Part shown: positions 1 through 41,421 of the stretch, piece after piece
Layout: every line of letters begins with the position of its first letter
Position numbering within the stretch: position 1 is the stretch's first letter
IMG/VR virus record: IMGVR_UViG_3300032313_001231
Coordinates: 1 to 41,421 of that record
Reading direction: 5' to 3' (one strand)
DNA length: 41,421 bases
DNA from: a virus
Translations under genes and position numbers: made by a program
Notes under the pieces: model-generated
The model's input: the letters and a program-made list of their open reading frames with translations, nothing else
Databases searched by the model: none
What the model was told of the DNA's origin: nothing

Positions 1-862
1 ATTTACGTCGGTAGGAGCGTAAACCCATGGATAGTACATTGCTGCGTGCTCTGCACCATCTTCACCGGTAAGGTCTCCTGCTGCTGTTTTTATCTCTTCA
101 ACAGTGTCGTCCTCGGCTGAATGAAGAATAGCAATTCTGCTATAAGTATTTGCATGGTTCAATATGTCGAGATTAATCCAACGTGTCTCTGGGCAAGAAA
201 CTGCTCCAGGTCCAAGTGATTCGCTAAACTTTTCAAAAGCGTCAATAAATGCTTGATAAGTTACATCAACACTGTCGTCGGTTCTGTTGTCAGAACCAGT
301 AGAGAACGCTGTTGCTGCGGAAACAGCAATAATTGTATCGCTGACTTTAACGGCGGTTGCGTAATTGGCAGCAACAAGGCTGGAGTTGATTGCGTTTACC
401 AACTCAGTATTTGTTGATTTAAGTCCAGTTGAATAAACTAGTTCGTCATTGTAGCGGAACTGAATATTTCTTTTAGTACTTGCTGCTCCGGTTCCTGCAA
501 CTACGGTTGTCGTCAGGTTGGCTGACCAAGCACCAGCACCGTTAGCGGTGAGCGTAATTGCGTTTGCTGGGGCTGATGTGGCCAGGGTGCGAGTTCCTGT
601 CGTTGCACTAGGTCCGACCACTCTTGCGATGTAGCACTGGGTTCCACCTTCTTCAAAAAATGCCTGAACTGTTGGATGAAGATACGCGTATGTTTGGTAT
701 CCTCCAAACTTCTCTTCAAACTCAGAAAGGTTTTGAACCAAGACTGCCTGAGCAGCCGTTCCCTTTTCTGCAAGGCCGACAAAAAAAGCCTGAGAAGACT
801 CGCGAACAGTTTCGCTTGATGGACCTGTTCTTACTGCTGTTGTTACTGTTATTCCTGGCATG
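1..862 (-). CDS. Tail sheath protein (N-terminal part, cut by window edge)
   Basis: The reading frame is open from an ATG at 862 to the window edge, giving 287 residues of the N-terminal part. It begins MPGITVTTAVRTGPS, followed by a segment reading SQAFFVGLAEKGTA and then FGGYQTYAYLHPTVQAFFEEGG. This opening, a beta-rich 'passes-through-as-polymer' start followed by a FVGLAEKG-type turn and an 'F...GG...CYIARVVG' strand, is typical of contractile-tail sheath proteins. Sheath subunits surround the tail tube and contract to drive DNA injection, so the phage is probably a myovirus. A strong ribosome site (GGAGAG) lies just upstream. The rest of the sheath, and the tube gene expected next to it, lie outside the window. 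The family call rests on recognition of the N-terminus only. Confidence 0.78.
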
Positions 863-882
863 GGACCTCTCTCCGTTATTTT

Positions 883-1245
883 CTATTGCTCATCTAAAGA
901 TGCAATTGTTTCTTCGGATGAACTCAATTGTACAGATTCTTTAGCCTCAGTCTCTGCAACTGTCACCGAAGTTTCTTCTAATAGTTTTTCCTTGTTAACG
1001 ACGGTAATAACTTTTTTCATTTTTGTTTTACCCTCTTTACTTTCAACAACTGTTAACCTGTTATCTTTAATGGCTCTTTCTACTCTTTCATCCGACCCGC
1101 AATACCATGCTTGGTTTCCTGGATAAAGGTTTACATGGCCCACATCTACCGTATTAAGGCTGGTGTTTTCAAGAACCAAAAAGTCAGCGTCACATTCAAA
1201 AGAAACGCCTTCTTTTATCTTTGTCAATTTATGTTCGTGAGGCAT
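883..1245 (-). CDS. Small protein of unknown function between tail terminator and sheath
   Basis: This encodes 120 residues. The first 60 or so look like a small beta domain (FECDADFLVLENTSLNTVDVG, then NLYPGNQAWYCGSDERVERAI), and the C-terminal half is acidic and rich in Ser/Thr/Glu (ETSVTVAETEAKESVQLSSSEE). The start is supported by CTAGGAG seven bases before the ATG and by a TACAAT element 26 bases upstream. It is not recognised. Position between a tail-completion gene and the sheath suggests a minor tail or neck component, but nothing in the sequence proves it. The disordered acidic tail could be a flexible arm on a virion protein. Confidence 0.7.
   Translation of the reverse strand: MPHEHKLTKIKEGVSFECDADFLVLENTSLNTVDVGHVNLYPGNQAWYCGSDERVERAIKDNRLTVVESKEGKTKMKKVITVVNKEKLLEETSVTVAETEAKESVQLSSSEETIASLDEQ
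925..934 (-). promoter_or_regulatory. Possible copy of the TGTACAATTG promoter-like element upstream of the sheath gene
   Basis: The minus strand reads TGTACAATTG here, identical over ten bases to the element in front of the basic-protein gene at 3471-3480. It lies inside the preceding gene, 64 bases before the sheath start. Abundant sheath protein could warrant its own promoter. The longer spacing than in other copies makes chance occurrence possible. Confidence 0.25.
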
Positions 1246-1271
1246 AGAAAACTCCTAGTAGTTATCTGAGT

Positions 1272-1283
1272 ATTGTACATTAT
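1272..1283 (-). promoter_or_regulatory. Promoter-like element ATAATGTACAAT upstream of the 120-aa gene
   Basis: The minus strand reads ATAATGTACAAT, and the same 12-mer recurs at 3473-3484. In both places TACAAT ends 26-28 bases before the ATG of the next minus-strand gene. TACAAT differs by one base from the consensus -10 hexamer. No convincing -35 box is visible, so a phage-specific or extended -10 promoter is the simplest reading. Confidence 0.5.
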
Positions 1284-1871
1284 TCAGTCAGGCAAAAAAG
1301 AAAGATGCTGATAGATGAGTTCTTTTTCCGTAAATACTCCCCTATCAGGTCTTTCGATAGTTTCGTCCATGTTAAGGGTATATGACAAATATGCGCCAGC
1401 AAGAACCCTGTCTCCCTTTAAAAGGGTGAGGTCTGAAAATTGTTCCTGCATGGTTGACTCATCAATTTCTGCCTTGAAGTAGTCGTTTGGGTCAACGGCA
1501 TTGAGGCACGGATAATCCAACAACGCCGACCTGACCACGGTAGTGAGCCTGTCTCTCATTGAGGTTGCTGGTTCAGACTGCTCCGTTTTGACCCAAACAT
1601 AAGTACGCATTGCGTACGAAACCCTGTAAAGAGGATTGGATGAATCGTATCCAATTCTAGTAATAGAGTTAGTTGACATAACAACATTAATTATGGTTGG
1701 CCAACTATCCAAAGCAATTGGTTCGTAAACAAAATACGAAACAGGAGATGGCAACTGAATATCATCAAGACCCCACTCGTTTCTGTAGGAAACTATCCTG
1801 ACGGGTATGTCTTGCTGCAAGTACTCATTGACGTAGTTTTTGGGATAGTACGCCCCAAACATGACTTTCAT
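1284..1871 (-). CDS. Tail terminator/neck-type protein candidate
   Basis: This encodes 195 residues. A mixed alpha/beta pattern is visible: MFGAYYPKNYVNEYLQQDIPVRIVSY at the start, then long strands such as RVSYAMRTYVWVKTEQ around the middle, followed by a helix 'SMRDRLTTVVRSALLDYP' and a final strand pair around LSYTLNMDETIERPDRG. An alternation of 'VRIVSYRNEW' with a central 'Y.YVWVKT' strand and an amphipathic helix recalls tail terminator/tail-to-head joining proteins, and the place in the operon (connector, tail completion, this gene, sheath) fits. The start ATG overlaps the stop of the previous gene as TAATG. No diagnostic residue was seen, so the call is mainly positional. Confidence 0.5.
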   Translation of the reverse strand: MKVMFGAYYPKNYVNEYLQQDIPVRIVSYRNEWGLDDIQLPSPVSYFVYEPIALDSWPTIINVVMSTNSITRIGYDSSNPLYRVSYAMRTYVWVKTEQSEPATSMRDRLTTVVRSALLDYPCLNAVDPNDYFKAEIDESTMQEQFSDLTLLKGDRVLAGAYLSYTLNMDETIERPDRGVFTEKELIYQHLSFLPD

Positions 1872-2320
1872 TATTTTGCTTCTTTTTCAATATAGTCGCC
1901 AATTTTTTCTGCCAATTTTACAGCAAACATTGGAGGCTCAAAAATAATTTCTCTCTTGGGCATGCTGTATGTTCCGTACTGATGAAATTTTGCTACTTCG
2001 GCGTTTGTTCCAAAAGAAGCAGACATGTTGTCTATTTTGCTGACTTCTAGTTTAGAAACTGATTGAAAGAGTTTTCCGCTTTGTATCAATGTAGGCGCTC
2101 CTGGATATCTAGAAGATTTCCATGAACCGTATTCAGCGTCAAGCGGTTCCCATGTTCCACTACCATTACTCAAAAAATGGTCAGTGTATATTTTTTTTAA
2201 GTCTTCTCGTGCTTCTTTAAAAACCGGTTTTAAATGAGTAGCCGCTTTTTCTATTTTTTTAATTAAAGAAATTGCTTTATCTGGGTCGTACTCAATATCA
2301 ACACTAAAATAAGTAGCCAT
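1871..2320 (-). CDS. Tail completion / virion morphogenesis protein (GpS/Mu GpG-like)
   Basis: This encodes 149 residues. After an N-terminal helical stretch rich in Lys (LIKKIEKAATHLKPVFKEAREDLKKIYTDHF) comes the signature 'GTWEPLDAEYGSWKSSRYPG', then APTLIQSGKLFQSVS and a FGTNAEVAKFHQYGT segment. The order W-x-P-L-x-x-x-Y-x-x-W-K-x-x-x-YPG, then L-x-x-[ST]-G-x-L-x-x-S and the 'YAxxHQ-G' segment is typical of phage virion morphogenesis proteins of the P2 gpS / Mu gpG type, which complete the tail or join it to the head. Length is normal for the family. Start and stop are coupled to both neighbours by TAATG overlaps. Confidence 0.75.
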   Translation of the reverse strand: MATYFSVDIEYDPDKAISLIKKIEKAATHLKPVFKEAREDLKKIYTDHFLSNGSGTWEPLDAEYGSWKSSRYPGAPTLIQSGKLFQSVSKLEVSKIDNMSASFGTNAEVAKFHQYGTYSMPKREIIFEPPMFAVKLAEKIGDYIEKEAK

Positions 2321-3207
2321 TATGCGACTCTTACTCTTCTGTATTTTTTAACAGACAAAAGTTCCCTTTCGGTGAATCCTGTCTCCATTGGGGCAACGTT
2401 TCTTGGCTCTAAATCCTTAATACCAACAACATCATCATGCATGTTTTGCATTTCTCTAGTTGCTGCTCTAAGAATTAATAGTTTGAAAAAAGGTATTAAA
2501 TTTCCCTCTAATCCTGCTTCGTAATTAACAACAACAGTATCTCCGCCGACAATGTTGAATACTTCAATGCCGTATCGTCTAACGACATAGTTGGTTCCGG
2601 TTGCAGTAAAATTTCCAGAAGCATCCGTGGCTACTCCAGGATTAGTAGTAGCGTCCACACTAAAGGTATTGGTAGTTACGGCAGTTATTTTTTTTGTTTG
2701 AACATTGTAAGCAGCCGGAAGAAGGTTTTCTACGGTCAAGTACAAACCAAGCGTAAGGTTATGGTTTGCTGAAGTGTATGTAATTTTCCCAGCAGAATAA
2801 GAAGCAGCAGTAATCGCTCCTTCTTTTGTTATTGACTCACCAAGATACGTAGGTACTGTTCTTCCGTTATTTATATACACGCTCTTAACTTTGGAAACCG
2901 GAGAGTTTCTTAGATAAACAGTGTCCGGAGGAAGTGCGTAGTTCATCGCATTTTGACTTGCGTTACCGTTGGACGTATAGAAAGAAGATTCCAAATTTCG
3001 CTGGTAAAAGAAAGAAGACATCGGAGAAGCCAGATGGTCCGCAGGAATTTTGTACTCTTCAGTAAATTCCGTTACCTCTATAGGTCTTCTTAGGTATGTT
3101 TCTAATTCGGACTGAAGACCCTCAAGAACGATTTCTGCAGCGTCCTGCTGTCTCAGGGACAGTGAAATGTCCATGTATGTAACTAGGTCTTGAGTTGTAA
3201 CAATCAT
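2320..3207 (-). CDS. Head-tail connector protein with an inserted beta module
   Basis: This encodes 295 residues. The N-terminus (TTQDLVTYMDISLSLRQQDAA, then EGLQSELETYLRRPIEV) and C-terminus (LEGNLIPFFKLLILRAATRE) form the helical frame seen in HK97 gp6/SPP1 gp15-like connectors, where a short helical protein sits under the portal. Between them, at about residues 135-210, is an inserted beta-rich module containing ITYTSANHNLTLGLYLTVEN and a 'TKKITAVTTNTFSV' strand followed by 'GNFTATG'. Such a module resembles small beta/Ig-like insertions that recur in structural proteins of aquatic phages. The gene is nearly twice the length of simple connectors because of it. The stop codon overlaps the next start (TAATG). 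Confidence 0.65.
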   Translation of the reverse strand: MIVTTQDLVTYMDISLSLRQQDAAEIVLEGLQSELETYLRRPIEVTEFTEEYKIPADHLASPMSSFFYQRNLESSFYTSNGNASQNAMNYALPPDTVYLRNSPVSKVKSVYINNGRTVPTYLGESITKEGAITAASYSAGKITYTSANHNLTLGLYLTVENLLPAAYNVQTKKITAVTTNTFSVDATTNPGVATDASGNFTATGTNYVVRRYGIEVFNIVGGDTVVVNYEAGLEGNLIPFFKLLILRAATREMQNMHDDVVGIKDLEPRNVAPMETGFTERELLSVKKYRRVRVA

Positions 3208-3237
3208 GGTTTTTCTCCATTACTAAGGGAGAAGGTA

Positions 3238-3444
3238 TTACCTGTTCCGTCTAAATAAGTTACCGACTCTGTTAATTCCCGCTCTTACGCCCTCTTTAAC
3301 AACGTCCGTAACTGTCTCGGACTGTACGCCACCTCTACCGGCCCGTCTATTGGTTGTTGCTGCTGCTGCCGCTGCGGTTCTACGCAGTCTTCCCGCACGT
3401 CTTGCTTTGCCACCTCTACGGAAACGTCTTTTTTTCTGATTCAC
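3238..3444 (-). CDS. Very basic Arg/Ala-rich small protein
   Basis: This encodes 68 residues, about a third of them Arg or Lys, with an Ala run (RRTAAAAAATTNRRAGRGG) and a C-terminal amphipathic stretch (VVKEGVRAGINRVGNLFRRNR). The ATG has an AAGGAG site and a TACAAT element 28 bases upstream. It is not recognised. Such composition suits a nucleic-acid-binding or virion-core protein, or an RNA-binding assembly factor; these are inferences from charge alone. It is the first gene of the neck/tail cluster after the IbrAB-like cassette. Confidence 0.65.
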   Translation of the reverse strand: MNQKKRRFRRGGKARRAGRLRRTAAAAAATTNRRAGRGGVQSETVTDVVKEGVRAGINRVGNLFRRNR

Positions 3445-3470
3445 AACGGTTTCTCCTTGGTTATTTCTAC

Positions 3471-3485
3471 CAATTGTACATTATA
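3471..3485 (-). promoter_or_regulatory. Promoter-like element TATAATGTACAATTG upstream of the basic protein gene
   Basis: The minus strand reads TATAATGTACAATTG, containing a perfect TATAAT and the shared TGTACAAT. TACAAT ends 28 bases before the ATG at 3444. It sits in the 47-base gap after the ParB-like gene and would start transcription of the neck/tail genes. The -35 region is poor. Confidence 0.5.
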
Positions 3486-3491
3486 GGTGAT

Positions 3492-4043
3492 TCACCTGTC
3501 CGCATTTGGCGGTTTTTCAATAGATGGAACAGTTTTTGTAATTCCTGCATCTGCTTCAACTGGAACCCATGCCCGAGCGTAAGAATGCTCTGATATTTTT
3601 CTGCTTTTTATAAGAGAACCATCAAGCAGCAATTGGACCTCGTCCTCTTTCATTTGCAGTAGAGAACCCAAATCTGATATTTCATACTTTGTAGAATGAA
3701 TAAGATTTCTAATAATATTAGACGTTGGTTTTGCTAGAAGGTTTCCACGAGACCTATTTAGGCGAAGGTGAAGCATCTGTGCTTCCATGCTGTCGCATTC
3801 CATTTCTATCACTGGACACTTGTCTCCAATTATTGGAATTAAGTGTTTTTGTTTTTGAGCCAAGAGAAGCCTTTCGTTTCCATCAATCACAACATTTGTT
3901 GACTTTTGAACAACAATAGGGACAATAAAACCGAAGTCTCTCAGTGAAGCAGAAAGCGCAAGCAGGTCTGGACGAAGAATGTACGTCGCCTTAAACGGCG
4001 CAATCTTTAAATCCTTGAAATCAATCATTTTAATCTGATGCAT
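3492..4043 (-). CDS. ParB-like nuclease-fold protein (IbrB-like), copy 1
   Basis: This encodes 183 residues. The N-terminal ParB/sulfiredoxin-fold domain (residues 1-100) shows the usual order: ID-x-x-D/L-K-I-A-P, 'SLRDFGFIVPIVV', then the core motif DGNER (54-58) followed by LLLAQKQK. This replaces the GxHRxxA of chromosomal ParB. A helical segment follows (residues 105-150, ISDLGSLLQMKEDEVQLLLDG), which could be an HTH. The start at 4043 has CAGGAG seven bases upstream and overlaps the end of the PAPS-reductase-family gene by 14 bases. In IbrA/IbrB pairs the ParB-like partner lies next to the PP-loop partner, as here. Its biochemical role is not established. Confidence 0.72.
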   Translation of the reverse strand: MHQIKMIDFKDLKIAPFKATYILRPDLLALSASLRDFGFIVPIVVQKSTNVVIDGNERLLLAQKQKHLIPIIGDKCPVIEMECDSMEAQMLHLRLNRSRGNLLAKPTSNIIRNLIHSTKYEISDLGSLLQMKEDEVQLLLDGSLIKSRKISEHSYARAWVPVEADAGITKTVPSIEKPPNADR

Positions 4044-5172
4044 TGTCTAACTCCTGTTGTGCTGCTTTTTGTCTAATTGAATGAGATTTTGTTTTTGGAC
4101 CAACGGGCGAGGCAGCCATGTTTGTTATTTCGCCAGTAAGAAGATTTCTAATTAACCAGTTCATTGGATAAGAATACGGGTCCCTAGCGTGTTTTTTTCT
4201 AAAATCAGCGACATAGGCCATGCCTCTCCGTTTGTCATGTTCGTCTGAAGTGTTCTCTTCTATGCATCGCCTGGCTCCCTCAAAACCGTCTACCGCATAA
4301 CTCTCAATATATTTTTCTATATCAAATTCAGGCCACCACCGTCGCTGAGCGTCTATTTCTGGCCAGATATTCCAGAGGGTGTCGTAGAACTCTGGCTCAG
4401 TTGCAACCAGGTCGCCAATCCTTCGGATGGCTACGGCGTGAAGCGGAATACCAACTCTCGTATTTGAACCAGTCATTGATGCAAGGTCGTAGTACTCGCA
4501 GTACTCGGCACCATGCTCTTCTGATATGAATTTCATTACGTCATCTATTTGCCAGTCATAAATAACTTTGGCAAATTTTAAAGGTATGGAGCGCTTCATT
4601 TTGTACGGAGTGACAATGTAGTTCTCATGAACTTTTTGAACCAGCGACCTGTACCTGACCATTGACTCGTTGGCTCGTACTCCTGTAATAAAAGCAACGC
4701 TTCCAGTTTTTCCCTGCATGGTGTAGTAATCAATTCCTTCTGGAAGAGATTCGTCCATCGGTAAACCAAAATGAGAAGCATTGATTGCCCATGACGGCAT
4801 TTCTCTAACAAGTTTGCCTTCTGCTGCTCTCTGGGAATCCCAGGAAAGAACATTCTGCCTAATCCCTAAAACCCAAATCTCTTCTGGAAGCGGCAGGCAG
4901 TACCACTCCATGTCAACCCAGTCATAGTTTCTAACGCGTTCAACGTAGTTTAAGGTTGTTGGGCTAACCATTTCTTCGTCACGGAAAATAACCTTTACCG
5001 GACCCAAGCCTCGCTCTTCGTGAATCTCTTTTGCCAAATACAAAACAGCCGTAGAGTCTTTTCCTCCAGAAAACTGAATGCACACAGTGTCAAAGGTGTC
5101 GTAGACGTGACGGATACGCTGACGAGCAGCATCAACGCAGGATATGTTGAGAAACATCCTCTGCTTAGTCAT
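4030..5172 (-). CDS. PP-loop PAPS-reductase-family protein (IbrA/DUF3440-like)
   Basis: This encodes 380 residues if started at the ATG at 5172, chosen because it overlaps the stop of the preceding 56-residue gene as TAATG; a longer in-frame reading only runs through that small gene. The PP-loop SGGKDS is at residues 35-40, preceded by 'DTVCIQF' and followed by a helix 'TAVLYLAKEI'. This is the ATP-binding site of adenylyl-transferring N-type hydrolases and PAPS reductases. The C-terminal third (RRGMAYVADFRKKHARDPYS, then WLIRNLLTGE) matches the DUF3440-type extension of IbrA. The ECG(I/L)H cysteine motif of true CysH is absent, so sulfate reduction is unlikely. A nucleic-acid or nucleotide modification role is possible but unproven. 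Confidence 0.8.
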   Translation of the reverse strand: MTKQRMFLNISCVDAARQRIRHVYDTFDTVCIQFSGGKDSTAVLYLAKEIHEERGLGPVKVIFRDEEMVSPTTLNYVERVRNYDWVDMEWYCLPLPEEIWVLGIRQNVLSWDSQRAAEGKLVREMPSWAINASHFGLPMDESLPEGIDYYTMQGKTGSVAFITGVRANESMVRYRSLVQKVHENYIVTPYKMKRSIPLKFAKVIYDWQIDDVMKFISEEHGAEYCEYYDLASMTGSNTRVGIPLHAVAIRRIGDLVATEPEFYDTLWNIWPEIDAQRRWWPEFDIEKYIESYAVDGFEGARRCIEENTSDEHDKRRGMAYVADFRKKHARDPYSYPMNWLIRNLLTGEITNMAASPVGPKTKSHSIRQKAAQQELDNASD

Positions 5173-5342
5173 TAGTATTTTGCAATCTGCGACAGACGAG
5201 ATACTTCTGCTTTTAGTTCGTCTACTTGACGGAGAAGGGAATCCCGCTCTTCCGTAACCTTCAGGAGTTGCTGCCAATGAGAAGGAAATCCAGTGATGGT
5301 ATGCAGTCTCTCAATGTTGTCTCGATATTGTTCCATGTCCAT
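5172..5342 (-). CDS. 56-residue coiled-coil protein inside the IbrAB-like cassette
   Basis: Reading the minus strand from the ATG at 5342 gives a 56-residue protein beginning MDMEQYRDNIERLHTITGF and ending LKAEVSRLSQIAKY. GGAGG lies eight bases before the ATG, and the stop overlaps the next start as TAATG. The C-terminal half (LLKVTEERDSLLRQVDELKA) has heptad-like leucine spacing suggesting a short coiled coil. It is not recognised. Its placement between a ParB-like gene and the PP-loop gene, with tight coupling on one side and a two-base gap on the other, makes it a likely partner or adaptor of that cassette. Confidence 0.65.
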   Translation of the reverse strand: MDMEQYRDNIERLHTITGFPSHWQQLLKVTEERDSLLRQVDELKAEVSRLSQIAKY

Positions 5343-5344
5343 TT

Positions 5345-6130
5345 TTAAACCTCCGTATGCATGTCAATAAAGTCAATTAACTTTTCTGCTGTTGTTGTTC
5401 CCGAAATACCCGGGTCATTGCGTAGATACCTAACAAAGTCATACCATCTACGCTGCTGGTCTGGGTTATCAAAAACAATTGTGTACTGAACTACCGCCTG
5501 TGGAGCGGAGCCAGGAGAAACTATGGTGCTACCAGAAATAGCAACCTTGTTGTGGTCCATGTCTTCATTAGCAAATATTTTTCTCTCACCATCTTCGGAT
5601 TCTTCAATGCGAATATTTGTTGGCGCTGGAGGCGCTGGAGAAGGATTATTAGTGATTACTGGAGTGAAGTAGCCGTCAGCAATAGGTGATATTTCTTCTG
5701 ACTTGAGTTGACTTTCTTCTATTGCTGCCAACTCAAACTCGTCCCATCCCAAGCCCTCAAATAGTTCAGGGTATTCGTCCCACAGGTCTATGACCAAGTC
5801 GTTGAGCATGGCAGTGTCCGTATGACCAAGTTCCATCGTTCGATTGTCCGCAAGAGCAAAAGCAACAGCCCTCTCTTCATCAACGTCCATCTGAACTGCT
5901 GCTATTTTTGTCCATCCAAGATTCATCGCTGCCTTGAGTTGATGGTTTCCGGCAATTACAAGATACGTTCCGTCTTTTTCTGGTCTGACGACTATTGGTT
6001 TTATTTGACCAAATTCTTTATACGAGGACATAATCGCATCAACATTGCCTTTACGGGGGTTGTTCTGAAGCGGAACAAGTTTCTCTATAGGCAAGCAAAG
6101 AGGTAGGAGGTCTTTGGATATGTTTGTCAT
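5345..6130 (-). CDS. ParB-like nuclease-fold protein, copy 2
   Basis: This encodes 261 residues. The N-terminal ParB domain is canonical in layout: IEKLVPLQNNPRKG (15-28), IMSSYKEFGQIKPIVV (33-48), AGNHQLKAAMNLGW (60-73), then a DxDEERAVAFALADN-type helix (82-97) and LWDEYPELFEGLGWDEFE, a segment common in phage ParB-like proteins that act with methylases or nucleases. Residues 150-200 form a Pro-rich linker and the C-terminal 50 residues make a small alpha/beta domain (VQYTIVFDNPDQQRRWYDFV). It is more typical of the family than copy 1 at 3492-4043. Start and stop couple to neighbours (TAATG at 6130). Confidence 0.78.
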   Translation of the reverse strand: MTNISKDLLPLCLPIEKLVPLQNNPRKGNVDAIMSSYKEFGQIKPIVVRPEKDGTYLVIAGNHQLKAAMNLGWTKIAAVQMDVDEERAVAFALADNRTMELGHTDTAMLNDLVIDLWDEYPELFEGLGWDEFELAAIEESQLKSEEISPIADGYFTPVITNNPSPAPPAPTNIRIEESEDGERKIFANEDMDHNKVAISGSTIVSPGSAPQAVVQYTIVFDNPDQQRRWYDFVRYLRNDPGISGTTTAEKLIDFIDMHTEV

Positions 6131-6477
6131 TAGTTATTTACCTGAATACGAACGTTGGCGTTAAGTGTTCTCAATGCATCTATTGAGGTCCGTAACGATA
6201 GCAGTTTTTCCCTCTTTGATTTGAGAAGCGCTTCGGCAATCTTAAAATCAAAGTTTTCATCAGCCAATTTATAATCGGCCCATGCTTCGCGTTCCTTGAT
6301 TGAGCCTTTTGCTGAAAGGTATTCTTTGGCCCAATTAGATTTATACAAGGCTTCTTTTTTCGCCAAATCTCCCGCCAGGGATTCAAAGGCTTCTGTTTCT
6401 TGTTCCAGCATCTCAAGGAGTCGCATTAACTCGTGTTCAATATCTACTTGACTAATAGGGCTATTTCGCGAAATCAT
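6130..6477 (-). CDS. Small coiled-coil protein of unknown function
   Basis: This encodes 115 residues, almost all helical and charged: ELMRLLEMLEQETEAFESL, then KKEALYKSNWAKEYLSAKGS and a C-terminal RTSIDALRTLNANVRIQ. The pattern suits a two-helix coiled coil. Similar small helical proteins occur in phage recombination/replication operons, but no family was recognised. GGAG precedes the ATG, which lies 17 bases inside the end of the RuvC-like gene. The stop overlaps the ParB-like gene start. Confidence 0.65.
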   Translation of the reverse strand: MISRNSPISQVDIEHELMRLLEMLEQETEAFESLAGDLAKKEALYKSNWAKEYLSAKGSIKEREAWADYKLADENFDFKIAEALLKSKREKLLSLRTSIDALRTLNANVRIQVNN

Positions 6478-7000
6478 TATTCTCCATTAAGTGTTCCATT
6501 GGTGACCAATCTATCTTTTCAAAAGAAGAAAGTTGTTCTTTGGTCCATTGATATGCGGATAATCCTACTTTAGTAATAGCCATCTGTTCAAGCACCCACG
6601 CATCACATTCATCATTACCAGAAGCGCCACTAAAAATAATTCCGGTCTTTGCTGAGATAGCAGAAATGACTTCACCCTTAGATGCATTCCCTCGTCCAGT
6701 TGCAAACTTTGCTCGGCAGGTAGGTGGGATTTCAACAATCGGAATGTTGCATTCAAACAATGTCATTCGGATACAGCCACCGAGTTCACCGATACTGAAT
6801 GCTTGTCCGCTACGGGAAGCAAACGAGTAGCCCTCAATCATCACGCAGTCAATTTCGTTTTCTAAACACTCATGCAGCACGCTCTTCGTCACCTCGGACA
6901 AACGCTCGGCACCCCGTGCTTTAGGGCGGATAACGCTGGTTACGCCGTCCATAGACATTCCTGTGGATGTAAGCGACAGGTCCAGACCCATCAGTTTCAT
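6461..7000 (-). CDS. RuvC-like Holliday junction resolvase
   Basis: This encodes 179 residues with the RNase H-fold RuvC layout. The first strand is MGLDLSLTSTG with Asp7, the second acidic residue is Glu56 in VMIEGYSF, and the C-terminal acidic pair is Asp130/Asp133 in GNDECDAW, at the start of the last catalytic helix. The 'IPPTCRAKFATGRGNASKGEV' segment matches the K-x-x-x-[ST]-G-x-G-x-A-x-K stretch of RuvC-like phage enzymes. The enzyme would cut four-way or branched DNA before packaging. The start overlaps the stop of the HNH gene as ATGA. It belongs with the annealing protein and nuclease upstream. Confidence 0.82.
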   Translation of the reverse strand: MKLMGLDLSLTSTGMSMDGVTSVIRPKARGAERLSEVTKSVLHECLENEIDCVMIEGYSFASRSGQAFSIGELGGCIRMTLFECNIPIVEIPPTCRAKFATGRGNASKGEVISAISAKTGIIFSGASGNDECDAWVLEQMAITKVGLSAYQWTKEQLSSFEKIDWSPMEHLMENNDFAK

Positions 7001-7299
7001 CTCTCCCAGCCCCTTTTGGCTAAACCTAGGTCAAACGAGAGTTGAGGATAATTTCCTATACGGGTATGGCAAGGGCGACAAACAGCCAGTAGGTTCTCTT
7101 CGTCAAGGATAGAACCACCCTGCGAGCGACGAATAATCTCGTGAATGTCTTGTGAGGGGCGGCGCATGTATGTTGCAAGCCCATCGTGTTCAGCAAATAC
7201 TGGACAGGCTTCGCATAGTGGCTTCTCTTCAAGAAGTCTCTTTACGAGAGGTCTACGGATGCTGTATTCTGCTTCCTTTTTTGAGGACCTTCGTTTCAT
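6997..7299 (-). CDS. HNH endonuclease with zinc-binding cysteines
   Basis: This encodes 100 residues. The HNH fold is clear: CEAC (C29, C32), DIHEIIRRSQGG (His53), Asn69 in ENLLAVC and His78 in CRPCH (C74, C77). Four cysteines would hold a structural zinc and H53/N69/H78 form the metal-dependent nuclease site. Stand-alone HNH proteins of about 100 residues near phage terminases often take part in genome packaging; others are homing enzymes. The operon position, with RuvC downstream and terminase in the same operon, favours a DNA-processing role. Confidence 0.8.
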   Translation of the reverse strand: MKRRSSKKEAEYSIRRPLVKRLLEEKPLCEACPVFAEHDGLATYMRRPSQDIHEIIRRSQGGSILDEENLLAVCRPCHTRIGNYPQLSFDLGLAKRGWER

Positions 7300-7333
7300 G
7301 CAATGACTCTAGTTCATTTTTAAGCGTCTACCG

Positions 7334-7843
7334 TCATTGAATGTTGTCTTCATTCACGGAATCAAATTCCCATTTGCCTTCCAACGCTGACCAAAGAGCC
7401 ACGTCTATTGAGGTCTCTTCAAGTTCGTATTTGTGCAGGAGTAAGCGGTGTTGCTGAATAGCATTTTCAAGGAAAGCCACCTTGTCCCATCCGTTTTCTT
7501 CTTTAGTTTCACCGGACTCAATCATCATCACAACTTCGTCAAGACGACGGTTGACGTGAAATTTGAATCTTTCAATCTTCTTAATACGAAGTTGATAATC
7601 ACGATTGGCAGTAGAAGCAAGCCTCTCGCCACTCCTGCCCATTGACAGATACCTGTCGGAATCCGCTTCGGAATCTACGATGAGAGATTCAATCTGCCTA
7701 TCCAGGTTGCCAATCAAAATGAGAAGGGTATCTTTCCATCTTTCCCAGTTTTCTGATTGCATTAGAACGTTCTTGTCAGAGTAAGAAATTTTTTTCTTTA
7801 CGTCTTCGGAGACCATTTTGGCAAAAGCATCATCGTTAATCAT
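7334..7843 (-). CDS. Helical protein of unknown function next to the Cas4-like nuclease
   Basis: This encodes 169 residues when started at the ATG at 7843, which overlaps the stop of the preceding gene as TAATG; a longer start at 7882 lies wholly inside that gene and is unlikely. The chain is mostly helical and charged (LILIGNLDRQIESLIVDSEAD, then RIKKIERFKFHVNRRLDEVV and LENAIQQHRLLLHKYELEE). No catalytic motif was seen. Position between Cas4-like and HNH nucleases suggests a role in recombination or replication, perhaps as a protein-protein adaptor. Confidence 0.68.
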   Translation of the reverse strand: MINDDAFAKMVSEDVKKKISYSDKNVLMQSENWERWKDTLLILIGNLDRQIESLIVDSEADSDRYLSMGRSGERLASTANRDYQLRIKKIERFKFHVNRRLDEVVMMIESGETKEENGWDKVAFLENAIQQHRLLLHKYELEETSIDVALWSALEGKWEFDSVNEDNIQ

Positions 7844-8601
7844 TAAGACCACGCAGGACACACTTTCTTGAATGAGCACCAATCACAAAGGATTGATTTA
7901 GTTGTTGTAAAATCTTCTTTTTCGCAACTGGTGTCTACTTGTTCCTTAACCATGGAAACTTCTTTTTCAACATCAGCAAGCATTTTGTCAGTAACTTCTC
8001 GCTTGAAGGAGACTCCGTCTTTGAGGTAGAGGAGTTCAACGCTTTGTGTTTTTCCAACCCCAGTTGACTCCAGGAGATGTGAATAAACAACGAGTTGGAA
8101 GAACTTATCTTGAACCCAATTTGCTTTGGGTGTTTTTCCTGTTTTGTAATCGGAAATAACATATCCTAATCCTTCCTGGGAAAATCTATCTATGAATCCC
8201 TTAATCGTTACTCCTGCAATTTTTCCATTTAGTTCATGTTCTAGACCTAATGGCGTCATTGTTTGAGGGTCTTCTATCTTCCAAAGATTTTCAATACACC
8301 ACCAGGATTTCCATCTAAACATGCGTAATGATTCTTTAGATTTGACCCACGGGTAAACCCTTTCACCCCATGATTCACTCCACATATCGGCAGCAATTGT
8401 TTTAGCGGTTTCTTTGGTTCTGTCTTCTTCTGGAAGTTTGTAAAAATTTTCCAGCACATCATGAACAAAGTTTCCCATCAGGGTTGCCTCTGTTGGGTCT
8501 TCTGAAATCAAATCTATTTTAGAGAATTTAAATTTCAGTTGGCACTGTTTGAATGTTCCAATTGACGAAGGAGATAAATGAGGAGGGGGCGTAAACGCCA
8601 T
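7843..8601 (-). CDS. Cas4/RecB-like PD-(D/E)XK nuclease with probable Fe-S cluster
   Basis: This encodes 252 residues. The motifs of the Cas4/AddB-type nuclease run in order: the S-x-x-x-x-F-x-x-C start (SSIGTFKQC, C20), His47 in GNFVHDVLE, Asp138 in GFIDRF, Asp151-Tyr-Lys153 in VISDYKTGK, the Q-x-x-x-Y helix (QLVVYSHLL), and the C-terminal triple cysteine C239-x2-C242-x5-C248. With C20 these would hold a 4Fe-4S cluster. The enzyme is probably a DNA exonuclease that makes single strands for the adjoining Rad52-like annealing protein. It is flanked by TAATG couplings on both sides, so the recombination pair is translated together. Confidence 0.85.
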   Translation of the reverse strand: MAFTPPPHLSPSSIGTFKQCQLKFKFSKIDLISEDPTEATLMGNFVHDVLENFYKLPEEDRTKETAKTIAADMWSESWGERVYPWVKSKESLRMFRWKSWWCIENLWKIEDPQTMTPLGLEHELNGKIAGVTIKGFIDRFSQEGLGYVISDYKTGKTPKANWVQDKFFQLVVYSHLLESTGVGKTQSVELLYLKDGVSFKREVTDKMLADVEKEVSMVKEQVDTSCEKEDFTTTKSILCDWCSFKKVCPAWS

Positions 8602-9326
8602 TACTCTGCATCCATGCTGATTCTAAGGCACTCACCAGTAAGTGCATCAAGGTCGTCTTTTGTAGCCGTGTTCTTTGTCGGCTTTGGACGACTACCAGCG
8701 TAAGTCACCCAAAAGTCATTAAGCGTTTTCTTGCCATCAGCACCGAGTCCTTTGGACAGTTCAACAAACTGTGTCCACATGGCTTCAATGACTGGGTCAA
8801 CCGATGCTTCTGCCTCAATCTCCATTGCTTCTTCTGTACGAGCAAGATAAAGACCTATTCCAAGTGCCTGAGCAGCCTTTTTCAGTGCGTCAGAAACTGC
8901 ACCTTTGAATTCGTCGCCTAGGTCAACAATGTCGCCTGCCTTGGTTCGTTTAATTTTCTGACCACCGATTCCATCTTTGGAGACGTTTGCAAATTTTTCT
9001 CCATCGGGATAAACCGTCATTCTCACATGAGCAACAATGAAGTCAGGGTCAAGTGAGTCACGCTCGCATTTAACAATCTCGTACGACCAACCGTCAAAAC
9101 CGAGAACCTTATTCAGTCGGTTAATTACTTCGCTAACAGGGATGTAAGTAAGAGTCGCTCCACCTTTTTTGAGTTGGCGTTCAACTTCTTTGGGAAATGG
9201 CTCACTAAACTCAGACTGCATTTTAGTAATGCGCTTCTTTCCCTCTTCTTGAATCTCTTTTATTGTCAACCGATAATCGCCCATCGTGTCGGCTAGTAAT
9301 TCTTTGTTTAGTTCTGTCTTAATCAT
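8601..9326 (-). CDS. Rad52-like single-strand annealing protein
   Basis: This encodes 241 residues. The core reads YIPVSEVINRLNKVLGFDGWSYEIV, then FIVAHVRMTVYPDG, DGIGG and a 'DEFKGAVSDALKKAAQALGIGLYL' helix. The order (Y-I-x-x-x-x-V-I-x-R-L-N..., GW-x-Y-E-I, a G-x-G turn, then A-x-S-D-A-L-K-K-A-A-x-x-L-G-x-G-x-x-L) is the hallmark of Rad52/Rad22-type phage annealing proteins. They load on single strands and promote annealing. The C-terminal 80 residues are less conserved. It is the SSAP partner of the Cas4-like nuclease. Confidence 0.85.
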   Translation of the reverse strand: MIKTELNKELLADTMGDYRLTIKEIQEEGKKRITKMQSEFSEPFPKEVERQLKKGGATLTYIPVSEVINRLNKVLGFDGWSYEIVKCERDSLDPDFIVAHVRMTVYPDGEKFANVSKDGIGGQKIKRTKAGDIVDLGDEFKGAVSDALKKAAQALGIGLYLARTEEAMEIEAEASVDPVIEAMWTQFVELSKGLGADGKKTLNDFWVTYAGSRPKPTKNTATKDDLDALTGECLRISMDAE

Positions 9327-9328
9327 AA

Positions 9329-9835
9329 TTATTTATTTCTTTCTTTATTAGCGCCGAAAATAGCAACAGTGGTCTTTGGTTCGCCAGTTTCGCAATACAT
9401 ATCGGGGTTAATGCCTATTTCATTTAATGCCTTTACCCTCCAATATGAAGGACTCAGGTAGTCAAGTAGTTTAATGACTATTTCCTTGGAATCCAACCCC
9501 ACCTCTCCGGTGTCCATATCAATGGATGATTGCTCAATGCGGTCGTAAACGTTGGATAGCAGATTCTCGTTATCCCATTTTTTACGGGGAGCACTTGTCA
9601 TGCATTTGATATCAATTCCCGACGGCAGGGTTACGATTGAAGAATTTTCAGCCTGCATTCTCTCGGTCATGGTAGAGGCGTAGGATTCGTAAATCATGGA
9701 AATGTCTTTCCTGACTTCATTCAGGGCAACCAATTGCTCCAAGGCCTCATCTAGGGTTAAATCAAGGACTTCACTGCTGTGCAGGTAGTCGTCAAGTTGA
9801 ATTAGTAAAACAGCAATATCGGCTGGCTTTAGCAT
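9329..9835 (-). CDS. Conserved phage protein of unknown function (actinophage type)
   Basis: This encodes 168 residues: an N-terminal helical half (LLIQLDDYLHSSEVLDLTLDEALEQL), a small beta turn around TLPSGIDIKCM, then RKKWDNENLLSNVYDRI, LLDYLSPSYWRVKALNEIGI and YCETGEPKTTVAIF. The 'KWDxxxLxxxVxxRI ... SYWRVxxLxxxGIxxDxYCExGExKxxV' pattern is recalled from proteins in actinobacteriophages that lie near Cas4 and recombination genes. No activity is known to me. The stop is two bases before the annealing-protein start. Confidence 0.7.
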   Translation of the reverse strand: MLKPADIAVLLIQLDDYLHSSEVLDLTLDEALEQLVALNEVRKDISMIYESYASTMTERMQAENSSIVTLPSGIDIKCMTSAPRKKWDNENLLSNVYDRIEQSSIDMDTGEVGLDSKEIVIKLLDYLSPSYWRVKALNEIGINPDMYCETGEPKTTVAIFGANKERNK

Positions 9836-9859
9836 TTATAATTTCCAATCATCGTATCT

Positions 9860-11164
9860 CTAGACGATGATACTGACAATTTTCCTTTGTGGCAACCCCA
9901 AACCCGTTAGGTAGGTAAAAGCACCTACGGCAGAGTCAACTTGGTCATCATGGTCACATGCTTCAGGAAAAGAGGAGAGTTCGTCCATCCAGTCCGTTAG
10001 CCATGGACCCCTTACTACTCTTACGTTTCCGTTGGCAACCGCAGCCGCAAAGGGTCTGGCTCTCGTTACCTTGTCACCAGTTGAGCGAATTCCTTGAAAA
10101 TCGTATCCCGGAACGACATATCTGGCATATTGGTCCACAAGGGCTTTACCAGCCGAGCCTGGCTCCTGCTCCATTCTAATACTCACGCCCCTGCCGTCTT
10201 CGTAGGCGGTTTGAGCCAAGAACTGCTCTACTTTTTCGCCCTTTGCTCGTATTTTTCGGACATCCAAGATATAGGAGACTCCGCCATCAAATAGCATCAA
10301 TGTCCCTACTGTCCAGTCCGGATTTGGGTAGGAATGAGATGGCTCCGTTGCCGCTAAGTCCCAAAAACGTACAGCACGAGCCGCAGAGGTAACTGTTGGA
10401 ACTTCGGCGCTGTCGATGATTATTATGTTTTCCCGCTCAAACAGGGTGCCCAAAGTGGTGGACCACCAGTCTCCTTCTTCAAGTCTGCGACGCTCAATGG
10501 GGTCCAATGCCTGCAAGGCTTGACGATACGAGTCTGCGTCAATCCCTGGATTGTCCGTCAATTTGCTGGGAACAAATATGCGCCCCTGCTCCATGCCTTC
10601 GACTATAAATCTCTGTCTAACCCAATTGGGAGCAGGGTTTGAGGCGGCACGCATTCGGAGCGGAACCTGAGAAAGTGGTCCGCTGGCTGGTCGGCGTAGT
10701 CTCGAAAACATATACCTGTAGTCGGATTCTCTAATTTCTGTAACTTCATCCATTCCTATGAATTGAAATTCAGAACCCTTGTATCTCAAGTAGTCGTTCG
10801 TGTTGTTTAAGTAACCAAACGAAACTCTTGCCCCAGAAGGGAAGGTCGCTACATAACTATTTGCATTCCAGTGAATGTCATCAAAATTTTCCATCCATGC
10901 TTTAAATCTGTCCATGAGAGCACCTGGGAGTGCCAAGTCGGCATATGTACGACGAAACAAGATTGCGGAATATCCAGGGATGTCAACATATTGCAAAGCA
11001 GACATCAGAAGAGCCGAACTTTTGCCTCCTCCAGCCGCACCGCCAAATAGTCCTTCTAGAGAATTGGTTCTGAGAAAGACCTTTTGTGTCAGAGATGGTT
11101 CCTCTGGACAAAAAGGAGGTTTTTTGGGTTGAAGGTATTCTAAGACTTTTTCCCAGTCGGTCAT
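9860..11164 (-). CDS. terL: Terminase large subunit
   Basis: This encodes 434 residues. The ATPase Walker A is GGAAGGGKSS (41-50), the Walker B is FQFIGMDE with D139-E140, and the coupling motif is RMRAASNP (171-178). The C-terminal RNase H-like nuclease domain starts at FWDLAATEP (Asp269) and continues with MEQEPGSAG (331-339) and DHDDQVDSA (404-412). This protein pumps DNA into the procapsid and cuts the concatemer. It is the first gene of the minus-strand operon, divergent from the portal block. A small subunit was not recognised in this window. Confidence 0.93.
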   Translation of the reverse strand: MTDWEKVLEYLQPKKPPFCPEEPSLTQKVFLRTNSLEGLFGGAAGGGKSSALLMSALQYVDIPGYSAILFRRTYADLALPGALMDRFKAWMENFDDIHWNANSYVATFPSGARVSFGYLNNTNDYLRYKGSEFQFIGMDEVTEIRESDYRYMFSRLRRPASGPLSQVPLRMRAASNPAPNWVRQRFIVEGMEQGRIFVPSKLTDNPGIDADSYRQALQALDPIERRRLEEGDWWSTTLGTLFERENIIIIDSAEVPTVTSAARAVRFWDLAATEPSHSYPNPDWTVGTLMLFDGGVSYILDVRKIRAKGEKVEQFLAQTAYEDGRGVSIRMEQEPGSAGKALVDQYARYVVPGYDFQGIRSTGDKVTRARPFAAAVANGNVRVVRGPWLTDWMDELSSFPEACDHDDQVDSAVGAFTYLTGLGLPQRKIVSIIV

Positions 11165-11185
11165 AATTTTCTCACTAGGTATTAC

Positions 11186-11206
11186 TGCATAAAACCAATT
11201 TATGCA
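11186..11206. promoter_or_regulatory. Perfect 8-bp inverted repeat in the divergent terminase/portal gap
   Basis: TGCATAAA at 11186-11193 is followed by a five-base spacer and its exact reverse complement TTTATGCA at 11199-11206. The repeat is centred in the 59-base gap between two divergent operons. It could be an operator for a dimeric regulator controlling both. The AT-rich arms with a short loop could also form a weak RNA hairpin in either leader. Confidence 0.45.
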
Positions 11207-11223
11207 CTACGGTTGTTTTCCGC

Positions 11224-11448
11224 ATGAACAATTCCATCACTAATGTCTTTAGTAAATCAGTAAACAGTATTAGTAGTTTTTTGAAAAAAACAAAACAGGC
11301 GATGACGAGGTCGTTTCTATCCTATACACTAATGGTAGGATTTATTATATTTACAAGCGTCGGAGCAGGGATATTCTCCCCTGCCTTGGGCTTTTTAGCG
11401 GCAGGTGTTACATGTGGAATATTAGGATTCCTATTAGGCGTTGAGTAA
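11224..11448 (+). CDS. Small membrane protein upstream of portal
   Basis: This encodes 74 residues. The N-terminal 30 residues are polar and basic, followed by two hydrophobic segments: FLSYTLMVGFIIFTSVGAGI (about 31-50) and LGFLAAGVTCGILGFLLGV (about 55-73). This suggests a two-span hairpin with the basic N-terminus inside. No signal-peptide cleavage site is apparent. A weak ribosome site precedes the ATG, so the start is less certain. The stop is two bases before the portal start. Function is unknown; small phage membrane proteins can be holins or assembly-related, but there is no adjacent endolysin. Confidence 0.6.
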   Translation: MNNSITNVFSKSVNSISSFLKKTKQAMTRSFLSYTLMVGFIIFTSVGAGIFSPALGFLAAGVTCGILGFLLGVE

Positions 11449-11450
11449 AA

Positions 11451-13481
11451 ATGGCCTGGAATAGTTACAACAACAAATCACTTAATAACGAGTCAGCCAA
11501 GTCAGTTGGACCCGGCGCGCCCATTTCTCAAAATGCTGGCTACGCAGGAAAACCATACACCGACTCTTGGGATATTGAACGGGTCTACAGAGAAGGCGTA
11601 GCAAAAGTTACATGGGTGGCTAGATGCATAGACGCAATCGCAGGAAACCAAGCACGGCTACCAATTGTCTTAAAGAAAGAAAACTCTCCGTTTGGAGAAA
11701 TTCTTAAAGGTAGTAAAGCAAAAAACTCTGAAATATTAAAGATACTGAATACAAAATCTAACATGGGGGAAAATTCTTTCATCTTTAGATACAGGCTTTC
11801 TTCTCAGTTGCTCATGAGCACACGTGGAGTTTTCATAGAAAAAATCTATGGTAGAGACGGAAGAATAATTGCACTCAACCTTCTACCGCCACAAAGCACA
11901 GCGCCAATTCCTGACCCCAAGACTTTTGTTTCTGGCTACGAGGTAAGAATGCCCAATGGCGGAGTGGTGGTTATGAAGCCAAAAGACATTATTTGGGTTC
12001 GTAAGCCTCACCCTCTTGACCCATATCTTTCGATGACGCCGCTTGAGGCTGCTGGAATTGCTATAGAAATCGAGAACTTAGCAAAGGTTTACAACAGAAA
12101 CTATTTGATAAATGACGGAAGACCCGGTGGGTTGCTTGTTCTTCGTGGAGAAATTGACGAAGACGACAAGGACGAATTAAGAAATCGTTTTAGAGGAAAC
12201 CTTGCTCGCGCAGGCGCAACAACAGTCATATCGTCCGATGATGGCGCTGATTTTGTTGATACATCCGCCAGTCCCAGAGACGCTGCCTACATCCAAATGA
12301 GACAAATAACAAAAGAAGAAATCCTCGCTTCGTTTGGTGTTCCAGAATCAGTAATCGGAAATGCTTCAGGAAGAACTTTTTCAAACGCTGGGGAAGAAAT
12401 TAGAGTCTTCTGGAACGAAACAATGTTGCCTCACCTAGAGCCTATTGCTAGAGCGTTGGATGACCTTGACGAAGAATACTATGTTGATTTTGACGTAAGT
12501 AATGTTCCTGTTCTTATTCTGTATGAACAGGAAAGAAACAGGTATACGAAGGAAGAATTTACTCAAGGATTAATTAGCCTTAATGAGTACAGAGAAAAAA
12601 CTGGAAAAAAAGAAGTAGAGAGCGACCTTGCCGACTCCTTACTGCTTAATCCAAACCTAACTCCAATCGCCAACACCAAAAAGAAAATGGAAGAGCCGCC
12701 TCAGGCTGGAGTCATGGGTGGACCACCTGCACCTGGAATGCCACCTGGAGCACCCGGAATGCCGCCTGGAGCACCTGGGGACCCTGCCGCTCCTCCAGAC
12801 CCAACAACCATGCAAGGAGCAATGGACCTGGCTGCACAGAATCAGGGAATGGCTGCGCAAGCGGGATTACCTCCAGAAGGTCCTGAACAGCAAGCATCAA
12901 TGTCTACGGCACCACAACAAGCCTCTGCTCCTAGTGGTGCAATGCAAACAAAGTCTGTTGACGACAACGAAACTGCTGCTCTGGTGAGATGGACAGAAAT
13001 CCTAGACAGAAGCCTTGAAAGAATTTTCGAGCGTCAGCAAAGAGTTGTTCTTGAAAAAGCAGCGGGAGTAAAAGCCAGAAAACAATTAATGACTGGATTT
13101 CTTGACACTGAAACAATCTTTCAAACCGAAACATGGTCTAAGCAGATAGAGGAAGACGTCAAGCCTGTGCTTAACGCAATAATCACAGATGCTCAAAGTA
13201 TCTTTTCTGAAAAATCCCTTATTAGAACGCCAATCAAAAAAGAAGACATAGTTTCGCAGGTCAATTCTCAGATATTGAGAATCAAGGCAATAAACGAAGA
13301 AACTGCTCAAAGCATAAGCAATTCAATACTTGGAACACTAAATATCCATGACGAAGAAGATAAATCCACAGCATTGAGGGAATCCCTTGTCGGCATCTTT
13401 ACAAATCTTATTGCTAAAAAGAAAAACGAAATAGCCGAAGCAGAGACAAGAATTGCGTGGTCAATGGGCTCTCGCATGTAG
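11451..13481 (+). CDS. Portal protein (HK97-type)
   Basis: This encodes 676 residues. The core is an HK97-family portal: WDIERVYREGVAKVTWVARCID, IIWVRKPHPLDPYLSMTPLE, an 'AKVYNRNYLINDGRPGGLLV' stretch and LASFGVPESVIGNASGRTFS. These make the dodecameric ring at the capsid vertex through which DNA is packaged. Residues about 420-450 are a Pro/Gly/Ala collagen-like linker. A helical C-terminal region (ALVRWTEILDRSLERIFERQ) extends the protein well beyond the usual 400-500 residues. The start lies two bases after the preceding stop. Confidence 0.88.
   Translation: MAWNSYNNKSLNNESAKSVGPGAPISQNAGYAGKPYTDSWDIERVYREGVAKVTWVARCIDAIAGNQARLPIVLKKENSPFGEILKGSKAKNSEILKILNTKSNMGENSFIFRYRLSSQLLMSTRGVFIEKIYGRDGRIIALNLLPPQSTAPIPDPKTFVSGYEVRMPNGGVVVMKPKDIIWVRKPHPLDPYLSMTPLEAAGIAIEIENLAKVYNRNYLINDGRPGGLLVLRGEIDEDDKDELRNRFRGNLARAGATTVISSDDGADFVDTSASPRDAAYIQMRQITKEEILASFGVPESVIGNASGRTFSNAGEEIRVFWNETMLPHLEPIARALDDLDEEYYVDFDVSNVPVLILYEQERNRYTKEEFTQGLISLNEYREKTGKKEVESDLADSLLLNPNLTPIANTKKKMEEPPQAGVMGGPPAPGMPPGAPGMPPGAPGDPAAPPDPTTMQGAMDLAAQNQGMAAQAGLPPEGPEQQASMSTAPQQASAPSGAMQTKSVDDNETAALVRWTEILDRSLERIFERQQRVVLEKAAGVKARKQLMTGFLDTETIFQTETWSKQIEEDVKPVLNAIITDAQSIFSEKSLIRTPIKKEDIVSQVNSQILRIKAINEETAQSISNSILGTLNIHDEEDKSTALRESLVGIFTNLIAKKKNEIAEAETRIAWSMGSRM
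12721..12800 (+). repeat. Pro/Gly/Met-rich collagen-like tract in the portal gene
   Basis: The portal frame reads PGMPPGAPGMPPGAPGDPAA here. The P-x-G repetition is imperfect at DNA level and marks a flexible linker between the portal core and its C-terminal helical extension. The 1125-aa protein has a comparable PG tract. Confidence 0.75.
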
Positions 13482-13576
13482 TTTATGTATTCTAAATAAA
13501 TAAACTGTTTTAAAACTTGCAATGACATCACCCTTTGTTGGTTTATTATTCTCTTGTAACACTTTTGGAGACAACA
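13482..13576 (+). other. Leader between portal and protease-led giant gene
   Basis: This 95-base AT-rich gap ends with TTTTGGAGACAACAATG, a good ribosome site for the ATG at 13577. A TATTAT hexamer is present but without a convincing -35, and neither TACAAT nor ATACTTACA occurs. No terminator-like hairpin was seen, so portal and protease genes may be co-transcribed. Confidence 0.4.
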
Positions 13577-16500
13577 ATGACTAGTAGTAATATTGAGTTT
13601 AAAGCGATGCCTGGTCAGGTTAACGTTGATGAAGCACAGGGTATTGTTGAATGCTTTGTTGCTGGTATTGGAAACAAAGACTCCGTAGGGGACGTTCTAA
13701 TAGCAGGCGCATTTACAAAAAGCCTCACAAGACGCAAACCCCGAGTTGTTTGGGGGCACAACTGGAATGACCCAATCGGTAAAGTTCTTGAGATTTACGA
13801 AGTTGCTCCTGGAGACAGAAGACTTCCAGTAAAAATGCTCAATGCCGGTATTGGTGGGCTTTACGCAAGAGTTCAGTTCAACCTGAACTCAGAAAAGGGT
13901 AAAGAAGCATTCGCCAATATTGCATTCTTCGGACAAGAGCAGGAATGGTCAATCGGTTACAAAACTCTTGACGCAATCTTTGACCCCAACCTTCAGGCAA
14001 ACATTCTTAAAGAAGTAGAACTTTACGAAGTGTCTCCAGTTCTTCATGGTGCCAATCAACTGACTGGAACAATATCCGTCAAGTCCGACGACGCTGTTGC
14101 TTTGGCTGAATCGGAAAAAGGCTGGGGCATGATGGGCCCTCATCACATGATGGGACAAATGCCACAAAGGCCGACCATGATTATGGTTCAGGACAACGAT
14201 GACGAGTACGAATCAGAAAAACCTATTTTTGCAGAAGGGTTGTCTCAATCAATCGATGGAGACAAAAAGCAAAGATTAGAAAAGGAAATAATGGAGAGAA
14301 CTGGTTCTCCCGTTCGCTTGATGAGCGCTACTGAAAGTACTGCAATATTTCAAAGAATGATGCCTAATGGCGCTCCTATGAATTTCAGAATCGGGTACCA
14401 CACCCCAGACAATTATTCAACATTCATGTTTGGAAAACCTGAACTTATCAAAAATACAAATAATTATTCATCTCCAAACAATAGACCTTCTGGTTCAAGA
14501 GTAATTACTCCTTCCCAGATGCCATCAATGCAAATACAGGTCAAGCCTGGATATGAACAGGATTATGAAAAATCCGACATCGCAAGCCAACTGTTGGATT
14601 TAGAAGAAATCTTAATGAGTGAAGTTGATGAAAAAGTCGGCAAAACAATAAATAAAAGAAATCTTTCCAAGTTAAAACAAATTATTGAAAATCTTCAAGA
14701 AGTGATTTCTTCAGCAGAAAAAGAAGACCTAGAAACAAAAGGTTATTTAATTCCGGTTGAGTTGCACGAAGCGTTTCACGCCAAATCACTACTTGACCCA
14801 ATCCTTGATTATCACAGAGTTGAATCGCAAGTTACGGAAAATGGAATCCTTATAACCTCCGGCGTAACAAAAGACTTGATAGACGCTATTGATAACGCAC
14901 AAAAGGGAATCGGTCGAAGTATCGGCGGCAAACCGGGAAAAGGAAGGGCAGCCGGTAGGGCTGCATTCTCAAGGTTTGACCCGAAAGCCTGGGATGGCGA
15001 TGGAGACGGGTTGGTCCAAGAAGGCACCCCATTTCAGCGCCCTGCGATTCCAGGAGTAAACGATAGGTCCACGCGAGGTCGCGTTAACGCTCAAGCAGCA
15101 ACACAAGCATTTACTCAGCAGGGTGGATTTGCTTCCACGAGCGGCGGTAGCAATGATTTTAATCGTCAAATTAAACCAGAGCAACGCGTTATTGATTCAG
15201 CAGTAAAAATGCTGGAAAAGAATCGTGAATACATTGCGGACAGGATGATGCCCGGAAGAAATAGGGAAATCCTTGATGAAAACTGGGTTGACGAAACAAT
15301 CAAAAATTTAAAAAAGGGTGAGATATCTCACTTAGACGCAATGAACATAATGAATCTTGTTGCAGATATTGTAAGTAGAAAAATCAACGAAGACCCATCT
15401 CTTAGAGATGCAACTAGTGGAGAAGTGTTTCAATATCAAAAATTAAGCAAGCGTCTTCGTAGAGCGATGGTCGCGGGCGTATCTCCAGAAGACATGGACA
15501 ACATTCGTCGCGGACAGGGAATAACCCGTAGTCAAGTTTCTAAACCAAGAGCATTTGGTTCCACTTCCAAGCCTTCAAGACCATTAAGTTCTTCCACTAT
15601 CCGCAATATTGATATTCGTGGGATTGACGAAGCCATAGAAGAATTGGCCGCTAAAGACATAGGACTATCTCTTTCAAGATACAGACAATTAATAGACGAA
15701 GGTCGTCTTCCAGAACGTTACGATAAAGCGTTTACGGATAGAGTTCAAGTTCTCAATAGCATCTTTCAGGGTTTAAATAGTGAAAAACTAAACAAAAGTC
15801 CTGGAACTGTTCTTTCTGGAATCAGAAAGCAACTAGTTGATGCCCTTTCTTCCGAAAGAAACGATTCTAGTTTTATTCAAGGGTTTAACGATAGAAAAGA
15901 ATTACAAAACTTTATAGATGGAATTGAAAATATTGTTGAATTAGCACTTGTTGACTATTCCCGTGCGGGTGACGAAGAGTCAGAATTAGCAGATGATTTA
16001 ATGGACGACTTTAGAGAATCTTTGAAAAAAATCTCCGCACAATCAAAAAAACTTTTTGATGCAAGAAGTCGTTCTTTAGATGGAAGAATGCCGAAAGACG
16101 CTAAAAAAACATCAGAATCAGAAAAAGAAAGATTATTTGACTTGCTCAAAAATCCTCTCAACATGGAAGAACTTGCTGATTACCTAGACAGCACAGATGG
16201 TGTTATTCCAACAAATCCATTCCTTGACAGAATAAGGAAGGGAAACATAAGTGACGAAGATTTGGTAGAACTAAATAGCCTGCTTGAAGATGCACTAGAA
16301 CAAATTATTACCCTTGACCCAAGCCTTGACCCAGAAAAATTAGCAAAAGAATTTTCTGATGCAATTAGAGAAGGTGCAAAAAATGATGAATCAGGGGTAA
16401 TCCAGCGCATTGCAAAAGAACTAGGAGACGATGGCGTCAGTCAAGACCTGGTTGAATATCTCAAGTACGGTAGAGAAGGTTCTCCATTCCTTCCAGATAG

Positions 16501-19500
16501 GGGAAAAAAAGAAAGAGAAATGCTTCGTAGTTTTGCTTCCACGTCTGGGGGCAATAATGACAATATTCCGGTACCTGGAACAGGAAGAACGACGCGAGAT
16601 TTTGACACAAGTGGTGCTGTTCCAATGCCAGACGAGCCAGACGAAGAGATAATGGGGCGTCTAGAGGAAGTAGCGGCAGATAGGGACTCAAGAACCGCCA
16701 AAAGGCGTGGCGAAGGAACAATGCTCGGAAGAAGTGGTCAAATAAGAAGAGACGAACAAGGAAACGTTGACCCAACAGAAGCAAGAGAAGCAAGAGCGGC
16801 GTTCGACCAAAATATTTTTAACAAGTTAAGAGAACTTGGTTTTGATGACGAACAAATTGAACTACTAACTGGAGTTCCGGACGGGGGCAGAATACCTGAA
16901 GGAGGAAAACCTGCTTCATATTTTGCTTCACAAAGCAGGGCTTCAGGAAAACTTTCAGACAACACTGCATTAAAAAGAATAAATAGAGCAATAAGCGAAA
17001 ACGGAAACAATGTTCTTGATAGTGACATTTTAAAAGATTTTCTTTCAGGAATGTCGGCCGAAGAAATAAATGAAAAATTTAGTCTTGGAAATCCGCGCGA
17101 TGCTACTAATGCTGCAAACAGAGAAATAAATAGAATAAAAGCAAATATTGCTTCTAAGGCAAATTCGGACATGGATTTGTTAATTTATTTAGAATCTGGT
17201 TTCAGTGTCAAAGACACGGCAGAACTCTTCAACATTTCCCCCCGAGAAGTACGCAAAAGACAAAAACAACTCAAGTTAGAACTTGAAAAAAATATTGAAG
17301 ACGACGACCTTCTTTATTTGAGAAGTGGTTTAACCCTTGAACAAACAGGAAAAGTTTTGGGTATCGAACCCAAGGAGATTCGTCGCAGAGAACAAATCGC
17401 TCTTAAGGCTACCCGACCATCAAAAGGAAATAAAATTGGAAGGAAAAAACAAACAAGAGACGGAACACTTACTCCTCAAAAGAACCTTTCATTCACTCTG
17501 GATGACGACCTAGTTGGCTTGCTTAATGAAGAAGTCGGCATGCTTCTTGACAACACCAAGAATCGTGAACCTTTGCTTTTAGTGAAGAAAATTCTTGAAG
17601 AATCCAAGGGTGGAAAATTCGAAGTAACCCCAGAGCAGTTTGACAACATTACTGCTGCAATTGAAGATGCATTTGAAAATGGAGTTGTTACGTCTGATTT
17701 GTATGAAGTACTAAGTCAAGCATCGGACTCTCTTGATGGGAAGTTTGATATTAGAGAAATCTCAAATCCACCAAAACCCATAAAAGGATTTGCCTCGTCT
17801 AGAAGACGTGTTAACAATGGTGCCCCAACAGACATGACCGAACTACAGCAAAGACAATACGTTGCGTGGGCTCGTCAGCAAAGAGGTCTTCGTGTTGCTC
17901 AGGAAATAATTCAAGAACACGACAGGAACAATGGACAAATGCCGCCCGCTAGATGGAAGGCGCTTCGTACCATGTATTCAAACATGGCATCACAAGGACC
18001 TCGTCGCTCTCCTGGATTTGCATCAAGAGACAGAACTAGCAAACCAACTGCCGGAATCAGAGATGTCGGAACCTCTAATACAGGACCACTTCCTTACATT
18101 TATCAAACTAGTGGTTGGAAAAAGGTCGGTGGCGCTGGCGGTCTTAATGAGGCAAGCCAAATGCAGGACCCAAAGACTGGCAAAAAGTTTTATGTTAAGC
18201 ACACGCGCGCTGGAGAAGAATTCCGTGGGGAATCAGAGATTCTTACAAGCAAGTTGTATCAACTTCTTGGTGTTGGAACAATCAATTATGAGCGTGGTGT
18301 TCATAACGGAAAACTTCAACGAGTAAGCGAATGGGACCCAAGCATAAATAGCAGAGTCAACCACGGACAAATGTCACGAGACCCCAAGTTTAGGGCGTCT
18401 GTTCAAGGAAGCCTTATTGCTAATGCATGGCTTGCAAACTGGGACGGAACGGGCAATATGTCAAATATTGTTGAGCGTGACGGTGAGGCTGTTATGGCAG
18501 ACTCCGGTGGTGGTCTTCTTTTCCGCGCCCAAAGGTACAGCGGCATGAAAGGTCCAGTCTCAGGTACTGATTCATTTGGTGCCAAAGTTGAAGAAGTTTT
18601 TAACCTAATTAATGGAAAAACAAGAAGTGGACAAAATGTTCAGGTGGATGTTTCTAATGCCTATTACAAAGGTATTGAACCATCCGAGGTTGCAAGACAA
18701 GTTAAAGAACTTTCTCAAGTAACAGACGAAGACATTAAAAAACTTGTATCTCAAACAATTAGTAATAAGGCAGACGGCGACAGACTTGCTGAAATATTAA
18801 TAGCAAGAAGAGACTGGATAGTAGACCACTGGTCAACAGGACAACTTGTAGAAAAGCCTCAGGACACATCTAGAAGCGATGCCTCTGGTTCCAGGGTTCG
18901 TCCGTTTGCTTCTTCGTCGGCTGGGTCCAGAAGAGCATTTGCCTCTACGAGCGTAGACGGTCCTGGAGATGATGGTCCTGGTTCAGGAAGAGTCATTAGG
19001 GCTAGAGGTCTTGGTGAAGCAGTACCTGGCGGTGGAATTGAAGGCAGAGAAAGAGCATCCGAGACAGGAATATCTCGTGGTGACAATACAGGACTGGAAA
19101 CAAGATTTGCTGGTAAATCATTTGATGAAACAAAGCCTGACAACTGGGATGAATTAACTCTTGACGAAAAGTGGAATTGGGCGTTAACTGAAGGCAATCC
19201 AGAAAACAATCAAACAGGAGAAAGAATGTCTCCGGTTGCTTACAAAAAGTTGCTTACCGACCTGGCAGAAGAAGCGGACAAGGAAGACCTGGCAAGCATG
19301 TCTCCAGCGCAGCGTCGTGAAGAAAGAAGAATTAGAAAAGAACAAGACGCAAAAATTGAAGAAATGGGTGACCCTGAAAGCAAGGAAGAAGTAAAACGCA
19401 GAATCGAGCAAAGCAAGCCTAAAGAACCTAAAAAACCAGCAGTCACAAAAATTAAAAAATCCGAAAATGCTCAAAAAGCAAAAGAGGAAAGAATAAAACG

Positions 19501-20428
19501 GCTTGATGCTTTTATAGATTTTATAAATGATAAAAAATCAGAAATAGAAACAGACGAGTACGAAGTTGATGACCATCGCGAACTGTGGGACAAGGTAAGT
19601 ACCGCCCTGCAAGAAGGGGGTTACGATTTTACAGTAAAGAGTCTAGAGAACGCCATAGTCGTCCTAGATGACTATGTTGGAAGTTTTGAAGATGAACAAT
19701 TGGCACCTGGAGAAAAGAAAAACCTTACAGCCGCAAAGAAAATGTTAAGAACTCTTATTTCCGCCAAGACCGCATATCAGTCAGATGAATGGATTAACGG
19801 AGGAAAAGGCTCCGGAAGCAAACCCACTGCTTTTGCTTCTTCAAGTCGTCAACTACCGGGCATGCCGCCTATTTCCAAAGAGGCTATAGAAGCCAGAAAA
19901 CAAATGGAAAAGTTAATATCGGATACAAAAAAAGATATTAAAAAAATGCAGGGGACAGGCAAGCCTGGTTCCAGAAGTTTTGCTTCCACTTCCTCTGGTG
20001 GCAAGACAATGATTACCGACGAAGCAACGTTCTTTCAGGATATTGAGACATCTATTGTCAAAGAAATTAGAAGAGCAAGAAAAGCCCAAGACGCAAAGGC
20101 TGTCAAGGGTCTTACTAAACTTGAAGAAATAATCAGGCGAGACGAGGCTTCCAAAACTGGAAGCAGAAGAACGAACGTTGGAAGCATTTACTTCACAATG
20201 GAAGAGGCAGACCAGATTCTTGACGGCCTAATGTTTGCTCTTGATTCTCAAATTGAAGACGGTGGAGAAAAAAGAATTGCTTGGTATTCAAAATTAATAG
20301 AACTCATTGCCAAATCTGCTAAATCTACATTTATTGACAAGACAACAAGCGAAATAGGTAAAACCACCAGGACTGGAACCAATTCCAGAGGTCAAACAAG
20401 GACAATCAAAACAATACCGGATGCATAA
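13577..20428 (+). CDS. Giant multidomain protein with N-terminal prohead protease
   Basis: This encodes 2283 residues; the ATG at 13577 was chosen for its GGAG site and because the family start follows. Residues 1-160 are an HK97-type (S78) prohead protease: DSVGDVLIAGAF, His61 in WGHNWNDPIG, Ser125 in EWSIGY, and YEVSPVLHGAN. Further domains, by position: a DPKAWDGDGDG calcium-loop module near 466; three HTH-like repeats at about 1145-1277; a HipA/PI3K-like kinase domain at about 1515-1700 (Lys1541, Asp1623 in NWDGTGN, Asp1642 in ADSGGG); and charged helical regions elsewhere. FAS(T/S)S or a near variant recurs at 518, 660, 986, 1116, 1405, 1481, 1777, 1788, 2086 and 2135, mostly in linkers. 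Typical prohead proteases have about 200 residues, so this is a protease-effector fusion, likely packaged in the head. Confidence 0.85.
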   Translation: MTSSNIEFKAMPGQVNVDEAQGIVECFVAGIGNKDSVGDVLIAGAFTKSLTRRKPRVVWGHNWNDPIGKVLEIYEVAPGDRRLPVKMLNAGIGGLYARVQFNLNSEKGKEAFANIAFFGQEQEWSIGYKTLDAIFDPNLQANILKEVELYEVSPVLHGANQLTGTISVKSDDAVALAESEKGWGMMGPHHMMGQMPQRPTMIMVQDNDDEYESEKPIFAEGLSQSIDGDKKQRLEKEIMERTGSPVRLMSATESTAIFQRMMPNGAPMNFRIGYHTPDNYSTFMFGKPELIKNTNNYSSPNNRPSGSRVITPSQMPSMQIQVKPGYEQDYEKSDIASQLLDLEEILMSEVDEKVGKTINKRNLSKLKQIIENLQEVISSAEKEDLETKGYLIPVELHEAFHAKSLLDPILDYHRVESQVTENGILITSGVTKDLIDAIDNAQKGIGRSIGGKPGKGRAAGRAAFSRFDPKAWDGDGDGLVQEGTPFQRPAIPGVNDRSTRGRVNAQAATQAFTQQGGFASTSGGSNDFNRQIKPEQRVIDSAVKMLEKNREYIADRMMPGRNREILDENWVDETIKNLKKGEISHLDAMNIMNLVADIVSRKINEDPSLRDATSGEVFQYQKLSKRLRRAMVAGVSPEDMDNIRRGQGITRSQVSKPRAFGSTSKPSRPLSSSTIRNIDIRGIDEAIEELAAKDIGLSLSRYRQLIDEGRLPERYDKAFTDRVQVLNSIFQGLNSEKLNKSPGTVLSGIRKQLVDALSSERNDSSFIQGFNDRKELQNFIDGIENIVELALVDYSRAGDEESELADDLMDDFRESLKKISAQSKKLFDARSRSLDGRMPKDAKKTSESEKERLFDLLKNPLNMEELADYLDSTDGVIPTNPFLDRIRKGNISDEDLVELNSLLEDALEQIITLDPSLDPEKLAKEFSDAIREGAKNDESGVIQRIAKELGDDGVSQDLVEYLKYGREGSPFLPDRGKKEREMLRSFASTSGGNNDNIPVPGTGRTTRDFDTSGAVPMPDEPDEEIMGRLEEVAADRDSRTAKRRGEGTMLGRSGQIRRDEQGNVDPTEAREARAAFDQNIFNKLRELGFDDEQIELLTGVPDGGRIPEGGKPASYFASQSRASGKLSDNTALKRINRAISENGNNVLDSDILKDFLSGMSAEEINEKFSLGNPRDATNAANREINRIKANIASKANSDMDLLIYLESGFSVKDTAELFNISPREVRKRQKQLKLELEKNIEDDDLLYLRSGLTLEQTGKVLGIEPKEIRRREQIALKATRPSKGNKIGRKKQTRDGTLTPQKNLSFTLDDDLVGLLNEEVGMLLDNTKNREPLLLVKKILEESKGGKFEVTPEQFDNITAAIEDAFENGVVTSDLYEVLSQASDSLDGKFDIREISNPPKPIKGFASSRRRVNNGAPTDMTELQQRQYVAWARQQRGLRVAQEIIQEHDRNNGQMPPARWKALRTMYSNMASQGPRRSPGFASRDRTSKPTAGIRDVGTSNTGPLPYIYQTSGWKKVGGAGGLNEASQMQDPKTGKKFYVKHTRAGEEFRGESEILTSKLYQLLGVGTINYERGVHNGKLQRVSEWDPSINSRVNHGQMSRDPKFRASVQGSLIANAWLANWDGTGNMSNIVERDGEAVMADSGGGLLFRAQRYSGMKGPVSGTDSFGAKVEEVFNLINGKTRSGQNVQVDVSNAYYKGIEPSEVARQVKELSQVTDEDIKKLVSQTISNKADGDRLAEILIARRDWIVDHWSTGQLVEKPQDTSRSDASGSRVRPFASSSAGSRRAFASTSVDGPGDDGPGSGRVIRARGLGEAVPGGGIEGRERASETGISRGDNTGLETRFAGKSFDETKPDNWDELTLDEKWNWALTEGNPENNQTGERMSPVAYKKLLTDLAEEADKEDLASMSPAQRREERRIRKEQDAKIEEMGDPESKEEVKRRIEQSKPKEPKKPAVTKIKKSENAQKAKEERIKRLDAFIDFINDKKSEIETDEYEVDDHRELWDKVSTALQEGGYDFTVKSLENAIVVLDDYVGSFEDEQLAPGEKKNLTAAKKMLRTLISAKTAYQSDEWINGGKGSGSKPTAFASSSRQLPGMPPISKEAIEARKQMEKLISDTKKDIKKMQGTGKPGSRSFASTSSGGKTMITDEATFFQDIETSIVKEIRRARKAQDAKAVKGLTKLEEIIRRDEASKTGSRRTNVGSIYFTMEEADQILDGLMFALDSQIEDGGEKRIAWYSKLIELIAKSAKSTFIDKTTSEIGKTTRTGTNSRGQTRTIKTIPDA
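14972..15073 (+). repeat. DGDGDG calcium-loop module, copy 1
   Basis: The protein reads RFDPKAWDGDGDG followed by VQEGTPFQRPAIPGVNDR. The D-x-D-x-D-G loop is like an EF-hand or dockerin site. The same module occurs at 32069-32167 and, more diverged, at 35594-35680. Confidence 0.8.
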
Positions 20429-20440
20429 TAGTTATTCTGA

Positions 20441-20469
20441 CTGACACCGGAAGCATGCTAAGTTATACT
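20441..20469 (+). promoter_or_regulatory. Sigma70-type promoter upstream of the acidic capsid-assembly gene
   Basis: CTGACA at 20441-20446 is followed after exactly 17 bases by TATACT at 20464-20469. Each hexamer is near consensus (one mismatch at -35, one at -10). Transcription would start around 20476, leaving a leader of about 57 bases before the ATG at 20533. The gap also holds a TTGACA at 20494 without a properly spaced -10, and an ATACTTACA nonamer at 20508-20516 also found upstream of the major capsid gene. Confidence 0.6.
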
Positions 20470-20532
20470 TTAGAGACTTAATTAATTTTGGTATTGACAC
20501 ATTGTCTATACTTACAACAACAGGAGTTAACC

Positions 20533-21939
20533 ATGGCAGAAAAAGTTGAAGTCAGTGTAGACATCGAAGGAAGCGTTCTCAAGTGCGGAAAAGGCCTTAA
20601 CGTTTCTGAATGCGGATATGTTGCTGGCGCAAAGATTTGTGGCAAGTGCGGAGCAATGCCTATTCAGGTGAAAATGGTACCAGTAGGCCTTGAGGAAAAA
20701 GGCATGTACGGAATGAATATGGCAGACGAAGATATGCCGAAGAAAAAGAAAAAAGGCATGGGCATGGCTATGCCTATGGGCGATGAAGAAGACGAAGAAG
20801 ACGACGAAGAAATGCCAACAAAAGGCATGGGCTACGAAGAAGAAGACGACGAAGAAGACGAAGACATGGCTCCAATGAAATCCTCTAAGAAGGGGATGAA
20901 TGGCGTCATGATGGAAGACGATGAAGAAGAAGACGACGAAGACGACGATGAAGAAGACGAAGAAGACGACGAAGAAGAAATGAAAATGTACGGCGGAACG
21001 GAAGACCTTGATGCCGCACGTAAGAGAAGACTTTCTAGCATGGGTGCGAAATCTGCAGAATTAGGCAGAAATGCCTACATGTGTGCAATTGAAAGAAAAG
21101 TCTATCCTGGCGGAACTGGCGTTTGTGACGATTGCCCTGGTGGTTGCGTAGCAGAAAAAGGTATGCCCGGACTTTTGTCAGTAGAAGGAATTGCTGAGAA
21201 GATGTTTAGCGGAACAGTTCTTGATTCTGGCTACTCGTCAGATGCTGACATGTTTGTTGTTGATGTTCAGACAAAAGATGGTCGCTCCGTAGAGGTTTTC
21301 GTTGATGGAACTACCGCCGAAGTATTGGGATTCCACAAACTTGACGACAGCGCCTTTGAGCAGAAGTCGGCACTTGATTCCATTATGGTCATTGACCTTC
21401 ATGAAGCAGCAGAAATTGCTGTTAAGTCAATTCAGGGTGACGTTGTTGCTGTAGAGCCAGACATCTTTGAAGGCTTTGATGCTTATGCAGTTGAAATTGA
21501 AGGACTTGATGGCAAATCGTATGACGTTTTTGTTTCCCTAGACGGAGAAGTTCTCGGCTACGACAAGTACGAGCCAGAGGAAGCGGAAGCAATTGAATCC
21601 GAGGCTGCAGAAATTGCACTCAAGAGAGCATTCAGTGATGAGGCAAGAACACAGATGGCAGAAGAAGGAAAAGCAATGTCTGATGGTTCATACCCAATCG
21701 AATCTGTTATGGACCTCAAGAATGCAATCTCTGCATTTGGTCGCGCAAAAGATAAAGAAGCAGCCAAAAAGCACATCATGAAAAGAGCCAAGTCACTCGG
21801 ACAAGAAACTCTTATTCCTGATAATTGGGTTAGCGGTTCAGGCGAAAAGTCCGGACAACTTCCACAAGATATCAAGTCTTCACTAATTGAATTTGAACTT
21901 CTTGAGGAAGAATTCAAAAACACAGACCCTAGCAATTAA
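20533..21939 (+). CDS. Acidic capsid-assembly/scaffold-like protein with Cys clusters, PepSY-like repeats and DUF6582-like domain
   Basis: This encodes 468 residues; the ATG at 20533 has AGGAG upstream, so an upstream in-frame ATG at 20488 is not needed. In order: a zinc-ribbon-like cluster (C18, C27, C36, C39, ending ICGKCGAMP); an Asp/Glu run at about 85-150; a second cysteine cluster (YMCAIERKVYPGGTGVCDDC); two PepSY-like repeats, each ending in a strand pair and EVLGF or EVLGY; and a C-terminal domain reading SDGSYPIESVMDLKNAISAF then AKDKEAAKKHIMKRAKSLG, which I recall as the DUF6582 type found in phage capsid-region proteins. It lies between protease and capsid and has its own promoter. 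Scaffold or decoration function is inferred from place and acidity. Confidence 0.7.
   Translation: MAEKVEVSVDIEGSVLKCGKGLNVSECGYVAGAKICGKCGAMPIQVKMVPVGLEEKGMYGMNMADEDMPKKKKKGMGMAMPMGDEEDEEDDEEMPTKGMGYEEEDDEEDEDMAPMKSSKKGMNGVMMEDDEEEDDEDDDEEDEEDDEEEMKMYGGTEDLDAARKRRLSSMGAKSAELGRNAYMCAIERKVYPGGTGVCDDCPGGCVAEKGMPGLLSVEGIAEKMFSGTVLDSGYSSDADMFVVDVQTKDGRSVEVFVDGTTAEVLGFHKLDDSAFEQKSALDSIMVIDLHEAAEIAVKSIQGDVVAVEPDIFEGFDAYAVEIEGLDGKSYDVFVSLDGEVLGYDKYEPEEAEAIESEAAEIALKRAFSDEARTQMAEEGKAMSDGSYPIESVMDLKNAISAFGRAKDKEAAKKHIMKRAKSLGQETLIPDNWVSGSGEKSGQLPQDIKSSLIEFELLEEEFKNTDPSN
20781..20985 (+). repeat. Asp/Glu-rich low-complexity tract
   Basis: The DNA is a run of gaa and gac codons, translated as long acidic stretches (DEEDEEDDEE and DEEEDDEDDDEEDEEDDEEE) interrupted by short Met/Lys/Gly pieces. 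The opposite strand shows an open poly-Ser frame, which is an artefact of this tract. Such regions change length easily by slippage. Confidence 0.9.
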
Positions 21940-21945
21940 GAAAGC

Positions 21946-24900
21946 GTGGCCCGCATGACGGGGGTGAACTACAAAAAAATTCGCCACTACGCTCCTGGTA
22001 TACAATCTAAACAGACACGTCTCGACCCGGACTTTTCTGCAATATTATTTAAAGCCGGAGTTAAGGTAACGTCAAGCACGGAAAGATTAATTGCTGACGT
22101 CTCAGTAAAAGCGGCAATGCCTACCATGGGTTCTTCTTCTGGAGATTCCGACGGAAAGAAGCGCGGTCTTGAAAGCGCCAGTAAATCATCTCTGACCAAT
22201 TTGGGAGGAATTGTTTTTGACCCGCAAGGTAAAAAGACTCCAGGAAGTTACTTAAAACTTCACGTTACTGACCCAGAAAAAAAAGAGGCTTTGCTCTCAG
22301 CCGACCCTAAGCCAAACTTCGGATGGGTCAAATTTGGAGAAACAAACGCTCTCATAAAACCCAAAGGCGTAACGGTCAATGTCAGTAGACAGAAATTAGA
22401 CCCTAGAACAGGCAAGCCGATTGCATCTACTGGACATGACCCGTTTGACCCGTTTGCTCCCTATATGGATAACGGAATGCAGGTAAAAAGTCTTGGAAAG
22501 ACGATTGCCGAATCAAACGCAGGAAGAAAATTGATTCATTTCAGTGCGCGTGCTGCTGGTGTTGTTGTAGATGCTTTAGGAAAATTTAGGTGCCCTGAGG
22601 GAACTCCTGCGGCAAACAGATTTACCAATGAAAGAGGAGAAGGGTGTTTTGCCGTCAACTTGGACGCTCTCAAAAATATTGCAACGAATCTTGCTGCTAT
22701 CAATTCAAATTCTTCAGGGGAAAAAGGGACGTATGCAAACCTTGTTGAGACACTTACTCAATCAGGAGTAAATGTTGGAGAAATAAGAAGAATTTACAAA
22801 GAATCAGGAATGACTGGTCTTGTTGCTTTTGCTTCGGAATTAACCTCGGTTTTTACAAAACCACATTTGTTTGGTACTGAAAGATATGAGAACGACGCTT
22901 CATACAGAGATGCGATAGCACTCAAAATCAGGGAAGCAATAAATGCAACTGGCACCAGGAATGCTGTTGAAATAATGAAAGCAGTCAAGGAAGCAAAACA
23001 GGCAAAAATTGACGCCCTAATGCTTGAACTTAGAGTTACCAAGACTGGTGATGAAGAAAAAGACCTGATAGCGCTACTGGAAGCAATAAGCAAATCAGAC
23101 AAGTACGGCCTTCTTGCTGACGGACATGAGTTTCAATTTGGCGGAACAAAGGAATCGCATACAGAATTTCTGATAGATAATTTTTTTTACGCTCATGCAG
23201 ATGCAATACAAAAATACTTTCCCAAAATAACCAACAGTCAAGAACTGCAAGACCAGTACAAAATAGACAAAGATTCCGGAGTAGATACTCCGCTTATAAA
23301 AGCAATAGACGCGATGGTGTACCGCGAACAGCAAATGAGAATTGGTGCATTTGAACAAATAGCAATAGATGCAACAGAAGACCCTAAATCGTTTAAAAAA
23401 ACTAGAATAACAGTCAATCCAACAGGAAAAACAAACCAATACCCAATAGTTGACCCAAAGACTGGGGAAATTTTTAAGCCAGGTTACGACTTCTACGGAC
23501 TAAACGGCTCTGGCGGTGGTGAAGATTTATACATAGGTTCTGGACCCGCAATACTTGGACACCGTGAAGGACCACCAGAAGGTTCAATAGATTTATATAC
23601 GGCAACAGGCGGTACACAAGAGGAGCAATGGAAAGCACTTGCTGCTCAGATTCACGCTGATGAAACAGGAAGATATTGGGCCCATACCTACGGCACGGAC
23701 CTTGCTGCAATGATGGGAGGGGATAATCCATGGCGTAGTTTTGGAACACAAGCAGCGGCGCACGAGATGTATCACATTCAGCAAGTGCGAGCAATTTCGG
23801 ACTATTTAAAATTTCAGCAGAGCATTGGTACGGACATTGATGAATTGTTAAAAATTTACAAACTAAAAGACGGAACAAAAGTTAGTCCTGGAAAAACCAT
23901 TGACGACATGGATGGCGACGACCTAATGGCTCTGGCACAAAATTTTTTAGAACAAGCGGACCCTCAAATGTTAAGAGAGGCTCTTGGTGCCGACATAGAA
24001 GACCTGATAGAAGCAAGGCTTGACGCTGTAGCAGGTAGGTATTCCGGCGACAAACAGCAAGACGCACTGTATGCAATTAGGGATGGCAGCGCAAGACAGG
24101 GAAACGCCGAAAGAAGCGTTGCTCTTTTGGAAACACTTGCCGAAATTGCGGCTAATAGAAAAGTTGGCTTAATCGACGAAAGCGTTGACAAGTTAATTAA
24201 TCACGTCATAGGCGAAAAAGAAATAATTCCAGAATCTTTTAAGCCCCCTGTAATTCCTGGAGGAACTCCTATTCCTGATGTTCCTGTAGGACCACGTCCT
24301 GCAGCATGGGAGGGTTTGTGGTGGTCAAAAGACCAAATCAACGTACCCACCCCTAGTGGTTCGGGTGGTGGTTCGGGTGGGCAAAGAGGTCCATTTGACC
24401 CATTCAGTGGAAATAGAAACAGTGATTTGGCAAAAAAAATCAGAGAAGGAACACTGACGAACGAAGACCTGGATGAACTTCTTAACGGAAAAGATAAAGG
24501 GGATAAAAATAAAGACGGTTCCCCAAGAAGAGAAGGGGGAATATTAAAAACTTGGCGCGCGGCAAGAAATGTAAGAAAAGATAAGGACAATCCTCAAAAT
24601 TCCAAAGAAAAACAGAGGATGTTAAACGAGACTCTTGACGAATTACCTCTTGATGAAGAACAACTCAAGGCAATGATACAGAAACTACAGAATGGGGAAG
24701 TTCTTTCTCAAGAAGAAGAAGACAAACTTGTCGACAGTATTCAAAAATTGTCCGTCAGATATGACCAATTAATTGAAGATATGGAAAAAGTTCAAGCCGA
24801 ATACGACCAAGGCTGTCCCGACAGTATCAGTGCTAGAGACAACGCTTTTCCTAACAGGTATGACGATAAGTCCGGTTGTCAGTCATGGTATGAGGGGATG

Positions 24901-27900
24901 CAGGAGAAGATTGACAGACTTGAATTTGTTAAGGATAGAATCGGAAGAGGATTAAGACCCCAGATAAACGACATCTGGGATATTAATGAGTACGTAAAAG
25001 TAAACGGAAAACCCCCTTTTAATCTTAAATTTACACCAGACGCAAATGCTCCGCTTCGTTCCGGCGGAATGGCTTCTGCAAGCAGAATTTCAACTTTGCA
25101 GGACTCAAGACTTTCTCCAGAAGAAATATTCATAGCCTCTTCTGCAATGGACGAAGTTCCATCGTCCGTAATGTCTTCTATTGATGTTCCTGGTTATTTA
25201 GATGATGTCATAGAAATAAACGACACATTTTCATCTTACGGAATAGAACCACCAGCAGGAACGTCTTTTGACGACACCAAGACCATTGTTCCGCTATTGA
25301 GCGTTATTGACAAATCAATAGTTAGTGAAGATTTAATCGCAGAATTTGAAATAGACGAATCGGATTATTCGGTCGGTTCCGTAATAGAAACTTCCGGAGT
25401 TAGAAAACTGAGCACTATTGATTCTCCGCAAAACACGGTTGGGTTTGCAAGCACTTCTCGTGGAAGGGCAGCGGTAGTAGGAAGATTGCTTAATTCCAAA
25501 CAATCTCGAAAGTTAATGAGAACAATGGGTATTGACCCAGAAAACGAAGACCTGGTTTCATTGGCTGCAGAAACGGCACTGGCTTTTTCTGTGGGTGGTC
25601 CTGCTGGGGCGATAATACCGATAGCAAGAAGAGCAGGAAAAGACAGCGCTGAAAAAGCGCTACAAATGATGGTTTCAAGAGGTTGGATTACTCAATCAAT
25701 AGCCTCAAAAATTAGTTCACACGGTCTGGACAAAATTGCAAAAGAAGGATTGCCTGAAGAGATAATTCAACTAATGAAAAATCTTGGAGACTCTGTTTCA
25801 AGCAGAGAAAACAAAAACAGTGCATTAAGAATGGCCACGGCACTGAGAGAACGTTCAGACGAAATTAAAGAAACGTCAAAAAGAACGTTAAAAAATATCA
25901 AAGATAAAGTTTCAGAGATGAGAGAATCTTCGTCTGAAGAACTTGTCAGGGTATCCGGTCCCAAAGATGCTCGAAAAATTATTGACGGCAACCTACCGGC
26001 ATCGGTTAAAACAGAAAAAGAAGCGTACACAATCTTGACGGAACTTGCAAAAATGGCAAACGAAGCCAAAGAAAAGGGAACAGATGCTCCTAATTACGAT
26101 TTTTGTAAAGTTTCCATTCCGGGAACAAACTTGTTTTGCGGTGACTCTAAGGGAATCCCTAGAAAAAAAATGCCTCAGTTTAGTGGTGAGCCAACTCCCG
26201 GTTCACCAGCAGATTCAAGACCCAAAAACAAAAAGGGAGAAGTTGACGGAACAGATGACTTCATCAAACACATGGAAGCAAAGGGAATAAAAATTGAAGA
26301 AAAACAAGTTCTCGCTTCAGAACTAAGAGCATCACAAAATGAACTAGTTGGAGAAAAAGTTGCAGGAATGATGACCAATGAAGACTTTGACCCTGCAGGT
26401 GAAGCAATTTTTGTTAGCCGAGATGGTTATGTTATTGACGGTCACCATAGATGGGCTGCTCAGGTCGGTCGTGACCTTGAAGACGGAAACATTGGCGACC
26501 TTCCATTGAACGTAAGAGTTGTGGATATGGATATTGAAGAAGTACTTGAAGAGGCAAACAAGTTTGCTTCCGAATTCGGAATTGCTCCCAAAACAGCAGG
26601 AAACGATGCAGTTGCCGTAAAGTCAGTTTTTGTCAATATTAGATTTAAACAACTTGGCGAACCAATATTAAAACAAAATCAAAAACCAGAAGAAGAAAAA
26701 AGCACAAAGAAGCAAAAAGTAAGAGTCGTTGTACCCAAGGGCTCGAAGGCAAAAGTTGATAAATCCGGCGACATACTTATACCTCCTGGAAAAATGAAAG
26801 TAACCGGAATTGATGAAGACGGTGTTGCTGAAGCGGAAATAACAGAACAAATGTCTGCTGTTGATTACATGAAAAATGCAGAAAAACAACTTTCTGAAAA
26901 AATGAAAAACATTACTGACGAGAGAGTTAAAAAACTTATTTCTTCTGACATCACTAAATACAAGAAATCAAAAATAGATAAAATCATTTCTTCTCCCGAC
27001 AATGGTTATTCCAATACGTCTAATGGAGTTTTGGAAAAAGCAAACACGATAATTGAAAATGCCTCCAATATGGGATACGCACTCTTTAACGAAAAAGACG
27101 TTTATGTTTCTGGTCAAAAAATTCCAGTAACAGAATATTATGATTTATTCTTAAAATCAATTAATAATATAATTTTAGAGATAAAAAAAGATTTAGATAA
27201 TGATTTGTTTCCCGAAGATAAGCAACTTAACAGTTTCATAAAATCAAATTCAGAATCATACATATATTCAATATTGGAAGAAATGTCAGTTTCTTTATTT
27301 GAAAAAATAGACAGAAGAGCAAGAATATCAATGTCTCGTTCTTCTTTGCAAGAATTCTTAACATCTGGAAGAATTGCCAACGTCGATGTTGATAGCAAGA
27401 TGCTTTCCGAAATGAAGAAAAACAGAGACACGATAATAGGTGGAACGGTTTCTTCTACCGAATTTTCACTTACGCCAGTGAATTTAATGCATGAATCTAA
27501 AACAAGACTTATTGAAGAATCTTTGTATTTTGCTGGGACAAGGGTTGGTTCCGAAGAGTATGCAGATTACGGAAGAGGAATAGAAGTTGTTCTTAGGTCC
27601 GAGAACGCCAAGCGCATAGGCTATGGCCGTTTTGATAACGAAGAAAATGAAGGATTGTATTCCCTCATTACCGACGACGATAAACAAAGAATTGTTATGA
27701 CCATGTTTGGAAACGTTGTTAAAAATTCAAAACAAGCAAAAGAGACAATTCTTTTGGCAATTGATTCATACTTAAAGAAAGATTATTATAATTTCTTAAA
27801 GTCCGATGAAGGTGACACCCTAGAGGGTTTCATAGTTGGAGAAATAAACCTTAACGATATTGAGCACATCAAAATACCGGTGTCAATATTTAAAGTTACC

Positions 27901-28302
27901 AACAAACCCGTGTCACCGTCTCATCCTATTGCTGGCAAAAAAAGAATATCTAACATCTTTAAAAAAAGAGGGATGACAGATTCAGCAATAAAAGAGTTTT
28001 TTGATAAAGGCGGAATGATAGGCGGAGGCTTTAATCCAAAGTATTTAATTTATTTACTTGAAATTGAAGCAGCGCAAGAACTTAAAGATAGATTAATTTC
28101 GTTTGGTGTTCCTGAAGTAATATTTACCAACAAAAACGGAATTGACATCATGGCAGAAAAGACATGGTTTACTCCTGCTCCAGATTCTAAAAACGGTATA
28201 GACGCACTTAGAAAACTTGCCAAAATGGAAATAGATGTTATTATGGAAAAAACGGTTCCTAAGAACAAGGAAAATGCCAGAAAAGAAAAGTCGCTTCTAT
28301 GA
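21946..28302 (+). CDS. Giant polyvalent-type protein: zincin, ParB-like and ART-like domains
   Basis: This encodes 2118 residues from a GTG at 21946; an in-frame ATG at 21955 is an equally possible start. Segments in order: a paired-cysteine motif CPEGTPAANRFTNERGEGC (216-234); a zincin-like metallopeptidase with H606-E-M-Y-H610 in AAHEMYHIQQ and a later acidic helix (EARLDAVAGRYSG); a Gly/Pro linker; helical regions; one FASTS linker at 1167-1171; a ParB-like nuclease motif D1498GHHRWAA; a segment RVVVPKGSKAKV then ILIPPGKMKVTGID from 1593, matching the end of MuF/VIP2-type ADP-ribosyltransferases; and an unrecognised C-terminal domain (YGRGIEVVLRSENAKRIGYG). It lacks any known structural domain. 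Combined peptidase, nuclease and ART parts fit a phage polyvalent protein injected with DNA. Confidence 0.75.
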   Translation: MARMTGVNYKKIRHYAPGIQSKQTRLDPDFSAILFKAGVKVTSSTERLIADVSVKAAMPTMGSSSGDSDGKKRGLESASKSSLTNLGGIVFDPQGKKTPGSYLKLHVTDPEKKEALLSADPKPNFGWVKFGETNALIKPKGVTVNVSRQKLDPRTGKPIASTGHDPFDPFAPYMDNGMQVKSLGKTIAESNAGRKLIHFSARAAGVVVDALGKFRCPEGTPAANRFTNERGEGCFAVNLDALKNIATNLAAINSNSSGEKGTYANLVETLTQSGVNVGEIRRIYKESGMTGLVAFASELTSVFTKPHLFGTERYENDASYRDAIALKIREAINATGTRNAVEIMKAVKEAKQAKIDALMLELRVTKTGDEEKDLIALLEAISKSDKYGLLADGHEFQFGGTKESHTEFLIDNFFYAHADAIQKYFPKITNSQELQDQYKIDKDSGVDTPLIKAIDAMVYREQQMRIGAFEQIAIDATEDPKSFKKTRITVNPTGKTNQYPIVDPKTGEIFKPGYDFYGLNGSGGGEDLYIGSGPAILGHREGPPEGSIDLYTATGGTQEEQWKALAAQIHADETGRYWAHTYGTDLAAMMGGDNPWRSFGTQAAAHEMYHIQQVRAISDYLKFQQSIGTDIDELLKIYKLKDGTKVSPGKTIDDMDGDDLMALAQNFLEQADPQMLREALGADIEDLIEARLDAVAGRYSGDKQQDALYAIRDGSARQGNAERSVALLETLAEIAANRKVGLIDESVDKLINHVIGEKEIIPESFKPPVIPGGTPIPDVPVGPRPAAWEGLWWSKDQINVPTPSGSGGGSGGQRGPFDPFSGNRNSDLAKKIREGTLTNEDLDELLNGKDKGDKNKDGSPRREGGILKTWRAARNVRKDKDNPQNSKEKQRMLNETLDELPLDEEQLKAMIQKLQNGEVLSQEEEDKLVDSIQKLSVRYDQLIEDMEKVQAEYDQGCPDSISARDNAFPNRYDDKSGCQSWYEGMQEKIDRLEFVKDRIGRGLRPQINDIWDINEYVKVNGKPPFNLKFTPDANAPLRSGGMASASRISTLQDSRLSPEEIFIASSAMDEVPSSVMSSIDVPGYLDDVIEINDTFSSYGIEPPAGTSFDDTKTIVPLLSVIDKSIVSEDLIAEFEIDESDYSVGSVIETSGVRKLSTIDSPQNTVGFASTSRGRAAVVGRLLNSKQSRKLMRTMGIDPENEDLVSLAAETALAFSVGGPAGAIIPIARRAGKDSAEKALQMMVSRGWITQSIASKISSHGLDKIAKEGLPEEIIQLMKNLGDSVSSRENKNSALRMATALRERSDEIKETSKRTLKNIKDKVSEMRESSSEELVRVSGPKDARKIIDGNLPASVKTEKEAYTILTELAKMANEAKEKGTDAPNYDFCKVSIPGTNLFCGDSKGIPRKKMPQFSGEPTPGSPADSRPKNKKGEVDGTDDFIKHMEAKGIKIEEKQVLASELRASQNELVGEKVAGMMTNEDFDPAGEAIFVSRDGYVIDGHHRWAAQVGRDLEDGNIGDLPLNVRVVDMDIEEVLEEANKFASEFGIAPKTAGNDAVAVKSVFVNIRFKQLGEPILKQNQKPEEEKSTKKQKVRVVVPKGSKAKVDKSGDILIPPGKMKVTGIDEDGVAEAEITEQMSAVDYMKNAEKQLSEKMKNITDERVKKLISSDITKYKKSKIDKIISSPDNGYSNTSNGVLEKANTIIENASNMGYALFNEKDVYVSGQKIPVTEYYDLFLKSINNIILEIKKDLDNDLFPEDKQLNSFIKSNSESYIYSILEEMSVSLFEKIDRRARISMSRSSLQEFLTSGRIANVDVDSKMLSEMKKNRDTIIGGTVSSTEFSLTPVNLMHESKTRLIEESLYFAGTRVGSEEYADYGRGIEVVLRSENAKRIGYGRFDNEENEGLYSLITDDDKQRIVMTMFGNVVKNSKQAKETILLAIDSYLKKDYYNFLKSDEGDTLEGFIVGEINLNDIEHIKIPVSIFKVTNKPVSPSHPIAGKKRISNIFKKRGMTDSAIKEFFDKGGMIGGGFNPKYLIYLLEIEAAQELKDRLISFGVPEVIFTNKNGIDIMAEKTWFTPAPDSKNGIDALRKLAKMEIDVIMEKTVPKNKENARKEKSLL

Positions 28303-28742
28303 AAGCCATACTTGTAGGAACAATGGGAGATGAACATAAATTATATTATGTTATTGACTCTTCTTCTGAAAAAATGGACGGAGTCTTGTCGGACGGCATA
28401 AATCCAAAACTTGTAAATTTTTGGAAGACGGCAGTAAGGCTAAACGGGCTTACGTTAATTAAATCAAGTAATTTTCATAAATTTTTATGGGATAACGAAT
28501 ATTCAGAAGATGAAGACCAAGATAGATGGAAAAGAATTTTTGTAACAAAAACGCAAAAAATACCAGAAGATTTGTTATCTGGTGTCACAATAGTAAATGA
28601 TGTTCTAAAATCAAAAATGAAATCTAAATCAATTAATCAAAGAGTGCACGAATTCAAAACATTACTGGAGACACAGAACGTGTCAATGGTTCGTCAGAAA
28701 TATCAAAAAACGTTCATTGTTGATAGTACGGAGAAAAAATGA
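28299..28742 (+). CDS. 147-aa protein of unknown function
   Basis: This starts with an ATGA overlap on the stop of the giant gene upstream and ends with an ATGA overlap on the next gene. The N-terminus is a beta pair (MKAILVGTMGDEHKLYYVID), followed by helical and charged segments (NFHKFLWDNEYSEDEDQDRW) and a basic C-terminal helix region. It is not recognised. Coupled translation on both sides suggests it acts with the giant proteins, perhaps as an immunity, chaperone or packaging partner; this is inference only. Confidence 0.65.
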   Translation: MKAILVGTMGDEHKLYYVIDSSSEKMDGVLSDGINPKLVNFWKTAVRLNGLTLIKSSNFHKFLWDNEYSEDEDQDRWKRIFVTKTQKIPEDLLSGVTIVNDVLKSKMKSKSINQRVHEFKTLLETQNVSMVRQKYQKTFIVDSTEKK

Positions 28743-29329
28743 CAACATGGTCTGAATACAGCGGTCGGGTCTCCGGTTTTAAATTTGAGCAAAAAATGCC
28801 ACAAGACTTGATACTGGACATACCTCAGGAAAAATTTACCGGCGACATAATGAAGGGTCGCGGTCCAAGAAGAGGAAACCTAGAGCGTCTTTTGCGCTAC
28901 TGGCGTCCTATTATGAAAAAATCTGGAGGCTTCACCAGGTGTAAGGCTATTCTTGCCGACCACCCGGAACTCTATCCACTAAGCAACATATGTGCATGGC
29001 TGCATCACGAAACAACTGGCCTATGGCCAAACGAGGGATGTCATCATCCAGACATGAAAAACTGCAAAAAGAAGATGAAAAAAATTTCTGGTTGGTCTGA
29101 TTCTGAATTCTCCAAAAGAGTGTCCAGGGCTGCTAAGGGAAAGCCTGGAAAGAAGTCAGACGACATAGACGTGGAATATAAATATGACAATTACGATGAC
29201 GTGGTTACCGCAGAGGACGAAGAGTACGCTGCAAAAGTAATGTCTGGCTTTGTGGATATGGAAGAAAATTTTTGCAAGACAATTATGGATGATGAAAACT
29301 GGGAACAAGAAGGAGAACCTAATGTTTGA
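28739..29329 (+). CDS. Cys/His-rich small phage protein
   Basis: This encodes 196 residues. After RGPRRGNLERLLRYWRPIMK comes GGFTRCKAILADHPELYP (C68) and LSNICAWLHHETTGLWP (C85, H89, H90), then C101-H-H and C109, followed by a helical region (SDSEFSKRVSRAAKGKPGKK) and an acidic tail. The combination of four cysteines and several histidines suggests metal binding. A 'C-x-W-L-H-x-x-x-T-G-x-W-P' module is recalled from other phage head-region proteins, but I cannot name a family. The start overlaps the previous stop (ATGA) and its end overlaps the next start by eight bases. Confidence 0.65.
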   Translation: MTTWSEYSGRVSGFKFEQKMPQDLILDIPQEKFTGDIMKGRGPRRGNLERLLRYWRPIMKKSGGFTRCKAILADHPELYPLSNICAWLHHETTGLWPNEGCHHPDMKNCKKKMKKISGWSDSEFSKRVSRAAKGKPGKKSDDIDVEYKYDNYDDVVTAEDEEYAAKVMSGFVDMEENFCKTIMDDENWEQEGEPNV

Positions 29330-31325
29330 TTCAAGTGATTTAAAATACGTTAAAAAAAGAATTTCTTTCATCGGCACAAAGTCCCTAAACCGGAACCTGT
29401 CTATTATTAAATTAAAACTAAACGGCGACCAAAATGTAATTGATTACAAAGCATTGTCTAGACGTTCGGGATTGACAAGAAAATACGGAGTCAAGGTTGG
29501 TCTACTGGGAACACACTCTCCGATAGGTCAAGGAGCGCAGGCTATTGGTTCTACCGTAATTCCAGGAAACATGAGTCCCATACGAAGCCCTATCAGGTCT
29601 GGCGCATGGGCTGCAATAACTCCCGGAAAACCAAACATTCCAGGCAGGGCACCTGGTGGCGATGGGGTATCTCGCTGTCCTGAGGGGTATCAATACGGAG
29701 GAAGATTTACGGATAATAGACTTTCTACTTGCGGAGCCAAACTTTTTGACCTCCCTTCTGCTCTCGGTTTAGCAATTGGGGCGATTAGAAAACTTGCTCG
29801 TGGTGTTGGTGCTGCAGCAAGAGTAGATTCTCAGCAAATTGGAGGAGAACCAATGCCTGAGAGCATTGTTCAGAGCCGCAGGCCTCAAATACCAAGAGTG
29901 GGTAACGAAAACAGAGCAGCCGGTATTGCTGCAGCAAAAAACCTAGTTTCCGAGATTGGTAGAGCCGATAAACCTGCAGTAAGAATGGTTCGCAAAGACG
30001 GTTTTGTACTAGAACCAGTTGTTGCTGCATCTGTTCTCCGTGCAATTCCAGACAACAGAGACATGGAGGGAGCCACGTATATTCTTTCTGTTCAAAGCGT
30101 TAATGAAATAGGTGGACAAGAACTTGGACTTCTATCAAACACGGGAATTACAAAATTAACTTATGTTATGGCTGGAGGGTCTCAAATAAATCTTGAGAAG
30201 AAAAGACCATTGACTGTTGGTGAAAGAAGAAAACTCGGAAGAACCGTTAACTCCGCTGCAAAAATTAGCGTAGAAAACGACCCAACCGCACGCCTTAAAG
30301 AAGTAGTCAACCAGACCGGCGACGGAATCGGTTATTCAGAGAACTTTGTCAACATTAAAAACCCAAATGAAATCGTGTCTAAAAATGGACGTTCAATACC
30401 AAGATGGGCAGATGAGTTATTTGGAAAAGGTAAGAAGGCAAAGCCGGTTGCTGAGTCACTCAGGGAAACCGATAGCGAATCTCAGATTGGAAAAAATGTT
30501 TCAAATATTGACAGTGCGGTTTCTATTATTTCAGGAGGCGGAAATCTTAACGAAATAGACCCAGTCGTACTCGGAGAAGCAATATCGAAAAGCAATGTAT
30601 TTAAATTACAAAAACTTGATGCCAAGAGAACGCTTGTTTCTGGTCCAAAAGGTTCCAAATACACGATGTATTCTCCTTCGGCAGAGTACGAACACATTGG
30701 TCAAAAGATTGCATCAGATTTTCAACAGTTTATGGGTCTGGAGTCTCCTGACGTGTTTTTTGTCGGCACGGGAACAAAAAGGAAATACCTTGTTGAAGAC
30801 CCAGGAAGCATTATTCGCGGGTATCAAGTAGATAGAAGAAAAACTTTCTCTGATTACGAACCAAGCGATGTTGCCAAAATGTTGGTTTCAGACTGGATTA
30901 CGGACCAGAGAGTAAGAGACCCTGGTTCAATCATTCCTGTTTCCAACGGGCAAGACACAAAGCCTGTTGTAACCAACAACTTTACTTCGCTGTTAACGGA
31001 TTTGGATAAAATCAAAATTACAGAGCGAACAAAGATGACAATTAAAAATTTCTTGGATTTGCCCGGTAATGACAAGTATTTATTGTATTATCAAAGATTA
31101 AAGAAAGAACAGCAATTGTCTTTTAGAAGAGAAATAGATGCTTTACTATTAAGAGCAAGAAAATTTAACTTTACCCAACTAAAAACAAGACTTTATAGCG
31201 ATGGTTCTTTGTCAAGTGCTGAGAAAACACATCTCAATATCGTGGGTAGAATTATTGAAACTAGAATCTCTATTTATGAAAACTCTAGACAAACATTTAT
31301 CGAAATTTTTGGAGACAAAAAATGA
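29322..31325 (+). CDS. 667-aa multidomain protein with paired-Cys motif and degenerate kinase-like domain
   Basis: The ATG at 29322 has AAGGAG upstream, so earlier in-frame starts inside the previous gene are rejected. In the N-terminal part lies CPEGYQYGGRFTDNRLSTC, a close relative of the motif in the 2118-aa protein. The middle is an alpha/beta region (MVRKDGFVLEPVVAASVLRA). From about residue 425 the pattern VSGPKGSKYTMYSPSAEYEH, then ASDFQQFMGLESPDVFFVG and VSDWITDQRVRD resembles the kinase domain of the 2283-aa protein. It keeps the layout but lacks a clear D-x-x-x-x-N and the later DSGGG, so it may be a pseudokinase. The next gene overlaps as ATGA. The kinase relation is tentative. Confidence 0.65.
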   Translation: MFDSSDLKYVKKRISFIGTKSLNRNLSIIKLKLNGDQNVIDYKALSRRSGLTRKYGVKVGLLGTHSPIGQGAQAIGSTVIPGNMSPIRSPIRSGAWAAITPGKPNIPGRAPGGDGVSRCPEGYQYGGRFTDNRLSTCGAKLFDLPSALGLAIGAIRKLARGVGAAARVDSQQIGGEPMPESIVQSRRPQIPRVGNENRAAGIAAAKNLVSEIGRADKPAVRMVRKDGFVLEPVVAASVLRAIPDNRDMEGATYILSVQSVNEIGGQELGLLSNTGITKLTYVMAGGSQINLEKKRPLTVGERRKLGRTVNSAAKISVENDPTARLKEVVNQTGDGIGYSENFVNIKNPNEIVSKNGRSIPRWADELFGKGKKAKPVAESLRETDSESQIGKNVSNIDSAVSIISGGGNLNEIDPVVLGEAISKSNVFKLQKLDAKRTLVSGPKGSKYTMYSPSAEYEHIGQKIASDFQQFMGLESPDVFFVGTGTKRKYLVEDPGSIIRGYQVDRRKTFSDYEPSDVAKMLVSDWITDQRVRDPGSIIPVSNGQDTKPVVTNNFTSLLTDLDKIKITERTKMTIKNFLDLPGNDKYLLYYQRLKKEQQLSFRREIDALLLRARKFNFTQLKTRLYSDGSLSSAEKTHLNIVGRIIETRISIYENSRQTFIEIFGDKK

Positions 31326-34300
31326 AAAAAATATCAACCTTGTTTGATGCTCTCCGTAATGAAAAGTTTGCTATTGCCGTTCAAGACGAATACGGAGTCA
31401 AATACTACGGATACGAGGGCCAAGGAAAAGAATGGGCTCAATGGGCCAACTCTGTTGAATCAAAAAGCCTTGAGGACTCACAAGTACCATCGGGAATAAT
31501 TCAAGGTCCATACAAGAACGTATCTGACGAAGAAATAAAGTCTTTGATTGTTTCTTTTGGATATGGCAAAAATTCCGACTCCAATTTCGTAAAGTCAAAA
31601 TCTTATTCCCATTCTGTGTCAATAAAGTTTAAAACAAATTCTCTGGTTCCGGAAGTAATGGACACCCCAATCGGGTATTTTTTAACCAGCCAATACGCAT
31701 CTTCCGTAACATACAAATGTTTATCTATGAGGCATTTTATTAAAGAAGGAAGTTTCCTTCATGAGGCAAGAGCAAACAATTACGCATTTAACTTTAATAA
31801 ATCAATGTACAACGCTGCTCCCAACAGTCAACAAAACAAGTCTTTGCGTCAAAGAACAGATTTAAATGTAGGCCGTTCATCGGAACGTAGAATAGGCATA
31901 AAATTAAAGTCTTTTATCAACAACACTTCTAGCGAAAGAACTATTGTTGGCATTGTGGGCTCAATGGAGACTAAAAGCATTGAGAATGATTTAGAAATAA
32001 AAGGAATTGGCGACACCATTGGTTCTGGCTCAAGAATTGCTAGAAGAGCAGGTCGCGCAGCAACAGTAAACTTTGACCCCAAAGCATGGGATGGTGATGG
32101 CGACGGCATTGTTCAAGAAGGTACGCCATTCCAACGGCCAGCAATTCCTGGCGTAAACGACCGTGCAACTGGTGGTGATGTTGATGTTTCTGCCGCAATG
32201 CGCGCCTGGATTAAAAATACGCCGCTACGCTCCACGTCATCTTCTCCAAAACCACCTTCTGGAAGAAGGATGACTACTGCTCCAGGGACTCCTCCTGCAA
32301 GAAGAGTAATGACAACCGCTCCGGGAACTCCGCCCAAGAGAAGAGCAATGACGACTGCTCCAGGAACACCGCCCAAGAGAACAGTAATGACAAATACTTC
32401 TGCTCCGAAGCCTCCTGCACCAAGAAAGCCGGGAGCGCAACCAAGAATTGAAAAACCAAAAGTTTCTTCACCAAGACCTCCAGCGCAATCTAGGTCTGTT
32501 TCCAAAAGAGTGGGTGAAGCGCGAGCGCAAAGACAAGTAGAAGGTTTTGCATCTCGTTCAGGAAAATCTAAAGCAAAAATCAGACCTGGAAAAGACAAAG
32601 CACAAGAAACAGATGGTGCAATATTTGAAAGCCTTGATGACGCGCAAAAACAAACGGTTATAGAAAACCTTAAATTGCGTTATCAGGAAATACAGGACAT
32701 GGTAAAAGAAAATGTTCCTGGCGAATCACAGTATGACGAAAGTTGGTTTACAACATTTCTTAGAAAAAGCAAGAAAAAGGGATTCGTAAGAACCGATGCA
32801 GACGGAAAACCCCTCAGTGAAAAATCCAGAATTTCTGGTGAACTTTTTGAGTCTTTACGGTTGAATATTGGCGACTTGATTCCTGAAGTTCAAGATGAAA
32901 TTGACAAGATTACTTTAGACTTGAAGACCGAAACAAGGCCTACGGAAATAAAAAAACTTACAAATCAAGTAAAAGAACTTGAAAGCGAATTAAAATTTTA
33001 TAACGAAACTCTTGAAGACCTTCAAGTTTTTGATGCAATGTATGAAACTGACGACTACAGCCTTATAGAGCAATTAAGCCCAGAATCAAGAAGTCGTGCT
33101 TTTGCAAGAACGGTTGGTAGACAAAAAATCAAACCTTCCGCAAAGGCCTCAAAAGAAAAAACATACGATTACAAAGACCCGTTTGAAGGTCAGCAATTAC
33201 CTAAAGAAATTTCTTTTAAAGAACCTTCTTCATTCTTTGAAACAACAAGAACTTACTCAAAATCAAAAAGAGCAATAATAGGTACAAAAAAGAGTAACAA
33301 ACTTGAAGAATTTAGAAAAAGAGTTCTTGAGAATGCTGAAGCAGCAAAGGAAAAAAGAGAACTTCGCAAAGCACGAAGAGGTCGTGCCATTGGTATTGGT
33401 GGCAAACGAACTGGGCCTAGCAGAAGAGAAGAAGCGAGAAGAAAACTACGTCGTGCCGGTAGAAAGATTAAGAGAAAGTTTAGTGGAGCCCCAACCGAAG
33501 CAGACATTCAAAAAGAAATCAATGCAACAAAAGACGCCAACCCAACTGTGTTTGGAAACGGCAAGGGCGGCAAGCCCAAAATAAATGCAGCATCAATAAA
33601 GATTCTGTCAGCATTACGGAGAAGTAAAACAGACAAGGATGAAGACGGTGTCGATTTAACAGAAGGTCAAAAGGGTCAAAACGCAGGTGGCAGGCTTGGA
33701 AACATGTGGAATGCGCAAGGATACAACGGACTTGCAGAACAGATAACACAAGAAGATGCGGAATTCCTTATCTCTCAGGGATGGAAACCGATTAAGCGTG
33801 GACACGGCATGCCTAAGCCGCCCAACAACAATAGAGAGGGAGCAATTGGTTATATCGACGACTACATTAACGACCCGGACAGATTTGTCACAGGAGAAGG
33901 CGGAGCAGTATACGGTCCTGGAGAATACTGGTCTAGACCAGATGGTGGTTGGGATGGCTATTTGGCCGAAGGAATGGGAACACTCGCCTTAATCTCACCA
34001 GATGCACGGGTTCAAACAATAGAACAAAGCGGTAATTTAGCAAGAGAACACAGAAAAGCATGGACCAAGGTAGGAATAGCGCTTTCAGGTATTGGTGGCG
34101 GCAACATCAGTGCAAAAGACATGGACCCACAGGATTTGGTGAAAGAATTAAAAGCCGCTCTTGCTAAAGACTTCACTGATGGTGACCCATTTTGGTCTAG
34201 CGAAGTTGGTGAAGTAATGTCTCAATTCTTTAGTTTCATGGAAAGCGCTACTCCTGGAGAGAGACAGCAGATATGGAACGCCATGCAGTATCTGCTAGAA

Positions 34301-34465
34301 GCAGCAGACGAGCATTCTCACTTTGTTTCTATGCTTTATGGATACGATGGAGTTGACCATTTAGGAAATGACCCAGTTATCTGGTTCAACAGAGGCGCTT
34401 TTGCTATCGTTGACGAAGCAATGACATTATCTGAAATAAAAGAACTAGCAAAGGCAAAGGTGTAA
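31322..34465 (+). CDS. 1047-aa multidomain protein with calcium-loop module and ART-like C-terminus
   Basis: The N-terminal 240 residues are alpha/beta and unrecognised. The DPKAWDGDGDG module follows at about 250-282, then a repeat-rich Pro/Arg linker, the variant linker motif FASRS at 409-413, and long charged helices (KIRPGKDK... and a Lys/Arg-rich zone at about 690-720). The C-terminal 300 residues contain FISQGW-like NAEFLISQGW, then GAVYGPGEYWSRPDGGWDGY, GTLALISPDARVQTI and, near the end, NDPVIWFNRGAFAIVDEA. 'G-x-G-x-Y-[WF]-S...A-L-x-P-x-A-R-V...VLNRGA' is the run I associate with ADP-ribosyltransferase-like domains of phage head proteins, although the catalytic residues are not proved. 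It overlaps both neighbours closely. Confidence 0.65.
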   Translation: MKKISTLFDALRNEKFAIAVQDEYGVKYYGYEGQGKEWAQWANSVESKSLEDSQVPSGIIQGPYKNVSDEEIKSLIVSFGYGKNSDSNFVKSKSYSHSVSIKFKTNSLVPEVMDTPIGYFLTSQYASSVTYKCLSMRHFIKEGSFLHEARANNYAFNFNKSMYNAAPNSQQNKSLRQRTDLNVGRSSERRIGIKLKSFINNTSSERTIVGIVGSMETKSIENDLEIKGIGDTIGSGSRIARRAGRAATVNFDPKAWDGDGDGIVQEGTPFQRPAIPGVNDRATGGDVDVSAAMRAWIKNTPLRSTSSSPKPPSGRRMTTAPGTPPARRVMTTAPGTPPKRRAMTTAPGTPPKRTVMTNTSAPKPPAPRKPGAQPRIEKPKVSSPRPPAQSRSVSKRVGEARAQRQVEGFASRSGKSKAKIRPGKDKAQETDGAIFESLDDAQKQTVIENLKLRYQEIQDMVKENVPGESQYDESWFTTFLRKSKKKGFVRTDADGKPLSEKSRISGELFESLRLNIGDLIPEVQDEIDKITLDLKTETRPTEIKKLTNQVKELESELKFYNETLEDLQVFDAMYETDDYSLIEQLSPESRSRAFARTVGRQKIKPSAKASKEKTYDYKDPFEGQQLPKEISFKEPSSFFETTRTYSKSKRAIIGTKKSNKLEEFRKRVLENAEAAKEKRELRKARRGRAIGIGGKRTGPSRREEARRKLRRAGRKIKRKFSGAPTEADIQKEINATKDANPTVFGNGKGGKPKINAASIKILSALRRSKTDKDEDGVDLTEGQKGQNAGGRLGNMWNAQGYNGLAEQITQEDAEFLISQGWKPIKRGHGMPKPPNNNREGAIGYIDDYINDPDRFVTGEGGAVYGPGEYWSRPDGGWDGYLAEGMGTLALISPDARVQTIEQSGNLAREHRKAWTKVGIALSGIGGGNISAKDMDPQDLVKELKAALAKDFTDGDPFWSSEVGEVMSQFFSFMESATPGERQQIWNAMQYLLEAADEHSHFVSMLYGYDGVDHLGNDPVIWFNRGAFAIVDEAMTLSEIKELAKAKV
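32069..32167 (+). repeat. DGDGDG calcium-loop module, copy 2
   Basis: The protein reads NFDPKAWDGDGDG then VQEGTPFQRPAIPGVNDR, identical to copy 1 over the second half. The DNA of the two copies differs at many third positions, so this is an old shared domain, not a recent duplication. Confidence 0.8.
32270..32400 (+). repeat. 39-bp imperfect tandem repeat (MTTAPGTPPxRRx)
   Basis: Three 39-base units begin at 32270, 32309 and 32348, with a diverged fourth from 32387. Each encodes the 13-residue unit MTTAPGTPPARRV or a close variant. It forms a Pro/Thr/Arg linker directly after the calcium-loop module. Confidence 0.85.
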
Positions 34466-34467
34466 AC

Positions 34468-34839
34468 ATGAGCGATGAATTTATGGAAAAACACAAAGAG
34501 TATTCTCTTTATCTTGATTACCCTCCTTTTTCTACGTCTAGAAAAAAAACTGAAGAATACGCAGGGGATTGCAAGAAAGAAATTAACAGAATATTTTCTT
34601 TATCGGACGAGGAAAAAGAAGATGCAAGAATGTTTTCAACAGTTGCTGCCAAGTGGGCCGATGACCTTGATGAAGCGCGCCTGTATCAAAAAAGGTACGG
34701 CGACAGTATTAAAGGGAAAGAAGAAGCCCAAAAAGTAGTTTACGAAATGGAAGGCAGAATAGAAGCAATCAAAAATCACACAGATGAAGATGTTTACACC
34801 CCATACGGACGTGCACACCTGTTTGACCTGAACGACTGA
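34468..34839 (+). CDS. 123-aa helical protein of unknown function
   Basis: The start lies two bases after the preceding stop. The chain is charged and helical: KHKEYSLYLDYPPFSTSRKK, then YAGDCKKEINRIFSLSDEEK and AKWADDLDEARLYQKRYGDS, and a C-terminal YTPYGRAHLFDLND. No family was recognised. It sits between two giant effector-type genes, so it could be a partner or antitoxin-like protein, but no direct sign supports this. Confidence 0.62.
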   Translation: MSDEFMEKHKEYSLYLDYPPFSTSRKKTEEYAGDCKKEINRIFSLSDEEKEDARMFSTVAAKWADDLDEARLYQKRYGDSIKGKEEAQKVVYEMEGRIEAIKNHTDEDVYTPYGRAHLFDLND

Positions 34840-34855
34840 GATTTGACTATCTAAA

Positions 34856-37800
34856 GTGAATAATGAATTTATTTACAAACTGCTTGCAATAAGACAAGCA
34901 TCGAACATGGGTTGTAATGGCGCACACCAAAACACACACGGTGAATGGATTCCATGTTCTTCCATTAAGCAATATCTTTCAATCAATCAGCCCCAATTGG
35001 TTAAATCAAGAACAACAATTCTTGAAATGGAACGCAGGTCTTCTCTTAGAAAGAAAAAAGGGAAGAAAAGAAGAAAAGGGTGGGAAAAACTTCGTGAACG
35101 TGGTGTCGGTGGAATAGATAGCACTCTTGGGGTCGGACTTCATTCTTGGGATGGAAGACAGGGCAGAAATGTCAATTTGATACGGGGTGGAATAATACCG
35201 CCACGAACAAACGGTGCCATGTCTACAAAAACATTAGAAGAAAAAGGCGAACAATACTCTCCTCGTGACAACGACACTGACGTATTTATTGATATTGAAT
35301 CGGCCAGAAGAAGAGCCCGTCAAATTGGATGCATCGGGGTTAGCAGAAGAACGTCAAAATCCGGCAAAGCAGTTTGGATGCCATGCACCAACATGTCCGA
35401 TTACAACAACCTTACTGGCATGTCTGCTTTAGGAAAATTAAATCAAGAAAAACGAACACAATCAATAGTGAGAACTATATTGTCGAACGAACTAAAGAAA
35501 AGAAAAAAGAGTCTTGTAGAAGAGATACTCGGCAAAGCAATAGGACCAAAAATATCTGGGATTTCAAGATTTGCAGCAAGAAGTATCACTCAAAGATTTG
35601 ACCCCAAAGCAGAGGACGGGGATGGCGACGGAACCCTGCAGGATGGAACTACGTTCGAAAGACCCAATGTTCCTAATGTTCCAAAACTTGAACCCGCAAG
35701 AGAAACACCAGTTTCTAAATCGACCATATCTGCTGTTGGTAAATGGTTTAAATCAACCAGTAGTTCGGATAGGGAAAAGTTAACTGGAGGTTCAATAGAA
35801 GATTTCGGTGCAAGAGCAAGAAGCACAAGAGGTTTTGCCTCTTCTTCAAAACCTCCTCAAAAAGAATCTGTAAAAATTGAAGGTGTAGAAAACCCAGATG
35901 CCTCAGACACGAATCCATTCAGAAATTTGGGTGGCAGAAAAATGGGAGAAATAATTAGAGGTCTCGTTAAGCCGTCCAATAAAAACAAAAAAAAGAGAAC
36001 CACTTATCTGATTGGAGGAACAACCGGAGGTGGTAAATCAACAGTTCTTGACGACCACCTCGTTGTTCAGGGGCTTGTTCCATCAAGAGAAGAATCTGCT
36101 CATGTTGACCCAGATTTTATAAAACTTGGATTGCCCGGATACAACGATGGTGCAGGAGCGTCGATGGTTCACGATGAGTCACTCAGGTCTGCTCAACGGA
36201 CCATGGATGACGCAAGACAGGAAGGAATGGACGTTGTTGCTACTGGTGCTGGCTCAACAAGGCAGCGAGCGATGATTGCTCAGGCTAGACAAAACGGCGA
36301 CAGGGTTGTTGCCCACTGGGTGCATATTCCGGCAGAAGAAGCATCAAGAAGAATGAAGGAAAGACAGAAGGAAACTGGAAGAACAATACCTGACCAATCA
36401 AGTCATTTTGCCAACTCCATACCAAGAATGGTTTCTGACGCAACAGCCAATGGCGAGGTTGACGAGTTTTATATTTGGGATAACAATGTAGAAAAAGGTA
36501 AACCTCCAAGATTGATTGCATCTTTTAAAGATGGAAAATTAGAAATATTGGACCAAGAAAAACTTGACGAGTTTATGAAAGGTAACAAACTTTCTCCAAA
36601 AGCAAGAGAAGGAGATGTTCTTTCTGATGGAGAACTGGAAGCATTAAAAGAATCAGACGAGTTCTTGGGTACTACTTCTAGTTCAAAACCTAAAAAGGGC
36701 GGAAGGTATACACCGCCCAAAAATGCACCACAAAATAAACCATCTTCTCCGCTACCTGGCGCTCCAGGAGCAGTTCCGCCACCCGGTATTCCAGGAGCAG
36801 TTCCGCCACCCGGTATTCCAGGAGCAGTAGGAACTACGAATCAAGGCGCTATCGGTGCACGTAGTCCTTTTGGTGAAGACCCAGGTATGGGAATCAATAC
36901 GTCCCTATCTCAGATACAGGACATAGATAAAATAATAGAAGACCGTGTACTTGCTTTTGTTGCAAAACTAACTGACAGACTTACAAAAAAACGAGACGGT
37001 TCTCCTAAAGACCCACTCGGTTACGTAATAAAAAAACTTGCAAAAACGTTGCAAGGAAGTTCATACGCACGAGAAGAATCAATTGGTGGAAGAGAAGGCC
37101 CAGCGGCACCAATTTCAATATCACGCTTTTCACTAAAGGGACAACTTGACACACCAGAAGGTATTGCAAAAGTAGTAAAAAATTTTGTTCCAATTAGAAA
37201 AAATTCGGAAACGGATGATGATTTTGCTTCAAGACTTTTTGAAACAATACCTATTTTAAGGTATACGTTAATTTCCGGTAGACAAGATGGAGAAAGTCAG
37301 TTAAAAGATTTACTACAAAGAATTGGATATGACCCAGTTGAACAAAAAAATCTAAGAAAAATCTTGCAAGAAGAACTGACAAATAACAAAGCATTTAGGG
37401 AACTTGTTGAAGAATTTGGTCTTCCAATGTTTATTGGCGGCAACGGTATGCCCGACGGTCAACCAATGGGGGGCACTTCCGGTTACCATACTGCAGGTGC
37501 CGGTTTGGTTGTAATGAGTAAAGACCATGTTAAGAAGGGTAGTCACGAATCGATAGGGTCAACCCTTGAAAAACCAAAATTTGACACTCTTCAAGAAACG
37601 CTTAGACACGAGTGGTTTCATTATCTAGATGCAGTATTTATGGCTTCTGACTCAAAAACACTTGACGTTAGAAAACAGGTATACCTTGCAGGACTAACGG
37701 AACTAGCAAAAGACCCAGAGTCTGTTGTTAGAAAAATTATTGGCGGTAAAGATTTGCCTAAGTATTTAGAAGAAAGAATATTAGGCTCCCTAAGTCGGGA

Positions 37801-38233
37801 GATTAGAAAGGCCTATCCTGGGTGGAGTGAAGACAAGGTAAGAGTAGAAGCAATGGAATTTTTCTCTAAAGAATTGAAAGAACGAAGAGCGGAGTTTGTA
37901 GCACAATTAAATGACACCATAGACGGCATTTTGTTTGACGAAGACATGATTGATGAAATACTCAGGGACAGGGGTGGGGTCTTTGATGCAATTGCAGGAA
38001 AATATTCTGAGTATGCCAGGTTTGGTCTTCATGAACTCATAGCAGAGGTTGGAAGAATGATTACATCAACTCCGGCAGAAAGAGCAAATCCAAACAATAA
38101 TATTGGAAAAATAGATGATTCCACCGTTGATTTACTGGAATCACTATTCCCATCTATCGGTAGGTCTCAGTGGTTAAATATTATTAGAATTTCTTACCCT
38201 GGAATCCAGATAAAAGTTTTGAGGAACAAATGA
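34856..38233 (+). CDS. 1125-aa multidomain protein: zeta-toxin-like kinase plus zincin
   Basis: The start is GTG at 34856, directly after an in-frame stop, with a weak ribosome site. Two paired-cysteine motifs (GCNGAHQNTHGEWIPCSS and GCIGVSRRTSKSGKAVWMPC) occur in the first 180 residues, followed by the calcium-loop module at about 247-275 and one FASSS linker at 327. A zeta-toxin-like kinase spans about 380-555: Walker A G387-GTTGGGKST396, AHVDPDFIKLGLPGY, and HWVHIPAEEASRRMKER. Zeta toxins phosphorylate UDP-amino sugars or nucleotides. After a PG-rich linker comes a zincin-like metallopeptidase with H918-E-W-F-H922 and a later LHELIAEVGR, a possible third-ligand helix. The order suggests an injected multi-effector protein. 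Confidence 0.8.
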   Translation: MNNEFIYKLLAIRQASNMGCNGAHQNTHGEWIPCSSIKQYLSINQPQLVKSRTTILEMERRSSLRKKKGKKRRKGWEKLRERGVGGIDSTLGVGLHSWDGRQGRNVNLIRGGIIPPRTNGAMSTKTLEEKGEQYSPRDNDTDVFIDIESARRRARQIGCIGVSRRTSKSGKAVWMPCTNMSDYNNLTGMSALGKLNQEKRTQSIVRTILSNELKKRKKSLVEEILGKAIGPKISGISRFAARSITQRFDPKAEDGDGDGTLQDGTTFERPNVPNVPKLEPARETPVSKSTISAVGKWFKSTSSSDREKLTGGSIEDFGARARSTRGFASSSKPPQKESVKIEGVENPDASDTNPFRNLGGRKMGEIIRGLVKPSNKNKKKRTTYLIGGTTGGGKSTVLDDHLVVQGLVPSREESAHVDPDFIKLGLPGYNDGAGASMVHDESLRSAQRTMDDARQEGMDVVATGAGSTRQRAMIAQARQNGDRVVAHWVHIPAEEASRRMKERQKETGRTIPDQSSHFANSIPRMVSDATANGEVDEFYIWDNNVEKGKPPRLIASFKDGKLEILDQEKLDEFMKGNKLSPKAREGDVLSDGELEALKESDEFLGTTSSSKPKKGGRYTPPKNAPQNKPSSPLPGAPGAVPPPGIPGAVPPPGIPGAVGTTNQGAIGARSPFGEDPGMGINTSLSQIQDIDKIIEDRVLAFVAKLTDRLTKKRDGSPKDPLGYVIKKLAKTLQGSSYAREESIGGREGPAAPISISRFSLKGQLDTPEGIAKVVKNFVPIRKNSETDDDFASRLFETIPILRYTLISGRQDGESQLKDLLQRIGYDPVEQKNLRKILQEELTNNKAFRELVEEFGLPMFIGGNGMPDGQPMGGTSGYHTAGAGLVVMSKDHVKKGSHESIGSTLEKPKFDTLQETLRHEWFHYLDAVFMASDSKTLDVRKQVYLAGLTELAKDPESVVRKIIGGKDLPKYLEERILGSLSREIRKAYPGWSEDKVRVEAMEFFSKELKERRAEFVAQLNDTIDGILFDEDMIDEILRDRGGVFDAIAGKYSEYARFGLHELIAEVGRMITSTPAERANPNNNIGKIDDSTVDLLESLFPSIGRSQWLNIIRISYPGIQIKVLRNK
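35594..35680 (+). repeat. DGDGDG calcium-loop module, copy 3 (diverged)
   Basis: The protein reads RFDPKAEDGDGDG then LQDGTTFERPNVPNV. The acidic loop and the E/D-G-T-x-F-x-RP signature are kept, while several flanking residues differ from copies 1 and 2. Confidence 0.75.
36767..36828 (+). repeat. 27-bp exact tandem repeat (collagen-like GAVPPPGIP)
   Basis: Two identical 27-base units (36767-36793 and 36794-36820) and eight bases of a third encode GAVPPPGIP. It forms the linker between the zeta-like and zincin parts of the 1125-aa protein. The exact DNA identity indicates recent slippage or duplication. Confidence 0.9.
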
Positions 38234-38472
38234 CATCATTAAATTCAAAAGCAACATCTTCTGACATAAAGAAGATGAAAATTAACGAACTTGAACGTAT
38301 TATTGCTGCTTTAAGGGCTACGGGTCAAGACGAAGAAGCCGAAGAGTTAGAGGAAATTAAGCCAACCATTGATGGATTAATTGAAGATTTATACAGTTTA
38401 GTTGACAACGAGCCAGACGAAATAATCAAAAAACTCTTTGGTTCACGAATTTCCAAATTAGACAAACCTTAG
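38230..38472 (+). CDS. 80-aa helical protein before the major capsid gene
   Basis: It starts at an ATGA overlap with the preceding gene. The sequence is acidic and helical (INELERIIAALRATGQDEEAEE, then TIDGLIEDLYSLVDNEPDEI). No family was recognised. The 125 bases after it carry the putative capsid promoter and leader. A small assembly chaperone is possible. Confidence 0.62.
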   Translation: MTSLNSKATSSDIKKMKINELERIIAALRATGQDEEAEELEEIKPTIDGLIEDLYSLVDNEPDEIIKKLFGSRISKLDKP

Positions 38473-38492
38473 GAATAATTACAATACTTACA
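38459..38492 (+). promoter_or_regulatory. Putative promoter upstream of the major capsid gene
   Basis: TAGACA (38459-38464) is one base from the -35 consensus. It is followed by TACAAT (38480-38485) or AATACT (38483-38488) as the -10. The stretch GAATAAT-TACAATACT closely matches the minus-strand element GAATAATGTACAATACT upstream of the 120-aa gene, and ATACTTACA (38484-38492) repeats 20508-20516. Transcripts would have a leader of about 100 bases before the capsid ATG. Confidence 0.45.
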
Positions 38493-38597
38493 CCATGAAC
38501 ACCACAAATAGCGTTATTATTTCTCAATAGGGCTTGGTGCTTACCTGGGCCGTCCAACTAATAAACAAAAACCAATTCCAACCAGGAGAAAAATACA

Positions 38598-39962
38598 ATG
38601 TCAGACCAAGCAAGACTTTCAGAATTGCAATCTGCCCTTCGCGCCAAGATGGCCGATAACAAGGCAATTGCAGACTCGTTCCGTGTAGAAGACGGAACCG
38701 TTGTTGTTTCAGCACAACAAAAATCAGCATTCGACAAAAACATGTCAGATATCAAGGAAATCAAGAGCCTTATTGAAGGCGTTGAAGCAATGAACACAAT
38801 TGAGCAGTGGGGTTCGCAAGCACCAACTGAATCAGTTGCTGTTGCCGCTGCTGCAGGCTACTCAGTAAAGGGACTCGGAAGAAACACCAGCATTGGTGAC
38901 CTTTTCCTTGCATCCACAGAATTCAAGAGCCTTCAGAATGGTAAGAACGGTGCAAACATGGTTTCACCTTTCCAGATTCAGGCTTCTTTGACAACCGGCA
39001 TGCGCTTCAAGGATGTCTTTTCAGACCTTCCAGGCGGCGTAGGCAGCGGAACGATGGGACACGGCGCAGATGCAATCTTCGGCGGCGTTCAGCGTGACCC
39101 AATGGTAATGCCACCACAGCGCATCAAGCGCGTTCGTGACTTGTTCCCAGCACGCACCACAACTGCTGCTGTTATTGAATACTTCCGTATGCTTGGCTTC
39201 ACAATGCCAGGCGGCGGAACAAACAATGCTGGAACAGTTCCTGAGCGCAATGCAGCAGGTTCAGCATTCGGTTCAAAGCCACAGTCTTCAATGGTATTCG
39301 AAGGCCACCAGGCCCCAGTACGTACCATTGCTCACTGGGAAGCAGCACACCGTAACGTCCTTGCAGACGAGCCACAGTTGCGTTCAATCATCGACAACGA
39401 ATTGATGTACGGTCTCCGTCTTCAAGAAGATGCACAAATCCTCAACGGTGACGGTCAAGGCGAAAACCTTACTGGTGTTCTTCAGACTTCAGGTATCCAG
39501 AACTACTCATGGTCGTCAGGCGCATACTCTGCAACAGCAGGAATGTCAGACACCAAGGCTGACGCAATCCGTCGTGCCGCTACTCTGGCGTTCTTGGCTT
39601 ACTACGAGCCATCTGGTGTTGTAATGCACCCGAACGACTGGGAAGACATTGAGTTGACCAAGGACGGCAATGGCCAGTATCTCGTTGCAGTTTCAGTTGC
39701 AATGGGTGGCGAGCCAAAGGTATGGCGTTTGCCAATCGTTGAAACTCCTGCAATTCCAGAAGGAACAGCCCTTGTCGGCGCGTTCGGTACTGGTGCTCAG
39801 TTGTATGACCGCGAACAAGCAAACATTCGTATCAGCGAACAGCATGCTGACTTCTTCGTACGCAACGCAATCGTTGTGCTCGCAGAACAGCGCCTCGCTC
39901 TTGCGGTAAAGCGCCCAGAGTCATTCGTCAAAGTATCATTTGACGCTGCTCCATCAGCCTAA
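38598..39962 (+). CDS. Major capsid protein (HK97 fold)
   Basis: This encodes 454 residues with ACCAGGAG upstream. Residues 1-70 are helical and charged (LSELQSALRAKMADN, then FDKNMSDIKEIKSLIEGVE), the delta/scaffold-like N-terminus usually removed by the prohead protease. The core shows HK97-type elements: RDLFPARTTTAAVIEYFRM, MVFEGHQAPVRTIAHWEAAH, ILNGDGQGENLTGVLQ, VVMHPNDWEDIELTKD and the C-terminal FVRNAIVVLAEQRLALAV. The codons look more regular and GC-richer than in the giant genes, as expected for a highly expressed gene. It is followed at once by a strong terminator. Confidence 0.92.
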   Translation: MSDQARLSELQSALRAKMADNKAIADSFRVEDGTVVVSAQQKSAFDKNMSDIKEIKSLIEGVEAMNTIEQWGSQAPTESVAVAAAAGYSVKGLGRNTSIGDLFLASTEFKSLQNGKNGANMVSPFQIQASLTTGMRFKDVFSDLPGGVGSGTMGHGADAIFGGVQRDPMVMPPQRIKRVRDLFPARTTTAAVIEYFRMLGFTMPGGGTNNAGTVPERNAAGSAFGSKPQSSMVFEGHQAPVRTIAHWEAAHRNVLADEPQLRSIIDNELMYGLRLQEDAQILNGDGQGENLTGVLQTSGIQNYSWSSGAYSATAGMSDTKADAIRRAATLAFLAYYEPSGVVMHPNDWEDIELTKDGNGQYLVAVSVAMGGEPKVWRLPIVETPAIPEGTALVGAFGTGAQLYDREQANIRISEQHADFFVRNAIVVLAEQRLALAVKRPESFVKVSFDAAPSA

Positions 39963-39976
39963 TAACTACTAAGCGG

Positions 39977-40020
39977 AACCCCGCTCATGCCTTCGGGTGT
40001 GGGCGGGGTTTTTGCTTTTT
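39977..40020 (+). terminator. Strong rho-independent terminator with UUCG loop
   Basis: AACCCCGCTCATGCC pairs with its near-complement across a TTCG tetraloop at 39992-39995, giving about 15 pairs including three G-U wobbles. It is followed by TTTTTGCTTTTT. It lies 15 bases after the capsid stop and should end the capsid transcript. Confidence 0.92.
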
Positions 40021-40056
40021 GTGAGACAATTAAAACATGCCACCTTAGGGCTAATC

Positions 40057-40099
40057 CAGGAAATCTCTCGTCCTTGTTTTGAAGGCGGGGGATTTCTTG
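40057..40099 (+). other. Potential RNA stem-loop after the capsid terminator
   Basis: CAGGAAATC (40057-40065) pairs with GATTTCTTG (40091-40099) over nine pairs with one G-U wobble. A second stem CCTT/AAGG lies inside (40072-40075 with 40082-40085). There is no T-run, so it is not a plain terminator. It could be a leader structure or processing site before the small-gene operon. Confidence 0.35.
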
Positions 40100-40136
40100 T
40101 TTAATAGGAGTATCTGGGTCTTTTGTGTTTATGAAC

Positions 40137-40142
40137 TACAAT
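40137..40142 (+). promoter_or_regulatory. TACAAT promoter-like element before the 54-aa gene
   Basis: AACTACAATTTG contains TACAAT ending 28 bases before the ATG at 40171, the same distance as on the minus strand at 3473. It would restart transcription after the capsid terminator. The -35 region is poor. Confidence 0.4.
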
Positions 40143-40170
40143 TTGTTTATGACAAAAGATATTAAGTGTT

Positions 40171-40335
40171 ATGCCTAGAAGAGAAGAAGAAGAGCCTCTG
40201 GATAAATACATCCAGTACGTTAGTAAACTAAGAGGACAACCAGAAGACTTCGAAGATTGGGCTATTGACAACAAGGTCAAACTGCCCCCCAAGAAGAAGA
40301 AAACAGACAAGGAATCATATGACTACCCCGAGTGA
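40171..40335 (+). CDS. 54-residue charged protein
   Basis: The ATG at 40171 opens a frame of 54 residues beginning MPRREEEEPLDKYIQYVSKL, then RGQPEDFEDWAIDNKVKLPP and KKKKTDKESYDYPE. It is charged at both ends with a short amphipathic centre. It overlaps the next gene by 17 bases. No strong ribosome site is visible. It is not recognised, but position after a promoter element and overlap with the next gene support it. Confidence 0.55.
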   Translation: MPRREEEEPLDKYIQYVSKLRGQPEDFEDWAIDNKVKLPPKKKKTDKESYDYPE

Positions 40336-40513
40336 CGAGAGTATGAAGAGCAAAGAGAACTTCAGAAAGTTCATTAAAAACAATTTTGGGACACAAGGTT
40401 TTTCAGAAGAAGAATATTCCGCTTGGCTTGAGAAATCAAAAAATTCAAACCCTGGTGCTAATCCCAACAATCCATGGATTGCTCAGGAAAGAAAAAAAGA
40501 GCGAGAAATTTAA
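40319..40513 (+). CDS. 64-residue protein of unknown function
   Basis: The ATG at 40319 has AAGGA upstream and is preferred to an in-frame ATG 18 codons earlier, which lies in the previous gene. The chain reads DESMKSKENFRKFIKNNFGT, then QGFSEEEYSAWLEKSK and NPNNPWIAQERKKEREI. It is mostly helical and basic at the C-terminus. The stop overlaps the next ATG (TAATG). No family was recognised. Confidence 0.58.
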   Translation: MTTPSDESMKSKENFRKFIKNNFGTQGFSEEEYSAWLEKSKNSNPGANPNNPWIAQERKKEREI

Positions 40514-40761
40514 TGCCTGTATATTCTGAAGACAAAGACAATAATGAGAATGCTAAAAATTCTCAAAAAAAAATTAATGATTCATTAAAAAAGTTTAACG
40601 ATTTTCTACTCATTGCATCCACCTTAGAAGGCGAAGCACCGGTTAGAGATGCATACAAAGCGGTTTTCGGTGTGGACAGACCAGACCTTGACCCCAGCAC
40701 TCCAGAAGGAATGAGAGTAAAGAACAACATGAATGCTTACATGGGGAAAAAAGAAGATTAA
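40513..40761 (+). CDS. 82-residue protein of unknown function
   Basis: The ATG at 40513 overlaps the previous stop as TAATG. The first 30 residues are Asn/Lys-rich, then a helical part follows (KKFNDFLLIASTLEGEAPVR, then DAYKAVFGVDRPDLDPSTPE). It is not recognised. It is co-directional and tightly spaced with the DUF6321-like gene that follows by one base after the stop. Confidence 0.58.
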   Translation: MPVYSEDKDNNENAKNSQKKINDSLKKFNDFLLIASTLEGEAPVRDAYKAVFGVDRPDLDPSTPEGMRVKNNMNAYMGKKED

Positions 40762-40762
40762 A

Positions 40763-41421
40763 ATGAGTGATGCAATAATTTCGTTTGAAGATAGTCAGTG
40801 GGATTTTTTTGACCCAGAGTATTCCATTCAACTAAGAACAAACTATCCCGAACTGTGGTCTATGGGCGGCGGGGAAAAAAGCGACTACGTCCACGAAGTA
40901 CTTGTATCAATATATGAAAACGACGGAGTAGCAGAAACTCCCGAACAAGTAGAAATACTTGAATTACGTGAGTCGTGGATTAAAAGACACTTTGAAGATT
41001 TAACCCCCATGGGAAGTATTGCTCAAGTAAAATGGCTGGCTGTTTCTTACTACGGTGAGGGTTGGCAAAAAAAGACAATCAACGAGCAGGTAACAAGATT
41101 CCATGCACGACAAGATTGGCTTCTTGAAAAAGGTGGTCCGTGCTGGGAAGGCTACAAGCAAGTTGGAACTAAAAAGGGAAAAAGCGGGAAAATGGTTCCG
41201 AACTGTGTTCCGATTGAAATCAAAAGCGCACAACTAAAAAACCCTAAAGGCGGACTTACTGCCGCTGGAAGAAAATTCTTTAAAAGAACCGAAGGTTCAA
41301 ATCTTAAACCAGGCGTAAAGGGTGCTGCTGATACTCCGGAAAAGATGAGAAGAAAAGGTTCATTCCTAACCAGATTCTTTACTAATCCATCAGGTCCCAT
41401 GAAAGACGAAAAGGGTCGCCC
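40763..41421 (+). CDS. DUF6321-like phage protein (C-terminus cut by window edge)
   Basis: The frame is open from the ATG at 40763 to the edge, 219 residues. The N-terminal 120 residues contain LRTNYPELWSMGGG, then ELRESWIKRHFEDLTPMGSI and VKWLAVSYYGEGWQKKT. A paired-cysteine motif follows (GPCWEGYKQVGTKKGKSGK then MVPNCVP), and the C-terminal part reads NPKGGLTAAGRKFFKRTEGS, then NLKPGVKGAADTPEKM and KGSFLTRFFTNPSGPM. The GGLT-x-A-G-R-x-x-[FY] and SNLKP-x-V blocks are characteristic of the DUF6321 proteins seen in many marine and freshwater phages. Its role is unknown. The Cys motif relates it to the motifs in the giant proteins. Confidence 0.72.
   Translation, partial: MSDAIISFEDSQWDFFDPEYSIQLRTNYPELWSMGGGEKSDYVHEVLVSIYENDGVAETPEQVEILELRESWIKRHFEDLTPMGSIAQVKWLAVSYYGEGWQKKTINEQVTRFHARQDWLLEKGGPCWEGYKQVGTKKGKSGKMVPNCVPIEIKSAQLKNPKGGLTAAGRKFFKRTEGSNLKPGVKGAADTPEKMRRKGSFLTRFFTNPSGPMKDEKGR

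Follow-up and report, generated by a model that had tools for sequence, protein, structure and literature searches.

A PP-loop protein (PP) placed between two different ParB-type proteins (ParB1 and ParB2) forms a cassette that recurs in phages, and the pattern of this cassette would suit a core that carries out a modification and takes exchangeable caps. It was analysed in the window, that is, the complete stretch of 41,421 bases of an IMG/VR virus record, from a virus of bacteria. We hold with about even confidence that the phage-specific trio serves a nucleic-acid modification pathway with predicted chemistry, DNA being the most likely target. Counted in support are the order of the trio (88 of 109 viral loci among the matches listed), the exclusivity of the cap enzymes, a C-terminal domain of ParB1 (beside PP in 9/9 loci with the domain and 0/70 without it), the fold neighbours and the gene neighbourhood. 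Counted against it are the missing caps in the window and its clade and the PP genes without flanking ParB (13/109 among the matches listed).

Gene organization in the window

The genes on the minus strand are closely packed in the order HNH, RuvC, g6130, ParB1, S56, PP and ParB2, and the last four are head-to-tail open reading frames. The initial annotation had placed four tightly coupled genes between 3492 and 6130, and both the genes and their coupling were recovered. ParB1 (5345–6130; 261 aa) consists of a ParB-type NTPase fold at residues ~10–142 and a cassette-specific C-terminal domain. S56 (5172–5342) encodes 56 residues, and its C-terminal half is coiled-coil-like. PP (4030–5172; 380 aa) is a PP-loop ATP pyrophosphatase-like protein of the phrog_2302 type. 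ParB2 (3492–4043; 183 aa), a diverged member of the IbrB/YbdM family, has a ParB NTPase domain and a helical central region. The g6130/ParB1 and S56/PP junctions are both TAATG, the spacing between ParB1 and S56 is 2 nt, and PP and ParB2 overlap by 14 nt. The start of PP was assigned to the ATG at 5172; the TTG at 5277 in the ORF list was dropped, since homologues begin at the equivalent of this ATG.

The cassette adjoins recombination and terminase genes, with RuvC and annealing genes near, and the cassettes of Arthrobacter and Mycobacterium phages also adjoin terminase. The g6130 gene was considered as a general fourth part and rejected: it is confined to the window clade and missing from loci L083–L190. 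Searches of the window for structured RNA and for tRNA genes gave zero Rfam matches and no tRNA gene, respectively.

S56 has a GGAGG Shine-Dalgarno sequence (5354–5350, minus strand). Its dN and dS values against locus L013 were 0.18 and 0.96, and dN/dS was ~0.2 against L013 and L014. This small gene, as had been proposed, is a real protein gene under purifying selection. Its further proposal as a conserved part of the complex did not survive a survey of the slot between ParB1 and PP in 57 loci with both genes. Coiled-coil proteins of the S56 type (56–60 aa) were found in ~10 close relatives, with the common tail ELRAEVSRLSQIAKY and differing N-termini; the tail pattern (D/E)ELxAEVSRLSQIAKY is confined to these ~10 nearest relatives. 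In the other loci the slot holds unrelated small ORFs or larger cargo, or is empty. This means that the slot is swappable and S56 is accessory, not core. The stop codon of S56 overlaps the start codon of PP, so that translation of PP is probably coupled to that of this accessory gene. It should be mentioned that the slot cargo in a few loci includes a histone-deacetylase-like amidohydrolase, or seems from its sequence to do so (PF00850, 5e-26 in locus L068).

The PP-loop protein and its ParB partners

PP matched PF01507 (E=5e-9) and, over residues 1–370, phrog_2302 (E=8.5e-75). The PP-loop motif FSGGKDS is at residues 34–40, and its SGGKDS part (residues 35–40; 5053–5070, minus strand) is invariant in 49/49 aligned members, together with D65, E67, R166, E169, S170, R173, and R239. 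No ECG motif occurs anywhere in the sequence, in agreement with the earlier claim of an SGGKDS protein lacking the CysH-type ECGIH. Pfam and database names would make PP a CysH-like PAPS reductase that boosts sulfur assimilation. This is very improbable: the ECGIH catalytic cysteine is missing, two ParB genes are linked, and the cap partners are fixed. The missing motif and the gene context largely refute a role in sulfur metabolism, despite the PAPS-reductase-type fold.

The structural model of PP (pLDDT 87.5) was closest to the PAPS domain of FAD synthase (VIA Z 18.1) and to CysD (15.9). CysH, APS, and PAPS reductases followed with VIA Z values of 14–15 over the N-terminal ~250 residues, and TilS, TtuA, and NcsA were also among the matches. 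The single PP sequence gave no match in the PDB, and the PP profile gave weak matches. The modelled fold is thus nearest to adenylylating enzymes, and adenylylation is the predicted activity. PP differs from FAD synthase and CysD in its low identity (~18%), in an additional C-terminal helical region, and in its partners. The single near-invariant cysteine column of PP, C225 (45/49; Asn in four cellular IbrA rows), sits in a YCxxYD motif common to PP and FAD synthase. This location favours adenylyl transfer over sulfur transfer, without proving it.

The cysteine also bears on phosphorothioation of phage DNA, in which PP would be DndC- or SspD-like and the ParB proteins would replace DndB and DndE. 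PP is weakly similar to BrxP (2e-7) and DndC (5e-7), DndC has served in print as the comparison for a PAPS-reductase-like protein of a phage (PMC8092301), and DndB is a ParB-superfamily protein (PMC10853773). The cassette resembles DndBCDE, SspBCD, and type-4 BREX in pairing a PAPS-reductase-like PP-loop protein with a nucleotide-binding partner; it differs in the lack of a cysteine pair and of visible DndD-, DndE-, or SspC-type partners, in its different ParB proteins, and in its methyltransferase or GNAT caps. C225 alone does not make a sulfur-carrier pair, although DndC was not among the aligned rows. Homologues of DndA, DndD, DndE, SspB, and SspC were not seen among the scanned neighbours, in a record that may be incomplete. 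The structural matches listed for PP did not include DndC, SspD, or BrxP, but nothing is excluded by this. Known phosphorothioation systems, to our knowledge, do not include methylase or acetylase caps. Taken with these points, phosphorothioation is quite unlikely.

The two ParB proteins belong to separate families, as the initial annotation had supposed: their own-family HMM scores were 396 bits for ParB1 and 262 bits for ParB2, whereas the cross scores were 37 and 17. ParB1 matched PF02195 at 4.9e-13; ParB2 reached 0.026 in Pfam and matched phrog_2159 at 1.3e-21. The AlphaFold2 model of ParB1 (pLDDT 81) was superposed on the CTP-analogue-bound ParB of M. xanthus with a VIA Z of 14.2 and an rmsd of 2.5 over 129 aligned residues; further matches were sulfiredoxin (Z 9.8) and the serine kinase SerK (Z 8.9). 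As modelled, the N-terminal domain of ParB1 is a standard ParB nucleotide-binding fold.

ParB-domain relatives of ParB1 were present in 541 phage records. What distinguishes the cassette protein is its C-terminal domain (~residues 213–258; 5357–5494, minus strand), with the signature Y-x-x-x-FD-x(3)-QQ-x-x-W-x-x-F. Among 44 members F220 is invariant, and Y216, D221, Q225, Q226, W229, and F232 are conserved in at least 90%. In a scan seeded with ParB1, all 9 testable loci that kept this domain had it beside PP, compared with 0 of 70 loci in which the domain was missing; a tenth locus with the domain ends at the contig edge and was left out of the count. No other single feature marks the cassette as well, and the domain is likely to be a docking element.

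Similarity of the ParB1 N-terminal domain to a CTP-binding ParB could also suggest that ParB1 and ParB2 are segregation clamps for partition or nucleoid organization, with PP as a bystander. There is hardly any likelihood of this, however, since the ParB DNA-binding domain had no match in the window, ParB1 carries the PP-linked C-terminal domain, and PP is better conserved than the ParB proteins (67–86% identity within the window clade).

The ParB2 family profile matched solved ParB/Noc structures at 1e-8, and its alignment with Noc spans the NTPase domain and extends into the central region. HTH_ParB (PF17762) had no match in the window genome; still, the ParB2 profile aligns with the central domain of Noc, and DNA binding by ParB2 is a plausible prediction from sequence. 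S33, G38, P42, D54, G55, R58, P77, N96, R97, E135, A158, and W159 are invariant in phage ParB2 and cellular IbrB. The C-terminal tail IExPPNxDR (3495–3521, minus strand), conserved in the ParB2 alignment of the window clade, is possibly a docking peptide.

A precedent for the requirement of two ParB_N proteins is found in the GmrS/GmrSD doublet type IV restriction system, in which two different ParB_N-domain proteins are jointly required (PMC12373910). This system differs from the cassette in that it has no PP-loop protein, one of its ParB_N proteins carries an HNH nuclease, and it serves defence and is not a phage module.

Conservation of the trio and relation to IbrA/IbrB

The search seeded with PP gave at least 80 viral loci, and a search with diverse phage PP sequences added another 80, including one repeat; the counts were made on loci flanked by 1.5 kb or more. 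Besides the 88 loci with ParB1, PP, and ParB2 in order, the 109 viral loci among the matches listed comprised 8 with PP–ParB2 and 13 with PP without flanking ParB. Seven of the PP-alone records were searched in full length for ParB2. Two of them, of 106 and 138 kb, have a strong ParB2 elsewhere (E ~1e-43 and 1e-45); of the other five, two are fragments with a weak ParB-like match only, and three have none. The trio is therefore kept in related phages, where conservation of the cassette had been proposed as a check. Arthrobacter, Mycobacterium, Rhizobium, and Bacillus phages carry it in the same frame, with piecemeal annotation. The same genes in the same order are seen in Salgado (Arthrobacter; gp5–gp8), Heathcliff (Mycobacterium; gp1–gp5), and 055SW001 (Bacillus; gp78–gp83), from which the window clade differs by its diverged ParB2, the swappable small-gene slot, and the lack of a recognised cap. 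Salgado and 055SW001 have the methyltransferase described below as their cap gene, whereas none was detected in Heathcliff. Such phages are propagated on laboratory strains (M. smegmatis, B. subtilis, and Arthrobacter).

The cassette had been described as IbrA/IbrB-like. The relationship itself stands: ParB2 can be aligned with YbdM and with cellular IbrB, which share its motifs DGxxR, NR, and SxAW, and in both IbrA/IbrB and E. coli YbdN/YbdM a PP-loop protein of the PAPS-reductase type is followed by an IbrB-type ParB. The label IbrA is approximate. DUF3440 (PF11922) matches YbdN at 2.6e-32, whereas the window PP and three other phage PP proteins do not match it, and phage PP is split from cellular IbrA by a 100/100 branch in a tree of which the rooting was not established. 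The missing domain and the separate clade rule out that PP is IbrA proper.

Phage cassettes add ParB1 upstream and often a methyltransferase or GNAT cap. Among 66 cellular IbrA/IbrB loci, 63 have PP–ParB2 without ParB1 and one has ParB1, whereas ParB1 is common in viral loci; in other words, phages have added ParB1 to a pair of the IbrAB type. A cellular contig of Kribbella (L088) has a close PP together with ParB1. GNAT genes adjoin some of the cellular IbrAB pairs (L122, L138, L139, L143, L146, L149, L152, and L164). IbrAB is already known, and the phage trio is a variant of it.

IbrA and IbrB are named as co-activators of prophage gene expression, and phage homologues are annotated with this name. 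The phage proteins might likewise be transcription co-activators: PP and the ParB proteins would bind DNA and switch phage genes, with nucleotide binding as a signal. ParB2, which resembles ParB/Noc past the NTPase domain, is consistent with this. It leaves unexplained, however, why the PP-loop catalytic motif is intact in 49/49 members and why the methyltransferase and GNAT partners are exclusive, and the missing HTH_ParB match in the window genome also argues against it. Such a role seems unlikely, though somewhat less so than phosphorothioation.

Candidate cap enzymes and the proposed pathway

A small SAM methyltransferase (phrog_11826) was found within or adjoining the cassette of several named phages. 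A methyltransferase-seeded search found 18 phage records; every one of them carries the cassette, and the gene lies within or next to it. In a methyltransferase-seeded scan of 2.9 million viral contigs of IMG/VR, 14/14 loci had ParB1–PP–ParB2. Elsewhere, a GNAT acetyltransferase takes the place of the methyltransferase in the cassette (for example, L173 and L174), and a GNAT-seeded scan also gave the trio in 14/14 loci. These scans reach homologues sharing conserved stretches with cassette members, and their seeds were cassette members, so that the exclusivity (14/14) concerns the nearest homologues only. Comparison of the GNAT profile with Mu Mom, of which it might have been a relative, gave no match.

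Among 27 dereplicated cassettes from outside the window clade, 11 had the methyltransferase, 13 had the GNAT, none had both, and 3 had neither. On the PP tree ~7 switches between the two enzymes are needed, and at least 4 are forced by well-supported branches. Both enzymes are thus tied to one core, mutually exclusive, and repeatedly exchanged, as two alternatives for the final step of a single pathway would be. This gives indirect support to the modification role suggested at the outset, the reaction itself being predicted.

Searches of the window and its clade with the methyltransferase and GNAT HMMs gave no match, and a cap gene in the window was therefore rejected. The product of the window cassette would accordingly be uncapped, or its last step would fall to a host enzyme or to one that was not recognised.

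In the proposed pathway, PP would split ATP and adenylylate the target, like FAD synthase, CysD, and other PP-loop enzymes with the modelled fold. ParB1 and ParB2, as fixed partners, would probably load or position PP on the nucleic acid under nucleotide control, and the activated target would gain a substituent. In related phages, the SAM methyltransferase or the GNAT acetyltransferase would finish the product. Both kinds of cap usually modify nucleophilic groups, so that an amine or a similar group is probably exposed on the core product. The target would most likely be phage DNA, and the purpose would be escape from host nucleases. With less than even confidence, we also consider an undescribed phage nucleic-acid hypermodification of this kind: adenylylation by PP with two ParB NTPases would expose a nucleophile that is capped by methylation or acetylation, and phages would swap the caps time and again, an arms race against the nucleases of the host being the probable cause.

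DNA is the most likely target by gene neighbourhood, which is not proof; the same genetics would also suit tRNA, protein, or a small molecule. The cassette might act on host or phage tRNA or rRNA, on protein, or on a nucleotide-derived small molecule, for takeover or counter-defence. Many PP-loop enzymes work on tRNA, TilS, TtuA, and NcsA being among the fold matches of PP; the methyltransferase family weakly matches a phage tRNA-methyltransferase family (5e-4); and the substrates of FAD synthase and CysD are small molecules. The ParB-type NTPase partners and the terminase, RuvC, and annealing genes nearby point instead to DNA, and a target other than DNA is rather unlikely, although it is the likeliest of the alternatives.

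IbrA/IbrB, the phage annotations, and the analogy of a phage PAPS-reductase-like protein with DndC are already known. In the literature searched, no chemical product is reported for a PP-loop protein with ParB in phages, and there is no description of a trio that includes ParB1, of caps bound to the cassette, or of their exclusivity; an earlier overview of DNA-modification gene clusters in phages lay outside this search and may hold a prior prediction. IbrA/IbrB-type pairs are widely annotated as "PAPS reductase" and "ParB-like nuclease", and the literature found assigns them no reaction. If the trio is a core with swappable caps, a large set of phage genes that are at present assigned to sulfur metabolism or partition would get new labels. 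If the proposed modification is true, it might represent a new DNA chemistry bearing on the escape of phages from host nucleases.

The slot between ParB1 and PP

The small gene between those of the first ParB-fold protein (ParB1) and the PP-loop protein (PP) is modular. At window 5172-5342 and in the related loci L010-L019 and L023, small genes with differing N-termini have one C-terminal coiled-coil tail in common. In L019, this tail is fused to the N-terminus of another slot family.

In the relative L068, a histone-deacetylase-like amidohydrolase (4587-5468; PF00850, 5e-26) lies between ParB1 and PP. This slot amidohydrolase is possibly a third type of tailoring enzyme. The same kind of protein, by sequence likeness, is found in the slots of L063, L065, and L066.

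Neighbours and linkage of the cassette

ParB1 is directly downstream of g6130 (window 6130-6477, minus strand; 115 aa, phrog_1389), and a TAATG overlap joins the two genes. The identity of g6130 within the window clade is 69-92%, an unusually high conservation; cassette-bearing phages outside this clade lack it.

In the large phage records G002 (L207) and G004 (L233), the second ParB-fold gene (ParB2) is tens of kilobases from PP and on the opposite strand. In phage cassettes at 17 diverse loci, among them L173 (3768-4169), a small HNH-like protein that weakly matches the phrog_2340 endonuclease adjoins ParB2 or the GNAT partner. Cellular IbrA/IbrB pairs are preceded by an SNF2-like helicase gene in L096 (4748-6004), in L091, and in roughly 14 further loci from cells; a GNAT gene is also present in some loci (L138, L146).

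Other ORFs of the window

The 2297-residue ORF (13535-20428, plus strand) has an N-terminal prohead-protease domain (PF04586, 9e-11), beyond which about 2100 residues follow; its product resembles a polyvalent head-module protein. The 1125-residue ORF (34856-38233, plus strand), with a capsid gene downstream, has a zeta-toxin kinase domain (PF06414, 2.8e-13). Its product is probably another polyvalent protein, and might be injected.

What the first reader, a model, noticed from the sequence alone, without database searches (positions are those of the whole stretch)
36000..38000. Zeta-toxin-like kinase fused to a zincin
GGTTGGGKST, AHVDPDFIKLGLPGY and HWVHIPAEEASRRMKER match zeta toxins, which phosphorylate UDP-N-acetylglucosamine or related compounds. 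HEWFH near 918 indicates a second enzyme in the same chain. No epsilon-type antitoxin gene was seen nearby; the 123-aa and 80-aa helical proteins flanking it are candidates for an inhibitor.
Basis: partly seen in the sequence, partly recalled or inferred. Interest (0 to 1): 0.72.

Follow-up and report, generated by a model that had tools for sequence, protein, structure and literature searches.

The report
Phage head polyprotein carrying zeta kinase
A bacteria-infecting virus encodes, next to its capsid gene, a large protein with a zeta-toxin-like kinase and a swappable protease domain, and the whole gene block is dotted with a short peptide motif that differs from virus to virus but is shared across sites within each, as expected if a protease cuts these proteins into injected effectors.

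Summary
ORF 34856-38233 (+, 1125 aa) carries a Zeta_toxin domain (Pfam E=2.8e-13, active-site motifs intact) and, 400 residues on, a zincin (HEWFH...Y...HELIAE; invariant in ten homologous segments). The ORF is the last big gene before the major capsid protein in a tailed-phage head module (portal, S78 protease fusion, zincin/ParB protein, zeta protein, MCP) conserved in 14 related uncultured phages. It is not an epsilon-zeta toxin-antitoxin pair; it fits the 'polyvalent' head-delivered effectors of Iyer 2017.

Two further results. (1) Zeta is the constant core and the C-terminus is swappable. The 80-aa downstream gene exists only with the zincin (5/5 versus 0/9); the 123-aa upstream gene always precedes zeta (14/14). 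(2) Each phage repeats its own tetrapeptide across its head polyproteins (GFAS, GFSS, GLRS, GMAS, GLAS, GMRS, STRS) in linkers, bracketing zeta in several. Letters change together within a phage (0/10000 permutations) while codons drift freely. This is best read as cleavage sites of a co-evolving protease. Cleavage, packaging, injection and kinase substrate are inferred, not shown.

The parts
34856..38233 (+). Zeta/zincin head-module protein, 1125 aa, GTG start
   Evidence: orthologues directly upstream of MCP
34910..35386 (+). two DUF3721 repeats (GC.G...W.PC) at aa 19-34 and 158-177
   Evidence: Pfam PF12518 3.8e-11, two stretches; positions
35594..35665 (+). DPKAEDGDGDG...FERP module (weak phrog_7924 match), shared with the 2297-aa and 1047-aa proteins
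35831..35842 (+). GFAS site just before the zeta domain (orthologous sites in relatives: GLAS, GMAS, GLSS)
35972..36406 (+). Zeta_toxin kinase domain by Pfam (aa 373-517); conserved block runs on to DEFYIWDN at 36461-36484
36668..36850 (+). degenerate site GTTSSS (GLASSS in G001; GLAS/GMAS in G009/G007) and Pro-Gly-rich linker between the enzymes
37262..38230 (+). zincin region; HEWFH 37607-37621, HELIAE 38030-38047; absent in 9 of 14 phages compared
34468..34839 (+). 123-aa YPPF protein, candidate partner of the zeta ORF
   Evidence: present in 14/14 directly upstream; no family match
38230..38472 (+). 80-aa protein, ATGA overlap with the zincin ORF, candidate partner of the zincin
   Evidence: 5/5 with zincin, 0/9 without
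38598..39962 (+). major capsid protein
   Evidence: Pfam PF05065 7.8e-43; 47% identity to Gordonia phage MCPs
13535..20428 (+). 2297-aa polyprotein; S78 prohead protease at aa 35-180; GFAS at nt 15125, 17786, 18014; true start probably ATG 13577
   Evidence: Pfam PF04586 9e-11, phrog_80 1.3e-29
21946..28302 (+). 2118-aa polyprotein; second zincin HEMYH (nt 23761) + ETLAE; GMAS nt 25066, GFAS nt 25441; ParB-like DGHHRWAA
31322..34465 (+). 1047-aa polyprotein with DGDGDG module and GFAS at nt 32543
29250..31325 (+). 691-aa head-module protein with CPxG...GGRFT Cys motif, conserved in relatives
11451..13481 (+). portal protein
   Evidence: Pfam PF04860 7.1e-49

Best explanation
The gene encodes an internal head protein of a probably actinobacterial tailed phage: a polyvalent effector precursor. 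Its constant N-terminal part (two DUF3721 motifs and a DGDGDG loop) probably targets it to the prohead. During head maturation a phage protease probably cuts it, and the other head polyproteins, at the phage-specific G-[FLM]-x-S sites, freeing a zeta-type kinase and a C-terminal accessory enzyme (here a zincin). Both would be packaged and injected with the DNA. The kinase would phosphorylate a host metabolite, most likely a nucleotide-sugar of cell-wall synthesis, to weaken or re-route the host early in infection. The 123-aa and 80-aa neighbours would keep kinase and zincin silent or folded in the producing cell. Shown by sequence: domains, intact catalytic motifs, head-module setting, co-occurrence of partners, C-terminal swapping, concerted motif. 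Inferred: cleavage, packaging, injection, substrate, inhibitor role.
For: Zeta family match with active-site motifs conserved in 12 phages. Strict synteny: portal, S78 fusion, zincin/ParB protein, zeta protein, MCP. C-terminal swap: G004 and G008 are near relatives (S78 domains 96% identical), yet G004 has zincin plus small ORF and G008 another C-terminus and no small ORF. Phage-specific tetrapeptides, 4-24 copies against 0.08-0.4 expected, mostly in head polyproteins, in regions poor in order-promoting residues. Letters at motif positions 2-3 agree within a phage across 11 orthologous sites at 0.68 versus 0.38 permuted, 0/10000. Codons at the sites are freely synonymous, so selection is on the peptide. 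Sites bracket zeta in G007 (313, 586) and G009 (323, 605). Precedents: polyvalent proteins, with zeta-like kinases fused to phage MuF domains and zincins proposed as processors (PMC5512222); SPN3US gp245 cutting head-internal proteins at AXE (PMC10052503).
Against: Motif choice is not absolute (G004 mixes GFSS with GLAS, GMAS, GMRS). In the window only one exact site lies in the zeta ORF. The motif also occurs in tape-measure proteins of G006 and G009. No virion proteomics is known to me for these uncultured phages. Foldseek gave no significant PDB match for the zincin.
Confidence: 0.6

Rival explanations
1. The protein is packaged and injected whole; the repeated tetrapeptide is a docking peptide (for example for a scaffold or internal-core partner that differs between phages) and not a cleavage site.
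For: Sites are short and in linkers; the MCP boundary does not carry the motif; some zincin-bearing transferred proteins are delivered uncut (N4 RNAP, TraC1; PMC5512222).
Against: Sites fall between enzymatic domains and bracket zeta, and 13-19 copies spread over several proteins are more than docking needs; no phage-specific partner was identified.
Confidence: 0.25
2. A toxin-antitoxin or polymorphic-toxin cassette carried by a temperate phage: zeta or zincin is kept in check by the 123-aa or 80-aa neighbour and acts on competitors or in addiction, as proposed for MuF toxins.
For: Swappable C-terminus with a small downstream gene present only with the zincin, 5/5 versus 0/9; MuF toxins show the same layout, 20% with a metallopeptidase domain (PMC5576092).
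Against: No MuF domain; zeta is kept in every relative and embedded in the head operon; no epsilon-type match for the 123-aa protein; temperate lifestyle not shown.
Confidence: 0.2
3. The zeta-like domain is a structural or assembly NTPase of the head and not a host-directed kinase.
For: Universal retention next to the MCP; weak matches to phage ATPase and terminase profiles.
Against: Match is specific to Zeta_toxin with the DPD and Arg motifs kept; in Mycobacterium phage Phrappuccino gp57 a zeta domain (4e-17) sits at the far end of an otherwise different protein.
Confidence: 0.12
4. The repeated motif is a DNA-level repeat (recombination or gene-conversion site) that happens to be translated.
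For: Copies sit at domain junctions where shuffling occurs (inference).
Against: Codons at the sites vary freely, including TCN/AGY serine and CGN/AGR arginine, and flanking DNA is unrelated.
Confidence: 0.02

Closest known systems
Polyvalent proteins of phages and conjugative elements (Iyer et al. 2017, PMC5512222)
   Same: Large multidomain proteins in the portal-terminase context; zincin most common domain; zeta-like kinases noted, some fused to phage MuF domains; packaging and injection proposed.
   Different: Here the domains are spread over a conserved block of proteins that share one phage-specific repeated tetrapeptide; zeta is a constant core beside the MCP without MuF.
MuF polymorphic toxins (Jamet et al. 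2017, PMC5576092)
   Same: Head-module protein, variable C-terminal enzyme incl. metallopeptidases, small ORF downstream with the toxin domain.
   Different: No MuF domain; carrier has DUF3721 and DGDGDG modules and a constant internal zeta kinase.
Epsilon-zeta / PezAT toxin-antitoxin (1gvn, 3q8x)
   Same: P-loop kinase family with Walker A, acidic and Arg motifs; a small gene directly upstream.
   Different: Zeta is inside a 1125-aa head protein; upstream protein matches no antitoxin family; not a stand-alone operon.
Prohead-protease processing of ejection proteins (T4 gp21; SPN3US gp245 at AXE, PMC10052503)
   Same: One short motif repeated in several head-internal proteins of one phage.
   Different: Motif letters differ between close phages and change in concert; MCP boundary lacks it; sites divide effector domains and not only propeptides.
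Mycobacterium phage Phrappuccino gp57 (MK937592)
   Same: Zeta domain (Pfam 4.1e-17) in a large protein two genes after the MCP of a cultured M. smegmatis phage.
   Different: Different neighbourhood, no DUF3721 match, no repeated tetrapeptide.

Membership tests
Zeta toxin kinase (PF06414) | profile match above curated cut-off | tested here: met
   50.2 bits vs 22.3
Zeta toxin kinase (PF06414) | Walker A, catalytic-Asp motif and Arg motif intact | tested here: met
   GGTTGGGKST, VDPDFIK, A..RR...R conserved in 12 phages; weak match to solved zeta 1gvn E=0.01
Zeta toxin kinase (PF06414) | phosphorylates UDP-N-acetylglucosamine or related sugar | not testable with these tools
   needs biochemistry
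Epsilon-zeta toxin-antitoxin | adjacent epsilon/PezA antitoxin | tested here: not met
   123-aa and 80-aa neighbours match no antitoxin family, though both are consistent partners
Zincin metallopeptidase (polyvalent MPTase type) | HExxH plus downstream Tyr and ExxAE | tested here: met
   H, E, H, Y, E, E invariant in 10 sequences; homologous segments in L054, L031, L010
Zincin metallopeptidase (polyvalent MPTase type) | zincin fold | tested here: inconclusive
   AF2 pLDDT 80, pTM 0.73; no significant PDB hit, though lethal-factor-type zincins have the highest probability (0.21) among the PDB rows shown; BFVD hit to an unnamed phage protein 1.9e-4
MuF polymorphic toxin | MuF domain | tested here: not met
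   no MuF match in Pfam scans
MuF polymorphic toxin | variable C-terminal domain with small downstream gene | tested here: met
Polyvalent protein | two or more effector-type domains in one polypeptide in a phage packaging context | tested here: met
   zeta plus zincin between portal and MCP
Polyvalent protein | delivered into the host with DNA | not testable with these tools
   needs virion proteomics
Prohead-protease-processed head protein | recurrent motif shared by several head proteins | tested here: met
Prohead-protease-processed head protein | same motif at the MCP maturation boundary | tested here: not met
   MCP N-termini compared, motif absent
Prohead-protease-processed head protein | actual cleavage at the motif | not testable with these tools
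   needs mass spectrometry

The most novel reading that the evidence does not exclude
The phages run a polyprotein effector arsenal in which one phage-encoded protease and dozens of G-Phi-x-S cleavage sites, spread over several giant head proteins, co-evolve so fast that each lineage has its own cutting code; cleavage releases separate injected enzymes (zeta kinase, zincins, ParB-like and others) inside the capsid.
Probability: 0.45. Interest if true: 0.82.

Novelty: new variant of a known kind. Interest (0 to 1): 0.64.

Why it matters
Polyvalent and MuF-type head effectors have been predicted for years, but how their many domains are separated has stayed open. A phage-specific tetrapeptide repeated at domain junctions gives a concrete, testable processing code, and it predicts fragment boundaries for otherwise unannotated giant head proteins. 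It also suggests how a zeta-type toxin kinase can be carried without an epsilon antitoxin: as packaged cargo with dedicated small partner genes.

Tried and rejected
Whole-ORF search of cultured phages: no match. PDB sequence search for the zincin: only chance hits. First zincin model too poor for a fold match; a second with a better alignment improved confidence but still gave no significant PDB match. Pfam on the five zincin segments: nothing. DNA-repeat explanation of the motif: rejected by free codon choice. Motif at the MCP boundary: not found. Same recurrent-motif test on cultured actinophages Gray, Cantare, GMA6, Phrappuccino and on DSL-LC01 (with a 3289-aa head-module protein): no comparable motif; the ARTP repeat in Gray is a repeat inside one tail-protein gene. 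Telling the S78 protease from the 2118-aa zincin as motif reader: undecided. Both are present in all 12 phages compared; S78 is conserved (65-100% identity between phages) while the zincin is very divergent (20-96%).

Full report
What is there. Pfam finds Zeta_toxin at aa 373-517 (2.8e-13) and two DUF3721 repeats at the N-terminus. The C-terminal 320 or so residues hold HEWFH (aa 918) and HELIAE (aa 1059). No Pfam family or solved structure matches this part by sequence, but an alignment with homologous segments from other phages keeps exactly H, E, H, Y, E and E invariant, with Y and the first E seven residues apart, the pattern I know from lethal-factor-type gluzincins (own knowledge). In the PDB fold search, lethal-factor entries had the highest probability among the rows shown, but not significantly (0.21, E 2.5), and the best viral match is an unnamed phage protein (E 1.9e-4). 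Iyer et al. report the same superfamily link for polyvalent zincins (PMC5512222). I call it a zincin by motif; the fold test is inconclusive.

Setting. The window is an IMG/VR virus fragment. Minus-strand genes end with a terminase-like ORF at 9860-11164 (sequence reading). Plus-strand genes run portal, a 2297-aa protein starting with an S78 prohead protease, a 483-aa acidic protein, a 2118-aa protein with its own zincin (HEMYH...ETLAE) and a ParB-like DGHHRWAA motif, two small proteins, a 691-aa and a 1047-aa protein, a 123-aa protein, the zeta ORF, an 80-aa ORF and the major capsid protein. The MCP's closest cultured relatives are Gordonia and Brevibacterium phages at 47%, and distant zeta relatives in genome assemblies lie in an Acidimicrobiia and an Actinomycetota MAG, besides one Bacillota MAG, so an actinobacterial host is likely (inference).

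Relatives. Scans of viral contigs found the zeta ORF in about 20 contigs. I fetched head modules, whole or in part, of 14. In the modules read, the order of large genes is kept and the zeta ORF is the last large gene before the MCP. Active-site motifs of zeta are kept in all 12 phages where a pattern search found the block, down to 35% identity. Behind zeta the C-terminus differs: zincin in the window, G001, G002, G004, G005; an unrelated domain of about 190 aa in G007, G008, G009; little or nothing in G006 and G010. In G011 a 2763-aa version puts a related zincin before zeta; G011 is not in the counts that follow. The 80-aa ORF overlaps the zincin stop codon (ATGA); a small ORF there is present in 5/5 zincin phages and 0/9 others, and the gap to the MCP shrinks from about 360 to 91-223 bases when the zincin is missing. 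Homology of the small ORFs is clear within subclades and marginal between window and L007. G004 and G008 show the swap within a close pair. The 123-aa YPPF protein is directly upstream of zeta in 14/14, window included. Some contigs are near-identical (G004/G005, G014/G015), so the counts are not independent events.

The repeated motif. Counting tetrapeptides in each phage's head-module proteins gives a different leader per phage: window and G001 GFAS, G004/G005/G008 GFSS, G006/G013 GLRS, G012 GLRS and GLSS, G007 GMAS, G009 GLAS, G014/G015 GMRS, G011 STRS, with up to 24 copies against 0.08-0.4 expected. In the window, G005 and G008 it ties with or follows low-complexity strings. For the window alone the excess is modest (6 vs 0.15; 0.002 after correction for all tetrapeptides) and for G005, G008 and G013 it does not survive correction; the strength lies in the set. 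The cross table of motifs against phages is nearly diagonal. Outside the head module the motif is rare, except in an additional 3112-aa polyprotein of G009 (10 copies; three zincins, NUDIX, DGDGDG) and in tape-measure proteins of G006 and G009. Sites lie in stretches poor in order-promoting residues (all 12 phages tested, p 0.006 or less). They occupy orthologous places in different phages with different letters. Over 11 orthologous sites, agreement at motif positions 2-3 is 0.68 between sites of one phage and 0.38 when letters are permuted among phages within each site; none of 10000 permutations reached it. Independent drift at each site cannot give this; a trans-acting reader can. Codons at the sites are free, so the peptide is selected, not the DNA. 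Limits: sites entered the test because they carry the general form, and the phages sampled are few lineages.

Mechanism. A protease is the simplest reader of a peptide repeated at domain junctions in capsid-module proteins, and SPN3US offers a precedent (PMC10052503). In G007 and G009 two sites bracket zeta; in the window the second is degenerate (GTTSSS). The S78 protease and the zincin of the 2118-aa protein are both present in every phage compared. The MCP boundary does not follow the motif, which speaks for the zincin or for a docking role. I hold cleavage more likely than docking. The freed kinase would then be injected; cell-wall precursor phosphorylation is the best guess by family, as Iyer et al. 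proposed for phage zeta fusions (PMC5512222), but it is untested.

Known or new. Zeta kinases and zincins in phage head proteins are known in outline, so the finding itself is a further case of polyvalent, MuF-like head effectors. It lacks MuF and an epsilon-type antitoxin. New to me, and not seen in the paper searches made, is the lineage-specific, concertedly changing tetrapeptide and the linkage of the 80-aa gene to the zincin. Cultured actinophages examined do not show the motif, so it looks like a trait of this phage group.

Noticed in passing
window 21946-28302: 2118-aa protein holds a second, conserved zincin (HEMYH...ETLAE) and a ParB-like DGHHRWAA region within a stretch matching phrog_2859 (5.5e-18).
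   Followed up: partly
window 13535-20428, aa about 1510-1750: Kinase-like region (GWKKVGGAGGLNEASQ...) of the S78 polyprotein matches parts of large proteins in many cultured phages, some annotated ADP-ribosyltransferase; the 691-aa protein has a similar-looking region.
   Followed up: partly
window 34910, 35327, about 29676, about 41141: Several head-module proteins carry short paired-cysteine motifs (DUF3721; CPEG..GGRFT..C; CWEGYKQVG..PNC) and others an excalibur-like DGDGDG loop; these may be packaging tags.
   Followed up: partly
L054:8355-17690 (-): G009 has an extra 3112-aa polyprotein away from the head module with 10 GLAS sites, three zincins, a NUDIX and a DUF3626 domain.
   Followed up: partly
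L095:13601-16864: Cultured Mycobacterium phage Phrappuccino gp57 ends in a zeta domain (Pfam 4.1e-17), annotated only as hypothetical; its middle looks ADP-ribosyltransferase-like by eye.
   Followed up: partly
window 3492-6130: Two ParB-like ORFs flank a PAPS-reductase-like ORF on the minus strand, by sequence reading only.
   Followed up: no
window 20488-21939: Very acidic 483-aa protein with a weak PepSY match (1.5e-4) and paired cysteines, kept between the two largest polyproteins in the modules read.
   Followed up: no
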